This document shows positions 1 to 64,000 of a stretch of DNA of 64,000 bases, one piece after another. This stretch comes from Arenicola marina (Eukaryota; Annelida; Polychaeta; Arenicolidae). A model generated the notes under the pieces. That model made no database searches, was not told the DNA's origin, and saw only the letters and a list, made by a program, of their open reading frames with translations. The position numbers and the translations under genes were made by a program. The stretch spans positions 49,078,959 through 49,142,958 of the forward strand of contig OZ025252.1 of the NCBI GenBank assembly GCA_964019135.1. The letters run 5' to 3'. Within the stretch, counting starts at the first letter, position 1. The number at the start of each line of letters is the position of its first letter.

Positions 1-965
1 CGGGTGGAGCCTGCTGGTAGATCTATGGGGGCCCGGGTGGGGCCTGCCGGTAGATCTGTGGGTGCCCGGGTGGGGCCTGCTGGTAGATCTGTGGGGGCCC
101 GGTTGGGGCCTGCTGGTAGATCTGTGGGGGCCCGGGTGGGGCCTGCCGGTAGATCTGTGGCGGCCCGGGTGGGGCCTGCTGGTAGATCTGTGGGGGCCCG
201 GGTGGGGCCTGCTGGTAGATCTGTGGGTGCCCGGGTGGGGCCTGCCGGTAGATCTGTAGGTGCCCGGATGGGGCCTGCCGGTAGATCTGTGGGTGCCCGG
301 GTGGGGCCTGCCGGTAGATCTGTGGGTGCCCGGGTGGGGCCTGCCGGTAGATCTGTGGGTGCCCGGGTGGGGCCTGCTGGTAGATCTGTGAGTGCCCGGG
401 TGGGGCCTGCTGGTAGATCTATGGGGGCCCGGGGGCCTGCTGGTAGATCTATGGGGGCCCGGGTGGGGCCTCCTGGTAGATCTGTGGGGGCCCGGGTGGG
501 GCCTGCCGGTAGATCTGTGGGGGCCCGGGTGGGGCCTGATGGTAGATTAGTGGGTGCCCGGGTGGGGCGTGCTGGTAGATCTATGGGGGCCCGGGTGGGG
601 GGGGGGGGGGCTGCTAGTAGATCTGTGGGGGCCCGGGTGGGGCCTGCTGGTAAATCTGTTGGTGCCCGGGTGGGGCCTGCTGGTAGATCTATGGGGGCCC
701 GGGTGGGGCCTGCTGGTAGATCTGTGGGGGCCCGGGTGGGGCCTGCCGGTAGATCTGTGGGGGCCCAGGTGGGGCCTCCTGGTAGATCTATGGGGGCCCG
801 GGTGGGGCGTGCTGGTAGATCTGTGGGTGCCCAGGTGGGGCCTCCTGGTAGATCTATGGGGGCCCGGGTGGGGCGTGCTGGTAGATCTGTGGGTGCCCGG
901 GTGGGGCCTGCCGGTAGATCTGTGGGTGCCCGGGTGGGGCCTCCTGGTAGGCCTATGGTGCCCGT
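1..965. repeat. 33-bp minisatellite, about 29 copies, continues left of window
   Basis: The tandem unit contains GGTAGATCTGTGGGGGCCC followed by GGGTGGGGCCTGC. The window starts inside the array. Because 33 is a multiple of three, long open frames appear (an 11-residue period on the + strand), but there is no non-repeat protein around them, so I do not call a gene. One unit carries a G-run expansion near 597-611. Confidence 0.95.
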
Positions 966-1034
966 GTAGGTTTTCAGTTGTAGCGTCCTGCTTACGCGAC
1001 AGGAAATTCTGAATCTGTGTAAAGAAGTATCTGG

Positions 1035-1930
1035 TTGGAGTGATGGTCCCGGGGAAATATGACGACCCGGGAGGGGGCTTCTGGACCTGGCCGCTAAAAC
1101 TAGGGATGGGTGGTGGGGTCGACGTTTCGAAAGATAACGACGGGGGAGGGGACTTCTGAACTTAGCCGCTACAACTAGGGGTGGGGTGGGGGGTGGATGG
1201 AAGCGTTTCGAAATATGACGACCGGGGAAGGGGCTTCTGAACTTGGCCGCTACAACTAGGGATGGGGTGGGGGTGGAGGGGGCGTTCGAAATATGACGAC
1301 CGGGGAAGGGGCTTCTGAAATTGGCCGCTACAACTAGGGATGGGGTGGCGGGTGGAGAGGGCGTTTCGAAATATGACGAGCGGGGAAGGGGCTTCTGAAC
1401 TTGGCCGCTACAACTATGGATGGGGTGGTGGGTGGAGGGGGCATTTCGAAATATGACGACCTGGTAGGAGGCTTCTGAACTTGGCCGCTACAACTAGGGA
1501 TGGGGTGGCGGGTGGAGAGGGCGTTTCGAAATATGACGAGCGGGGAAGGGGCTTCTGAACTTGGCCGCTACAACTATGGATGGGGTGGTGGGTGGAGGGG
1601 GCATTTCGAAATATGACGACCTGGTAGGAGGCTTCTGAACTTGGCCGCTACAACTAGGGATGGGGTGGCGGGTGGAGAGGGCGTTTCGAAATATGACGAC
1701 CGGGGAAGGGGCTTCTGAACTTGGCCGCTACAACTAGGGATGGGGTGGCGGGTGGAGAGGGCGTTTCGAAATATGACGAGCGGGGAAGGGGCTTCTGAAC
1801 TTGGCCGCTACAACTATGGATGGGGTGGGGGGTGGAGGGGGCATTTCGAAACATGATGACCGGGGAGAGGGCTTCTGAACTTGGCCGCTGCAACTAAAAA
1901 TGGGGTTGGGGTGGGGAGGGGGGGGGGTGA
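1035..1930. repeat. 80-bp minisatellite, about 11 copies
   Basis: Each unit has a CGGGGAAGGGGCTTCTGAAC core, then GGCCGCTACAACTAGGGATG and a G-rich stretch ending TTTCGAAATATGACGA. Copies alternate between two subtypes (GGCGGGTGGAGAGGGCGTTT and GGTGGGTGGAGGGGGCATTT), which suggests a two-unit higher-order repeat of about 160 bp in the middle of the array. No gene is seen. Confidence 0.92.
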
Positions 1931-2119
1931 ATCGTTGATAGATGTGTGGATCCATCTTAAATGTGGCACAATGACCTAATGCAGGACTAACCATGTTAAT
2001 ATATATTTAATTACTTATAATTAACATAATTGAAAACTTCCTACTTTCCGAGGACCTCATGTTTCGACGTACTGTTCCCTTGTCACGCTCGAGCTTATAT
2101 CTAAATTGTTGTGTTGTGT

Positions 2120-3950
2120 CACATCCCTGGATATGGTTATCACATACCTGGATATGGTTATCACATTCCTGAATATGGTTATCACATACCTGGCTATGAT
2201 TATCACATACCTGGCTATGGTTATCACATACCTGGCTATGGTTATCACATACCTGGCTATGGTTATCACATACCTGGATATGGTTATCACATTCCTGGAT
2301 ATGGTTATCACATAGCTGGATATGGTTATCACATACCTGGATATGATTATCACATTCCTGGATATGGTTGTCATATACCTGGATATGCTTATCACATACC
2401 TGGATATGGTTATCACATACCTGGATATGGTTATCACATTCCTGGATATGGTTATCACATTCCTCGATATGGTTATCACATACCTGACTATGGTTATCAT
2501 ATTCCTGGATGCGGTTATCACATACCTGACCAGGGTTATCACATACCTGGCTATGGTTATTACATACCTGGCTATGGTTATTACATACCTGGCTATGGTT
2601 ATTACATACCTGGTTATGATTATCATATACCTGGATATAGTTATCACATACCGGACTATGGTTATAAAAAAAAACTGACTATGGTTATCACATACCTGGT
2701 TATGGTTATCACATTCCTGGATATGGTTATCACATTCCTGGATATGGTTATCACACACCTGACTATGGTTATCATATTCCTGGATGCGGTTATCACATAC
2801 CTGACCAGGGTTATCACATACCTGGCTATGGTTATTACATACCTGGCTATGGTTATTACATACCTGGTTATGATTATCATATACCTGGATATAGTTATCA
2901 CATACCGGACAATGGTTATAAAAAAAACTGACTATGGTTATCACATACCTGGTTATGGTTATCACATTCCTGGATATGGTTATCACATTCCTGGATATGG
3001 TTATCACATACCTGGCTATGGTTATCACATACCTGGATATGGTTATCACATTCCTGGATATGGTTATCACATAGCTGGATATGGTTATCACATTCCTGGA
3101 TATGGTTGTCATATACCTGGATATGCTTATCACATACCTGGATATGGTTATCACATACCTGGATATGGTTATCACATTCCTGGATATGGTTATCACATTC
3201 CTTGATATGGTTATCACATACCTGACTATGGTTATCATATTCCTGGATGCGGTTATCACATACCTGACCAGGGTTATCACATACCTGGCTATGGTTATTA
3301 CATACCTGGCTATGGTTATTACATACCTGGCTATGGTTATTACATACCTGGTTATGATTATCATATACCTGGATATAGTTATCACATACCGGACTATGGT
3401 TATAAAAAAAACTGACTATGGTTATCACATACCTGGTTATGGTTATCACATTCCTGGATATGGTTATCACATTCCTGGATATGGTTATCACATACCTGGC
3501 TATGGTTATCACATACCTGGATATGGTTATCACATTCCTGGATATGGTTATCACATAGCTGGATATGGTTATCACATACCTGGATATGATTATCACATTC
3601 CTGGATATGGTTGTCATATACCTGGATATGGTTATCACATTCCTGGATATGGTTATCACATTCCTCGATATGGTTATCACATACCTGACTATGGTTATCA
3701 CATTCCTGGATGCGGTTATCACATACCGGACTATGGTTATCACATACCTGGATATGGTTATCACATTCCTGGATATGGTTATCACATACCTAGATATGGT
3801 TATCACTTACCTGGATATGGTTATCACATACCTGGATGTGGTTATTACATACATGGATATGGTTATCACATAATCACATACCTGGATATGGTTATCACAT
3901 ACCTAGATATGGTTATCACTTACCTGGATCTGGTTGGGACGTACCTTGAT
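2120..3950. repeat. 21-bp minisatellite with higher-order structure, about 85 copies
   Basis: The unit is ATGGTTATCACATACCTGGA plus T, with variants. Since 21 is a multiple of three, long open frames exist on both strands, in several frames; these are by-products of the repeat. A distinctive variant, GGTTATAAAAAAAACTGACT, recurs near 2660, 2915 and 3400. It marks large blocks that were themselves duplicated: the order of variants between 2940 and 3400 is close to that between 3420 and 3800 and to 2160-2660. Confidence 0.95.
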
Positions 3951-4129
3951 TAGTTCATCGTAAATGCCAATCGCACAGAGCGACCATGGCAGCCTTGAGT
4001 CACGTGATCGGTTATGATATGTTTTGGAGTGGTTATTCGCCTTAATGGACACACGCACTGGTGCCGATCACTGATAACTGTATTTATGATTCAGTTCCCC
4101 GTTTTGTATGGTGTGTTGGCTCGTCGCAG

Positions 4130-5050
4130 ATGTGTGATTCTAATGGGTGTCCGTGGCCTGTCCCGTGGCTCAGCCTACTGGGTGTCCCTAGCCTGTCCGT
4201 GGCTCATCCTACTGGGTGTCCCTAGCCTGTCCCTGGCCTGTCCGTGGATCCTTGGCCTGTCCGTGGCTCAGCCTACTGGGTGTCCCTAGCCTGTCCGTGG
4301 CTCATCCTGTCAGTGGCTCAGCCTACTGGGTGTCGTCTAGCCTGTCCGTGGCTCAGCCTACTAAGTGTCCCTAGCCTGTCCGTGGCTCAGCCTACTGGGT
4401 GTCCCTAGCCTGTCCCTGGCCTGTCCGTGGCTCAGCCTACTGGGTGTCCCTAGCCTGTCCGTGGCTCAGCCTACTGGGTGTCCCTAGCCTGTCCGTGGCT
4501 CAGCCTACTGGGTGTCCCTAGCCTGTCCGTGGCTCAGCCTACTGGGTGCCCCTAGCCTGTCCGTGGCTCAGCCTACTGGATGTCCCTAGCATGTCCCTGG
4601 CCTGTCCGTGGATCCTTGGCCTGTCCGTGGCTCAGCCTACTGGGTGTCCCTAGCCTGTCAGTGGCTCAGCCTACTGGGTGTCCCTAGCCTGTCCGTGGCT
4701 CAGCCTACTGGGTGTCCCTACCCTGTCCGTGGCCTGTCCGTGGCTCATCCTACTGGGTGTCCCTAGCCTGTCCGTGGCTCATCCTGTCAGTGGCTCAGCC
4801 TACTAAGTGTCCCTAGCCTGTCAGTGGCTCAGCCTACTGGGTGTCCCTAGCCTGTCCGTGGCTCAGCCTACTGGGTGTCCCTACCCTGTCCGTGGCCTGT
4901 CCGTGGTTCAGCCTACTGGGTGTCCCTGGCCTGTCCGTGGCTCAGCCTACTGGGTGTCCCTAGCCTGTACGTGACTCAGCCTACTAGATGTCCCTAGCCT
5001 GTCCGTGGCTCAGCCTACTGGGTGTCCCCGGCCTGTACGTGGCTGGCTCA
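4130..5050. repeat. 34-bp minisatellite, about 25 copies
   Basis: The unit is CCTGTCCGTGGCTCAGCCTA followed by CTGGGTGTCCCTAG, with shorter units where the middle part is missing. It is unrelated in sequence to the three arrays before it. No gene can be supported here. Confidence 0.93.
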
Positions 5051-7690
5051 GCCCGGGCCTCACGTCCTGACTCACGTTCAGAGTGACGTTATGACGTGAT
5101 TCACGATGATACGGTGTAGAGCTGAAGCAGAGGTGACTCATGAACTCTCCGCTGGGGGCCTCCGTTCCCGGTACCAGATGACGCAGAAGCCTCTCCCAGT
5201 GGAAGTCGGTATCTTAAGTCTTAGATTTAAAGCTTCATTGCATTAGTAACGGAATGTTTAATTAACGATGCCGACACGGCGTTAGACCTCAGTGCTTGGT
5301 GGTTAACGGCGGCCTATGTCATATGGTGCCTTGGAGAGCGTCACAGAAAGCAATTTACGGCGATGCCATACAACTGAATTTAAAAAAAAAGAAGATACAG
5401 GTGAAACTAAAAAAATGTTGGGAAGCAGCGGCAGTTTCTATAGTAACGGACCGGATTGGCGCGTGCTCAATGTGCTGGGAAAGAAAATTTAAGTCGGTTG
5501 TGTGGTAACCCTTGAGGCATTGTGGGCCGGTCACTTCAGGGACTGCGCGCCACTCAACAATTATTGAAATCCATTCAAACGTGACTGTGCAAACAATTAA
5601 ATATTTGAGTTTTGTGGCTGCCGCGGTGATAGGACTACAAGCGCCACCAAGCCGCAGAAGTGAGGGGGGGTTGATGGACTTTGGCCCCAAGAGGCAGCCG
5701 GCTTCTGCTTTGTCCCTGGCATATTGGCGGCACAAAGCCAGATTGCGTGATAGTTCATCAACGCTCGTTCATGCTGCACGAGAGATTGGCGATATGAGCT
5801 TCATCGACGGCCGTTCGTGCAACAGAAGTAATATTAATTGCTACCGATGGCGCATTGAGTAAGCCCTCAAGTTTTGGAACAGCCTTCCAGGTGTTTGCAT
5901 GTCACAAACCAATTTGCAACGCGCAATCTGCCCGATGAACAAGTCTACCCTCTCCCCAGTCCCGCATTAAAATAAAAAATAATCACTTCAAAAAACAAGG
6001 ACCATACTTTATTTTAACATTATTGGCCCAGACCACAGGTGCGACATAAAAACAACTAAAAGGGATTATAGAGAGCGCAAGCGAGCTCTTAAGGTAACAT
6101 GCATGCATATATGTTTTAAAACCCAAGTCCACTTCAAGCATAGCTTTGTCATTTGGCGTACAACAGCCACCATGAGAAGTTTCCGAGCATTTCAGCGGCA
6201 CCAACAAATTATCCCTCAAACACTTGTCGAAATGTCTTATGTCAAGTCTTTAATAATTAACATAATACATCAGATATAAGCATGTGTAGAATCATCTCTC
6301 AACATCATGTAGGTAAAGAAAGGGAAAACAATTGAAACAAATGCAGGGCCAGTCTGGAAAACGCCACAGGATACAAATATACGCCAAACACGCTGGATTA
6401 GCACGGGGAAACTGCACAGTATACAAATCTACACACAACACGTCATTACAAAGACAACTAATCTTTAGGATTTGAATCTTCTAGTTCCATTAATATAATC
6501 ATGAACAGCTCTAAGTATTGCTTTGTTTTTTTCAATTGGTTCCCATTCAAAATAGTTCCAATAGACAGAGATGTATATTTCATCATACTTCGCGCCAGTC
6601 GATCATGCATGACGGTAAACCTCGGACCTTGAAAAAAGTAGTGTAATGCGTTTATCGATTTGCGCCGCGCTAAATAGTCCTTGGCACTATTCCATCAGAG
6701 GGCGCTCGGAATGTGTTCTACTAGTCTGGTGCCCGACCTGCAACTAACTGTTTTCGTTTCACTGACTGGTTCGCGTCCACAGTTGCTCCTCTAAACGGAA
6801 CCCCACTGGAGTCGATGAGCGTCTCCGCTTAACAAAATGGCTGTTCCTCTGCTTTGCTCGCCTGCCCTCTTAACTGCTTGAAACCCCCGTTTCACAAAGA
6901 AAATGGGCCAAGAAAATTAACAGACCAGAAACTGATAACGTGATGAAACAACAATTATAAATAAGTGTTTTAATATACTTCATTTATTGTGAAAAACTTG
7001 TAATTAGACGCCATTTGCCAGTTAGAAAAAGTCCAAAATTGACCAGGCCAATTTCGCACAGTGTCACTGTCGAGTGTCGTGTCACACAGACGGTACAGTC
7101 TTGACACTTGTCATACGAACAAGTACCGTCTGAACTTTTAGGCTAACAGTGGTACCGGCAATGGCACTGCCGCCCGAGTCAGTGCCCGGACAGTAAGTGT
7201 CACTGTCTGCTAGCTGCATTACCACAAATTGTAGGCTGGCCTGACCCGGGTTGGATCCAGGGGGTGGGGGGGGGGGGGGGGTGGGGGGGTCACTTCGGGG
7301 TACATTTGAAAAGCGTACTTGTACAAGTTGTAGGGGTGGTGAAGGGTTCACTTGAAATATTATGCTCTGGCAACAATTTAACCGTATTATAAAAATGGCA
7401 GACAAATAGTACGTGTAGGCTGGGATGGTGGAGGGTTCCCTTGAAGTTATGCCAAGGCTGCAATACAACATGTTTAACCATAAAAAGGAGGTGCGTATGT
7501 AACGTGGGGGGGAGGGGGGGAGGGGGGGGGGCTATAATGATTTGTGCCAGATTCTTGGATTATGTTTGCTGTGATTTGGGCCTTAGTCTTAGTTCATTTG
7601 TGGTCGAATATGTTAGAAAAGATGGGTGACTGTATCAGCTAGTGTATGAAAAACACACTTTAAAGATTTCCCTTGTGTATTTATTTAAAT
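5051..7690. other. Unrecognised non-repetitive DNA
   Basis: No gene, RNA or complete mobile element is recognised in this stretch. The open frames are short (the longest about 130 codons) and match nothing I know. About 7255-7530 there is a diverged tandem duplication of roughly 120 bp (GGGTGGTGAAGGGTTCACTT versus GGATGGTGGAGGGTTCCCTT) joined to long G-tracts. The upstream flank of CLPTM1 may contain exons of another gene that I cannot see. Confidence 0.5.
7255..7535. repeat. G-tract-bounded diverged duplication
   Basis: Runs of up to 15 G occur at about 7260-7290 and 7505-7531. Between them are two diverged copies of a segment starting GTAGG and ending after TTTAACC plus AT-rich DNA. The G-runs on the + strand meet the usual pattern for G-quadruplex formation. 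No coding content is recognised. Confidence 0.55.
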
Positions 7691-7697
7691 CGCACTA

Positions 7698-8380
7698 AAC
7701 TGGGCAATATTACACAATAAATACAATTAAGTACAAAATGTCCCAAATCTTAACACCTAAGTTACTTAGCCTAGAAAGGGCAATATTATTACACAATAAA
7801 TTTTTATTTTATTTTTTTTATTGCATGAAAGAAGCTTTACACATATTAAGAAAACATTGGCTATAGAGATTCTGTTCTGCTCGTGCATGAGGAGTAAATT
7901 CAGGATATGGCTAAAATAACCGTAATAACCCAAACTCAATGGGTGTCCACTCTCTGTTGAACTCATTCTGCTTGTGATGGGGTTTACTCTCCACAATACG
8001 CCTCTCTAACTGGTAATTAAATACAATTAACCTTACCGCCCCCAATAAACTTGGCGTATATTCTTTCCACTTACACAAATATATATATTTTTTAACAATA
8101 ATCAACAAATGGTTAATAAGCCCTTTTGTTTGTTGCGTCGAAATAGAATCCAACCATATTCCAATCTTATCCCACAGATTCCTCACCATGTTGCATTTCC
8201 AAAAAAGATGCTCAACTGTTTCTATATCAGTATTACACAATAAATATAATTAAATACAGCATGTCTCAAATCACATCACCTTATTACTAAGTTTTAGGCT
8301 CGATTAAGTTACAGTGAACTGGGAAATAGACTCTATTACAGAGTAAGTAAAATTAAATACGGAATGGCCCAACAGAGAGC
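7698..8380. repeat. Three diverged tandem copies of an about 90-100-bp AT-rich segment
   Basis: ATTACACAATAAATACAATT followed by AAGTACAAAATGTC at 7709 recurs as TTACACAATAAATATAATTA at 8232 and as a third, more diverged copy near 8335 (ATTACAGAGTAAGTAAAATT). The middle copy is split by the LINE insertion at 7802-8230, so the LINE arrived after the segment was duplicated. Confidence 0.7.
7802..8230 (-). mobile_element. 5'-truncated L1/Tx1-like LINE with 15-bp target duplication
   Basis: On the minus strand the frame from 8230 down to 7911 encodes the C-terminal zinc-binding region found at the end of L1-type ORF2 proteins (zf-RVT type): C-N-T followed by ETVEHLFWKCN and LWDKI. The stop is at 7911; a short 3' tail then ends in an AATAAA-containing A-rich tract (7801-7822 on the + strand as T-rich). 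The element is flanked by identical 15-bp direct repeats, TATTACACAATAAAT, at 7787-7801 and 8231-8245. Only about 430 bp of the element is present, the usual product of incomplete target-primed reverse transcription. The intact frame and perfect duplication suggest a fairly recent insertion. Confidence 0.88.
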
Positions 8381-8662
8381 CCTCTATACTGCTATATAGT
8401 CAAACACTAATTAGGCTACCTAGCTAACGCCACTGTGCCAGTAGGTTCAACCGTGCCACTAAATGCAATGCCAATGCCAGTCTATCAGATTATTGACATT
8501 GTTATTAATGTTAATGTTATGTTTTGTTTAACTGTGGCAGACTGTCACACTGAGTTAGCCCAGTAAACTTGACCCTTCTGACAACAAGCTGATACCTATA
8601 CTAGGCCTAGGGCCTATGGCTATAGGGTTAAGGTCGTGAGGGCCATGCGTCATGGCTAACAG

Positions 8663-8682
8663 TTGGCGCAAGTACCCCCAGG
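8663..8682 (+). repeat. Solo copy of the micro-element terminal repeat
   Basis: TTGGCGCAAGTACCCCCAGG matches the 20-bp arm of the palindrome at 9150-9189 with one difference (A for G at position 12). It could be the left end of a larger element whose right end is at 9189, or a separate relic. Not resolved. Confidence 0.6.
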
Positions 8683-8934
8683 CAAGCCCGCTTCTCTAGG
8701 GGCACAACGGTGTCAATGCAAAGTTAGTTTAGACGCTAGTCGGGAATCGACTCTAGCTTTTATCATAATGTGTGCGCGTACAATAGTCTTTACGTATTCT
8801 GTATACCTTGTCCTATCTTCTGACATCAAGAAATTGTGCCAACACTAGGTGATTTAGGTTATATTTTGGCGATATTTTTTTGGCACTGTAAGGATCTGAG
8901 CAAACTTGAAACTTCAAACGGCAAGATGACCAGT

Positions 8935-9297
8935 AGCTTTGTCAACAAAACCTTCTACAGAGATGTTGCGGTCGTCAACTTTTACCCTTTTTTAAAACGC
9001 AAGGCGGGCCAACTGCAGGCTGTGATTGCCGAGTACAAAAAGAAACTCTGAAAAATCGACTGAGATAGAGACCATACAGCGCAAAAGGTATGCGGGAGAA
9101 TCACTGATGTCTATAGATTTTAAAGAGGTGAGAAATGTTAGGGATACTTTTGGCGCAAGTGCCCCCAGGCCTGGGGGCACTTGCGCCAAGGGATACTTAA
9201 GAAATAAGAGCTGCACCTCATCTTGAATGCCACCCACACGCCTTTAGCAAGAACGAGACAAAACCTTTTCTCTGTAGAAGGTTTTGTTGACAAAGCT
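8935..9297. repeat. 28-bp inverted repeat pair around the palindrome
   Basis: AGCTTTGTCAACAAAACCTT (continuing CTACAGAG) at 8935-8962 is the perfect reverse complement of 9270-9297. The pair encloses about 300 bp that includes the 40-bp palindrome. The outer copies may be the edge of a DNA element or an internal hairpin; no transposase is seen. Confidence 0.7.
9150..9189. mobile_element. 40-bp perfect palindrome flanked by 9-bp direct repeats (micro-MITE)
   Basis: Two 20-bp arms, TTGGCGCAAGTGCCCCCAGG and its exact reverse complement, meet with no spacer. Immediately outside are identical 9-mers GGGATACTT at 9141-9149 and 9190-9198, as expected of a target-site duplication. The structure is that of two terminal inverted repeats with the whole interior lost. 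A near copy of one arm stands at 8663. Confidence 0.75.
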
Positions 9298-9539
9298 AGA
9301 TGACCAGATGCTTCACCGACAACTACCTCACGATCGTGTTCTTCAATCACTGAATCAGCCCTGATTCCCGACAAATTCGTCACTTTCGAACAATCAAAAC
9401 AGCGGTATTTTGCGGCTCCGACGAGTACGCGCTATTCGTATGTAAAGTATTCAATCTTGAAATAAAGATATTTAGGTCTTCTTGTTTACGGTGCTCCAAT
9501 TATAATCGAGTCACCAATATATAATTAGTTGAATGCACT

Positions 9540-9699
9540 GCTGCCTTTCAGGTCGCGGGGAGAGCGCGGGAACAGCTGAACGTTTTCGGTCTGATGACCA
9601 GGTCGCGCCACCTGGCGAATGGAGATATGAGCGTCAAGGTAGAATCAAATGAGCAGTCGAAAGTACAGTTTTACGCTGGAACTGCTCAACACAGGCAAC
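9540..9699 (+). promoter_or_regulatory. Putative CLPTM1 5' UTR / proximal promoter
   Basis: This is the GC-rich stretch before the start codon. The start at 9700 is in good initiation context (A at -3 and G at +4: AACATGG). An upstream ATG at 9594 opens a different frame that overlaps the start, so if transcription begins upstream of it, initiation would need leaky scanning. No TATA box is evident. The transcription start cannot be located from sequence. Confidence 0.4.
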
Positions 9700-9786
9700 A
9701 TGGCGAACGACAGTGACACTGCTGGTTCTGGTGATAATTCGGCAAATACTGCCGTGGAGACCACCGATCAAGAGGTCGATGGCCAG
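9700..9786 (+). CDS. CLPTM1: CLPTM1 exon 1 (residues 1-29)
   Basis: Starts ATGGCGAACGACAGTGAC and ends ACCACCGATCAAGAG...GGCCAG before GTAATA. It encodes an acidic, Ser/Thr-rich cytosolic N-terminus (MANDSDTAG..., ending EVDGQ). The join to exon 2 is phase 0. The N-terminus of this family is poorly conserved, so assignment rests on the start context, good donor, matching phase and an open frame into exon 2. Confidence 0.8.
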
Positions 9787-12700
9787 GTAATATATGCAAT
9801 ACACTACGTATTAGTGTTTTTTTGGTAATTAAAGCTTCATGGGGACCCTGCTTTGTGTGTACGAATGATTTTCTATCACCACGAGACACGTCTGCGACTT
9901 TCTGCGAGCATTCTCGATTCTTCATGTGCATCGCACGGTCAGGTGATCTACCACGTCTCACTCTCAGTTGCCCTACTTAGCACGAGCTTAGCCTAAGCCT
10001 TCGGCCTACTTGACTAGAGATTTTAGAGTAGACAGACCAACTTTAGAACCCCCAAAATCGTGGGCAAAAAATGCATGAAAATGAAAAATCGTGAGCAAAA
10101 AATGGGGCCCGGATATTTTGTATGATGTAATTACTGCGGCGCCGCAGTAATTTTTCCGCGCCGATGTAGTTGGCGGAGGCATGTAGGTGAAATCTGTCAC
10201 GTAATTATCAAAGACCTTACCTCATAGATTCAGAAAATGTTTAGTCCGATGATTTTGGTGTCCAAATAAGTGTGTAATGTTGCATAAACCATTCCGGGCA
10301 GCAGCCTCAGCTCAAATGGCTGCTTTCTCGGCATGCCGTAATCTCGCCCCCCGCCAGCCGAGCGCAAAGTCTCGCAGTGGAGGGGGGGGGGGGTGCATTA
10401 GCGTGCGGTGCCGAGTGCCGAGGAGCCGGCTTCGCTCTGGTTGGGGAGAGGGGTGGGGGTGTTACTGGACAGTGGACCGAGGAAGCTAGTAGGTGGGGGG
10501 TGGCGTCGCGCACGGCATAATTCTTATGTTGGGGAGTGTCAATTTATTATGTGTGAAAAAGCCGTTACGACCGGTGGCTGGCTTAATGTCGATTGGTGTT
10601 GGTGCGAAAGGCATGAGGGCAGGCGGCGGGCGGCGAACTTAGTAGAAATAAAAACCTGAGAGCGGCGAAATAGGATTAAAAACCTGAGCAAGTGAAGGAA
10701 CAGACACAAACACCGGTATAAGTTAAATGAAGCATTTTATTTTATTTTATTATTTATTTTAATCATGAGCAATCCGAACAAAAGAAATCCTTATCCATCT
10801 CATTTACCGACATGTTAACACACTTTTGGAATAGCCACCTATCACAGACATTACATTGCACCATATCGTCATAATATTGCGGCAGATGACAAGAGCAATA
10901 CAATGGCAACTTAATCTTCCTATGCTTAACTTTCTTACTGGGAACGTCAAATTTCGGAAAAGATCGAATACTCTTGCCCTTAATGATATCTATCAAACAC
11001 GACCTCATCATATCTCGCTTAAACTCAAATCCTATCACGCCCTTCTTTAAAAGATCTCTATAGCCTCCGGAACAATACTCAATCAAACTAGCTATGGCAA
11101 ATACGCCGCAATCCCATCCGTTCTGCTGTTGTTGCCAGACTGGCAGTATAACATCTAGTGAAGTTCGCCCGTGGCCATAAATCTGGGCTAGCTGGATCTC
11201 GAGGGAGGGAGTGAGTGGCTGCTGTGCCTTTGTAGACGCTGTCTTATACATACACCGGCCCCCCAACTACATCTTGAAACGAAACTACCCAGTGATCCTT
11301 GCCGGTGTGATGGATCTGCCCACAAGGAGCCGGGACGCTCTGCAAGCTGGAGAGGGGTATCTGCCATGCTTGTGTCTTGCCACACCCCCACCCCTCTCCC
11401 CAACCAGAGTGAAGCCAGCTCCTCGGCGCTTGGCACCGCACGCTAATGCACCCCCCCCCCCTTCCCCCCTCCACCGCGAGACTTCACGCTCGGCTGGCGG
11501 GGGGCGATATTACGGCATGCCGAGAAAGCAGCCATTTGAGCTGAGGCTGCCGCCCGGAATGGTTTATGCAACGTTACACACTTATTTGGATACCAAAATC
11601 ATCGGACTAAACATTTTCTGAATCTATGAGGTAAGGTCTTTGATAATAACATGACAGATTTCACCTACATGCCTCCGCCAACTACATCGGCGCGAAAAAA
11701 ATACTGCGGCGCCGCAGTAAATTACATCCTACAAAATATCCGGGCCCCAAAAAATGCATGAAAATGAAAAGTGACTGCTTAACTGAAGAGTTGCAAATTA
11801 AATCATTTTGGGTTACTGTAAACTGCCTATTTTGAAGCTGCATACATATTAGAATACATACTAATACATTTTTGCTCTTGTGAAGCAAAGTCGTCTACAT
11901 TGGCTTGGGAACGTTCATTATATGCAAGATAAACGCATTCCCAAGGATGTGCTATACAGTGAACTCGTCGACGGAAAAAGGCCAACTGGGTGGCCAAAGC
12001 TTAGGTTTAAGGATATTTGTAAGCGGGACATGAAGGCTTTCGGCATCGATCCAGATTCTTGGGAGGACTTGGCATCCCAAAAGAGGGGATGGGCATATGT
12101 CGTGACGGAATGGCCCAATACGACTCGCTATGGTTTGTGAAACTGGGCTTGAAATGCCAATCTAGGCGTCCACCAGCGAGCACAAACCAAGATCTATCGA
12201 CAGGTCACCGTTGTGATGACTGCGGAAAGCTCTGTCGATCACAGATAGGCTTACTCAGTCATCAGCGTAAATGGCGTGTTACGAATCGTATAAATTAAAC
12301 CAAACAAAGCCGCAAATCCATCGTCTTTCGCAGACGGACGGATGCCAACTAACACATATTAGAAACAGCACCCCAACTTTGGCCTCAAAACCAGGTTGGC
12401 AGGCATCCAGAACCATTTCCGGAAAACTACATATTATTAGCCGCGCCTGAAATTTAGCCTTTCGACCTGCCCCACTGATATCCTTGCTTAATCCTGTCCT
12501 GCAAACGAAACCAATTAATTGTTTATACAAGCAGTCGCGACTACTAACAACATTTACAGGTTATGCTTCATAGCAAAAAGATATGTCTTTTTCGTGAAAA
12601 GATATGCTAAATATATATAAGAACCTAGCCCCGTGGGACCCAGGAGTCACAGGCTCCTCCCTAGGGTCCCGAAGTAGCGCATTGACGCTGCCGCCAAAAT

Positions 12701-15700
12701 CAAACAGATTATTAAAGATAAATAAATTAAAATTACTTTCTGGGAGTATCATGCATATATCTTAACATTTCTTTATTCTATGCAGCTTAATCTATTACTT
12801 AACCTTTTAGTTGACCTCTTTACTCATAATATAAAGGTGTCCGAAGCGATGTAATCTCCTGATTCAACTTTTACACTGTACGCAAAGATAAACAGATATG
12901 GCAGTTAGCTCATATGCGAATGTACTTGAAGTGGTGCCATCTGGTGGTGAATGTTAGTGCTATATTGCACATACATTCCTTTTTTATTTTGTGAAACAAT
13001 CAGTATTTCTGGTGTTATTTTCAAGCGTGTTTATGTTTGCTCACCATGCAGGATCATATGAGCATTCAAAGGGAATGAGCACCGAGGCGCGTATGCGCAA
13101 TATATGGCGTCACCTATCGCAAAAAGTTTTTGCCAGCGATTTGGCAACACCGTATTACCCCCCTGCCCTCGCTTGTCTTGCCAGACTCACTTGAAATTGG
13201 CAAAAGGCCCTATTTAAAGCCACACCCTGACTTGCAACACAAACCCAGAAACTGGAACCTAACATACGCTGTGGCTACAAATAGGCAGTTTACAGTACTT
13301 ACAGCTTCATGATATTCTGTTAATCAACAAAACATAGTGAGTTAGCGAGTGATGCAATGTTGCTGTTGGTTGCCATCTTAAATGCAAAAGTGATGCCTTA
13401 AATGTTGGGAGCTTGCAGCCTTGTAGTCCCATATATAACAGTTGCTGCTTCACACAACAGTCTATATCCATAGGCAGGAAATGTGGGTGGAAGATTTGTT
13501 ATGCATTGGCGACTAAGTGTTCTTAATGGTACGATCCATCAAACCATCTTCATTTTGTACTATGGTACCTGGGTGCGCGCTAGCCGTGTCAGCCATGAGG
13601 TGTGAGGGGGGGGATTCCTGGGTTTCTCATGTCAGCCATGAGGTGTGAGGGGGAGGATTCCTGGGTTTCTCATGTCAGCCATAAGGTGTGAGGGGGGAGG
13701 ATTCCTGGGTTACTCATACCAGCCGCGAGGGGGGAGGATTCCTGGGTTTCTCATGTCAGCCATGAGGTGTGAGGGGGAGGATTCCTGGGTTTCTCATGTC
13801 AGCCATGAGGTGTGAGGGGGAGGATTCCTGGGTTTCTCATACCAGCCATGAGGTGTGAGGGGGAAGGATTCCTTGGTTACTCATACCAGCCGCGAGGGGG
13901 GAGGATTCCTGGGTTTCTCATGTCAGCCATGAGGTATGAGGGGGAGGATTCCTGGGTTTCTCATGTCAGCCATGAGGTGTGAGGGGGGAGGATTCCTGGG
14001 TTTCTCATGCCAGTCTTGAGGTGTGAGGGGGAGGATTCCTGGATTACTCATACCAGCCATGAGGTGTGAGGGGGGAGGATTCCTGGGTAACTCATACCAG
14101 CCGCGAGGGGGGAGGATTCCTGGGTTTTTCATGTCAGCCGTGAGGGGGGAGGATTCCTGGGTTACTCATACCAGGTGTGAGGGGGGAGGATTCCTGGGTT
14201 TCTCATGTCAGCCATGAGGTGTGAGGGGGGAGGATTCCTGGGTTTCTCATGTCAGCCATGAGGTGTGAGGGGGAGGATTCCTGGGTTTCTCATGTCAGCC
14301 ATGAGGTGTGAGGGGGGAGGATTCCTGGGTTTCTCATGTCAGCCATGAGGTGTGAGGGGGGAGGATTCCTGGGTTTCTCATACCAGCCATGAGGTGTGAG
14401 GGGGGAGGATTCCTGAGTTACTCATACCAGCCATGAGGTGTGAGTGGGGAGGATTCCTGGGTTTCTCATGTGAGCCATGAGGGGGGAGGATTCCTGGGTT
14501 ACTCATACCAGCCATGAGGTGTGAGTGGGGAGGATTCCTGGGTTACTCATACCAGCCAGGAGGTGTGAGGGGGAAGGATTCCTGGGTTACTCATACCAGC
14601 CATGAGGTGTGAGTGGGGAGGATTCCTGGGTTACTCATACCAGCCATGAGGTGTGAGGGGGAGGATTCCTGGGTTTCTCATGTCAGCCATGAGGTGTGAG
14701 GGGGAGGATTCCTGGGTTTCTCATGTCAGGTGTGAGGGGGGAGGATTCCTGAGTTACTCATACCAGCCAGGAGGTGTGAGGGGGAAGGATTCCTGGGTTA
14801 CTCATACCAGCCATGAGGTGTGAGTGGGGAGGATTCCTGGGTTTCTCATGTGAGCCATGAGGGGGGAGGATTCCTGGGTTACTCATACCAGCCATTAGGT
14901 GTGAGTGGGGAGGATTCCTGGGTTTCTCATGTGAGCCATGAGGGGGGAGGATTCCTGGGTTACTCATACCAGCCATGAGGTGTGAGTGGGGAGGATTCCT
15001 GGGTTTCTCATGTGAGCCATGAGGGGGGAGGATTCCTGGGTTTCTCATACCAGCCATGAGGTGTGAGGGGGGAGGATTCCTGGGTTACTCATACCAGCCA
15101 TGAGGTGTGAGGGGGAGGATTCCTGGGTAACTCATACCAGCCATGAGGTGTGAGGGGGAGGATTCCTGGGTAACTCATACCAGCCAGGAGGTGTGAGGGG
15201 GAAGGATTCCTGGGTTACTCATACCAGCCATGAGGTGTGAGTGGGGAGGATTCCTGGGTTTCTCATGTGAGCCATGAGGGGGGAGGATTCCTGGGTTACT
15301 CATACCAGCCATGAGGTGTGAGTGGGGAGGATTCCTGGGTTTCTCATGTGAGCCATGAGGGGGGAGGATTCCTGGGTTTCCCATACCAGCCATGAGGTGT
15401 GAGGGGGAGGATTCCTGGGTTTCTCATACCAGCCATGAGGTGTGAGTGGGGAGGATTCCTGGGTTACTCATACCAGCCATGAGGTGTGAGGGGGAGGATT
15501 CCTGGGTAACTCATACCAGCCATGAGGTGTGAGGGGGAGGATTTCTGGGTTTCTCATACCAGCCATGAGGTGTGAGGGGGAGGATTCCTGGGTTTCTCAT
15601 ACCAGCCATGAGGTGTGAGGGGGGAGGATTCCTGGGTTTCTCATACCAGCCATGAGGTGTGAGGGGGAGGATTCCTGGGTTTCTCATACCAGCCATGAGG

Positions 15701-18700
15701 TGTGAGGGGGGAGGATTCCTGGGTTTCTCATGTCAGCCATGAGGTGTGAGGGGGGAGGATTCCTGGGTTTCTCATGTCAGCCATGAGGTGTGAGGGGGAG
15801 GATTCCTGGGTTTCTCATACCAGCCATGAGGTGTGAGTGGGGAGGATTCCTGGGTTTCTCATGTGAGCCATGAGGGGGGAGGGTTCCTGGGTTTCTCATG
15901 TGAGCCATGAGGGGGGAGGATTCCTGGGTTTCTCATGTGAGCCATGAGGGGGGAGGATTCCTGGGTTTCTCATACCAGCCATGAGGTGTGAGGGGGGAGG
16001 ATTCCTGGGTTTCTCATACCAGCCATGAGGTGTGAGTGGGGAGGATTCCTGGGTTTCGCATACCAGCCATGAGGTGTGAGGGGGGAGGATTCCTGGGTTT
16101 CTCATACCAGCCATGAGGTGTGAGGGGGGAGGATTCCTGGGTTTCTCATACCAGCCATGAGGTGTGAGTGGGGAGGATTCTTGGGTTTCTCATGTCAGCC
16201 ATGAGGTGTGAGGGGGAGGATTCCTGGGTTTCTCATACCAGCCATGAGGTGTGAGGGGGGAGGATTCCTGGGTTTCTCATACCAGCCATGAGGTGTGAGG
16301 GGGGAGGATTCCTGGGTTACTCATACCAGCCATGAGGTGTGAGGGGGGAGGATTCCTGGGTTTCTCATACCAGCCATGAGGTGTGAGGGGGGAGGATTCC
16401 TGGGTTTCTCATACCAGCCATGAGGTGTGAGGGGGGAGGATTCCTGGGTTTCTCATACCAGCCATGAGGTGTGAGGGGGGAGGATTCCTGGGTTTCTCAT
16501 ACCAGCCATGAGGTGTGAGGGGGGAGGATTCCTGGGTTTCTCATACCAGCCATGAGGTGTGAGGGGGAGGATTCCTGGGTTACTCATACCAGCCATGAGG
16601 TGTGAGTGGGGAGGATTCCTGGGTTACTCATACCAGCCATGAGGTGTGAGTGGGGAGGATTCCTGGGTTTCTCATGTGAGCCATGAGGGGGGAGGGTTCC
16701 TGGGTTTCTCATACCAGCCATGAGGTGTGAGGGGGGAGGATTTCTGGGTTACTCATACCAGCCATGAGGTGTGAGGATTCCTGGGTTTCTCATACCAGCC
16801 ATGAGGTGTGAGGGGGGAGGATTCCTGGGTTTCTCATGTGAGCCATGAGGGGGGAGGATTCCTGGGTTTCTCATACCAGCCATGAGGTGTGAGGGGGGAG
16901 GATTCCTGGGTTTCTCATACCAGCCATGAGGTGTGAGGGGGGAGGATTCCTGGGTTTCTCATACCAGCCATGAGGTGTGAGGGGGGAGGATTCCTGGGTT
17001 TCTCATGTGAGCCATGAGGGGGGAGGATTCCTGGGTTTCTCATACCAGCCATGAGGTGTGAGTGGGGAGGATTCCTGGGTTTCTCATACCAGCCATGAGG
17101 TGTGAGGGGGGAGGATTCCTGGGTTTCTCATGTGAGCCATGAGGGGGGAGGATTCCTGGGTTTCTCATACCAGCCATGAGGTGTGAGTGGGGAGGATTCC
17201 TGGGTTTCTCATACCAGCCATGAGGTGTGAGGGGGGAGGATTCCTGGGTTTCTCATACCAGCCATGAGGTGTGAGGGGGGAAGATTCCTGGGTTACTCAT
17301 ACCAGCCATGAGGTGTGAGTGGGGAGGATTCCTGGGTTTCTCATACCAGCCATGAGGTGTGAGGGGGGAGGATTCCTGGGTTTCTCATACCAGCCATGAG
17401 GTGTGAGGGGGGAGGATTCCTGGGTTTCTCATGTGAGCCATGAGGGGGGAGGATTCCTGGGTTTCTCATACCAGCCATGAGGTGTGAGTGGGGAGGATTC
17501 CTGGGTTTCTCATACCAGCCATGAGGTGTGAGGGGGGAGGATTCCTGGGTTTCTCATACCAGCCATGAGGTGTGAGGGGGGAGGATTCCTGGGTTTCTCA
17601 TACCAGCCATGAGGTGTGAGGGGGAGGATTCCTGGGTTTCTCATACCAGCCATGAGGTGTGAGGGGGGAGGATTCCTGGGTTACTCATACCAGCCATGAG
17701 GTGTGAGGGGGGAGGATTCCTGGGTTACTCATACCAGCCATGAAGTGTGAGGGGGAGGATTCCTGGGTTTCTCATACCAGCCATGAGGTGTGAGGGGGAG
17801 GATTCCTGCGTTTCTCATACCAGCCATGAGGTGTGAGTGGGGAGGATTCCTGGGTTTCTCATACCAGCCATGAGGTGTGAGGGGGGAGGATTCCTGGGTT
17901 TCTCATACCAGCCATGAGGTGTGAGGGGGAGGATTCCTGGGTTTCTCATACCAGCCATGAGGTGTGAGGGGGGAGGATTCCTGGGTTACTCATACCAGCC
18001 ATGAGGTGTGAGGGGGGAGGATTCCTGGGTTTCTCATACCAGCCATGAGGTGTGAGGGGGGAGGATTCCTGGGTTTCTCATACCAGCCATGAGGTGTGAG
18101 TGGGGAGGATTCTTGGGTTTCTCATGTGAGCCATGAGGGGGGAGGATTCCTGGGTTTCTCATACCAGCCATGAGGTGTGAGGGGGGAGGATTCCTGGGTT
18201 ACTCATACCAGCCATGAGGTGTGAGGGGGGAGGATTCCTGGGTTACTCATACCAGCCATGAGGTGTGAGGGGGGAGGATTCCTGGGTTTCTCATACCAGC
18301 CATGAGGTGTGAGTGGGGAGGATTCCTGGGTTTCGCATACCAGCCATGAGGTGTGAGGGGGGAGGATTCCTGGGTTTCTCATACCAGCCATGAGGTGTGA
18401 GTGGGGAGGATTCCTGGGTTTCTCATACCAGCCATGAGGTGTGAGGGGGGAGGATTCCTGGGTTTCTCATACCAGCCATGAGGTGTGAGTGGGGAGGATT
18501 CCTGGGTTTCTCATACCAGCCATGAGGTGTGAGGGGGGAGGATTCCTGGGTTTCTCATACCAGCCATGAGGTGTGAGTGGGGAGGATTCTTGGGTTTCTC
18601 ATGTGAGCCATGAGGGGGGAGGATTCCTGGGTTTCTCATACCAGCCATGAGGTGTGAGGGGGGAGGATTCCTGGGTTACTCATACTAGCCATGAGGTGTG

Positions 18701-21700
18701 AGGGGGGAGGATTCCTGGGTTTCTCATGTGAGCCATGAGGGGGGAGGATTCCTGGGTTTCTCATACCAGCCATGAGGTGTGAGGGGGGAGGATTCCTGGG
18801 TTTCTCATACCAGCCATGAGGTGTGAGTGGGGAGGATTCCTGGGTTTCTCATACCAGCCATGAGGTGTGAGGGGGGAGGATTCCTGGGTTTCTCATACCA
18901 GCCATGAGGTGTGAGTGGGGAGGATTCTTGGGTTTCTGATGTGAGCCATGAGGGGGGAGGATTCCTGGGTTTCTCATACCAGCCATGAGGTGTGAGGGGG
19001 GAGGATTCCTGGGTTACTCATACTAGCCATGAGGTGTGAGGGGGGAGGATTCCTGGGTTTCTCATACCAGCCATGAGGTGTGAGGGGGGAGGATTCCTGG
19101 GTTTCTCATACCAGCCATGAGGTGTGAGGGGGGAGGATTCCTGGGTTTCTCATACCAGCCATGAGGTGTGAGGGGGGAGGATTCCTGGGTTTCTCATACC
19201 AGCCATGAAGTGTGAGGGGGAGGATTCCTGGGTTTCTCATACCAGCCATGAGGTGTGAGGGGGAGGATTCCTGGGTTACTCATACCAGCCATGAGGTGTG
19301 AGGGGGGAGGATTCCTGGGTTTCTCATACCAGCCATGAGGTGTGAGGGGGGAGGATTCCTGGGTTTCTCATACCAGCCATGAGGTGTGAGGGGGGAGGAT
19401 TCCTGCGTTTCTCATACCAGCCATGAGGTGTGAGGGGGGAGGATTCCTGGGTTTCTCATACCAGCCATGAGGTGTGAGGGGGGAGGATTCCTGGGTTTCT
19501 CATACCAGCCATGAGGTGTGAGGGGGGAGGATTCCTGGGTTTCTCATACCAGCCATGAGGTGTGAGGGGGAGGATTTCTGGGTTTCTCATACCAGCCATG
19601 AGGTGTGAGGGGGGAGGATTCCTGGGTTTCTCATGTGAGCCATGAGGGGGGAGGATTCCTGGGTTACTCATACCAGCCATTAGGTGTGAGTGGGGAGGAT
19701 TCCTGGGTTTCTCATGTGAGCCATGAGGGGGGAGGATTCCTGGGTTACTCATACCAGCCATGAGGTGTGAGTGGGGAGGATTCCTGGGTTTCTCATGTGA
19801 GCCATGAGGGGGGAGGATTCCTGGGTTTCTCATACCAGCCATGAGGTGTGAGGGGGGAGGATTCCTGGGTTACTCATACCAGCCATGAGGTGTGAGGGGG
19901 AGGATTCCTGGGTAACTCATACCAGCCATGAGGTGTGAGGGGGAGGATTCCTGGGTAACTCATACCAGCCAGGAGGTGTGAGGGGGAAGGATTCCTGGGT
20001 TACTCATACCAGCCATGAGGTGTGAGTGGGGAGGATTCCTGGGTTTCTCATGTGAGCCATGAGGGGGGAGGATTCCTGGGTTACTCATACCAGCCATGAG
20101 GTGTGAGTGGGGAGGATTCCTGGGTTTCTCATGTGAGCCATGAGGGGGGAGGATTCCTGGGTTTCCCATACCAGCCATGAGGTGTGAGGGGGAGGATTCC
20201 TGGGTTTCTCATACCAGCCATGAGGTGTGAGTGGGGAGGATTCCTGGGTTACTCATACCAGCCATGAGGTGTGAGGGGGAGGATTCCTGGGTAACTCATA
20301 CCAGCCATGAGGTGTGAGGGGGAGGATTTCTGGGTTTCTCATACCAGCCATGAGGTGTGAGGGGGAGGATTCCTGGGTTTCTCATACCAGCCATGAGGTG
20401 TGAGGGGGGAGGATTCCTGGGTTTCTCATACCAGCCATGAGGTGTGAGGGGGAGGATTCCTGGGTTTCTCATACCAGCCATGAGGTGTGAGGGGGGAGGA
20501 TTCCTGGGTTTCTCATGTCAGCCATGAGGTGTGAGGGGGGAGGATTCCTGGGTTTCTCATGTCAGCCATGAGGTGTGAGGGGGAGGATTCCTGGGTTTCT
20601 CATACCAGCCATGAGGTGTGAGTGGGGAGGATTCCTGGGTTTCTCATGTGAGCCATGAGGGGGGAGGGTTCCTGGGTTTCTCATGTGAGCCATGAGGGGG
20701 GAGGATTCCTGGGTTTCTCATGTGAGCCATGAGGGGGGAGGATTCCTGGGTTTCTCATACCAGCCATGAGGTGTGAGGGGGGAGGATTCCTGGGTTTCTC
20801 ATACCAGCCATGAGGTGTGAGTGGGGAGGATTCCTGGGTTTCGCATACCAGCCATGAGGTGTGAGGGGGGAGGATTCCTGGGTTTCGCATACCAGCCATG
20901 AGGTGTGAGGGGGGAGGATTCCTGGGTTTCTCATACCAGCCATGAGGTGTGAGTGGGGAGGATTCCTGGGTTTCGCATACCAGCCATGAGGTGTGAGTGG
21001 GGAGGATTCCTGGGTTTCGCATACCAGCCATGAGGTGTGAGGGGGGAGGATTCTTGGGTTTCTCATGTGAGCCATGAGGGGGGAGGATTCCTGGGTTTCT
21101 CATACCAGCCATGAGGTGTGAGGGGGGAGGATTCCTGGGTTACTCATACCAGCCATGAGGTGTGAGGGGGGAGGATTCCTGGGTTTCTCATACCAGCCAT
21201 GAGGTGTGAGGGGGGAGGATTCCTGGGTTTCTCATACCAGCCATGAGGTGTGAGGGGGGAGGATTCCTGGGTTTCTCATACCAGCCATGAGGTGTGAGGG
21301 GGGAGGATTCCTGGGTTTCTCATACCAGCCATGAGGTGTGAGGGGGGAGGATTCCTGGGTTTCTCATACCAGCCATGAGGTGTGAGGGGGAGGATTCCTG
21401 GGTTACTCATACCAGCCATGAGGTGTGAGTGGGGAGGATTCCTGGGTTACTCATACCAGCCATGAGGTGTGAGTGGGGAGGATTCCTGGGTTTCTCATGT
21501 GAGCCATGAGGGGGGAGGGTTCCTGGGTTTCTCATACCAGCCATGAGGTGTGAGGGGGGAGGATTTCTGGGTTACTCATACCAGCCATGAGGTGTGAGGA
21601 TTCCTGGGTTTCTCATACCAGCCATGAGGTGTGAGGGGGGAGGATTCCTGGGTTTCTCATGTGAGCCATGAGGGGGGAGGATTCCTGGGTTTCTCATACC

Positions 21701-24700
21701 AGCCATGAGGTGTGAGGGGGGAGGATTCCTGGGTTTCTCATACCAGCCATGAGGTGTGAGTGGGGAGGATTCCTGGGTTTCTCATACCAGCCATGAGGTG
21801 TGAGGGGGGAGGATTCCTGGGTTTCTCATACCAGCCATGAGGTGTGAGGGGGGAGGATTCCTGGGTTTCTCATACCAGCCATGAGGTGTGAGTGGGGAGG
21901 ATTCCTGGGTTTCTCATACCAGCCATGAGGTGTGAGGGGGGAGGATTCCTGGGTTTCTCATACCAGCCATGAGGTGTGAGGGGGGAGGATTCCTGGGTTA
22001 CTCATACCAGCCATGAGGTGTGAGGGGGGAGGATTCCTGGGTTACTCATACCAGCCATGAGGTGTGAGGGGGGAGGATTCCTGGGTTTCTCATACCAGCC
22101 ATGAGGTGTGAGGGGGGAGGATTCCTGGGTTTCTCATACCAGCCATGAGGTGTGAGTGGGGAGGATTCTTGGGTTTCTCATGTGAGCCATGAGGGGGGAG
22201 GGGGGAGGATTCCTGGGTTTCTCATACCAGCCATGAGGTGTGAGGGGGGAGGATTCCTGGGTTTCTCATACCAGCCATGAGGTGTGAGTGGGGAGGATTC
22301 CTGGGTTTCTCATACCAGCCATGAGGTGTGAGGGGGGAGGATTCCTGGGTTTCTCATACCAGCCATGAGGTGTGAGGGGGAGGATTCCTGGGTTTCTCAT
22401 ACCAGCCATGAGGTGTGAGGGGGGAGGATTCCTGGGTTTCTCATACCAGCCATGAGGTGTGAGGGGGGAGGATTCCTGGGTTACTCATACCAGCCATGAG
22501 GTGTGAGGGGGGAGGATTCCTGGGTTACTCATACCAGCCATGAGGTGTGAGGGGGGAGGATTCCTGGGTTTCTCATACCAGCCATGAGGTGTGAGGGGGG
22601 AGGATTCCTGGGTTTCTCATACCAGCCATGAGGTGTGAGGGGGGAGGATTCCTGGGTTTCTCATACCAGCCATGAGGTGTGAGGGGGGAGGATTCCTGGG
22701 TTACTCATACCAGCCATGAGGTGTGAGGGGGGAGGATTCCTGGGTTACTCATACCAGCCATGAGGTGTGAGGGGGGAGGATTCCTGGGTTTCTCATACCA
22801 GCCATGAGGTGTGAGGGGGGAGGATTCCTGGGTTTCTCATACCAGCCATGAGGTGTGAGGGGGGAGGATTCCTGGGTTTCTCATACCAGCCATGAGGTGT
22901 GAGGGGGGAGGATTCCTGGGTTTCTCATACCAGCCATGAAGTGTGAGGGGGAGGATTCCTGGGTTACTCATACCAGCCATGAGGTGTGAGGGGGAGGATT
23001 CCTGGGTTAGTCATACCAGCCATGAGGTGTGAGGGGGAGGATTCCTGGGTTAGTCATACCAGCCATGAGGTGTGAGGGGGGAGGATTCCTGGGTTTCTCA
23101 TACCAGCCATGAGGTGTGAGGGGGGAGGATTCCTGGGTTACTCATACCAGCCATGAGGTGTGAGGGGGGAGGATTCCTGGGTTACTCATACCAGCCATGA
23201 GGTGTGAGGGGGGAGGATTCCTGGGTTTCTCATACCAGCCATGAGGTGTGAGGGGGGAGGATTCCTGGGTTACTCATACCAGCCATGAGGTGTGAGGGGG
23301 GAGGATTCCTGGGTTACTCATACCAGCCATGAGGTGTGAGGGGGGAGGATTCCTGGGTTTCTCATACCAGCCATGAGGTGTGAGGGGGGAGGATTCCTGG
23401 GTTTCTCATACCAGCCATGAGGTGTGAGGGGGGAGGATTCTTGGGTTTCTCATACCAGCCATGAGGTGTGAGGGGGGAGGATTCCTGGGTTTCTCATACC
23501 AGCCATGAAGTGTGAGGGGGAGGATTCCTGGGTTTCTCATACCAGCCATGAGGTGTGAGGGGGAGGATTCCTGGGTTACTCATACCAGCCATGAGGTGTG
23601 AGGGGGGAGGATTCCTGGGTTTCTCATACCAGCCATGAAGTGTGAGGGGGAGGATTCCTGGGTTACTCATACCAGCCATGAGGTGTGAGGGGGGAGGATT
23701 CCTGGGTTTCTCATACCAGCCATGAGGTGTGAGGGGGGAGGATTCCTGGGTTTCTCATACCAGCCATGAAGTGTGAGGGGGAGGATTCCTGGGTTTCTCA
23801 TACCAGCCATGAGGTGTGAGGGGGGAGGATTCCTGGGTTTCTCATACCAGCCATGAGGTGTGAGGGGGGAGGATTCCTGGGTTTCTCATACCAGCCATGA
23901 AGTGTGAGGGGGAGGATTCCTGGGTTTCTCATACCAGCCATGAGGTGTGAGGGGGGAGGATTCCTGGGTTTCTCATACCAGCCATGAGGTGTGAGGGGGG
24001 AGGATTCCTGGGTTACTCATACCAGCCATGAGGTGTGAGGGGGAGGATTCCTGGGTTACTCATACCAGCCATGAGGTGTGAGGGGGAGGATTCCTGGGTT
24101 AGTCATACCAGCCATGAGGTGTGAGGGGGAGGATTCCTGGGTTAGTCATACCAGCCATGAGGTGTGAGGGGGGAGGATTCCTGGGTTAGTCATACCAGCC
24201 ATGAGGTGTGAGGGGGGAGGATTCCTGGGTTACTCATACCAGCCATGAGGTGTGAGGGGGAGGATTAATAGGGATATACAATAGTGCTCATTGTGTTCCT
24301 GTACTGTCTGTATTAATTAGGACTATACAATAGTGCTCATTGTGTTCCTGTATTGTCTGTATTAATTAGGACTATACAATAGTGCTCATTGTGTTCCTGT
24401 ACTGTCTGTATTAATTAGGACTATACAATAGTGCTCATTGTGTTCCTGTACTGTCTGTATTAATTAGGACTATACAATAGTGCTCATTGTGTTCCTGTAC
24501 TGTCTGTATTAATTAGGACTATACAATAGTGCTCATTGTGTTCCTGTACTGTCTGTATTAATTAGGACTATACAATAGTGCTCATTGTGTTCCTGTACTG
24601 TCTGTATTAATTAGGACTATACAATAGTGCTCATTGTATTCATGTACTGTCTGTATTAATTAGGACTATACAATAGTGCTCATTGTATTCATGTACTGTC

Positions 24701-27700
24701 TGTATTAATTAGGACTATACAATAGTGCTCATTGTATTCATGTACTGTCTGTATTAATTAGGACTATACAATAGTGCTCATTGTATTCCTGTGCTGTCTG
24801 TCTGTATCAGCCCGCAGAGCCGCAGCCACAGCCGGCAGCAGGAGGATGGGGAGGAATGGCCATGATCAAGACATTCGTTGTCCGTGGCTTCATCATCTAC
24901 ATGATCAGCAGCTTCTTCCGCAAGTCTCCAACGCCGCCTCCGGGAGATGGCGCCACGGGTCCGGTGGCCTCTGCCTGCATGAACCTCTTCCAGAAGGAAA
25001 CGGTCATGGTACGACTAACTTTAGATTTGTGATCATTGAACAAAATAAACATGCCTTCTAAAAATGGCGACAGCATGTAACTATTGCTACTAAATTTTTG
25101 CATTATGTCCATTATGTAAGATTTTGTGAAGGAAATAGGACCTTGACCGAAGTTGTCTATGAACGTATGTAGCAAACCTATATAGGTATATCATGTATAT
25201 TCTATTTATTGGCAGGATCTCTATGTGTATCATGTATGTTCTATTTATTGGCAGGATCTCTATGTGTATCTTGTATGTTCTATTTATTGGCAGGATCTCT
25301 ATGTGTATCTTGTATGTTCTATTTATTGGCAGGATCTCTATGTGTATCATGTATGTTCTATTTATTGGCAGGATCTCTATGTGTATCTCTCTGAAAATGA
25401 GGTATTCAGGGACTTCGAAAACAAGGATGCTCTGTTTTGGTTGGAAGAGGAGTTGGTATATGGGGACTGGACAGGTGGTCCAATCGGAGATGGTACCTAC
25501 GAGCGAGCAGGAAAGCTAACCATATCAGAGGTACCGGTACTTACTCTACTTGAATGTTCGCCAATTAGTATTATGCCTACAGTTGAAGTTGGATCAGACC
25601 TTCTTACTTATTGATCATGTTTTATTTGTTTCCTATATATAGTGTAGTATTTGCACAGGAATCTTGTATATCCTTGCAATGCATTATGTTTCTTTCATCT
25701 TTGCAGAATGTTCAAAACAATGGATCTCTCTATATGCATGTGTATTTGGTCAAAACTGGGATGTCTCCAAATCCGAAAGACAAGGACAATTATGACAAAA
25801 ACTATATGGTCAAGAAAACCAAACGTAAGTTTCATCCTATATATATTACATCACCACGTTTTAGATTTCTTGTTTGTTTACATTGCCTGAAAATTTGGTT
25901 GGAGGTTTATATGGCCATCCAATGTTATTGATTCCTTCTCCTCTTCCCATCCCCTGCACTTTCTGTCTCTGGTTAGAGTTATTATTGAGCTATTAACTAC
26001 ATTCAGAAATCACCATATCTGCCATATCCACCTTTTACATTGAGTTTACATTGAAAATGCTTCAGTTAAATTTGTAAAGGTTTAACATATACACTGTCAG
26101 GATGCACTTTCCTTAACTGCAGAATTAAACAAGTTCAAGAAAAGGAAGTTCCACACCTTGAAGAATCTGTTGACAGGGACCACAGACGCCCATCCTGATC
26201 TTCTTACGGTAGGTCCAAATGACACCCTTCAGATGAAGTATTATCACATATTTAGTGGATGCAAGACACCTAGTACAAAATAAGGAATTATTATCGAGCG
26301 ACTCTCTTTTGTAATTTTCAATCGTTGTAAATGAAGTGATCTGATTTGATCTGTTTTTGTCAAGGCCAAGATTCGCCAAATTTCTGAGCTAAATCCGGAT
26401 ATATGCACCAATGGCCTAAGGCTAGCCTTGCTCCAGAATGTTAAAACTATTATAGATCATTTCTAAATTTGGCTGGTTGAGAACTACTGCCATTATTTCT
26501 GCCCTACGAGTGACGCCAGCGTGTGGCACTGAAGGATACGTTACCGCTCCACGTTAGTAGTTGCTCTACATGTTTTATGTGTTAAATATCGCGTTTTATC
26601 GTTTACAGAATTCGAATGAAACAAAGTATGAAGTGCTATCGCACTGGCACCCCAACCTGACCATCAACATAGTGGATGACCATACGCCGTGGGTGAAAGG
26701 ATCTGTTCCCGCGCCACTCGATAACTGTAAGTCTGCCGCCAGATATGGTACCACTCGATAACTGTAAATCTGCCGCCAGACATGGCACCACTCGATAACT
26801 GTAATTCTGCCACCAGACATGGCACCACTCGATCACCAGACATGGCACCACTCGATAACTAAGTTTGCCACCAGACATGGCCCCACTCGATAACTGTAAG
26901 TCTGCCACCAGACATGGCACCACTCGATAACTGTAAGTCTGCCGCCAGACATGGCACCCCTCGATAACTGTAAGTCTGCCGCCAGACATGGCACCACTCG
27001 ATCACCCGACATGGCACAACTCGATAACTGTAAGTCTGCCACCAGACATGGCACCACTCGCTAACTGTAAGTCTGCCACCAGACATGGCACCACTCGATA
27101 ACTGTAAGTCTGCCACCAGACATGGCACCACTCGATAACTGTAAGTCTGCCGCCAGACATGGCCCCACTCGATAACTGTAAATGTGCCGCCAAACATGGC
27201 ACCACTCGATAACTGTAATTCTGCCACCAGACATGGCCCCACTCGATAACTGTAAGTCTGCCACCAGACATGGCACCACTCGATAACTGTAAGTGCCACC
27301 AGACATGGCACCACTCGATAACTGTAAGTCTGCCGCCAGACATGGCACCACTCGATCACCAGACATGGCACCACTCAATAACTGTAAGTCTGCCACCAGA
27401 CATTGCACCCCTCGATAACTAAGTCTGCCGCCAGACATGGCACCACTCGATCACCCGACATGGCACCACTCGATAACTGTAAGTCTGCCACCAGACATGG
27501 CACCACTCGCTAACTGTAAGTCTGCCAGCAGACATAGCACCACTCGCTAACTGTAAGTCTGCCGCCAGACATGGCACCACTCGATCACCAGACATGGCAC
27601 CACTCAATAACTGTAAGTCTGCCACCAGACATTGCACTCCTCGATAACTGTAAGTCTGCCGCCAGACATGGCACCACTCGATCAACCGACATGGCACCAC

Positions 27701-30700
27701 TCGATAACTGTAAGTCTGCCACCAGACATGGCACCACTCGCTAACTGTAAGTCTGCCACCAGACATGGCACCACTTGCTTACTGTAAATCTGCCACCAGA
27801 CATGGCACCACTCGCTAACTGTAAGTCTGCCACCCGACATGTCACCACTCGATCACCAGACATGGCACCACTCGATAACTGTAAGTCTGCCACCAGACAT
27901 GGCACCACTCGATAAATGTAAGTCTGCCGCCAGGCATGGCACCACTCGATCACCCGACATGGCCCCACTCGATAACTGTAAGTCTGCCGCCAGACATAGC
28001 ACCACTCGATAACTGTAAGTCTGCCACCAGACATGGCACCACTCGATAACTGTAAGTCTGCCGCCAGACATGGCACCACTCGATCACCAGACATGGCACC
28101 ACTCAATAACTGTAAGTCTGCCACCAGACATTGCACCCCTCGATAACTGTAAGTCTGCCGCCAGGCATGGCACCACTCGATCACCCGACATGGCACCACT
28201 CGATAACTGTAAGTCTGCCACCAGACATGGCACCACTCGCTAACTGTAAGTCTGCCACCAGACATGGCACCACTCGCTAACTGTAAGTCTGCCGCCAGAC
28301 ATGGCACCACTCGATCACCAGACATGGCACCACTCAATAACTGTAAGTCTGCCACCAGACATTGCACCCCTCGATAACTGTAAGTCTGCCGCCAGACATG
28401 GCACCACTCAATCACCCGACATGGCACCACTCGATAACTGTAAGTCTGCCACCAGACATGGCACCACTCGCTAACTGTAAGTCTGCCACCAGACATGGCA
28501 CCACTCGCTAACTGTAAGTCTGCCACCAGACATGGCACCACTCGATCACCAGACATGGCACCACTTGATAACTGTAAGTCTGCCACCAGACATGGCACCA
28601 CTCTATAACTGTAAGTCTGCCGCCAGACATGGCCCCACTCGATAACTGTAAGTCTGCCGCCAGACATAGCACCACTCGATAACTGTAAGTCTGCCACCAG
28701 ACATGGCACCACTCGATAACTGTAAGTCTGCCGCCAGACATGGCCCCACTCGATAAATGTAAGTCTGCCACCAGACATGGCACCACTCGATAACTGTAAG
28801 TCTGCCACCAGACATGGCACCACTCGATAACTGTAAGTCTGCCTGCCAGACCTGGCACCACTCGATAATTGAAATAGCCAAATTAAAAAGTCAAAATATA
28901 AAAATTGACCTGATTATGTCTGCAATACAAACAAATTAAAGTATCTGCTGTCGAGGAGTACGTGGTGCGCTGCTCTCCTTGCATTATGTGTGTGTGGTAT
29001 TTCTGTTTTCAGATATTGAATTCAAGCAAGGGACCAATTACTATTACCCCATCGTCTACTTCAACGAGTATTGGAACCTGAATCAAGAATACCAGCCGAT
29101 CAACGACACCACCAAGTATGTGACTCGATATAACACATTTAGGTGTCCAATCAACGACACCACCAAGTATGTGACTCGATATAACACATTTAGGTGTCCA
29201 ATCAACGACACCACCAAGTATGTGACTCGATATAACACATTTAGGTGTCCAATCAACGACACCACCAAGTTTGTGACTCGATATAACACATTTAGGCGTC
29301 CAATCAACGACACCACCAAGTATGTGACTCGATATAACACATTTAGGTGTCCAATCAACGACACCACCAAGTATGTGACTCGATACAACACATTTAGGTG
29401 TCCAATCAACGACACCACCAAGTATGTGACTCGATATAACACATTTAGGTGTCCAATCAATGACACCACCAAGTATGTGACTCGATATAACACATTTAGG
29501 TGTCCAATCAACGACACCACCAAGTATGTGACTCGATACAACACATTTAGGTGTCCAATCAACGACACCACCAAGTATGTGACTCGATATAACACATTTA
29601 GGTGTCCAATCAACAACACCACCAAGTATGTGACTCGACATAACACATTTAGGTGTCCAATCAACGACACCACCAAGTATGTGACTCGATACAACACATT
29701 TAGGTGTCCAATCAACGACACCACCAAGTATGTGACTCGATATAACACATTTAGGTGTCCAATCAACGACACCACCAAGTATGTGACTCGACATAACACA
29801 TTTAGGTGTCCAATCAACGACACCACCAAGTATGTGACTCGATACAACACATTTAGGTGTCCAATCAACGACACCACCAAGTATGCGACTCGATATAACA
29901 CATTTAGGTGTCCAATCAACGACACCACCAAGTTTGTGACTCGATATAACACATTTAGGTGTCCAATCAATGACACCACCAAGTATGTGATTTGATATAA
30001 CACATTTAGGTGTCCAATCAACGACACCTCCAAGTATGTGATTCGATATAACACATTTAGGTGTCCAATCAATGACACCACCAAGTATGTGATTTGATAT
30101 AACACATTTAGGTGTCCAATCAACGACACCTCCAAGTATGTGATTCGATATAACACATTTAGGTGTCCAATCAACGACACCACCAAGTATGTGACTCGAT
30201 ATAACACAGGTGTTATTCTGGGTTTAATTTCGTAGGTGCACAGACATGCTGCGATACAAATAGCTTTATAGCGATTGATAACAAACTTAATAGATTCATA
30301 CAGAGTGGTATTAGTGACTACAATAGTGCCATGTGCTGAACACATTATTTTGTGTATGTCCGATTAACAGTTGAATGCTATTTTGCCTTATGCGTGTGTA
30401 GTTCCTTGCTGCAGACCGTCAATTGGAAATGGTTGGCGTTGTATATCAATGTAACTTCTCCTTCTGCAGGGTCCTCAATCTGACGTTGACCTTCTCGCCG
30501 CTGTCGCTGTTTAAGTGGCAGATGTACGCGGCGCAGACGATGAGGAACCGATGGTACTCCTTCCTGGGTGACGACTTCATGGAGGAGAGCGACGAGGACC
30601 AAGACTCACTGAAGGTGAGGCGCTGGCACCAGCACAAAGGCGGTCTCCTCGTCCCGTTACAACATATACGTGCAGTGGGAAACTTGTTTGATGAGATATT

Positions 30701-33700
30701 ATACTGTACAGCCCGAAGTGTTATGGATCTGTACGGTAGTAGGTGGCTGACGTTGGGGGAGAGGTATGGCTACTGTTACACTTAGTGATCGCGGCCTGTT
30801 TAATGTGCCCTGATCTGTTTTTCTCGCTGCAGCAAGCCCTGACGGAGACCAACCCCTATCTGCTGGGACTCACAATCATTGTCTCCATCGTCCACAGCGT
30901 CTTCGAGTTCCTTGCTTTCAAGAACGGTATGACGGCCTCCTTTTATATGTCAGTGACAGTTTAAGTCCGTTGAACCTCATAGATAACATATTGCTTCGTC
31001 TAAATATCTTAGTGTTTAAACTTCAGCACAACAATTTTTTTTTTTCGTAGAAGTATATTTTATTTGTTTTCTTTGCTGCAGACATCCAGTTTTGGCGCAA
31101 CCGGAAGTCGATGGAGGGGCTGTCCGTGCGGTCAGTGTTCTTCAACGTTTTCCAGTCGCTCGTCGTCGTCCTTTACGTCATGGACAACGAAACCAACTTC
31201 GTAGTGCGCTGCAGCGTCGTTGTCGGACTGGCCATCGAGATCTGGAAGATACACAAGGTCATGGACGTCAGGGTAAGACAGCCATACCACTACACAGATT
31301 AACTTGGTGGTACAGTGTGGTTGCGGGATAACATGCAGTCTGAACTCACTATGACTGACGTGTATACGCAGACAGTGTATGAGGTATGCTGGAAACTAAC
31401 TTTGGAGGCTTGGTATGTGATGTATTGAGAAGGTTTGCACTTGTAGTTTGCCTGTCATAAATGAATTGACTTTCATTATTTTCCTTTTCTTCTCATCATA
31501 TGCTGTTTTGCTAATTTCAGTTGGACAGGGAAAACCGATATTTCGGTTTGATTCCCCGACTGACGATCCACGACAAGTCGACGTACACGGAGTCTCTGAC
31601 GAGGAAGTACGACATGGTGAGTGGCGTCTCGGCCTCAGCGTCTGGCCTGGCACCCGGCGCGCTGGGCACCTACAGCATAGCAGTGGCTTAATAAACACTC
31701 CGTCTCATGGAAAGCCGCATTTCCATTGACTTATCATTAGTTTCATTATTTTTTTTGAGGGACAATTTTTCGCTGCAGCAATTTCTTGGGATAATAAATC
31801 AACTTGATAGTAACAAGGACACTGTTTGTTTACAGATGGCCTTCAAGTATCTGTCGTGATTGTCATGGTGATGTTAGACCTGATAGTAAGAAGTACACTG
31901 TTTGTTTACAGATGACCTTCAAGCTGTCGTGGTTGTCATGGTGATGTTAGACTTGATAGTAACAAGGACACTGTTTGTTTACAGATCGCCTTCAAGTATC
32001 TGTCGTGGTTGTTGTTCCCCCTGCTGGGCGCCTATGCCGTGTACTCCGTCATCTACAATGAGCACAAGGGCTGGTACTCCTGGGTCCTCAGCCTCATGTA
32101 CGGCTTCCTGCTCACCTTCGGTAAGCTTCCTGTCACTATTCTCACTAATGGTTTGTCCCTCACTCATTGTCCTCGCGTATTTTACATCTTTAGCAGTTTT
32201 ATGCTTGCCGTNNNNNNNNNNNNNNNNNNNNNNNNNNNNNNNNNNNNNNNNNNNNNNNNNNNNNNNNNNNNNNNNNNNNNNNNNNNNNNNNNNNNNNNNN
32301 NNNNNNNNNNNNNNNNNNNNNNNNNNNNNNNNNNNNNNNNNNNNNNNNNNNNNNNNNNNNNNNNNNNNNNNNNNNNNNNNNNNNNNNNNNNNNNNNNNNN
32401 NNNNNNNNNNNAGAGACGGTCAGTACCCCACCCCACCCCAACCCACCCCTTCACCTCTACCGCCTGGGCTGCTTCAGAGACGGTCAGTACCCCACCCACC
32501 CCACCCCTCACCTCTACCGCCTGGGCTGCTTCAGAGACGATCAGTACCCCACCCACCCCACCCCTCACCTCTACCGCCTGGGCTGCTTCAGAGACAGTCA
32601 GTACCCCACCCACCCCACCCCTCACCTCTACCGCCTGGGCTGCTTCAGAGACGGTCAGTACCCCACCCACCCCACCCCTCACCTCTACCGCCTGGGCTGC
32701 TTCAGAGACGGTCAGTACCCCACCCACCCCACCCCTCACCTCTACCGCCTGGGCTGCTTCAGAGACGGTCAGTACCCCACCCACCCCACCCCTCACCTCT
32801 ACCACCTGGGCTGCTTCAGAGACGGTCAGTACCCCACCCCACCCCTCACCTCTACCGCCTGGGCTGCTTCAGAGACGGTCAGTACCCCACCCCACCCCTC
32901 ACCTCTACCGCCTGGGCTGCTTCAGAGACGGTCAGTACCCCACCCCACCCCTCACCTCTACCGCCTGGGCTGCTTCAGAGACGGTCAGTACCCCACCCCT
33001 CACCTCTACCGCCTGGGCTGCTTAAGAGACGGTCAGTACCCCACCCCACCCCACCCCACCCCTCACCTCTACCGCCTGGGCTGCTTCAGAGACGGTCAGT
33101 ACCCCACCCCTCACCTCTACCGCCTGGGCTGCTTCAGAGACGGTCAGTACCCCACCCCACCCCTCACCTCTACCGCCTGGGCTGCTTCAGAGACGGTCAG
33201 TACCCCACCCCACCCCACCCCTCACCTCTACCGCCTGGGCTGCTTCAGAGACGGTCAGTACCCCACCCACCCCACCCCTCACCTCTACCGCCTGGGCTGC
33301 TTCAGAGACGGTCAGTACCCCACCCCACCCCACCCTTCACCTCTACCGCCTGGGCTGCTTCAGAGACTGTCAGTACCCCACCCCACCCCACACCTCAACC
33401 GCCTGGGCTGCTTCAGAGACGGTCAGTACCCCACCCCACCCCACACCTTAATGCCTGGGCTGCTTCAGAGACGGTCAGTACCCCACCCCACCCCACACCT
33501 CTACCGCCTGGGCTGCTTCAGAGACAGTCAGTACCCCACCCCACCCCACCCCACCCCACACCTCTACCGCCTGGCCTGCTTCAGAGACGGTCAGTACCCC
33601 ACCCCACCCCTCACCTCTACCTCCTAGGCTGCTTCAGAGACGGTCAGTACCCACCCCCCCGCCCCCACACCTCTACCGCCTGGATTGCTTCAGAGGCTGT

Positions 33701-36700
33701 CGGTACCCCACCCCACCCCACCCCACACCTCTACCGCCTGGGCTGCTTCAGAGACGGTCAGTACCCCACCCCACCCCACCCCACCCCTCACCTCTACCGC
33801 CTAGGCTGCTTCAGAGACAGTCAGTACCCACCCCACCCCACCCCACACCTCTACCACCTGGGCTGCTTCAGAGACGGTCAGTACCGCACTCACCCCACCC
33901 CACCCCCTCACCTCTACCGCCTGGGCTGCTTCAGAGACGGTCAGTACCCCACCCCACCCCACCTCTCACCTCTACCGCCTGGGCTGCTTAAGAGACGGTC
34001 AGTACCCCACCCCACCCCACCCCACCCCACCCCTCACCTCTTCCGCCTGGGCTGCTTCAGAGACGGTCAGTACCCCACCCACCCCTCACCTCTACCGCCT
34101 GGGCTGCTTAAGAGACGGTCAGTACCCCACCCCACCCCTCACCTCTACCGCCTGGGCTGCTTAGGAGACGGTCAGTACCCCACCCCACCCCAACCCACCC
34201 CCTCACCTCTACCGCCTGGGCTGCTTCAGAGACGGTCAGTACCCCACCCCACCCCACCTCTCACCTCTACCGCCTGGGCTGCTTAAGAGACGGTCAGTAC
34301 CCCACCCACCCCATCCCTCACCTCTACCGCCTGGGCTGCTTAAGAGACGGTCAGTACCCCACCCACCCCTCACCTCTACCGCCTGGGCTGCTTAAGAGAC
34401 GGTCAGTACCCCACCCACCCCTAACCTCTACCGCCTGGGCTGCTTAAGGGACGGTCAGTACCCCACCCACCCCTCACCTCTACCGCCTGGGGTGCTTAAG
34501 AGACGGTCAGTACCCCACCCATCCCTCACCTCTACCGCCTTGGGTGCTTAAGACACGGTCAGTACCCCACCCATTCCTCACCTCTACCGCCTGGGCTGCT
34601 TAAGAGACGGTCAGTACCCCACCCACCCCACCCCTCACCTCTACCGCCTGGGCTGCTTAAGAGACGGTCAGTACCCCACCCATCCCTCACCTCTACCGCC
34701 TGGGCTGCTTCAGAGACGGTCAGTACCCCACCCCACCCCACCCCACACCTCTACCGCCTGGGCTGCTTCAGAGACGGTCAGTACCCCACCCACCCCACCC
34801 CACACCTCTACCGCCTGGGCTGCTTCAGAGACGGTCAGTACCCCACCCACCCCTCACCTCTACCGCCTGGGCTGCTCAAGAGACGGTCAGTACCCCACCC
34901 CACCTCACCTCTACCGCCTGGGCTGCTTAAGAGACGGTCAGTACCCCACCCCACCCCACCCCTCACCTCTACCGCCTGGGCTGCTTCAGAGACGGTCAGT
35001 ATCCCACCCCACCCCACCTCTCACCTCTACCGCCTGGGCTGCTTAAGAGACGGTCAGTACCCCACCCCACCCCACCCACCCCTCACCTCTACCGCCTGGG
35101 CGGCTTAAGAGACGGTCAGTACCCCACCCACCCCATCCCTCACCTCTACCGCCTGGGCTGCTTAAGAGACGGTCAGTACCCCACCCACCCCTCACCTCTA
35201 CCGCCTGGGCTGCTTAAGAGACGGTCAGTACCCCACCCACCCCTCACCTCTACCGCCTGGGCTGCTTAAGGGACGGTCAGTACCCCACCCATCCCTCACC
35301 TCTACCGCCTGGGGTGCTTAAGAGACGGTCAGTACCCCACCCATCCCTCACCTCTACCGCCTGGGCTGCTTCAGAGACGGTCAGTACCCCACCCATCCCT
35401 CACCTCTACCGCCTGGGCTGCTTAAGAGACGGTCAGTACCCCACCCACCCCACCCCTCACCTCTACCGCCTGGGCTGCTTAAGAGACGGTCAGTACCCCA
35501 CCCATCCCTCACCTCTACCGCCTGGGCTGCTTCAGAGACGGTCAGTACCCCACCCCTCACCTCTACCGCCTGGGCTGCTTCAGAGACGGTCAGTACCCCA
35601 CCCCACCCCTCACCTCTACCGCCTGGGCTGCTTCAGAGACGGTCAGTACCCCACCCCACCCCACCCCTCACCTCTACCGCCTGGGCTGCTTCAGAGACGG
35701 TCAGTACCCCACCCCTCACCTCTACCGCCTGGGCTGCTTCAGAGACGGTCAGTACCCCACCCACCCCACCCCTCACCTCTACCGCCTGGGCTGCTTCAGA
35801 GACGGTCAGTACCCCACCCCACCCTTCACCTCTACCGCCTGGGCTGCTTCAGAGACTGTCAGTACCCCACCCCACCCCACACCTCAACCGCCTGGGCTGC
35901 TTCAGAGACGGTCAGTACCCCACCACCACCCCACACCTTAATGCCTGGGCTGCTTCAGAGACGGTCAGTACCCCACCCCACCCCACACCTCTACCGCCTG
36001 GGCTGCTTCAGAGACAGTCAGTACCCCACCCCACCCCACCCCACCCCACACCTCTACCGCCTGGCCTGCTTCAGAGACGGTCAGTACCCCACCCCACCCC
36101 TCACCTCTACCTCCTAGGCTGCTTCAGAGACGGTCAGTACCCACCCCCCCGCCCCCACACCTCTACCGCCTGGATTGCTTCAGAGGCTGTCGGTACCCCA
36201 CCCCACCCCACCCCACACCTCTACCGCCTGGGCTGCTTCAGAGACGGTCAGTACCCCACCCCACCCCACCCCACCCCTCACCTCTACCGCCTAGGCTGCT
36301 TCAGAGACAGTCAGTACCCACCCCACCCCACCCCACACCTCTACCACCTGGGCTGCTTCAGAGACGGTCAGTACCGCACCCACCCCACCCCACCCCCTCA
36401 CCTCTACCGCCTGGGCTGCTTCAGAGACGGTCAGTACCCCACCCCACCCCACCTCTCACCTCTACCGCCTGGGCTGCTTAAGAGACGGTCAGTACCCCAC
36501 CCCACCCCACCCCACCCCACCCCTCACCTCTTCCGCCTGGGCTGCTTCAGAGACGGTCAGTACCCCACCCACCCCTCACCTCTACCGCCTGGGCTGCTTA
36601 AGAGACGGTCAGTACCCCACCCCACCCCTCACCTCTACCGCCTGGGCTGCTTAGGAGACGGTCAGTACCCCACCCCACCCCAACCCACCCCCTCACCTCT

Positions 36701-39700
36701 ACCGCCTGGGCTGCTTCAGAGACGGTCAGTACCCCACCCCACCCCACCTCTCACCTCTACCGCCTGGGCTGCTTAAGAGACGGTCAGTACCCCACCCACC
36801 CCATCCCTCACCTCTACCGCCTGGGCTGCTTAAGAGACGGTCAGTACCCCACCCACCCCTCACCTCTACCGCCTGGGCTGCTTAAGAGACGGTCAGTACC
36901 CCACCCACCCCTAACCTCTACCGCCTGGGCTGCTTAAGGGACGGTCAGTACCCCACCCACCCCTCACCTCTACCGCCTGGGGTGCTTAAGAGACGGTCAG
37001 TACCCCACCCATCCCTCACCTCTACCGCCTTGGGTGCTTAAGACACGGTCAGTACCCCACCCATTCCTCACCTCTACCGCCTGGGCTGCTTAAGAGACGG
37101 TCAGTACCCCACCCACCCCACCCCTCACCTCTACCGCCTGGGCTGCTTAAGAGACGGTCAGTACCCCACCCATCCCTCACCTCTACCGCCTGGGCTGCTT
37201 CAGAGACGGTCAGTACCCCACCCCACCCCACCCCACACCTCTACCGCCTGGGCTGCTTCAGAGACGGTCAGTACCCCACCCACCCCACCCCACACCTCTA
37301 CCGCCTGGGCTGCTTCAGAGACGGTCAGTACCCCACCCACCCCTCACCTCTACCGCCTGGGCTGCTCAAGAGACGGTCAGTACCCCACCCCACCTCACCT
37401 CTACCGCCTGGGCTGCTTAAGAGACGGTCAGTACCCCACCCCACCCCACCCCTCACCTCTACCGCCTGGGCTGCTTCAGAGACGGTCAGTATCTCACCCC
37501 ACCCCACCTCTCACCTCTACCGCCTGGGCTGCTTAAGAGACGGTCAGTACCCCACCCCACCCCACCCACCCCTCACCTCTACCGCCTTGGCGGCTTAAGA
37601 GACGGTCAGTACCCCACCCACCCCATCCCTCACCTCTACCGCCTGGGCTGCTTAAGAGACGGTCAGTACCCCACCCACCCCTCACCTCTACCGCCTGGGC
37701 TGCTTAAGAGACGGTCAGTACCCCACCCACCCCTCACCTCTACCGCCTGGGCTGCTTAAGGGACGGTCAGTACCCCACCCATCCCTCACCTCTACCGCCT
37801 GGGGTGCTTAAGAGACGGTCAGTACCCCACCCATCCCTCACCTCCACCGCCTGGGCTGCTTCAGAGACGGTCAGTACCCCACCCATCCCTCACCTCTACC
37901 GCCTGGGCTGCTTAAGAGACGATCAGTACCCCACCCACCCCACCCCTCACCTCTACCGCCTGGGCTGCTTAAGAGACGGTCAGTACCCCACCCATCCCTC
38001 ACCTCTACCGCCTGGGGTGCTTAAGAGACGGTCAGTACCCCACCCATCCCTCACCTCTACCGCCTGGGGTGCTTAAGAGACGGTCAGTACCCCACCCCAC
38101 CCCACACCTCTACCGCCTGGGCTGCTTCAGGGACGGTCAGTACCCCACCCACCCCACCCCACACCTTTACCGCCTGGGCTGCTTCAGAGACGGTCAGTAC
38201 CCCACCCACCCCACCCCACACCTCTACCGCCTGGGCTGCTTAAGAGACGGTCAGTACCCCACCCCACCCCCTCACCTCTACCGCCTGGGCTGCTTCAGAG
38301 ACGGTCAGTACCCCACCCACCCCACCCCACCCCTCACCTCTACCGCCTGGGCTGCTTAAAAGACGGTCAGTACCCCACCCCACCCCACCCCACCCCCTCA
38401 CCTCTACCGCCTGGGCTGCTTCAGAGACGGTCAGTACCCCACCCACCCCACCCCACCCCACCCCACCTCACCTCTACCGCCTGGGCTGCTTAAGAGACGG
38501 TCAGTACCCCACCCCACCCCTCACCTCTACCGCCTGGGCTGCTTCAGAGACTGTCAGACATCGTGTTCCTGATCTACGTCTACCAGCGCTACATCTACCC
38601 AGTGGACAATGTTATGTGTCGATATTAACCCCTCATTGACTGTTGCTTGCAGACATCGTGTTCCTGATCTACGTCTACCAGCGCTACATCTATCCAGTGG
38701 ACAATGTTATGTGTCGATATTAACCCCTCATTGACTGTTGCTTGCAGACATCGTGTTCCTGATCTACGTCTACCAGCGCTACATCTACCCAGTGGACAAT
38801 GTTATGTGTCGATATTAACCCCTCATTGACTGTGGCTTGCAGACATCGTGTTCCTGATCTACGTCTACCAGCGCCACATCTACCCAGTGGACAATGTTAT
38901 GTGTCGATATTAACCCCTCATTGACTGTGGCTTGCAGACATCGTGTTCCTGATCTACGTCTACCAGCGCCACATCTACCCAGTGGACAATGTTATGTGTC
39001 GATATTAACCCCTCATTGACTGTGGCTTGCAGACATCGTGTTCCTGATCTACGTCTACCAGCGCTACATCTACCCAGTGGACAATGTTATGTGTCGATAT
39101 TAACCCCTCATTGACTGTTGCTTGCAGACATCGTGTTCCTGATCTACGTCTACCAGCGCTACATCTACCCAGTGGACAATGTTATGTGTCGATATTAACC
39201 CCTCATTGACTGTTGCTTGCAGACATCGTGTTCCTGATCTACGTCTACCAGCGCTACATCTACCCAGTGGACAATGTTATGTGTCGATATTAACCCCTCA
39301 TTGACTGTGGCTTGCAGACATCGTGTTCCTGATCTACGTCTACCAGCGCTACATCTACCCAGTGGACTATGTTATGTGTCGATATTAACCCCTCATTGAC
39401 TGTGGCTTGCAGACATCGTGTTCCTGATCTACGTCTACCAGCGCTACATCTACCCAGTGGACAATGTTATGTGTCGATATTAACCCCTCATTGACTGTTG
39501 CTTGCAGACATCGTGTTCCTGATCTACGTCTACCAGCGCTACATCTACCCAGTGGACAATGTTATGTGTCGATATTAACCCCTCATTGACTGTGGCTTGC
39601 AGACATCGTGTTCCTGATCTACGTCTACCAGCGCTACATCTACCCAGTGGACAATGTTATGTGTCGATATTAACCCCTCATTGACTGTTGCTTGCAGACA

Positions 39701-41824
39701 TCGTGTTCCTGATCTACGTCTACCAGCGCTACATCTACCCAGTGGACAATGTTATGTGTCGATATTAACCCCTCATTGACTGTGGCTTGCAGACATCGTG
39801 TTCCTGATCTACGTCTACCAGCGCTACATCTACCCAGTGGACAATGTTATGTGTCGATATTAACCCCTCATTGACTGTTGCTTGCAGACATCGTGTTCCT
39901 GATCTACGTCTACCAGCGCTACATCTACCCAGTGGACAATGTTATGTGTCGATATTAACCCCTCATTGACTGTTGCTTGCAGACATCGTGTTCCTGATCT
40001 ACGTCTACCAGCGCTACATCTACCCAGTACACTATGTTATGTGTCGATATTAACCCCTCATTGACTGTTGCTTGCAGACATCGTGTTCCTGATCTACGTC
40101 TACCAGCGCTACATCTACCCAGTTTACAATGTTATTTGTCGATATTAACCCCTCATTGACTGTTGCTTGCAAACATCGTGTTCCAGATCTTCGTCTACCA
40201 GCGCTACATCTACCCTGTGGACTATGTTATGTGTCGATATTAACCCCTCATTGACTGTCGCTTGCAGACATCGTGTTCCTGATCTACGTCTACCAGCGCT
40301 ACATCTACCCAGTTTACAATGTTATTTGTCGATATTAACCCCTCATTGACTGTGGTTTGCAGAGATCGTGTTCCTGATCTACGTCTACCAGCGCTACATC
40401 TACCCAGTTTACAATGTTATTTGTCGATATTAACCCCTCATTGACTGTTGCTTGCAGACATCGTGTTCCTGATCTACGTCTACCAGCGCTACATCTACCC
40501 AGTTTACAATGCTATGTGTCGATATTAACCCCTCACTGACTGTTTCTTGCAGACATCGTGTTCCTGATCTACGTCTACCAGCGCTACATCTACCCAGTGG
40601 ACAATGTTATGTGTCGATATTAACCCCTCGTTGACTGTTGTTTGCAGACATCGTGTTCCTGATCTACGTCTACCAGCGCTACATCTACCCAGTGGACAAT
40701 GTTATGTGTCGATATTAACCCCTCATTGACTGTTGCTTGCAGACATCGTGTTCCTGATCTACGTCTACCAGCGCTACATCTACCCAGTGGACAATGTTAT
40801 GTGTCGATATTAACCCCTCATTGACTGTTGCTTGCAGACATCGTGTTCCTGATCTACGTCTACCAGCGCTACATCTACCCAGTGGACAATGTTATGTGTC
40901 GATATTAACCCCTCATTGACTGTGGCTTGCAGACATCGTGTTCCTGATCTACGTCTACCAGCGCTACATCTACCCAGTGGACAATGTTATGTGTCGATAT
41001 TAACCCCTCATTGACTGTTGCTTGCAGACATCGTGTTCCTGATCTACGTCTACCAGCGCTACATCTACCCAGTGGACAATGTTATGTGTCGATATTAACC
41101 CCTCATTGACTGTGGCTTGCAGACATCGTGTTCCTGATCTACGTCTACCAGCGCTACATCTACCCAATGGACAATGTTATGTGTCGATATTAACCCCTCA
41201 TTGACTGTTGCTTGCAGACATCGTGTTCCTGATCTACGTCTACCAGCGCTACATCTACCCAGTGGACAATGTTATGTGTCGATATTAACCCCTCATTGAC
41301 TGTTGCTTGCAGACATCGTGTTCCTGATCTACGTCTACCAGCGCTACATCTACCCAATGGACAATGTTATGTGTCGATATTAACCCCTCATTGACTGTTG
41401 CTTGCAGACATCGTGTTCCTGATCTACGTCTACCAGCGCTACATCTACCCAGTGGACAATGTTATGTGTCGATATTAACCCCTCATTGACTGTTGCTTGC
41501 AGACATCGTGTTCCTGATCTACGTCTACCAGCGCTACATCTACCCAGTGGACAATGTTATGTGTCGATATTAACCCCTCATTGACTGTTGCTTGCAGACA
41601 TCGTGTTCCTGATCTACGTCTACCAGCGCTACATCTACCCAGTGGACAACAAGCGGGTCAACGAATACGGCGTCAGCGCGGACATGTTGCAGGGGGAGGA
41701 GAACGCTTCCGAGAATGGCGAGGCCCAGGCCATAGGGGACTCGCCAGAGGGCGCTGGGGGAGACTGCGATTCACCAGAGGGCGCCACCGAACCCAAGACC
41801 GGAGAGGAGAAAAAAAACGATTAA
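9700..41824 (+). CDS. CLPTM1: CLPTM1 orthologue (cleft lip and palate transmembrane protein 1), 14 exons, one in an assembly gap
   Basis: The CLPTM1/CLPTM1L family (Pfam CLPTM1) comprises multi-pass membrane proteins of the ER/Golgi and plasma membrane. In mammals CLPTM1 retains GABA-A receptors inside the cell, and the paralogue CLPTM1L acts as a glycolipid scramblase. The visible exons read in order against vertebrate CLPTM1: a first membrane segment in exon 2 (RGFIIYMISSFF), the luminal domain with LVYGDWT, SHWHPNLTINIVDDHTPWVK and NEYWNL, then the membrane core with ETNPYLL, IVHSVFEFLAFKN, EGLSVRSVFFNVFQS, DNETNFVV, HKGWYSWVLSLMYGFLLTF, LYRLGCFRD and IYVYQRYIYPVDNKRVNEYG. All visible exon joins keep frame with GT-AG ends. 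Exon 13 (about 57 codons) falls in the N gap. Expected length is about 640 residues, close to the human 669. The gene is unusual in that six of its splice junctions lie inside tandem repeats. Confidence 0.96.
10105..11747. mobile_element. Mutator-like DNA transposon derivative, about 360-bp terminal inverted repeats, 9-bp target duplication
   Basis: The element starts GGGCCCGGATATTTTGTA and ends with the inverse. It is bordered by identical 9-mers CAAAAAATG at 10096-10104 and 11748-11756. The inverted repeats span about 10105-10461 and 11382-11747 and are highly similar, including a palindrome CTGCGGCGCCGCAG near each end and a poly-G/poly-C run. A 9-bp duplication with long inverted repeats is the hallmark of MULEs; 8-bp KDZ/Zisupton-type elements also carry Ulp1 proteases and cannot be excluded. 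The interior (about 920 bp) keeps only the protease-PHD frame; no transposase is visible, so this is an internally deleted, non-autonomous copy. It lies in CLPTM1 intron 1. Confidence 0.85.
10763..11266 (-). CDS. Transposon-borne Ulp1/C48-type cysteine protease C-terminus plus PHD-like finger
   Basis: The frame encodes about 167 residues. The segment VWQQQQNGWDCGVFAIASL is the Ulp1/SENP-type motif: Gln of the oxyanion hole upstream, then NGWDCG with the catalytic Cys. The catalytic His and Asp would lie upstream and are not all present, so this is a C-terminal fragment (the domain is usually about 200 residues). After a basic stretch comes a zinc-finger-like tail, CSCHLPQYYDDMVQCNVCDR, then W, a Cys, and FFCSDC at the end. 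This resembles a PHD finger, although the usual His after CD-x-W-x is Phe here. The frame lies inside a Mutator-like element and likely belongs to it, not to the host. The true start is unknown; the first Met falls near the border of the right inverted repeat. Confidence 0.75.
   Translation of the reverse strand: MGGRCMYKTASTKAQQPLTPSLEIQLAQIYGHGRTSLDVILPVWQQQQNGWDCGVFAIASLIEYCSGGYRDLLKKGVIGFEFKRDMMRSCLIDIIKGKSIRSFPKFDVPSKKVKHRKIKLPLYCSCHLPQYYDDMVQCNVCDRWLFQKCVNMSVNEMDKDFFCSDCS
11876..12349 (+). mobile_element. LINE ORF2 3' end (C-terminal zinc finger) with 3' hairpin, degraded
   Basis: The translation SRLHWLGNVHYMQDKRIPKD then VLYSELVDGKRPTGWPKLRF and CKRDMKAFGIDPDSWEDLA is the conserved C-terminal region of a widespread invertebrate LINE reverse transcriptase polyprotein. 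A second frame continues into the terminal finger CDDCGKLCRSQIGLLSH. The two parts are in different frames (switch between about 12060 and 12130), so the copy is broken. The 3' end carries a small stem-loop, CGTCT-TTCGC-AGACG at 12322-12336, typical of the tail recognised by such elements. Only the last about 470 bp are present; no target duplication is found. Confidence 0.8.
12350..13590. other. Unrecognised intron 1 DNA
   Basis: AT-rich, non-repetitive. A hairpin-capable stretch, GGGACCCAGGAG ... CTCCT ... GGGTCCC, occurs at about 12637-12671. No gene or complete mobile element is recognised. Confidence 0.5.
13592..24267. repeat. 10.7-kb minisatellite, 42-44-bp unit, about 245 copies, CLPTM1 intron 1
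   Basis: The unit reads GAGGATTCCTGGGTTTCTCA, TACCAGCCATGAGGTGTGAG plus a G-run of 4-6. Variants (GTTACTCATACCAG, CTCATGTGAGCCATGAGG without the GTGTGAG segment, TGAGTGGGG) occur in mixed order. The left third is the most diverged and the right end the most homogeneous. A block of about 2 kb is present twice with an offset of 4785 bp: for instance the variant order at 14850-16130 is repeated at 19640-20920. Minus-strand open frames of up to 143 codons come from the repeat. Confidence 0.97.
24269..24810. repeat. 49-bp minisatellite ending exactly at the CLPTM1 exon 2 acceptor, 11 copies
   Basis: The unit is ACTATACAATAGTGCTCATT, GTGTTCCTGTACTGTCTGTA, TTAATTAGG. Every unit ends in a pyrimidine-rich stretch followed by TTAATTAG, an acceptor-like sequence; the last unit differs (CTGTCTGTCTGTATCAG) and its AG is the real acceptor of exon 2. 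Copies 1-7 carry GTGTTCCTG and later copies GTATTCATG, so the array has a polarity of variants. Confidence 0.95.
24811..25008 (+). CDS. CLPTM1: CLPTM1 exon 2 (residues 30-95)
   Basis: Begins PAEPQPQPAAGGWGGMAMIK and continues TFVVRGFIIYMISSFFRKSP, ending NLFQKETVM before the GTACGA donor. It contains the first hydrophobic membrane segment of the family, followed by the basic RK and a Pro-rich linker. Phase 0 at both ends. Vertebrate CLPTM1 has the same order: Pro/Gln-rich cytosolic stretch, membrane segment IISW-SS-FRR, NLFPK-T. Confidence 0.95.
25177..25380. repeat. 39-bp minisatellite duplicating the exon 3 acceptor, 5 junction copies
   Basis: The unit GTTCTATTTATTGGCAGGAT, CTCTATGTGTATCATGTAT contains the intron end (TTATTGGCAG) and the first 15 nt of exon 3 (GATCTCTATGTGTAT). 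Acceptor AGs precede positions 25216, 25255, 25294, 25333 and 25372, all 39 bp apart. In the exon 3 frame each extra unit reads DLYVYHVCSIYWQ or DLYVYLVCSIYWQ with no stop. Confidence 0.96.
25372..25530 (+). CDS. CLPTM1: CLPTM1 exon 3 (residues 96-148)
   Basis: Encodes DLYVYLSENEVFRDFENKDA then LFWLEEELVYGDWTGG and ends KLTISE. It aligns with the start of the luminal domain of vertebrate CLPTM1 (HVYISEHEHF, LVYGDWTSG). The exon uses the most downstream of five identical acceptors in this model; starting at any of the four upstream ones would add 13, 26, 39 or 52 residues in frame. Confidence 0.94.
25707..25824 (+). CDS. CLPTM1: CLPTM1 exon 4 (residues 149-188)
   Basis: Acceptor CTTTGCAG, donor GTAAGT, phase 1 at the 3' end. 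Encodes NVQNNGSLYMHVYLVKTGMS then PNPKDKDNYDKNYMVKKTK. It matches VQQNGSIYIHVYFTKSGFHP of vertebrate CLPTM1. Contains one N-glycosylation-like sequon (NNGS does not fit N-x-S/T exactly; N-G-S does). Confidence 0.95.
26123..26208 (+). CDS. CLPTM1: CLPTM1 exon 5 (residues 188-216)
   Basis: Acceptor TTAACTGCAG, donor GTAGGT. The codon split with exon 4 gives Gln, then LNKFKKRKFHTLKNLLTG and TTDAHPDLLT. It matches the basic INKYKRRRFQKTKNLLTGE segment of the family. Total length with the carried base is 29 codons, restoring phase 0. Confidence 0.94.
26609..26726 (+). CDS. CLPTM1: CLPTM1 exon 6 (residues 217-256)
   Basis: Acceptor CGTTTACAG, donor ACT|GTAAGT. Encodes NSNETKYEVLSHWHPNLTIN then IVDDHTPWVKGSVPAPLDN, the most conserved luminal block of CLPTM1. 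The exon must end at the first of many GTAAGT copies: reading on into the next unit gives CKSAARYGTTR and a stop at 26759-26761. Confidence 0.96.
26715..28870. repeat. 37-bp minisatellite duplicating the exon 6 donor, about 58 copies including short units
   Basis: The unit CACTCGATAACTGTAAGTCT, GCCGCCAGACATGGCAC contains the last 12 nt of exon 6 and a full GTAAGT donor. About one in four units is a 23-bp short form (CGATCACCAGACATGGCACC) lacking the donor. Blocks of several units recur (27346-27740, 28071-28330 and 28310-28560 share the same order of long, short, CTCAATAACT and ATTGCACTCC/ATTGCACCCC variants), pointing to repeated block duplication. The array fills most of intron 6. Confidence 0.96.
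29013..29115 (+). CDS. CLPTM1: CLPTM1 exon 7 (residues 256-290), minimal form
   Basis: Acceptor CTGTTTTCAG. The split codon makes Tyr, then IEFKQGTNYYYPIVYFNEYW, NLNQEYQPINDTT and a split Lys codon AA|G. The donor taken is the first CCAA|GTATGTGA, so that exon 8 continues VLNLTLTFSPLSLFKWQMYA, as in vertebrate PINES...FCPLSLWRWQLYAAQ. Later identical donors lie every 51 bp, each in the same phase, so the 3' end of this exon is ambiguous from sequence alone. Confidence 0.92.
29094..30210. repeat. 51-bp minisatellite duplicating the exon 7 donor, about 22 copies
   Basis: The unit CAACGACACCACCAAGTATG, TGACTCGATATAACACATTT, AGGTGTCCAAT contains the end of exon 7 (ATCAACGACACCACCAA) and a GTATGT donor. 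Fifty-one is a multiple of three, and the first 17 units have no stop in the exon frame: each reads YVTRYNTFRCPINDTTK. The rightmost units (from about 29985) change CTCGA to TTTGA, which introduces a stop. The longest continuous frame runs from 28979 to 29995. Confidence 0.96.
30470..30614 (+). CDS. CLPTM1: CLPTM1 exon 8 (residues 290-338)
   Basis: Acceptor CCTTCTGCAG, donor GTGAGG. Encodes (K)VLNLTLTFSPLSLFKWQMYA, AQTMRNRWYSFLGDDFMEES, DEDQDSLK. It matches the SFCPLSLWRWQLYAAQ ... FLGDELYEQSDEEQDSVK segment of vertebrate CLPTM1, the junction between the luminal domain and the next membrane segment. Confidence 0.96.
30833..30926 (+). CDS. CLPTM1: CLPTM1 exon 9 (residues 339-370)
   Basis: Acceptor CTCGCTGCAG, donor G|GTATGA, phase 1 at the 3' end. 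Encodes QALTETNPYLLGLTIIVSIV then HSVFEFLAFKN, a membrane segment that is almost identical in vertebrates (ETNPYLLALTIIVSIVHSVF). Confidence 0.97.
31082..31272 (+). CDS. CLPTM1: CLPTM1 exon 10 (residues 370-433)
   Basis: Acceptor CTTTGCTGCAG, donor GTAAGA. Encodes (D)IQFWRNRKSMEGLSVRSVFF, NVFQSLVVVLYVMDNETNFV, VRCSVVVGLAIEIWKIHKVM, DVR. It contains two hydrophobic segments around the invariant DNETNF loop. Very close to the family. Confidence 0.97.
31521..31616 (+). CDS. CLPTM1: CLPTM1 exon 11 (residues 434-465)
   Basis: Acceptor CTAATTTCAG, donor GTGAGT, phase 0. Encodes LDRENRYFGLIPRLTIHDKS then TYTESLTRKYDM, matching LDREHR...FPRLSFKDKSTYIES-T-YDDM in vertebrates. Confidence 0.96.
31805..32010. 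repeat. Triplicated exon 12 acceptor region, 76- and 73-bp units
   Basis: ACTGTTTGTTTACAGAT followed by GCCTTCAAGTATCTGTCGTG occurs three times, with acceptor AGs ending at 31835, 31911 and 31984. The two upstream copies have diverged downstream of the shared exon start and hit TGA in the exon frame after 7 and 10 codons, so only the third can make a full protein. This is the smallest of the junction duplications. Confidence 0.93.
31985..32120 (+). CDS. CLPTM1: CLPTM1 exon 12 (residues 466-511)
   Basis: Acceptor TTTGTTTACAG (third copy), donor G|GTAAGC, phase 1. Encodes IAFKYLSWLLFPLLGAYAVY, SVIYNEHKGWYSWVLSLMYG, FLLTF: two hydrophobic segments around the EHKGWYSWVLS motif that is nearly invariant in the family. 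Confidence 0.97.
32212..32411. other. 200-N assembly gap hiding CLPTM1 exon 13
   Basis: The run is exactly 200 N, a usual placeholder, so its true size is unknown. The family segment between LLTFG and YRLGCLRD (about 55 residues, in vertebrates starting FITMTPQLFINYKLKSVAHL) is absent elsewhere in the window and must lie here. The gap sits at the left edge of the exon 13 donor array, where assembly would fail. Confidence 0.9.
32412..38550. repeat. About 47-67-bp minisatellite duplicating the exon 13 donor, over 100 copies
   Basis: The unit CACCTCTACCGCCTGGGCTG, CTTCAGAGACGGTCAGTACC, then CCACC repeats contains the end of exon 13 (LYRLGCFRD, GAC G) and a GTCAGT donor. Length varies with the number of CCACC/CCACCC blocks. 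Two subtypes exist, CTTCAGAGAC and CTTAAGAGAC. A block of about 2.4 kb is present twice in tandem with an offset of 2490 bp: for example the rare CCCCCCCGCCCCCACAC variant at 33654 and 36144, and the same order of variants from about 33350 to 35500 and 35840 to 37990. The right end joins the exon 14 array directly. Confidence 0.96.
38551..41655. repeat. 95-bp minisatellite duplicating the exon 14 acceptor, 32 units plus the real exon
   Basis: The unit ACATCGTGTTCCTGATCTAC, GTCTACCAGCGCTACATCTA, CCCAGTGGACAATGTTATGT, GTCGATATTAACCCCTCATT, GACTGTTGCTTGCAG holds the first 52 nt of exon 14 plus the intron end. The first exon-like start is at 38558 and the real one at 41598: 3040 bp, exactly 32 units, so there is no net length change. 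Substitutions are few (GTTGC/GTGGC, GGACAA/TTTACAA). Read in the exon frame each unit gives PVDNVMCRY and a stop. Confidence 0.97.
41598..41824 (+). CDS. CLPTM1: CLPTM1 exon 14 (last coding exon)
   Basis: The last TTGCTTGCAG acceptor is followed by (D)IVFLIYVYQRYIYPVDNKRV then NEYGVSADMLQGEENASENG and an acidic Glu/Asp/Gly-rich tail ending EEKKND before TAA. It matches VVFFIYLYQRWIYRVDPTRV NEFG of vertebrates, including a lysine-rich end (KKND here, KKKD in human). The tail contains a twice-used DSPEGA motif. Confidence 0.97.
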
Positions 41825-42164
41825 ATGAACAAGCTGTCATTAGCAGTGGAACCTTTTAGGCAAATTTTAAAGCGTTTGTTTGTTGCTGCATTTGTAAGTT
41901 GCTGCCAAATGAAGTATAATTTATATTTATATATATATATATATGTATATATAGCTTTTAAATTTTTCTGGGATGTGATTGTAAAACGGATTAATGTGTT
42001 CAATATCTGTCCTGTTGATGACTTCATGGCTCGAAGGGCAAAGATTTGTTCTAAGATAGAAAAAAGATACACAGCGTGTTGAACAAAACGTATGTTGTAA
42101 AGCGGTTCAATGTGACCCCGCTAGCCTGTCACTCCGGGCTCTGTGCCGTCTTGGTTCTGTGTCA

Positions 42165-42635
42165 GTAAGTGCACCTGCTCCAGGCACCTATACCGGGCAT
42201 CTGCACTAGGCACCTGCACCGGACACCTATACCGGGCACCTGCACCAAGCACCTACACCAGGCACCTGCACCGGGCACCTGCATCAAGCACCTACACCAG
42301 GCACCTGCACTAGGCACCTGCACCGGGCACCTACACCAGGCACCTACACCAGGCACCTACACCAAACACCTATACTGGGCACCTATACTGGGCACCTGCA
42401 CCGGGCACCTACACCAGGCACCTACACCAGGCACCTGCACCAGGCACCTACACCAGGCACCTACACCAGGCACCTTCACCTGCACCAGGCACCTTCACCG
42501 GCACCAGGCACCTATACCAGGCACCTGCACTAAGCACCTACACCAGGCACCTGCACCTGCACCAGACACCTACAACAGGCACCTGCACCAGGCACCTGCA
42601 CCTGCACCAGGCACCTACACCAGGCACCAGGCGAG
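42165..42635. repeat. 13-bp minisatellite, about 35 copies
   Basis: The unit is CAGGCACCTACAC / CAGGCACCTGCAC with variants (CCGGGCACC, CAAGCACC). Thirteen is not a multiple of three, so the open frames seen here repeat with a 13-residue period in all frames and are not genes. Lies in the probable CLPTM1 3' UTR. Confidence 0.93.
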
Positions 42636-43199
42636 GGGATCGCGCTGCACAGAGTGCTGTCTCGACGGCAGTAAGCGCTAAATATTTAATCTGACCCGTT
42701 TTATATTATGAATTTGAATATGAGATAACGAGAAAGAATGAAAGATGGGAGGATGCAGTACAGTAATCGTTGACGCCGTGATTGTACACTGTATATCGTT
42801 AGTTAATCAGTATCTGGTAATCTCGTCCAAGGAATCGACCCCTGCTGATGGTTTTATAATTCCCACCTCGTCTTAACCCCTTTCGGCCTACTCATTAGTT
42901 GATTTAGTGTGTGTCGTTTAATACGCCGTATGTTGCAGTGACTCAGTGTTTATTTCCGGCAGTGTACGCCACTCTGTTGTATAATGTCTGCTTGGTTGTG
43001 AGAATTGGGAAAGTTTCCAAGGTGAATGGTTCCAGCTGGCAAGTTTCGTTAGCTCCATTAGTAACAAGTTCCATAGTCGGAAGTTACCTTCACCCTTCCT
43101 TCCCTCCTCTTACGTATCAGTCGATCCGGCCCAACTCTCCCTACCGCAGTGTTATACGTGAGCAACTTGTGTGTCCTGTTCGGCCAAGTGGAGTAACGT

Positions 43200-43610
43200 G
43201 CCAGTCCCGTGGTACTGGTTCCTGAGTCACGTGGTACGGATTTAGGAGTCACGTGGTACTGGTTTAGGAGTCACATGATACTGGTTCCTGAGTCACGTGG
43301 TACTGGTTTAGGAGTCACGTGGTACTGGTTTAGGAGTCACATGGTTCTGGTTCCGTGGTTACGTGGTACTTGTTCCGGAGTCACGTGGTACTGGTTACGT
43401 GGTACTGGTTCCGGAGTCACGTGGTATTGGTTCCGGAGTCCCGTGGTACTGGTTCCGTGGTTACGTGGTACTGGTTCCGGAGTCACGTGGTACTGGTTCC
43501 GGAGTCACGTGGTACTGGTTCCGGAGTCACGTGGTACTGGTTCCGGAGTCCCGTGGTACCGGTTCCGGAGTCACGTGGTACCGGTTCCGGAGTCCCGTGG
43601 TACCGGGTGT
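43200..43610. repeat. 22-bp minisatellite, about 18 copies
   Basis: The unit GAGTCACGTGGTACTGGTTC plus CG; each copy carries CACGTG, the E-box palindrome. A shortened unit (TTACGTGGTACTGGTTCCG) recurs. Open frames here are repeat artefacts. Confidence 0.93.
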
Positions 43611-43835
43611 GAGAGTCCACTGTGGACGCCATGTTTTCTATTGACATCCGACTTTGTGTGATGAGTGTATGTATGTGTAACGGAGGTCAATGTAATAAAG
43701 TGACATGGGACACTACGCGGACTACGGATGTCTTTGTTTACCCGTCACCGTGACACAGAACGATGTGACACACACACCATAACCTCTGAATAACCTTCAG
43801 TCAGCTACACCAATCCGTCTTGTACATCAACATAT

Positions 43836-44185
43836 TTTATTTTTATTCAAACATTTCAGTTAGACAAAAAGACAGTGGCACTACACAATAAATGACTAAC
43901 TTGACAGCCAATGATTGAAAGTAAAGGGGTCTTACGTTCCTGTAATTCGTACATTAGGTCTGAATGTGTATGTTCGCACGGACGCGTCTCCAGTCACAGT
44001 CTGGATGGTGAACAAGAGTCTTACCGACACGGAAATATGTAGCCTTGTAAACGTGTTACTTCGTACAAAGGTAATATACAAACTATAAACAGGTCTATTT
44101 GAGAAATAATTATAGAATACTGCCGATTTGTACCATATTTACAGATCACAATTAAATTGTCTATATACTAATCACATTCTTTATT
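43836..44185 (-). terminator. Candidate minus-strand poly(A) signals
   Basis: AATAAA on the minus strand occurs at 43836-43841, 43842-43847 and 44180-44185. These are the first such hexamers I find downstream of the minus-strand gene that stops at 46685. They lie just past the CLPTM1 candidate signal at 43694, which would make the two genes tail-to-tail with nearly abutting 3' ends. Inference only. Confidence 0.35.
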
Positions 44186-44516
44186 ACAGTGTATTACAGG
44201 TGACTGTAATGCTACTATACTACAAAGACGTTTGCCTTTGCATGGTGGCACACGAGTAACATATTGGACACAAATTGGGGAAGGTTTATCTGTATTATAG
44301 TAGAATTACACAGTCACCTGTTATACACTCCGATATCTCTGCATAGAGGTGATCCTTAGCAAATTGTGAGTAGTATATCTTCTCCTCCACTGTTTATAAC
44401 GTCTGCTGTAATCACTTTCCCTGCTTACACTATAACCTTAGTTCAACCGTTTCTGTGGTGACCAGCGATAGACAGAAGTCGCTCCCTACAGCGATCGGAT
44501 GCAGGATCCTTCCATA

Positions 44517-46095
44517 TCCCATGTCTCTGGCATCAATAACACCCTGTCTCTGGCATCAATAACACCCTGTCTCTGGCATCAATAACACCCTGTCTCTGGC
44601 ATCAATAACACCCTATCTCTATACAACAGCAGGCTGTCCAGTGATCCTACTTTTCCTACTTTTTCCTACTTTTTTTGTCTCCATCCTATTTTTCCTACTT
44701 TTTCTTCAAAATACCTACATTTTCCTACTTTTTGCTATTTGCTTCACCAGGCGCAATTTCGAAATGTCGTGAATTGCTGTAAAAGTGTGCATATCGCTTC
44801 TATTATTGCAAAAGTCAGAGGTATTTTGTTTTTGCGTCCTGATATATCTTTCAATCAACAGTAGTGTCTGTCAAGTTCTAATAATGAAAATACAGGTACA
44901 GCTGAGCAGCGTATAAGAAATGTTCTAAAAAAACATTTTCTCAGTAAAATAACTTTTTGTCATTTGTTTATCCGGAATAATGTTGCTACATATGCTATTT
45001 GAGTCATACTTTTTGCTTCTATTTTACTACTTTTGTCCTTCTTTTTCTGTATTTCCATTCTTACTTTTGTCCTACTTTTTCATGAGGGTGTGCTGGACAG
45101 CCTGCAACAGTCTTGGCATCAATAACACTCTATCTCTATACAACAGTCTTGGCATCAATAACACCGTCTCTGGCGTCAACAACACCCTGTCTCTATACAA
45201 CAGTCCTGGCATCAATAACGCCTTGTCTCTGGTATCAATAACACCCTGTCTCTGGCATCAATAACACCCTGTCTATACAACAGTCCTGGCATCAATAACA
45301 CCCTGTCTCTGGCGTCAATAACACCCTGTCTCTGGCATCAATAACACCCTGTCTCTATACAACAGTCCTGGCATCAATAACACCGTCTCTGGCGTCAATA
45401 ACACCGTCTCTGGCGTCAACAACACCCTGTCTCTATACAACAGTCCTTGCATCAATAACACCCTGTCTCTGGCGTCAATAACACCCTGTCTGGGGCATCA
45501 ATAGCACCCTGTCTCTATACAACAGTCCTTGCATCAATAACACCCTGTCTCTGGCGTCAATAACACCCTGTCTGGTATCAATAACACCCTGTCTCTGGCA
45601 TCAATAGCACCCTGTCTCTATACAACAGTCCTTGCATCAATAACACCCTGTCTCTGGCGTCAATAACACCCTGTCTGGTATCAATAACACCCTGTCTCTG
45701 GCATCAATAGCACCCCGTCTCTATACAACAGTCCTGGCATCAATAACACCCTGTCTCTGGCGTCAATAACACCCTGTCTCTGGCATCAATAACACCCTGT
45801 TTCTATACAACAGTCCTGGCATCAATAACACCCTGTCTCTATGCAACAGTCCTGGCATGAATAACACCCTGTCTCTGGCATGAATAACACCCTGTCTCTG
45901 GCGTCGATAACACCCTGTCTCTGGCGTCGATAACACCCTGTCTCTGGCGTCGATAACACCCTGTCTCTCGCATCAATAACACCCTGTTTCTATACAACAG
46001 TCCTGGCATCAATAACACCCTGTCTCTGGCGTCAATAACACCCTGTCTGGTATCAATAACACCATTTCTCTGGCATCAATAACACCCTGTCTCTG
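44517..46095. repeat. 23-bp minisatellite, split by an inserted element
   Basis: The unit CTCTGGCATCAATAACACCC plus TGT, alternating with a related unit containing TATACAACAGTCCTGGCATC. It spans 44517-44629 and 45105-46095; the break is the inverted-repeat element at 44630-45104, which therefore inserted after the array existed. Confidence 0.93.
44630..45104. mobile_element. 475-bp non-autonomous inverted-repeat transposon (hAT-like ends) inside a minisatellite
   Basis: Ends are CAGGCTGTCCAG and its exact reverse complement CTGGACAGCCTG. The flanks are CAACAG at 44624-44629 and 45105-45110, a 6-bp direct repeat; uninterrupted array copies read TATACAACAGTCTTGG, confirming the empty site. The subterminal regions are rich in CCTACTTTTT. 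The CAG-type end suggests hAT, but hAT normally duplicates 8 (sometimes 5-7) bp, so the superfamily is uncertain. No coding capacity. Confidence 0.85.
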
Positions 46096-46204
46096 GCCTT
46101 GCAGCTCTATGTACGATACCAACTTATTGTCCGCTTCTATCTTTTGTTGCGATAACGCGATACTTTTCTGTCGAAAACTTCTGCTCGCACATCTACAGCC
46201 CTGC

Positions 46205-46440
46205 CAGTTCGTATTTTTGCGCGTGTTGCTACGTGACGCTTGTCGCGTAGGTCGCCGTGGCTACGTGACTCGTGTCGCGTAGGTCGCCGTGGCTGCGTGA
46301 CTCGTGTCGCGTAGGTCGCCGTGGCTACGTGACTCTGGTCGCGTAGGTCGTGTCGCGTAGGTCGCCGTGGCTACGTGACTCTGGTCGCGTAGGTCGCCGT
46401 GACTACGTGACTCGTGTCGCGTAGGTCGCCGTGTCTACGT
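46205..46440. repeat. 32-bp minisatellite, about 7 copies
   Basis: The unit is GTGACTCGTGTCGCGTAGGT plus CGCCGTGGCTAC, very CpG-rich. It lies between the 23-bp array and the minus-strand gene, perhaps in that gene's 3' UTR. Confidence 0.9.
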
Positions 46441-46684
46441 GGAGTCTGTGTCGCTATAGAGACAGTTCCGCCAGAGGGACGTCTGACTGGTGTGAACTCC
46501 AGCGTCCCCCAGAGGACAAGGAAGGTCACCTGAATACATACAAAGAAAACAACTAAATGTACATGAAATATATATGAAGGTTCATCTCCTATCTATCAAC
46601 ATCATTAACATCAGTAAACAAAATCAAGCAGAAGTTACGAACAAGCTCATCTATAATGAACGTTTGGGATATTTTAAAAGATAT

Positions 46685-49600
46685 TCAAATATCGCGATGT
46701 TTCGTAGTAACCTTATCCTGGATTCCTGGTAGAATAGAGAGAGATCTGTCCTCACCGTAATCTTTGCCCCACACAAAGCCTGTAGAGGGCACAGTCCGAG
46801 CGTTGTCAAGGTCATTGAGCTCTCCGATCAACTGGTCGTCCACGAAGTTTGCGATCATGAGATCTGAGGCTGAGCTCGGGTGGTCGCCCAGCCCCCTGCT
46901 GGGGCCGGGGGTGGGGCCGGGGCCGGGGCCGGGGTCCGGAGTGGCGTCAGGGCCGGGGGTGGCGGCGGGGGCCTCACGGAGGGAGTCCCCCGAGGCGGAG
47001 AGCACTGAGCACACGGTGCTGACGTCCGTGCAGCTGTTATGGCAAGAGGAGTCGCCGGCGTGGGAAGAGGCCCCCGCGCCCCCCGTGCAGGGCAGGCTGC
47101 GGCAGGGTCGCATGAGGAGGCGGGGACCCAACCCCAGGGCGGCCAGAATACGCGGCCCCGTCCTCTCCAGCCTCAGGCGCCCGGCACCCTTGGCTCTGAC
47201 ACTGGAGGGTTCAAGGTAAAGGTCGCCCGCCGCGCTCCCCCCGCGCCCGCTGGGGACCTCCAGACCCAGCTCTCCGCGCAGAGGGTGCCCTCGACCGAAG
47301 CGGCGGGTGGGGCGGCCCAGGGCGGAGTGGACGAACTGCACCCGTCCCTGACGACGGTGCAGGTAGTACTGGAAGAGCACGACGATGTTGAGCAGAACCA
47401 TCATGGCGGCGATGGTGCACGTGACCGACACGATGACATCCAACCAGGAGAAGGTCTTCTCGGAGAGCGGACCGAACATGTGATCAGCAAACCCGTCCTG
47501 GAGGAAGGACTGGTGCCCCGCGTACTCGTCGGTGGCCTGGTGCCCCGCGTACTCGTCTGTGGCCTTGAGGCTCTCCGTGGGTTGTGGTGAAGGCACTGGG
47601 AGGTCAAGGCCGGCCATGACGTCAGCAATGAGGAGGGTCCCACCCCCGCCCACGCCCCCTCCCCTGGGTCCCGTTAAGGCATGCACGGATTGTCTCAGGG
47701 CCGTGACGTCCCGATGGTACGACATCTGGTCGCTCCGCTTACTCGGTGTTACCATGGTTACCTTGGGCGACGCAGCCTGAGTGGCGATCTGTTTGGGTTG
47801 CGCTCTGTCCATGTTCAGCACGACTCGTCCCTCCAGTCCACCCTGATCCACACCAGCCTGACCTCTAGGGGGCGACACTGTGGCGGCACCAGCCTGCCCT
47901 CTAGGCGGCGACACTGTGGCGGCACCAGCCTGCCCTCCATGGGGTGACACTGTGGGGGGCCCAGCCTGACCTCTAGGGGGCGACACTGTGGCTGCCCCAG
48001 CCTGTGTGGGGTATGGGCTGGCCGGGACCGTGCCGTAGGCCGGTACAGGCAGTGGCACCACGGTGAGTGGAGAGTCGATACCCGGTGCAGACTCCGGTGT
48101 GTCTAGAGGCCTCCTCACCGTAAGGCGTCGGGCGGAGACTGGACGTGGGTCTGTACCCCCCTCCAGGGGTGACGGCCTGCTGGGGTTTGTACCCCCCTCC
48201 AGGGGTGACGGCCTGCTGGGGTCTGTACCCCCCTCCAGGGGTGACGGCCTGCTGGGGTCTGTACCCCCCTCCAGGGGTGACGGCCTGCTGGGGTCTGTAC
48301 CCCCCTCCAGGAGTGACGGCCTGCTGGGGTCTGTACCCCCCTCCAGGGGTGACGGCCTGCTGGGGTCTGTACCCCCCTCCAGGAGTGACGGCCTGCTGGG
48401 GTCTGCACTCCCCTCCAGGGGGGACGGCCTGCTGGGGTCTGTACCCCCCTCCAGGGGTGACGGCCTGCTGGGGTCTGTACCCCCCTCCAGGAGTGACGGC
48501 CTGCTGGGGTCTGTACCCCCCTCCATGAGTGACGGCCTGCTGGGGTCTGTACCCCCCTCCAGGAGTGACGGCCTGCTGGGGTCTGTACCCCCCTCCAGGG
48601 GGGACGGCCTGCTGGGGTCTGTACCCCCCTCCAGGGGTGACGGCCTGCTGGGGTCTGTACCCCCCTCCAGGAGTGACGGCCTGCTGGGGTCTGTACCCCC
48701 CTCCAGGGGGGACGGCCTGCTGGGGTCTGTACCCCCTTCCAGGGGTGACGGCCTGCTGGGGTCTGCACCCCCATCCAGGGGTGACGGCTTGCCAGGGTCT
48801 GTACCCCCCTCCAGGGGTGACGGCCTGCTGGGGTCTGTACCCCCCTCCAGGGGTGACGGCCTGCTGGGGTCTGTACCCCCCTCCAGGGGTGACGGCCTGC
48901 TGGGGTCTGTACGCCCCTCCAGGGGTGACGGCCTGCTGGGGTCTGTACCCCCCTCTAGGGGTGACGGCCTGCTGGGGTCTGTACCCCCCTCTAGGGGTGA
49001 CGGCCTGCTGTGGTCCGAGCTCGTGGCCGGGGGAGTGGGGTCTGTGGCCGGGGGAGTGGGGTTTGTGCCCGGGGCAGTGGCGTCTGTGGCCGGGGGAGTG
49101 GGGTCTGTGGCCGGGGGAGTGGGGTCTGTGGCCGGGGGAGTGGGGTTTGTGCCCGGGGCAGTGGCGTCTGTGGCCGGGGGAGTGGGCTCTGTGGCTGGGG
49201 GAGTGGGCTCTGTGGCCGGGGGAGCGAGGTTTGTGCCCGGGGGGCTGGGGTCTGTGCCCAGGGGGGTGGGGTCACTCCCCAGATGTGAGTGGGGCGAGGC
49301 AGGCATGGAGGTATCATATAGAGAGCGTCCGGATGGCACATGGACGACAGCTCCCGGCCTCCGGTCTTTTATTGTTGACAATATTATGTTATATGCGGAC
49401 TGTTTGGCGACGTCGAGTATCAAATGATTGGATTCCGTGTCAAGCCTAGTTATTCTATTACCATGTCCGCGTGCTGGTAGCAGAACGGTTGGAACACTGA
49501 CATCATTGATATCACTGACGTCATCAACATCACTGACGTCATCAACATCACTGACATCACTGACGTCATTGACTTCACTGACGTCATTGACTTCACTGAC

Positions 49601-52600
49601 GTCATTGACTTCACTGACGTCATTGACTTCACTGACGTCATTGACTTCACTGACGTCATTGACTTCACCGACACCACTGATACTACTGACGTCATTGCCA
49701 GCCTCTGATTCGCTCTGTTCTCTTGTGGTTCTCACCTCAACGTTCGTGTAATGAGCAGCGTCCGTCGTGATGTCATTGAAGTCTCCGACGTTGATTACGT
49801 TGATGTCGTACACCTGTGACTGGTTATTTTGAGATGATTCCTCCAGACCTTGAGCTGACTCTTGTTGACCCTGAGATGACTCCTGATGACCTTTAGATGA
49901 CTCATGTTGACCTTGAGATGATTCTTGCTGACCTTCAGATAGCTGTTGTTGACCTTGAGATGATTCCCGATGACCTTGAGATGATTCTTTTTGATCTTGA
50001 GATGGTTCCTGTTGAGCTTGAAATTGTTGCTGTTGACCTTGAGATTTATTCCGATCAAGGCGTGACCAATGGTTACCTGAATGGTCTACTTCAATGAGTT
50101 CTGCGACACGGTCGCCTTCATCTGATTCCTTCAGCTTCAGGGATTCCAGAGGAAGAAACACGCCTGAGTCCTCGTCAGCCAGAGCCGTGCGGAAGTCTGC
50201 CAGGCCTGCTCCAGATAAAGACTCACTAGTCAGGGCAGGAGGTGTGCCAGCCACATCATCGTCAGGCCGATTGGGAAAGTTACCCAGTGGCTCTGTGAAA
50301 GTCAAACTGGAATTGTTCCACACTTCGGTCTCGATTGACTCGGAATACTTGCGCGGAGAGTGTTCGAACATGTCAGCGTCGCTGCCCTCAGGGGGTTGCA
50401 TCGGGTGAACGCTCTGTGTCAGTATAGCTGTATTCGGTGTCAGACTTGACTGTTGATATGAGTCCTTGGCGCTGGCCATTTCGACGTACAGAGCCCTCTC
50501 CTCATTGGCTGTCAACATCTCAAGGCCAAGGGCGCCGCGTTCACCCGTCGCTCCGTGGTTGAGCTCTTCCTCTCGGTAGGGGGCAACACCTTGCTCCACC
50601 ACGAAGCCCTGGATGATTCGTGTGGCGCCAATGGGCAGCGTGACGTCATACACGGCGAGCAGGTCGCGGTAGTCTTCCTGCTGGTTGGTCTGGCCGGTCT
50701 GGTCGCCATGGAGCTCCTCGCGGTCTGCCAGGACCCTGCTGACGCTGTCGTCCTCAGTGTCCACAGTGATGACGTTCACGACGTAGTCTTGAGACGGAAC
50801 CCCGCGCGGTGCCATGTCTGGCGTGCGGTCCGCCACGCGAGGTACTTCCTCCTCAATGTACGTGTTCAGCGTCATGGGCAACATCACGCCCCTCGCGATA
50901 TCTACGATGAGATCACTACGAGACTGACGCGTGGAGTCGTCGCCAGGTTGTCTGACCGGCGTGCTGTCGTCATAGTCCTGAACAGTCTCTGTTGGTGACG
51001 TCATGTCCCCCAGTGGCACCCACTCTCCCAGCGGGACGGTGCTGCCCCCTGCCGCATCGAACTCCGGGTCGAACCACTCACTCTTAGAGGACATATCACT
51101 CCGCGCCCCCAAGGCGGGTTCAGGTGACATATCACTCCGCGCCCCCAAGGCGGGTTCAGGTGACATATCACTCCACGCCCCCAAGGCGGGTTCAGGTGAC
51201 ATATCACTCCGCGCCCCCACGGTGGGATCATGTGACATATCACTCCGCGCCCCCAAGGCGGGTTCAGGTGACATATCACTCCGCGCCCCCACGGTGGGAT
51301 CATGTGACATATCACTCCGCGCCCCCACGGCGGGATCAGGTGACATATCACTCCGCGCCCCCACGGCGGGATCAGGTGACGGCAAACCCTGGACATGAGA
51401 ACCTCCAATGTGTGCGGCAGGAGTTGTGAGCGCCGTGTCTGTGACGCTTGCCGTCCCTGGGCCCAGTGGGCTGTCCATGTGCTGGGTGTATGGCTCCTGG
51501 TCGGCCTGTGGGGGCGGCTCGGTCTGTCCCTGCAGCAGGCGCCGCAGGGTGGGCGTGTGGGTGCCGGCTCCCAACCTGGCGTACATGTGGACGGTGTGGG
51601 TCAGGCTGGACGGCGCCTCATCCCTCCTCAAGCCAGTATCACCGCCTCTAACACCGACATCGTCAGCCATTGTGTTGGCCCTCGCACTGCGTGGTCTCTG
51701 GGCGGGGCGTCTTGGCACCATAGCAGGGTGATTGACGACTGAGGCCACGCCCTCCTCACTCCTGATGGCGCCCAGAGCCCGCTGCCTTGGAAACCCCGAC
51801 TGGGGGTTAATCTTGTCCTGATTTCTACCCCGTTGGAACAACTTACTGAGCCTGGCCAGAGATTCGATGAGCTGAGAGTGGTAACTGTCCTGATCGTGAT
51901 TCTTCATCGTGGACAGCTTCCTGAGCATCGTGGCGAACCTGTTGCCTGCGGCCTTCACGTACCGTGACTTGTCCCTGGCGTACTGGCCGGCCACCTGCTC
52001 CTTGTAGTCCACTGGGGAGGACGTACCGGGGGAACCGCCGTCCGCCAACGGCAGATCCCACCGGGATCTCGGCCATCTTGGATCATCGGATTTAGATCTT
52101 CTGGACCATTTTTCACCTCTTGGGTTGGAGTCAAGCGATTGCTTCATCAACTCTCGCGGAGATCGTTGAGAGTTCAAGCGGCGAGAGTACAGAGGGCGAC
52201 GCGCGTTGCTGGGCAGCGGAAGGGAATCCCCCCCGGGTCCTGTCCTAAGATTCCTGATTGGTTTACCGCCCGGCAACAACCCACCGCCCCATGGGTGTCG
52301 CTGTATGTAGGTCTGGGGAGCCCTATCCCCGGCCCTCTCTCCCTGGCCTGGTATGTAGGTCTGTGGAGCCCTATCCCCGGCCCTCTCTCCCTGGCCTGGT
52401 ATGTAGGTCTGGGGAGCCCTATCCCCGGCCCTCTCTCCCTGGCCTGGTATGTAGGTCTGGGGAGCCCTATCCCCGGCCCTCTCTCCCTGGCCTGGTATGT
52501 AGGTCTGTGGAGCCCTATCCCCGGCCCTCTCTCCCTGGCCTGGTATGTAGGTCTGTGGAGCCCTATCCCCGGCCCTCTCTCCCTGGCCTGGTATGTAGGC

Positions 52601-52960
52601 CTGGGGAGCCCTATCCCCGGCCCTCTCTCCCTGGCCTGGTATGTAGGCCTGGGGAGCCCTATCCCCGGCCCTCTCTCCATGGCCTGGTATGTAGGTCTGT
52701 GGAGCCCTATCCCCGGCCCTCTCTCCCTGGCCTGGTATGTAGACCTGTGGAGCCCTATCCCCGGCCCTCTCTCCCTGGCCTGGTATGTAGGTCTGGGGAG
52801 CCCTAGGACTCCAGTTTGAAACATAATTAGCAGCATCACTTTCTTTGTCGTCGGATTCCTGTGGCTTCAGGGATGAATCTTTGGCTTCAAATTGACAGAA
52901 CACAGCAGTCAAGTAGACCGACGCCGTAATAACGTATACAAGTAAAGTGCTCATTTTCAA
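46685..52960 (-). CDS. Unrecognised repetitive type I membrane protein, 2091 residues, single open frame
   Basis: An unbroken frame of 6.3 kb. Residues 1-22 form a signal peptide (MKMSTLLVYVITASVYLTAV, then FC|Q). The ectodomain is built of repeats: 54-213 ten copies of APQTYIPGQGERAGDR; about 527-626 GARSDMSPEPAL; about 970-1045 QGQQESSQ; about 1091-1154 EVNDVS; about 1224-1316 PTPPATD; about 1317-1607 GGTDPSRPSPLE, some 24 copies; about 1653-1701 PPRGQAGAATVS. Between them are non-repeated parts with dibasic stretches (SRRLNSQR, WSRRSKSDD) that could be protease sites. A membrane span follows at about 1841-1863 (VIVSVTCTIAAMMVLLNIVV), then a basic stop-transfer YYLHRRQGR and a 228-residue cytosolic tail with Cys/Ser, Gly/Pro and acidic parts ending KHRDI. 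I recognise no family; mucin-like or matrix-type surface protein is a guess. Start chosen for the signal peptide. It may be one exon of a longer gene. Confidence 0.78.
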   Translation of the reverse strand: MKMSTLLVYVITASVYLTAVFCQFEAKDSSLKPQESDDKESDAANYVSNWSPRAPQTYIPGQGERAGDRAPQVYIPGQGERAGDRAPQTYIPGHGERAGDRAPQAYIPGQGERAGDRAPQAYIPGQGERAGDRAPQTYIPGQGERAGDRAPQTYIPGQGERAGDRAPQTYIPGQGERAGDRAPQTYIPGQGERAGDRAPQTYIPGQGERAGDRAPQTYIQRHPWGGGLLPGGKPIRNLRTGPGGDSLPLPSNARRPLYSRRLNSQRSPRELMKQSLDSNPRGEKWSRRSKSDDPRWPRSRWDLPLADGGSPGTSSPVDYKEQVAGQYARDKSRYVKAAGNRFATMLRKLSTMKNHDQDSYHSQLIESLARLSKLFQRGRNQDKINPQSGFPRQRALGAIRSEEGVASVVNHPAMVPRRPAQRPRSARANTMADDVGVRGGDTGLRRDEAPSSLTHTVHMYARLGAGTHTPTLRRLLQGQTEPPPQADQEPYTQHMDSPLGPGTASVTDTALTTPAAHIGGSHVQGLPSPDPAVGARSDMSPDPAVGARSDMSHDPTVGARSDMSPEPALGARSDMSHDPTVGARSDMSPEPALGAWSDMSPEPALGARSDMSPEPALGARSDMSSKSEWFDPEFDAAGGSTVPLGEWVPLGDMTSPTETVQDYDDSTPVRQPGDDSTRQSRSDLIVDIARGVMLPMTLNTYIEEEVPRVADRTPDMAPRGVPSQDYVVNVITVDTEDDSVSRVLADREELHGDQTGQTNQQEDYRDLLAVYDVTLPIGATRIIQGFVVEQGVAPYREEELNHGATGERGALGLEMLTANEERALYVEMASAKDSYQQSSLTPNTAILTQSVHPMQPPEGSDADMFEHSPRKYSESIETEVWNNSSLTFTEPLGNFPNRPDDDVAGTPPALTSESLSGAGLADFRTALADEDSGVFLPLESLKLKESDEGDRVAELIEVDHSGNHWSRLDRNKSQGQQQQFQAQQEPSQDQKESSQGHRESSQGQQQLSEGQQESSQGQHESSKGHQESSQGQQESAQGLEESSQNNQSQVYDINVINVGDFNDITTDAAHYTNVEVRTTREQSESEAGNDVSSISGVGEVNDVSEVNDVSEVNDVSEVNDVSEVNDVSEVNDVSDVSDVDDVSDVDDVSDINDVSVPTVLLPARGHGNRITRLDTESNHLILDVAKQSAYNIILSTIKDRRPGAVVHVPSGRSLYDTSMPASPHSHLGSDPTPLGTDPSPPGTNLAPPATEPTPPATEPTPPATDATAPGTNPTPPATDPTPPATDPTPPATDATAPGTNPTPPATDPTPPATSSDHSRPSPLEGGTDPSRPSPLEGGTDPSRPSPLEGRTDPSRPSPLEGGTDPSRPSPLEGGTDPSRPSPLEGGTDPGKPSPLDGGADPSRPSPLEGGTDPSRPSPLEGGTDPSRPSLLEGGTDPSRPSPLEGGTDPSRPSPLEGGTDPSRPSLLEGGTDPSRPSLMEGGTDPSRPSLLEGGTDPSRPSPLEGGTDPSRPSPLEGSADPSRPSLLEGGTDPSRPSPLEGGTDPSRPSLLEGGTDPSRPSPLEGGTDPSRPSPLEGGTDPSRPSPLEGGTNPSRPSPLEGGTDPRPVSARRLTVRRPLDTPESAPGIDSPLTVVPLPVPAYGTVPASPYPTQAGAATVSPPRGQAGPPTVSPHGGQAGAATVSPPRGQAGAATVSPPRGQAGVDQGGLEGRVVLNMDRAQPKQIATQAASPKVTMVTPSKRSDQMSYHRDVTALRQSVHALTGPRGGGVGGGGTLLIADVMAGLDLPVPSPQPTESLKATDEYAGHQATDEYAGHQSFLQDGFADHMFGPLSEKTFSWLDVIVSVTCTIAAMMVLLNIVVLFQYYLHRRQGRVQFVHSALGRPTRRFGRGHPLRGELGLEVPSGRGGSAAGDLYLEPSSVRAKGAGRLRLERTGPRILAALGLGPRLLMRPCRSLPCTGGAGASSHAGDSSCHNSCTDVSTVCSVLSASGDSLREAPAATPGPDATPDPGPGPGPTPGPSRGLGDHPSSASDLMIANFVDDQLIGELNDLDNARTVPSTGFVWGKDYGEDRSLSILPGIQDKVTTKHRDI
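47860..48010. repeat. 36-bp coding minisatellite (PPRGQAGAATVS), about 5 copies
   Basis: On the + strand the unit is CTAGGGGGCGACACTGTGGC then GGCACCAGCCTGACCT. In frame inside the minus-strand gene; variants change GAATV to GPPTV. Confidence 0.85.
48140..49015. repeat. 36-bp coding minisatellite (GGTDPSRPSPLE), about 24 copies
   Basis: On the + strand the unit is GGGGTCTGTACCCCCCTCCA then GGGGTGACGGCCTGCT. All copies are exactly in frame in the minus-strand gene. Variation is mostly at the SPLE/SLLE/SLME position. Confidence 0.95.
49018..49290. repeat. Coding Pro/Thr-rich minisatellite (PTPPATD)
   Basis: The unit GGGGTCTGTGGCCGGGGGAG plus T, 21 bp or multiples with a GCCCGGGGCAGTGGCGTC variant (PGTNPTPP, DATA). 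It abuts the 36-bp array with no spacer. In frame in the minus-strand gene; such Pro/Thr stretches are typical O-glycosylation stalks. Confidence 0.88.
49500..49680. repeat. 18-bp coding minisatellite (EVNDVS), about 10 copies
   Basis: The unit TTGACTTCACTGACGTCA on the + strand; each copy holds TGACGTCA, the CRE palindrome. Encodes an acidic, Ser-rich stretch of the minus-strand protein. A 15-bp variant at the left encodes DDVSDI/DVSDVD. Confidence 0.92.
49830..50045. repeat. 24-bp coding minisatellite (QGQQESSQ), about 9 copies
   Basis: The unit TTGAGATGATTCTTGTTGAC plus C on the + strand, diverged. Encodes the Gln/Ser/Glu-rich part of the minus-strand protein at about residues 970-1045. 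Confidence 0.88.
51085..51385. repeat. 36-bp coding minisatellite (GARSDMSPEPAL), about 8 copies
   Basis: The unit GACATATCACTCCGCGCCCC then CAAGGCGGGTTCAGGT. Two subtypes alternate (AAGGCGGGTTCAG and ACGGTGGGATCAT), giving SPEPALGAR and SHDPTVGAR. In frame. Confidence 0.92.
52310..52806. repeat. 48-bp coding minisatellite (APQTYIPGQGERAGDR), 10 full copies
   Basis: The unit GGAGCCCTATCCCCGGCCCT, CTCTCCCTGGCCTGGTATGT, AGGTCTGT on the + strand; 16 residues per unit on the minus strand, close behind the signal peptide. Copies are nearly identical, with GTCTGTGG/GTCTGGGG/GCCTGGGG variants that are mostly synonymous. Confidence 0.95.
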
Positions 52961-53639
52961 TATTTGTCAGAAAATGTTTTACAAAGGCCGCAGAACGCGT
53001 CCGAGTGGTGAGGCGCTCGACACGCTGTGATCGCGTGAGGCCTTTGACACTCTCTGGTGACCTGTCCGCGAGCCGCGAGGAGGGGACTTCAACGGCAATT
53101 TGCCTCAGCTGGCGCGTGTCATTTGCGTTTCTGGCGCGGTGTGAGCGCTGATCGCTGGCTCATTACACACTCATTACACACGCGCGCCTTCCCATCACAG
53201 CGACAGGCCGCCGGTTACATCTGGTCCCAACACGCCGGCCAAATGCTCTCACAACGCCCAGGAATATCCACACTTCTGACTGGTGCGTGTAGCATGACAC
53301 CGGGAGTCTCAAACTGGTTTTATCGAGTTAGTAGAGAATTAGCACTACGTTTCCGCGCCACTGATACGCATCCCGATCCGTTAGCGCGGATACGTTTACG
53401 TTTCGGTTTTTCACTCTTGGGGAAGTATTTGTTACTATATGACTTAAAGTCCATCACTTGGGGGGGTATTTGTTACTAAACCACTTCCAAATACATTTCC
53501 CAGTGGTTACTAAAGCCATTTATCAGATGCAATTATTTTCCAATGTCTCTTATGCCATAAATATTAATATCTAAAGTCACCAAAATAAAGTCAAGCAGCG
53601 AACGATCCATTTCCAAACCCCCGCCCAGAGTAGAGATTT
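52961..53639 (-). other. Upstream flank of the minus-strand membrane-protein gene
   Basis: Moderately GC-rich DNA with several CpGs and no repeats, next to the start codon; presumably holds the 5' UTR and promoter. A small 23-29-bp near-repeat (GGGGAAGTATTTGTTACTA / GGGGGGTATTTGTTACTAAA) lies at 53420-53480. No clear TATA box or known motif can be assigned. Confidence 0.4.
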
Positions 53640-54990
53640 GTGACGTCACAAGATGAACCGGTTTGAGTGCGCCTCGCTCGCTTCTAGACTGCCCGCGCTG
53701 TTTGAATGAATGTACGTGCAGCAGGGAAGCTCTAACTTAGATGTTTATTTCGGTTAACATTAACTCATGATGAATATTTGCCACATGTAGATCTATAGAT
53801 AGACCTAGATCTATGACATTAGAGGTGTGGTCTTGTTGGTTAGAGCAACATTCGTGACAATGGGCGCATTTCTTTGGTAACCCGGGTGTATCCCTACGGT
53901 GGACCCAATACGCACATTACGCATCGGTCCACCGCCCGACACTTCTTTCACCCGAGTATGGGTGCGCGCGCATGCATTCGGTATGCCGATGTGCCCCGTT
54001 CTAAACAGCACGGGGCATTCGGAAGAAGATGGTGGCTGCTTGAAAGGTGATGAGCGTAGGTTGGTTCCAGTGCCTTAATGTGCACCGGATGGGAACGGTG
54101 TGTGCAATTCATTGGAACAGGCATATCCCTATCGGCGCACCCGGAAGTTCCCTGTCACGTGTTGCGGGCCCGGGGCGGGATACCGAACCTGGCCCAAAGA
54201 AATGCGCCCAATGACTCACAGACTGTTACTGAAAACAAACAGCTGCAGGGCCACTGCCACTGCCAGTGGGTTGCCGGCCTACGGGCGACGTTTCTTCCCA
54301 AAAATGGAAAGGGTGGGCTAGTCTACAGTAGGGGACGGGCCGTCTCGGGGATGTCCGTCCCATCGTAGACATAGATCCAGGGTTAAATGTATGTACTAAA
54401 AGAAGTTCTTTATGCACACGAGAAGGGAGGGAGGGCGGCATTTACCGGCCTAGCCTAAAAAGCACGCAGCGCACTAATCTCGTCACACAGATCATCACGT
54501 ACATCTTATAGTAATACTTGTGGAAACCCGAACGTTATGGTGTCCGGTTGGGAAAAAAAACTAAGTAGCTTTCACCAATTTGTCTGCTGATCGCCCAATT
54601 AATATTTGATTTGATTACAAGACATATTTGCAGGTTTTTGACCTAGATCCCATGATATAATAAGCATCACTTTTTATGAATGAGGCGTTCGCACTACTGT
54701 TTTGCGAAGGGCGTTTTGAGGTATTCAACTTTTACAGTTCCTTGGCCATCTCCAGCCGAGATGGCTCGAAGCGATACGTACGGCGGCAGAAGACATGCTC
54801 TGGTTGCCCGAATACCTCCACTTGTTCTTCTTCAGCCTCACTATGATTAATTCCAAATAATCGTGCTGGCATAGCTGCATCCCGATCGATGCGGAAGGAC
54901 GATGGCCCTCCTATAGACGCCATGCTCAAAAGTCGCGTTTACCGTATTCATGGTATTGCGCAACGAAACCGGTTCATCTTGTGAAGTCAC
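53640..54990. repeat. 25-bp inverted repeat pair, 1.35 kb apart
   Basis: GTGACGTCACAAGATGAACC (continuing GGTTT) at 53640-53664 is the reverse complement of 54966-54990 with one mismatch (GTGACTTCAC). Could be the ends of a decayed DNA transposon that took in the smaller element at 53861-54210. A minus-strand frame at 54732-54929 (65 codons, with EHVFCRRTYRFEPSR) lies just inside the right end and is not recognised. No target duplication found. Confidence 0.55.
53861..54210. mobile_element. 350-bp MITE-like element with 17-bp perfect terminal inverted repeats
   Basis: Ends are TGGGCGCATTTCTTTGG and its exact reverse complement. Similarity continues after a short mismatch (GTATCCC on both sides). 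Inside is a hairpin with GTGCCCCGT and ACGGGGCA arms at about 53991-54016. No coding capacity, and no certain target duplication (GTGACAA on the left, ATGACTC on the right). Confidence 0.7.
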
Positions 54991-55751
54991 GAATCACTGA
55001 AAAACTTGCCCCTTTCTACTTCTACTTTTTTGGGGTAGGTCTGTGATAAAATGGCCAATATTGTTAATATTGGTGGCAAATAAATTCAATGCGTATTTGA
55101 ATTTCGTGTGCATATAGTGCAAATGGGTCAAATATATGCAAAGTAACATAAGACATTGATTTTAAGAAGGCGATCACAATAGAAACCGAATTAAATACAA
55201 CTAGAAAATAGAGTTTAAACATTTTTCTTTAAAAGTGTTAATATGTTTTTGTGTTATGTATATTGATACATGTATTACTTCTTTCGCTATCTTACTTTTA
55301 ATCAAATAAAAGCACAAACTGTAACAGACCAGTTTCTTCAGGACTAATTCTGTGATGGATTAGGACAGATGATGAAATAACCATTGCCAGAAAAATACCT
55401 TCTGAACATGGTTATTTCATTTATTTTTTCATTTTCATTTACATGGAACAAGTTAATTCCTCAACAAACAGATTTAAAGTTCAAACTTCTTTTTGAAACA
55501 ACACTTGTATAATAAATGTGAAACTATCTAAAGAGTTTACATCTTTATTGAACAATTGAATTTTTATGTAGGTTCTGACCACTAATGAAGATCTGGCCTG
55601 GCCTATGATATTTCTAAATGTGGTGAATTACGGTTGCACCTGAATAAATGAACGTAATACATCAATGCTATTTATGTAACGTTCTGTTTGCAAAGTTTCC
55701 AAAGGCTTCTGGTATAGGGCTATAAAGTTTCGTTCGCCTTCCGGTTTACTT
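54211..55751. other. Unrecognised AT-rich DNA
   Basis: Apart from the short minus-strand frame at 54732-54929, I see no gene, RNA or complete repeat. Confidence 0.45.
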
Positions 55752-55752
55752 A

Positions 55753-56432
55753 TTTTGGGGACAAACAAAGGAAGCACGTGTTCGGAACGAGTTTAGAATC
55801 TCTGCGCACACTGGGATCATGACTATCTGTGACGTAGGCGTGACGTGTCAGTTACGCAAAGAGAGAGAGACTGGGAACCAGACTACCTGCGCAAAACCCA
55901 GGCGTCGAGGGGTGGGTCCATCGCGGATCACCTAGCGATAGGACCAAGAATATTTAAGAAATTTAGCTGCAAAAGACGCATAGACGACACATTTTTCATT
56001 CTTTTGCGTCATCAAAATGACGAATATTTGTTACGACGGAACAACACGGCTGAGAAACTAACGTTTTTTTGCATTTCCTACGAAAGCGAGGCATCATGAC
56101 GTCACACGGATTCTCCCCGGTCACAACCGCAATTTCACCGCGGAGGCACGTGAGATTGTGACGTCACTCGCTGTTTGGGGAACTCGCGAAAGCCCGCATA
56201 CAGGGCTAAAGTTAGAACGCTATTTTTAGATTTTGAGTGTTTTGAAGACGGATTTTTCCTTGTTTATTCCGAAAGTTCTGCGCTTCATCGCCTCCAAATA
56301 TTTTAACGTATACCTCTCATAGCCATGTTTAGTGAAGTGGGACTCATAGTCTTTAGAATAAACCTGGAAAGAAATTGACTTGTAGCTGCCTATGTTTCAA
56401 CATGGAGCACGTGTGTTTGTTTGTCCCCAAAA
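55753..56432. repeat. 17-bp inverted repeat pair enclosing 645 bp
   Basis: TTTTGGGGACAAACAAA at 55753-55769 is the exact reverse complement of 56416-56432, and each copy is followed inwards by a CACGTG. The enclosed DNA has short palindromes (for example TTTGCGTCATCAAAATGACG). May be a decayed inverted-repeat transposon. No coding recognised. Confidence 0.5.
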
Positions 56433-56494
56433 CTGAAGTCTCGCGGACGGATCACGAGAACTGCCCTATTCATTTTGGATTTGGATGGCTCGAA

Positions 56495-56528
56495 GTGTGT
56501 GTGTGTGTGTGTGTGTGTGGGGGGGGGG
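56495..56528. repeat. (TG)n microsatellite followed by a G-run
   Basis: About 12 TG repeats followed by nine or more G. Confidence 0.95.
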
Positions 56529-57449
56529 TCTAACAGTCTTGCAGATGCAGTTTCTATTGAGCCATCCAATGAGGAAGTCGGATAAAAAAAATGGTATTGT
56601 TATGTATAATCAAGTTTTTTTGGCTGCACGATTGTCCCTGCTATATGCATGACGATATCATTAACTAATTAGGAATGAAGTTTACATTTCCCCGGAGGCA
56701 CGCGACATCTGTGTCTCCGTTCACAGCCTCACTCTCGCCTTGACCCATGCCGCCGCAGCACACATGTGACCACGCGCCTGGGTCACCCTTCCATTGTTGG
56801 TGACATGTGTCTCGCCACGTGGCGGTGTGGGCGGTGTGGGGGGTGTGGGTGGTGTGGGTGGTGTGGGTGGTGTGAGTGGTGACTCGTGGCCTGCGAGATA
56901 TCCAACACAGTGAGAAACAACAATTGGTGGGAGTTAATTAGCCCGCTATGTGCGGTGTGACGCCAGGAGTGTGTTGTCTCTCTTACTAATCGCCGTCCTC
57001 GGTGATGTGCATTGTCTTTGGTAATGACCAGTCGTGACTGCAGCAGAAAGTGGCGACACCTGGCGGTGATTAGAGTCGTAAAGTGGTCGCATGAGAAGCC
57101 CTGGCGCATGGGAACTATCACCCATTATTACGACAATGATGGACACCCAAGACGCTGGGGATGAATAGCCCGGATGTGGTGCCCCCACCCAAAGCCCCAA
57201 TGTCTTGGCTCCAGACCTCCCAAACAACACTTATTAAACAAAGTTACAAACTAACACAGCGACACAAAACAAATAGCCAGCGCAACTGTATTGCATCAGA
57301 ACAGTTCGTTGCGACGACCATACATTTTCAGGGAGTAGATGCAAAAGTTACAAATATATAGACACACGTGGTGATTTAGGCAGTACATGGACACGAGCTT
57401 CGGACACGAGATGAACGGAAAGTGTAACACTGGTCACATAATAACGTCA
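56529..57449. other. Unrecognised DNA with a short GGTGTGGGT repeat
   Basis: A 10-bp repeat, GGTGTGGGTG, occurs about six times at 56821-56880. The rest is non-repetitive and may include the 3' flank of SARS2, whose transcript runs right to left here. No gene recognised. Confidence 0.45.
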
Positions 57450-57612
57450 GTTGATTGCGCGTCATTTGATAGCACGTCACTTTACGGCGCGTCACTTGAT
57501 AGCGCGTCATTTGATGGCGCGTCGCTTGATGGCGCGTCGCTTGATGGCGCGTCATTTGATGGCGCGTCACTTGATGGCGCGTCACTTCATTGTGCGTCAC
57601 TTGATGGCGCAT
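57450..57612. repeat. 15-bp minisatellite, about 11 copies
   Basis: The unit is TTGATGGCGCGTCAC with variants. About 230 bp downstream of the SARS2 stop codon, so possibly in its 3' UTR. Confidence 0.93.
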
Positions 57613-57841
57613 TAAGCCATTCCACCGGAAAGCACCAACAAAACCATAATTAAAATATGCAAAGCTCACCATCCAAGTAAGGGAAACACCCCTATAACCG
57701 CAAGGCACGTGTTCGTTTACAGTATCCAATAAACCATGCAGAATCCACAACCGAAAATCCCCATTTGTAAGTGGAAGTGACGAATCATAGAGACATAGGC
57801 ACAACCTGTATACCACCAGACAAGACGTTAGAACAGTTCTA

Positions 57842-57970
57842 CTAGACCCGTGACTTCAGCGCCTTGGTGACCACAATGGGGCGCGCAATGAAAGGCTTGC
57901 AAGGGGCAGTGATGACGTCACTTCCGTCCATGTAGGGCCGCAGCGCTTCGGGGATGGTAATTGAGCCGTC
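57842..57970 (-). CDS. SARS2: SARS2 last exon (mitochondrial seryl-tRNA synthetase C-terminus)
   Basis: On the minus strand after acceptor CTCGATTTAG the frame reads DGSITIPEALRPYMDGSDVI then TAPCKPFIARPIVV and ends LKSRV before TAG (42 codons). It matches the end of mitochondrial SerRS ([20 protein letters not shown] AP). Seryl-tRNA synthetase charges mitochondrial tRNA-Ser; this is the edge of the class II catalytic domain plus a short variable tail. Cytosolic SerRS has instead a longer Lys-rich C-terminus, so the mitochondrial form is favoured. Phase 0 with the exon at 58705-58770. Confidence 0.9.
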   Translation of the reverse strand, partial: DGSITIPEALRPYMDGSDVITAPCKPFIARPIVVTKALKSRV

Positions 57971-58024
57971 CTAAATCGAGAAGGGAAAAAATAATCCATG
58001 GTGTGAGACATTAGATATACGTGT

Positions 58025-58190
58025 TGTGAGACACACGTGGTGCTGGACAAGGCTATGTGAGACTGGTGCTGGGCAATCCTATGTGAGACTTGTGCTGGAC
58101 AAGCCTGTGTGAGACTGGTGCTGGACAAGCCTGTGTGAGACTGGTGCTGGAAAAGCCTGTGTGAGACTGGTGCTGGACAAGCCTGTGTGA
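58025..58190. repeat. 26-bp minisatellite, about 6 copies
   Basis: The unit is GTGTGAGACTGGTGCTGGAC plus AAGCCT. Within the last SARS2 intron. Confidence 0.92.
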
Positions 58191-58239
58191 GACTTCCAGA
58201 GTGTCCAAGTCCGACGCCTCACGTTTCTAGACCCAAAAC

Positions 58240-58435
58240 ACATCGTGGCACCATGGCATCGTGGCACCATGGCAGCATGGCATCGTGGCACTATCGCATC
58301 GTGGCACCATGGCATCGTGGCAGCATGGCACCGTGGCAGCATGGAATCGTGACACCATGGCATCGTGACACCATGGCATCGTGGGACCATGGCATCGTGG
58401 GACCATGGCATCGTGGGACCATGGCCACCCTGTGG
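58240..58435. repeat. 16-bp minisatellite, about 12 copies
   Basis: The unit is CATCGTGGCACCATGG with variants (GCAGCATGG, CATCGTGGGACCATGG); rich in the NcoI-type palindrome CCATGG. Within the last SARS2 intron. Confidence 0.9.
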
Positions 58436-58704
58436 TAATGGCCACCAGCCACACACGTGATTTGGTCGTCCTGTTGGGCTTTTTCCGGCGGCAACTTGGC
58501 CATGGGTATCCATGGCAACTTATTAATTCAACATATTACTTTATGCTTGGTCAATTGTCATAGTATGTCAATTATAATAATATAGCCTTATAGCTTATAC
58601 TCGGACGCAGAAGTCGACCCACCGACACGCGGGTTATAACAGGAACACGTTGAATGCCGACGGCAGTACGACTCCCGGTGTAAGTGTCTATAACTAATAC
58701 TGAC

Positions 58705-58770
58705 CTGTCGCTGGCCATTCTCCACCAGTGCCATCAACATCCGGGGCACGGCGCAGGCTGTGCCGTTTAC
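58705..58770 (-). CDS. SARS2: SARS2 penultimate exon
   Basis: On the minus strand, after acceptor GGTCTCTCTTCAG, the 66-nt exon reads VNGTACAVPRMLMALVENGQ then RQ, followed by donor GTCAGT. This is class II aminoacyl-tRNA synthetase motif 3 of SerRS (NGTACAVPR, with the Arg that contacts ATP); mitochondrial SerRS has VNGTACAVPRLLIALLE. The rest of the gene lies to the right, outside the window. Confidence 0.93.
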
Positions 58771-61700
58771 CTGAAGAGAGACCAGGACAGACAGCGGTCA
58801 CAACAGGGGACGGTGCCGGAGACTTCAATTGGAGTAAGTAATAGTTAGAGACTGGAGAGACCAGGACAGACAGCGGTCACAACACGGGACGGTGCTGGAG
58901 ACTTCAATTGGACTAAGTAATAGTTAGAGACTGGAGAGACCAGGACAGACGGCGGTCACAACACGGGACGGTGCTGGAGACTTCAAGTGGAGTAAGTAAT
59001 AGTTAGAGACTGGAGAGACCAGGACAGACGGCGGTCACAACACGGGACGGTGCTGGAGACTTCAAGTGGACTAAGTAATAGTTAGAGACTGGAAAGACCA
59101 GGACAGACGGCGGTCACAACACGGGACGGTGCTGGAGACGTCAAGTGGACTAAGTAATAGTTAGAGACTGGAGAGACCAGGACAGACGGCGGTCACAACA
59201 CGGGACGGTGCTGGAGACTTCAAGTGGAGTAAGTAATAGTTAGAGACTGGAAAGACCAGGACAGACGGCTGTCACAACACGGGACGGTGCTGGAGACTTC
59301 AAGTGGAGTAAGTAATAGTTAGAGACTGGAGAGACCAGGACAGACGGCGGTCACAACACGGGACGGTGCTGGAGACTTCAAGTGGAGTAAGTAATAGTTA
59401 GAGACTGGAGAGACCAGGACAGACGGCGGTCACAACACGGGACGGTGCTGGAGACTTCAAGTGGAGTAAGTAATAGTTAGAGACTGGAAAGACCAGGATA
59501 GACGGCGGTCACAACACGGGACGGTGCTGGAGACTTCAAGTGGACTAAGTAATAGTTAGAGACTGGAGAGACCAGGACAGACGGCGGTCACAACACGGGA
59601 CGGTGCTGGAGACTTCAAGTGGAGTAAGTAATAGTTAGAGACTGGAGAGACCAGGACAGACAGCGGTCACAACACGGGACGGTGCTGGAGACTTCAAGTG
59701 GAGTAAGTAATAGTTAGAGACTGGAGAGACCAGGACAGACGGCGGTCACAACACGGGATGGTGCTGGAGACTTCAAGTGGAGTAAGTAATAGTTAGAGAC
59801 TGGAAAGACCAGGACAGACGGCGGTCACAACAGGTGACGGTGCAGGAGACTTCAAGTGGACTAACTAATAGTTAGAGACTGAAAAGACCAGGACAGACGG
59901 CGGTCACAACACGGGACGGTGCTGGAGACTTCAAGCGGACTAAGTAATAGTTAGAGACTGGAGAGACCAGGACAGACAGCGGTCACAACACGGGACGGTG
60001 CCGGAGACTTCAAGTGGAGTAAGTAATAGTTAGAGACTGGAGAAACCAGGACAGACGGCGGTCACAACACGGGACGGTGCTGGAGACTTCAAGTGGACTA
60101 AGTAATAGTTAGAGACTGGAGAGACCAGGACAGACGGCGGTCACAACACGGGACGGTGCCGGAGACTTCAAGTGGAGTAAGTAATAGTTAGAGACTGGAG
60201 AAACCAGGACAGACGGCGGTCACAACACGGGACGGTGCTGGAGACTTCAAGTGGACTAAGTAATAGTTAGAGATTGGAGAGACCAGGACAGACGGCGGTC
60301 ACAACACGGGACGGTGCTGGAGACTTCAAGTGGACTAAGTAATAGCTAGAGACTGGGGAGACCAGGACAGACGGCGGTCACAACACGGGACGGTGCCGGA
60401 GACTTCAAGTGGACTAACTAATAGTTAGAGACTGAAAAGACCAGGACAGACGGCGGTCACAACACGGGACGGTGCCGGAGACTTCAAGTGGACTAAGTAA
60501 TAGTTAGAGACTGGAGAGACCAGGACAGACAGCGGTCACAACACGGGACGGTGCCGGAGACTTCAAGTGGAGTAAGTAATAGTTAGAGACTGGAGAAACC
60601 AGGACAGACGGCGGTCACAACACGGGACGGTGCTGGAGACTTCAAGTGGACTAAGTAATAGTTAGAGATTGGAGAGACCAGGACAGACGGCGGTCACAAC
60701 ACGGGACGGTGCCGGAGACTTCAAGTGGAGTAAGTAATAGTTAGAGACTGGAGAAACCAGGACAGACGGCGGTCACAACACGGGACGGTGCTGGAGACTT
60801 CAAGTGGACTAAGTAATAGTTAGAGACTGGAGAGACCAGGACAGACGGCGGTCACAACACGGGACGGTGCTGGAGACTTCAAGTGGACTAAGTAATAGTT
60901 AGAGACTGGAGAGACCAGGACAGACGGCGGTCACAACACGGGACGGTGCTGGAGACTTCAAGTGGACTAAGTAATAGCTAGAGACTGGAGAGACCAGGAC
61001 AGACGGCGGTCACAACACGGGACGGTGCCGGAGACTTCAAGTGGACTAACTAATAGTTAGAGACTGAAAAGACCAGGACAGACGGCGGTCACAACACGGG
61101 ACGGTGCCGGAGACTTCAAGTGGACTAAGTAATAGTTAGAGATTGGAGAGACCAGGACAGACGGCGGTCACAACACGGGACGGTGCCGGAGACTTCAAGT
61201 GGAGTAAGTAATAGTTAGAGACTGGAGAAACCAGGACAGACGGCGGTCACAACACGGGACGGTGCTGGAGACTTCAAGTGGACTAAGTAATAGTTCGAGA
61301 CTGGAGAGACCAGGACAGACGGCGGTCACAACACGGGACGGTGCTGGAGACTTCAAGTGGACTAAGTAATAGCTAGAGACTGGAGAGACTAGGACAGACG
61401 GCGGTCACAACACGGGACGGTGCCGGAGACTTCAAGTGGAGTAAGTAATAGTTAGAGACTGGAGAGACCAGGACAGACGGCGGTCACAACACGGGACGGT
61501 GCTGGAGACTTCAAGTGGACTAAGTAATAGTTAGAGACTGGAGAGACCAGGACAGACGGCGGTCACAACACGGGACGGTGCCGGAGACTTCAAGTGGGTT
61601 AACTAATAGTTAGAGACTGAAAAGACCAGGACAGACGGCGGTCACAACACGGGACGGTGCCGGAGACTTCAAGTGGAGTAAGTAATAGTTAGAGACTGGA

Positions 61701-64000
61701 GAAACCAGGACAGACGGCGGTCACAACACGGGACGGTGCTGGAGACTTCAAGTGGACTAAGTAATAGTTAGAGACTGGAGAGACCAGGACAGACGGCGGT
61801 CACAACACGGGACGGTGCCGGAGACTTCAAGTGGACTAAGTAATAGTTAGAGACTGGAGAGACCAGGACAGACGGCGGTCACAACACGGGACGGTGCCGG
61901 AGACTTCAAGTGGACTAAGTAATAGTTAGAGACTGGAGAGACCAGGACAGACAGCGGTCACAACACGGGACGGTGCTGGAGACTTCAAGTGGACTAAGTA
62001 ATAGTTAGAGACTGGAGAGACCAGGACAGACGGCGGTCACAACACGGGACGGTGCTGGAGACTTCAAGTGGACTAAGTAATGGTTAGAGACTGGAGAGAC
62101 CAGGACAGACGGCGGTCACAACACGGGACGGTGCTGGAGACTTCAAGTGGACTAAGTAATCGTTAGAGACTGGAGAGACCAGGACAGACGGCGGTCACAA
62201 CACGGGACGGTGCTGGAGACTTCAAGTGGACTAAGTAATAGTTAGAGACTGGAGAGACCAGGACAGACGGCGGTCACAACACGGGACGGTGCTGGAGACT
62301 TCAAGTGGACTAAGTAATAGTTAAAGACTGAAGAGACCAGGACAGACGACGGTCACAACACGGGACGGTGCTGGAGACTTCAAGTGGAGTAAGTAATAGT
62401 TAGAGACTGGAGAGACCAGGACAGACGGCGGTCACAACACGGCACGGTGCTGGAGACTTCAAGTGGACTAAGTAATAGTTAGAGACTGAAGAGACCAGGA
62501 CAGACGGCGGTCACAACACGGGACGGTGCTGGAGACTTCAAGTGGACTAAGTAATAGTTAAAGACTGGAGAGACCAGGACAGACGGCGGTCACAACACGG
62601 GACGGTGCTGGAGCCTTCAAGTGGACTAAGTAATAGTTAGAGACTGGAGAGACCAGGAGAGACAGCGGTCACAACACGGGACGGTGCTGGACACTTCAAG
62701 TGGACTAAGTAATAGTTAGAGACTGGAGAAACCAGGACAGACGGCGGTCACAACACGGGGCGGTGCTGGAGACTTCAAGTGGACTAAGTAATAGTTAGAG
62801 ACTGGAGAGACCAGGACAGACAGCGGTCACAACACGGGACGGTGCTGGAGACTACAAGTGGAGTAAGTAATAGTTAGAGACTGAAGAGACCAGGACAGAT
62901 GGCGGTCACAACACGGGACGGTGCCGGAGACTTCAAGTGGAGTAAGTAATAGTTAGAGACTGGAGAAAATAGGACAGACGGCGGTCACAACACGGGACGG
63001 TGCTGGACACTTCAAGTGGACTAAGTATTAGTTAGAGACTGGAGAGACCAGGACAGACAGCGGTCACAACACGGGACGGTGCTGGAGACTTCAAGTGGAC
63101 TAAGTAATAATTAAAGACGAGAGACCAGGATAGACAGCGGTCACAACACGGGACGGTGCTGGAGACTTCAGGTGGACTAAGTAATAGTTAGAGACTGGAG
63201 AGACAAGGACAGACAGCGGTCACAACACGGGACGGTGCTGGAGACTTCAAGTGGACTAAGTAATAGTTAGAGACTGGAGAGGCCAGGACAGACGGCGGTC
63301 ACAACACGGGACGGTGCTGGAGACTTCAAGTGGACTAAGTAATAGTTAGAGACTGGAGAGACCAGGACAGACGGAGGTCACAACACGGGACGGTGCTGGA
63401 GACTTCAAGTGGACTAACCAATAGTTAGAGACTGAAAAAACCAAGACAGACAGCGGTCACAACACGGGACGGTGCTGGAGACTTCAAGTGGACTAAGTAA
63501 TAGTTAGAGACTGGAGAGACCAGGACAGACGGCGGTCACAACACCGGACGGTGCCGGAGACTTCAAGTGGACTAAGTAATAGTTAGAGACTGGAGAGACC
63601 AGGACAGACGGCGGTCACAACACGGGACGGTGCTGGAGACTTCAAGTGGACTAAGTAATAGTTAGAGACTGGAGAGACCAGGACAGACAGCGGTCACAAC
63701 ACGGGACGGTGCTGGAGACTTCAAGTGGACTAAGTAATAGTTAGAGACTGGAGAGACCAGGACAGACGGCGGTCACAACACGGGACGGTGCTGGAGACTT
63801 CAAGTGGACTAAGTAATAGTTAGAGACTGGAGAGACCAGGACAGACGGCGGTCACAACACGGGACGGTGCTGGAGACTTCAAGTGGACTAAGTAAAAGTT
63901 AGAGACTGAAGAGACCAGGACAGACGGCGGTCACAACACGGGACGGTGCTGGAGACTTCAAGTGGACTAAGTAATAGTTAAAGACTGGAGAGACCAAGGC
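58771..64000. repeat. 79-bp minisatellite starting exactly at the SARS2 acceptor, about 66 copies, runs off the window
   Basis: The unit on the + strand is ACCAGGACAGACGGCGGTCA, CAACACGGGACGGTGCTGGA, GACTTCAAGTGGACTAAGTA, ATAGTTAGAGACTGGAGAG. On the minus strand each unit carries CTGGTCTCTCCAG, an acceptor look-alike of the real CTGGTCTCTCTTCAG. The array begins at the very first intron base next to the exon. Variants (GGAGTAAG/GGACTAAG, GAGAAACC, TGAAAAGACC) recur in ordered blocks of about 3-7 units between 59820 and 61700, indicating higher-order duplication. Confidence 0.96.

Follow-up and report, generated by a model that had tools for sequence, protein, structure and literature searches.

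Tandem repeats whose units span an exon-intron boundary have been described in amphioxus under the name 'mirages', and involve Adh3, the globins BflGb6 and BflGb9, troponin C and PGBD5 (PMC3087553, PMC3902484). According to these accounts, mirages lie at the 5′ or 3′ ends of exons, many of their copies keep the AG or GT of the splice site, and splicing is suggested to be undisturbed (PMC3087553, PMC3902484). The unit lengths given are 10-72 bp for Adh3 and 150-160 bp for the globins (PMC3087553), and BflGb6 has 3 and 6 units in its two haplotypes (PMC3087553, PMC3902484). In human genes of segmental duplications, the expansion of a minisatellite of ~30 bp alters exon/intron structure, in some cases at an exon-intron boundary; in these human repeats, an exon-internal repeat has been partly turned into a new intron, with ~4 copies (PMC2812944). 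A related idea is the Rogers model, in which introns are gained via tandem duplication of segments bearing AG/GT (cited in PMC3087553). Within the open-licence PMC literature, we recognised by title no report of junction-spanning minisatellites in invertebrates beyond amphioxus, and no genome paper on Arenicola.

Here we describe such arrays in 64,000 nucleotides of the genome of Arenicola marina (the window) and in further genes of the same chromosome. An initial annotation had claimed that six splice junctions of a CLPTM1 gene each sit within a minisatellite, and had attributed the DNA to a lancelet. The gene is indeed CLPTM1 (Pfam PF05602, E = 1e-150). Exons 2-12 and 14 were positioned by consensus splice sites and uninterrupted translation (Table 1), and the product of exons 2-12, spliced with the exon-side sites, is 66% identical to a CLPTM1 homologue, with alignment gaps confined to the interior of exon 2 and none at the junctions. 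No exon 1 was recognised among the ORFs of positions 5045-13600, and the genuine exon 13 falls within an assembly gap of 200 Ns, so that the exon 13 donor is visible only as array copies. No solved CLPTM1 structure was matched by sequence. A 906-bp probe from the gene had a single match in the one assembly searched (867 Mb, 762 contigs), and thus no second haplotype was found there.

The lancelet origin is ruled out by the CLPTM1 matches and tree and by NAD2. Among the best 120 CLPTM1 protein matches listed, many of which are nameless, the highest-ranking named ones come from spiralians, molluscs and annelids included, arthropod and vertebrate proteins rank below them, and no named match is from a lancelet. 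In a 50-row tree the protein groups with the annelids Helobdella, Lamellibrachia and Ridgeia and with nameless rows (SH-aLRT 95 and 98), the annelid Owenia being outside this group. The mitochondrial contig carries nad2-cox1-cox2, and its NAD2 is nearest to that of Abarenicola claparedi oceanica (65%), followed by those of the maldanids Asychis and Lumbriclymenella (47-49%). The host is therefore an annelid, and most likely belongs to the arenicolids, the lugworm family.

Table 1. Exons, assembly gap and minisatellites of the CLPTM1 gene (positions within the window)
Feature	Position	Strand	Basis or properties
44-bp minisatellite, intron 1	13590..24266	.	TRF; no junction recognised within
49-bp minisatellite, intron 1	24264..24801	+	11 copies; TRF
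Exon 2	24811..25008	+	splice sites/translation; PF05602; homologue alignment
Exon 3 acceptor array	25189-25387	+	39 bp, 5.1 copies; 12-16 nt exon per unit
Exon 3	25372..25530	+	splice sites/translation; homologue alignment
Exon 4	25707..25824	+	arrays absent from both ends
Exon 5	26123..26208	+	arrays absent from both ends
Exon 6	26609..26726	+	splice sites/translation; homologue alignment
Exon 6 donor array, AACT/gtaagt	26714-28868	+	37 bp, ~60 copies, 23/24-nt variants; 13-16 nt exon per unit
Exon 7	29013..29115	+	splice sites/translation; homologue alignment
Exon 7 donor array, CCAA/gtatgt	29099-30208	+	51 bp, 21.8 copies; 17 nt exon per unit
Exons 8-11	30470-30614, 30833-30926, 31082-31272, 31521-31616 (span 30470..31616)	+	
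Exon 12 acceptor array	31802-32012	+	73/76 bp, 2.8 copies; ~27 nt exon per unit
Exon 12	31985..32120	+	splice sites/translation; homologue alignment
200-N assembly gap	32212..32411	.	genuine exon 13 outside visible sequence
Exon 13 donor array, GACG/gtcagt	about 32412-38554	+	mostly 52-58 bp, ~110 copies
Exon 14 acceptor array	38555-41649	+	95 bp, 32.6 copies; 52 nt exon per unit
Exon 14, coding part, 226 nt	41598..41823	+	

Six arrays of CLPTM1, three at acceptors and three at donors, hold a splice site together with exon sequence, as seen with TRF, in the raw sequence and in a wrap-around alignment of the copies. The placement of the exon 3, 12 and 14 acceptors and of the exon 6 and 7 donors inside arrays was thus correct; at exon 13 the donor array proved real, but the exon to which it belongs is hidden in the gap. 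The AG is kept in 5 of 6 copies of the exon 3 array (the sixth being a partial copy), in 3 of 3 of the exon 12 array and in 32 of 33 of the exon 14 array. The GT is kept in 22 of 22 copies of the exon 7 array, in 109 of 111 of the exon 13 array and in 48 of 64 of the exon 6 array, where 13 of the 64 are the short 23/24-nt units. In intron 13, the exon 13 donor array directly abuts the exon 14 acceptor array, and the two together make up the intron. No cross-matches were found among ten array units, including the six CLPTM1 junction units and two from other genes (blastn-short, E 0.1); this rules out a common origin of the arrays and agrees with the original description of the units as unrelated.

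Across exons 8-11 there are no arrays at a score of at least 50, and the 49-bp array of intron 1 leaves 9 nt between its end and the exon 2 acceptor, whose AG is outside the array. Some of the arrays are themselves internally duplicated. The 44-bp array of intron 1 contains an exact duplication of 1,276 bp, shifted by 4,785 bp, and the exon 13 array contains a near-perfect one at a shift of 2,490 bp (33436-35003 again at 35926-37493), made up of two exact pieces of 1,113 and 454 bp. Such long exact duplications point to recent growth by large steps, and give no more than a hint of length polymorphism or somatic instability. In the exon 12 unit, ~15 nt after the copied exon match neither flank by eye, and are perhaps filler from the first duplication.

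The arrays work like amphioxus mirages, so the likeness drawn initially was apt. In six CLPTM1 cases and 15 cases from other genes (see below), the unit spans the boundary and includes true exon sequence; unit lengths over all junction arrays are about 32-95 bp, inside the range of ~10-160 bp that the amphioxus accounts cited above give for mirages; and the intact exon-side junction would fit a normal mRNA (CLPTM1 exons 2-12, and 28 introns of a dynein gene). (Longer TRF periods, of 98, 113, 134, 175 and 386, contain shorter sub-units.) On the other hand, the host is an annelid and not a cephalochordate, arrays reach 13 kb and ~140 copies (in the dynein gene), there are many per gene, and they are biased towards donors. 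Extending the name beyond cephalochordates is a matter of choice. Unlike in the human boundary repeats, it is existing introns that carry up to ~140 junction copies beside an intact exon. Similarly, the arrays share with the Rogers model the tandem duplication of a segment carrying a splice signal and exon, but here existing introns lengthen. Ordinary intronic minisatellites (VNTRs) are made of GC-rich head-to-tail units of tens of base pairs, with internal duplications. All of these properties recur in the lugworm arrays; what sets a junction array apart is that coding sequence and a splice site are part of its unit, and that its edge lies within the exon. What is new is therefore the annelid host, the kilobase scale, the high density and a possible hot spot at 5′ splice sites; boundary-spanning repeats themselves were already known.

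Reading frame places no evident limit on the unit lengths. In CLPTM1 the periods of 39 and 51 bp are divisible by three, unlike those of 37, 73/76 and 95 bp, and the unit of the exon 13 array is variable; in the dynein gene, 4 of 10 donor arrays have periods divisible by three. Copies that are removed by splicing would be expected to behave in this way. The 51-nt unit of the exon 7 array corresponds to 17 codons and, read in the frame of exon 7, is free of stops as far as position 29992, and a later donor copy, if used, would add in-frame repeats of 17 amino acids. Elsewhere in the window, a minus-strand ORF of 2,092 codons (46685-52966), whose product matches no Pfam family, contains eight TRF arrays with periods of 27, 36, 36, 21, 18, 21, 36 and 48, all divisible by three, which suggests a real coding exon with minisatellites held in frame. 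In addition, several of 77 myosin-head matches (e.g. C7:32810158-32814321) lie within open frames of 1,000-1,760 codons; the surrounding introns may run for kilobases without a stop, with stop-free arrays as the possible reason.

We compared these counts with a background sample of twenty random 10-kb stretches (L002-L021) from the chromosome that carries CLPTM1. Tandem arrays make up 44% of this 200 kb (102 arrays, 5.1 per 10 kb). Two of the twenty stretches (L007 and L015) are array throughout, and the share of array varies greatly from place to place on the chromosome, with 2.4% in L031 versus 40% in the adjoining L004. (Another stretch, L011, has gag-pol-like retrotransposon frames at 6841-9998, recognised by eye.) When arrays are collapsed to one unit, CLPTM1 introns measure 155-400 bp, and an evenly placed, tolerated seed (one not lying wholly within an exon) would meet a junction with a probability of 0.29-0.61. 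All six arrays in introns 2-13 lie on junctions, for which P is 0.0044, or 0.0023 with a required minimum of 9 nt of exon; these values presume even, tolerated seeding, give introns 12 and 13 assumed short lengths, and are uncorrected for the choice of a gene picked as striking. Since arrays occupy so much of random sequence and the introns are short, P for six of six is thus ~0.002-0.004, and chance is nearer than first supposed. The verdict that six in one gene is 'far beyond a curiosity' was overstated, and in a gene chosen for its striking look this result is suggestive, though short of decisive.

The expectation that the pattern would extend beyond this gene was confirmed on the same chromosome, where four of five other genes contain 15 further junction arrays, 14 at donors and one at an acceptor. 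A search of the random stretches for exons by codon usage gave 58 candidate exon ORFs. Pfam was run on 20 of these, of which nine matched, including PPP1R21, a dynein-type AAA domain, an acyltransferase, Fuseless and RALGAPB; a kinase match was below the cut-off. The PPP1R21, RALGAPB-like and dynein genes were extended by further sequence. PPP1R21 has one donor array with ~27 nt of exon, and no junction array in the extra 10 kb (L031, the array-poor stretch mentioned above). Fuseless has one acceptor array (54 bp, 6.8 copies), the RALGAPB-like gene three donor arrays, and the acyltransferase gene no arrays on junctions.

The dynein gene encodes cytoplasmic dynein 1 heavy chain (Pfam, and PDB sequences with E = 1e-132), and its 28 introns positioned by spliced alignment hold ten donor arrays and no acceptor array. 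The donor arrays start with 13-57 nt of exon. At all ten, the best-scoring donor is the exon-side copy, among candidates limited to at most 75 nt past the homology match, and the 28 introns restore coding continuity with human dynein, whose guide sequence was identical in every letter over the 220 residues compared. Because the exon-side site restores the conserved protein in both dynein and CLPTM1, the remaining copies of each array most probably serve as intron sequence.

Gene models required some judgement. Two dynein exons were placed by hand, the exons of the RALGAPB-like gene in L023, where none of the four ORFs run against Pfam matched a family, were assigned by position and by eye, and some exon ends of the RALGAPB-like, PPP1R21, acyltransferase and Fuseless genes were adjusted by eye. 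No exon was recognised in stretch L030, and the kinase exon of L005, which has no junction array, was left out of the counts. Also left out were L018, L019, L020 and other genes without identification; two ORFs whose ends could not be fixed (PPP1R21 3513-3788 and, in the RALGAPB-like gene, L023 1008-1340); introns missing a neighbouring exon; TRF rows with a period below 7; and the dynein gaps 50825-51832 and 55547-56412 (joined sequence), where arrays lie away from known exons.

The resulting test set consists of 39 complete introns of the five genes with 31 arrays, CLPTM1 being outside it. Exon sequence at a donor is overlapped by 12 of the 31 arrays, versus 4.73 expected under a GC-weighted null (P = 6e-4), 3.27 under uniform seeding with short periods (P = 2e-5) and 4.40 under uniform seeding with TRF's top period (P = 2e-4), where both the split into donors and acceptors and the unit-length subsets were picked after looking at the data. 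At acceptors, the exon is overlapped by one of the 31 arrays versus 3.55 expected (P = 0.11 for so few), and in dynein by none versus 2.85 (P = 0.042). The original proposal that splice junctions are hot spots therefore survives for donors, which may be hot spots, and fails for acceptors, which are not. The donor excess comes almost wholly from one gene: dynein contributes 10 of the 12 overlaps, and the four other genes have 2 of 8 versus 1.10 expected (P = 0.29). When the dynein intron 25075-32831 is removed, which has a 7.3-kb array away from both junctions and belongs to the 39-intron test but is outside our 28- and 38-intron sets, donors stand at 12 of 30 versus 4.55 expected (P = 3e-4).

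The dynein sequence was fetched in two parts. The first alone gave donors 4 of 12 versus 1.92 expected (P = 0.09), and the second 6 of 11 versus 1.71 (P = 0.0023), or 5 of 10 (P = 0.008) once an array already partly seen is subtracted; this second part is the only data gathered after the split had been chosen, although dynein was by then already known to be rich in junction arrays. Measured from the donor over 38 introns, 12 array edges lie within 60 bp on the exon side, followed by 5, 2, 1 and 0 per 50 bp of intron and 3 at 200-299; from the acceptor, there is one on the exon side, then 3, 4, 1 and 4 per 50 bp and 2 at 200-299. The donor:acceptor ratio is 14:1 in the test genes (P = 0.001 against evenness) and 17:4 with CLPTM1 (P = 0.007). 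The even split within CLPTM1 is atypical compared with the other genes.

The explanation that we favour, with a probability of about 0.58 for the whole, is that tandem duplications arise throughout, that seeds straddling a junction are tolerated, and that starts or retention are favoured at 5′ splice sites. Short tandem duplications would keep arising in this genome, presumably by replication slippage or end-joining repair, and some would expand into minisatellites, later growth proceeding perhaps by unequal exchange or by large internal duplication. Seeds that straddle an exon end would persist, since the normal protein can still be made with the splice-site copy next to the exon, while the remaining copies turn into intron. 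If splicing uses the exon-side site and the donor made first is the one used, donor arrays would be harmless and acceptor arrays risky, which would explain part of the asymmetry between donors and acceptors. Finally, seeds at 5′ splice sites would start or persist at some 2-3 times the frequency that intron length and GC predict. Should the surplus of donors relative to intron interiors hold, it would call for an additional cause: starts that are more frequent there, or an effect of composition that the GC weighting misses. There is also a stronger form of this explanation, which we regard as less likely than not. In it, tandem amplification truly begins preferentially at 5′ splice sites as hot spots, something tied to the direction of transcription or splicing starts the repeats, and introns grow from their 5′ ends by repeatedly copying the exon end and the donor. 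Candidate triggers would be hybrids of nascent RNA, or forks that stall where exons end.

Several alternatives could account for the same counts. One is selective survival after even seeding, with donor arrays harmless because the right donor is transcribed first and acceptor arrays harmful because wrong acceptors come first. This would suit the 14:1 ratio, the shortage at acceptors (clearest in dynein) and periods that are free of any multiples-of-three rule, as fits copies that are spliced out. However, loss at acceptors alone cannot lift donors above intron interiors, where arrays would be equally harmless, and CLPTM1 has three acceptor arrays, one of them with 32 AG-bearing copies, so that we regard selective survival by itself as somewhat unlikely.

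It is also conceivable that there is no hot spot at all, and that even seeding, dense minisatellites and short introns suffice, with CLPTM1 and dynein as chance clusters. The density of arrays in random sequence speaks for this, as do the 29-61% chance that an array in CLPTM1 meets a junction, acceptors at or below expectation, and the unremarkable donor count outside dynein. Furthermore, our first pooled test, which combined donors and acceptors, found 6 of 17 arrays on junctions versus 3.74 expected (P = 0.125, not significant). Against it stand the donor excess under the GC-weighted null, its recurrence in the second dynein fetch and the donor:acceptor ratio, and we consider a purely even process unlikely.

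Composition offers another route to an excess at donors. Array DNA has a GC content of 0.545, versus 0.447 outside arrays, and if arrays start in GC-rich DNA, exon ends and the first intron bases would be the most GC-rich part that can be duplicated harmlessly. Dynein agrees with this in that its exons (0.615) are richer than its unique intron sequence (0.445), with 0.61 in the last 50 nt of exons, 0.573 in the first 50 nt of introns and 0.504 in the last 50 nt of introns. Yet weighting by GC, with the preference measured in the random stretches, lifts the expected number of donor overlaps only from 3.27 to 4.73, and we think it rather improbable that GC bias is the whole cause. Mis-assembly of array copies is very improbable, since units vary in length and carry point changes, the same arrangement is seen with different units at many places, and many arrays end cleanly in unique intron, although N gaps lie inside or beside junction arrays (32212-32411, and L023 from 8742), so that array lengths there are uncertain.

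If the donor excess is true genome-wide, it would amount to a hot spot of mutation that has a direction and sits at a defined landmark of genes, and it is relevant to how genes can tolerate such repeats and perhaps give rise to them. Introns of this kind would in addition serve as natural experiments on how splice sites are chosen: in CLPTM1 intron 13, the spliceosome is presented with 109 donor copies that have the GT and 32 acceptor copies that have the AG, all closely similar, and the expected protein results from the outermost pair alone. The occurrence in an annelid means that the pattern is no oddity of lancelets, and it shows that conserved multi-exon genes remain readable in DNA of which 44%, in a random sample of one chromosome, is minisatellite.
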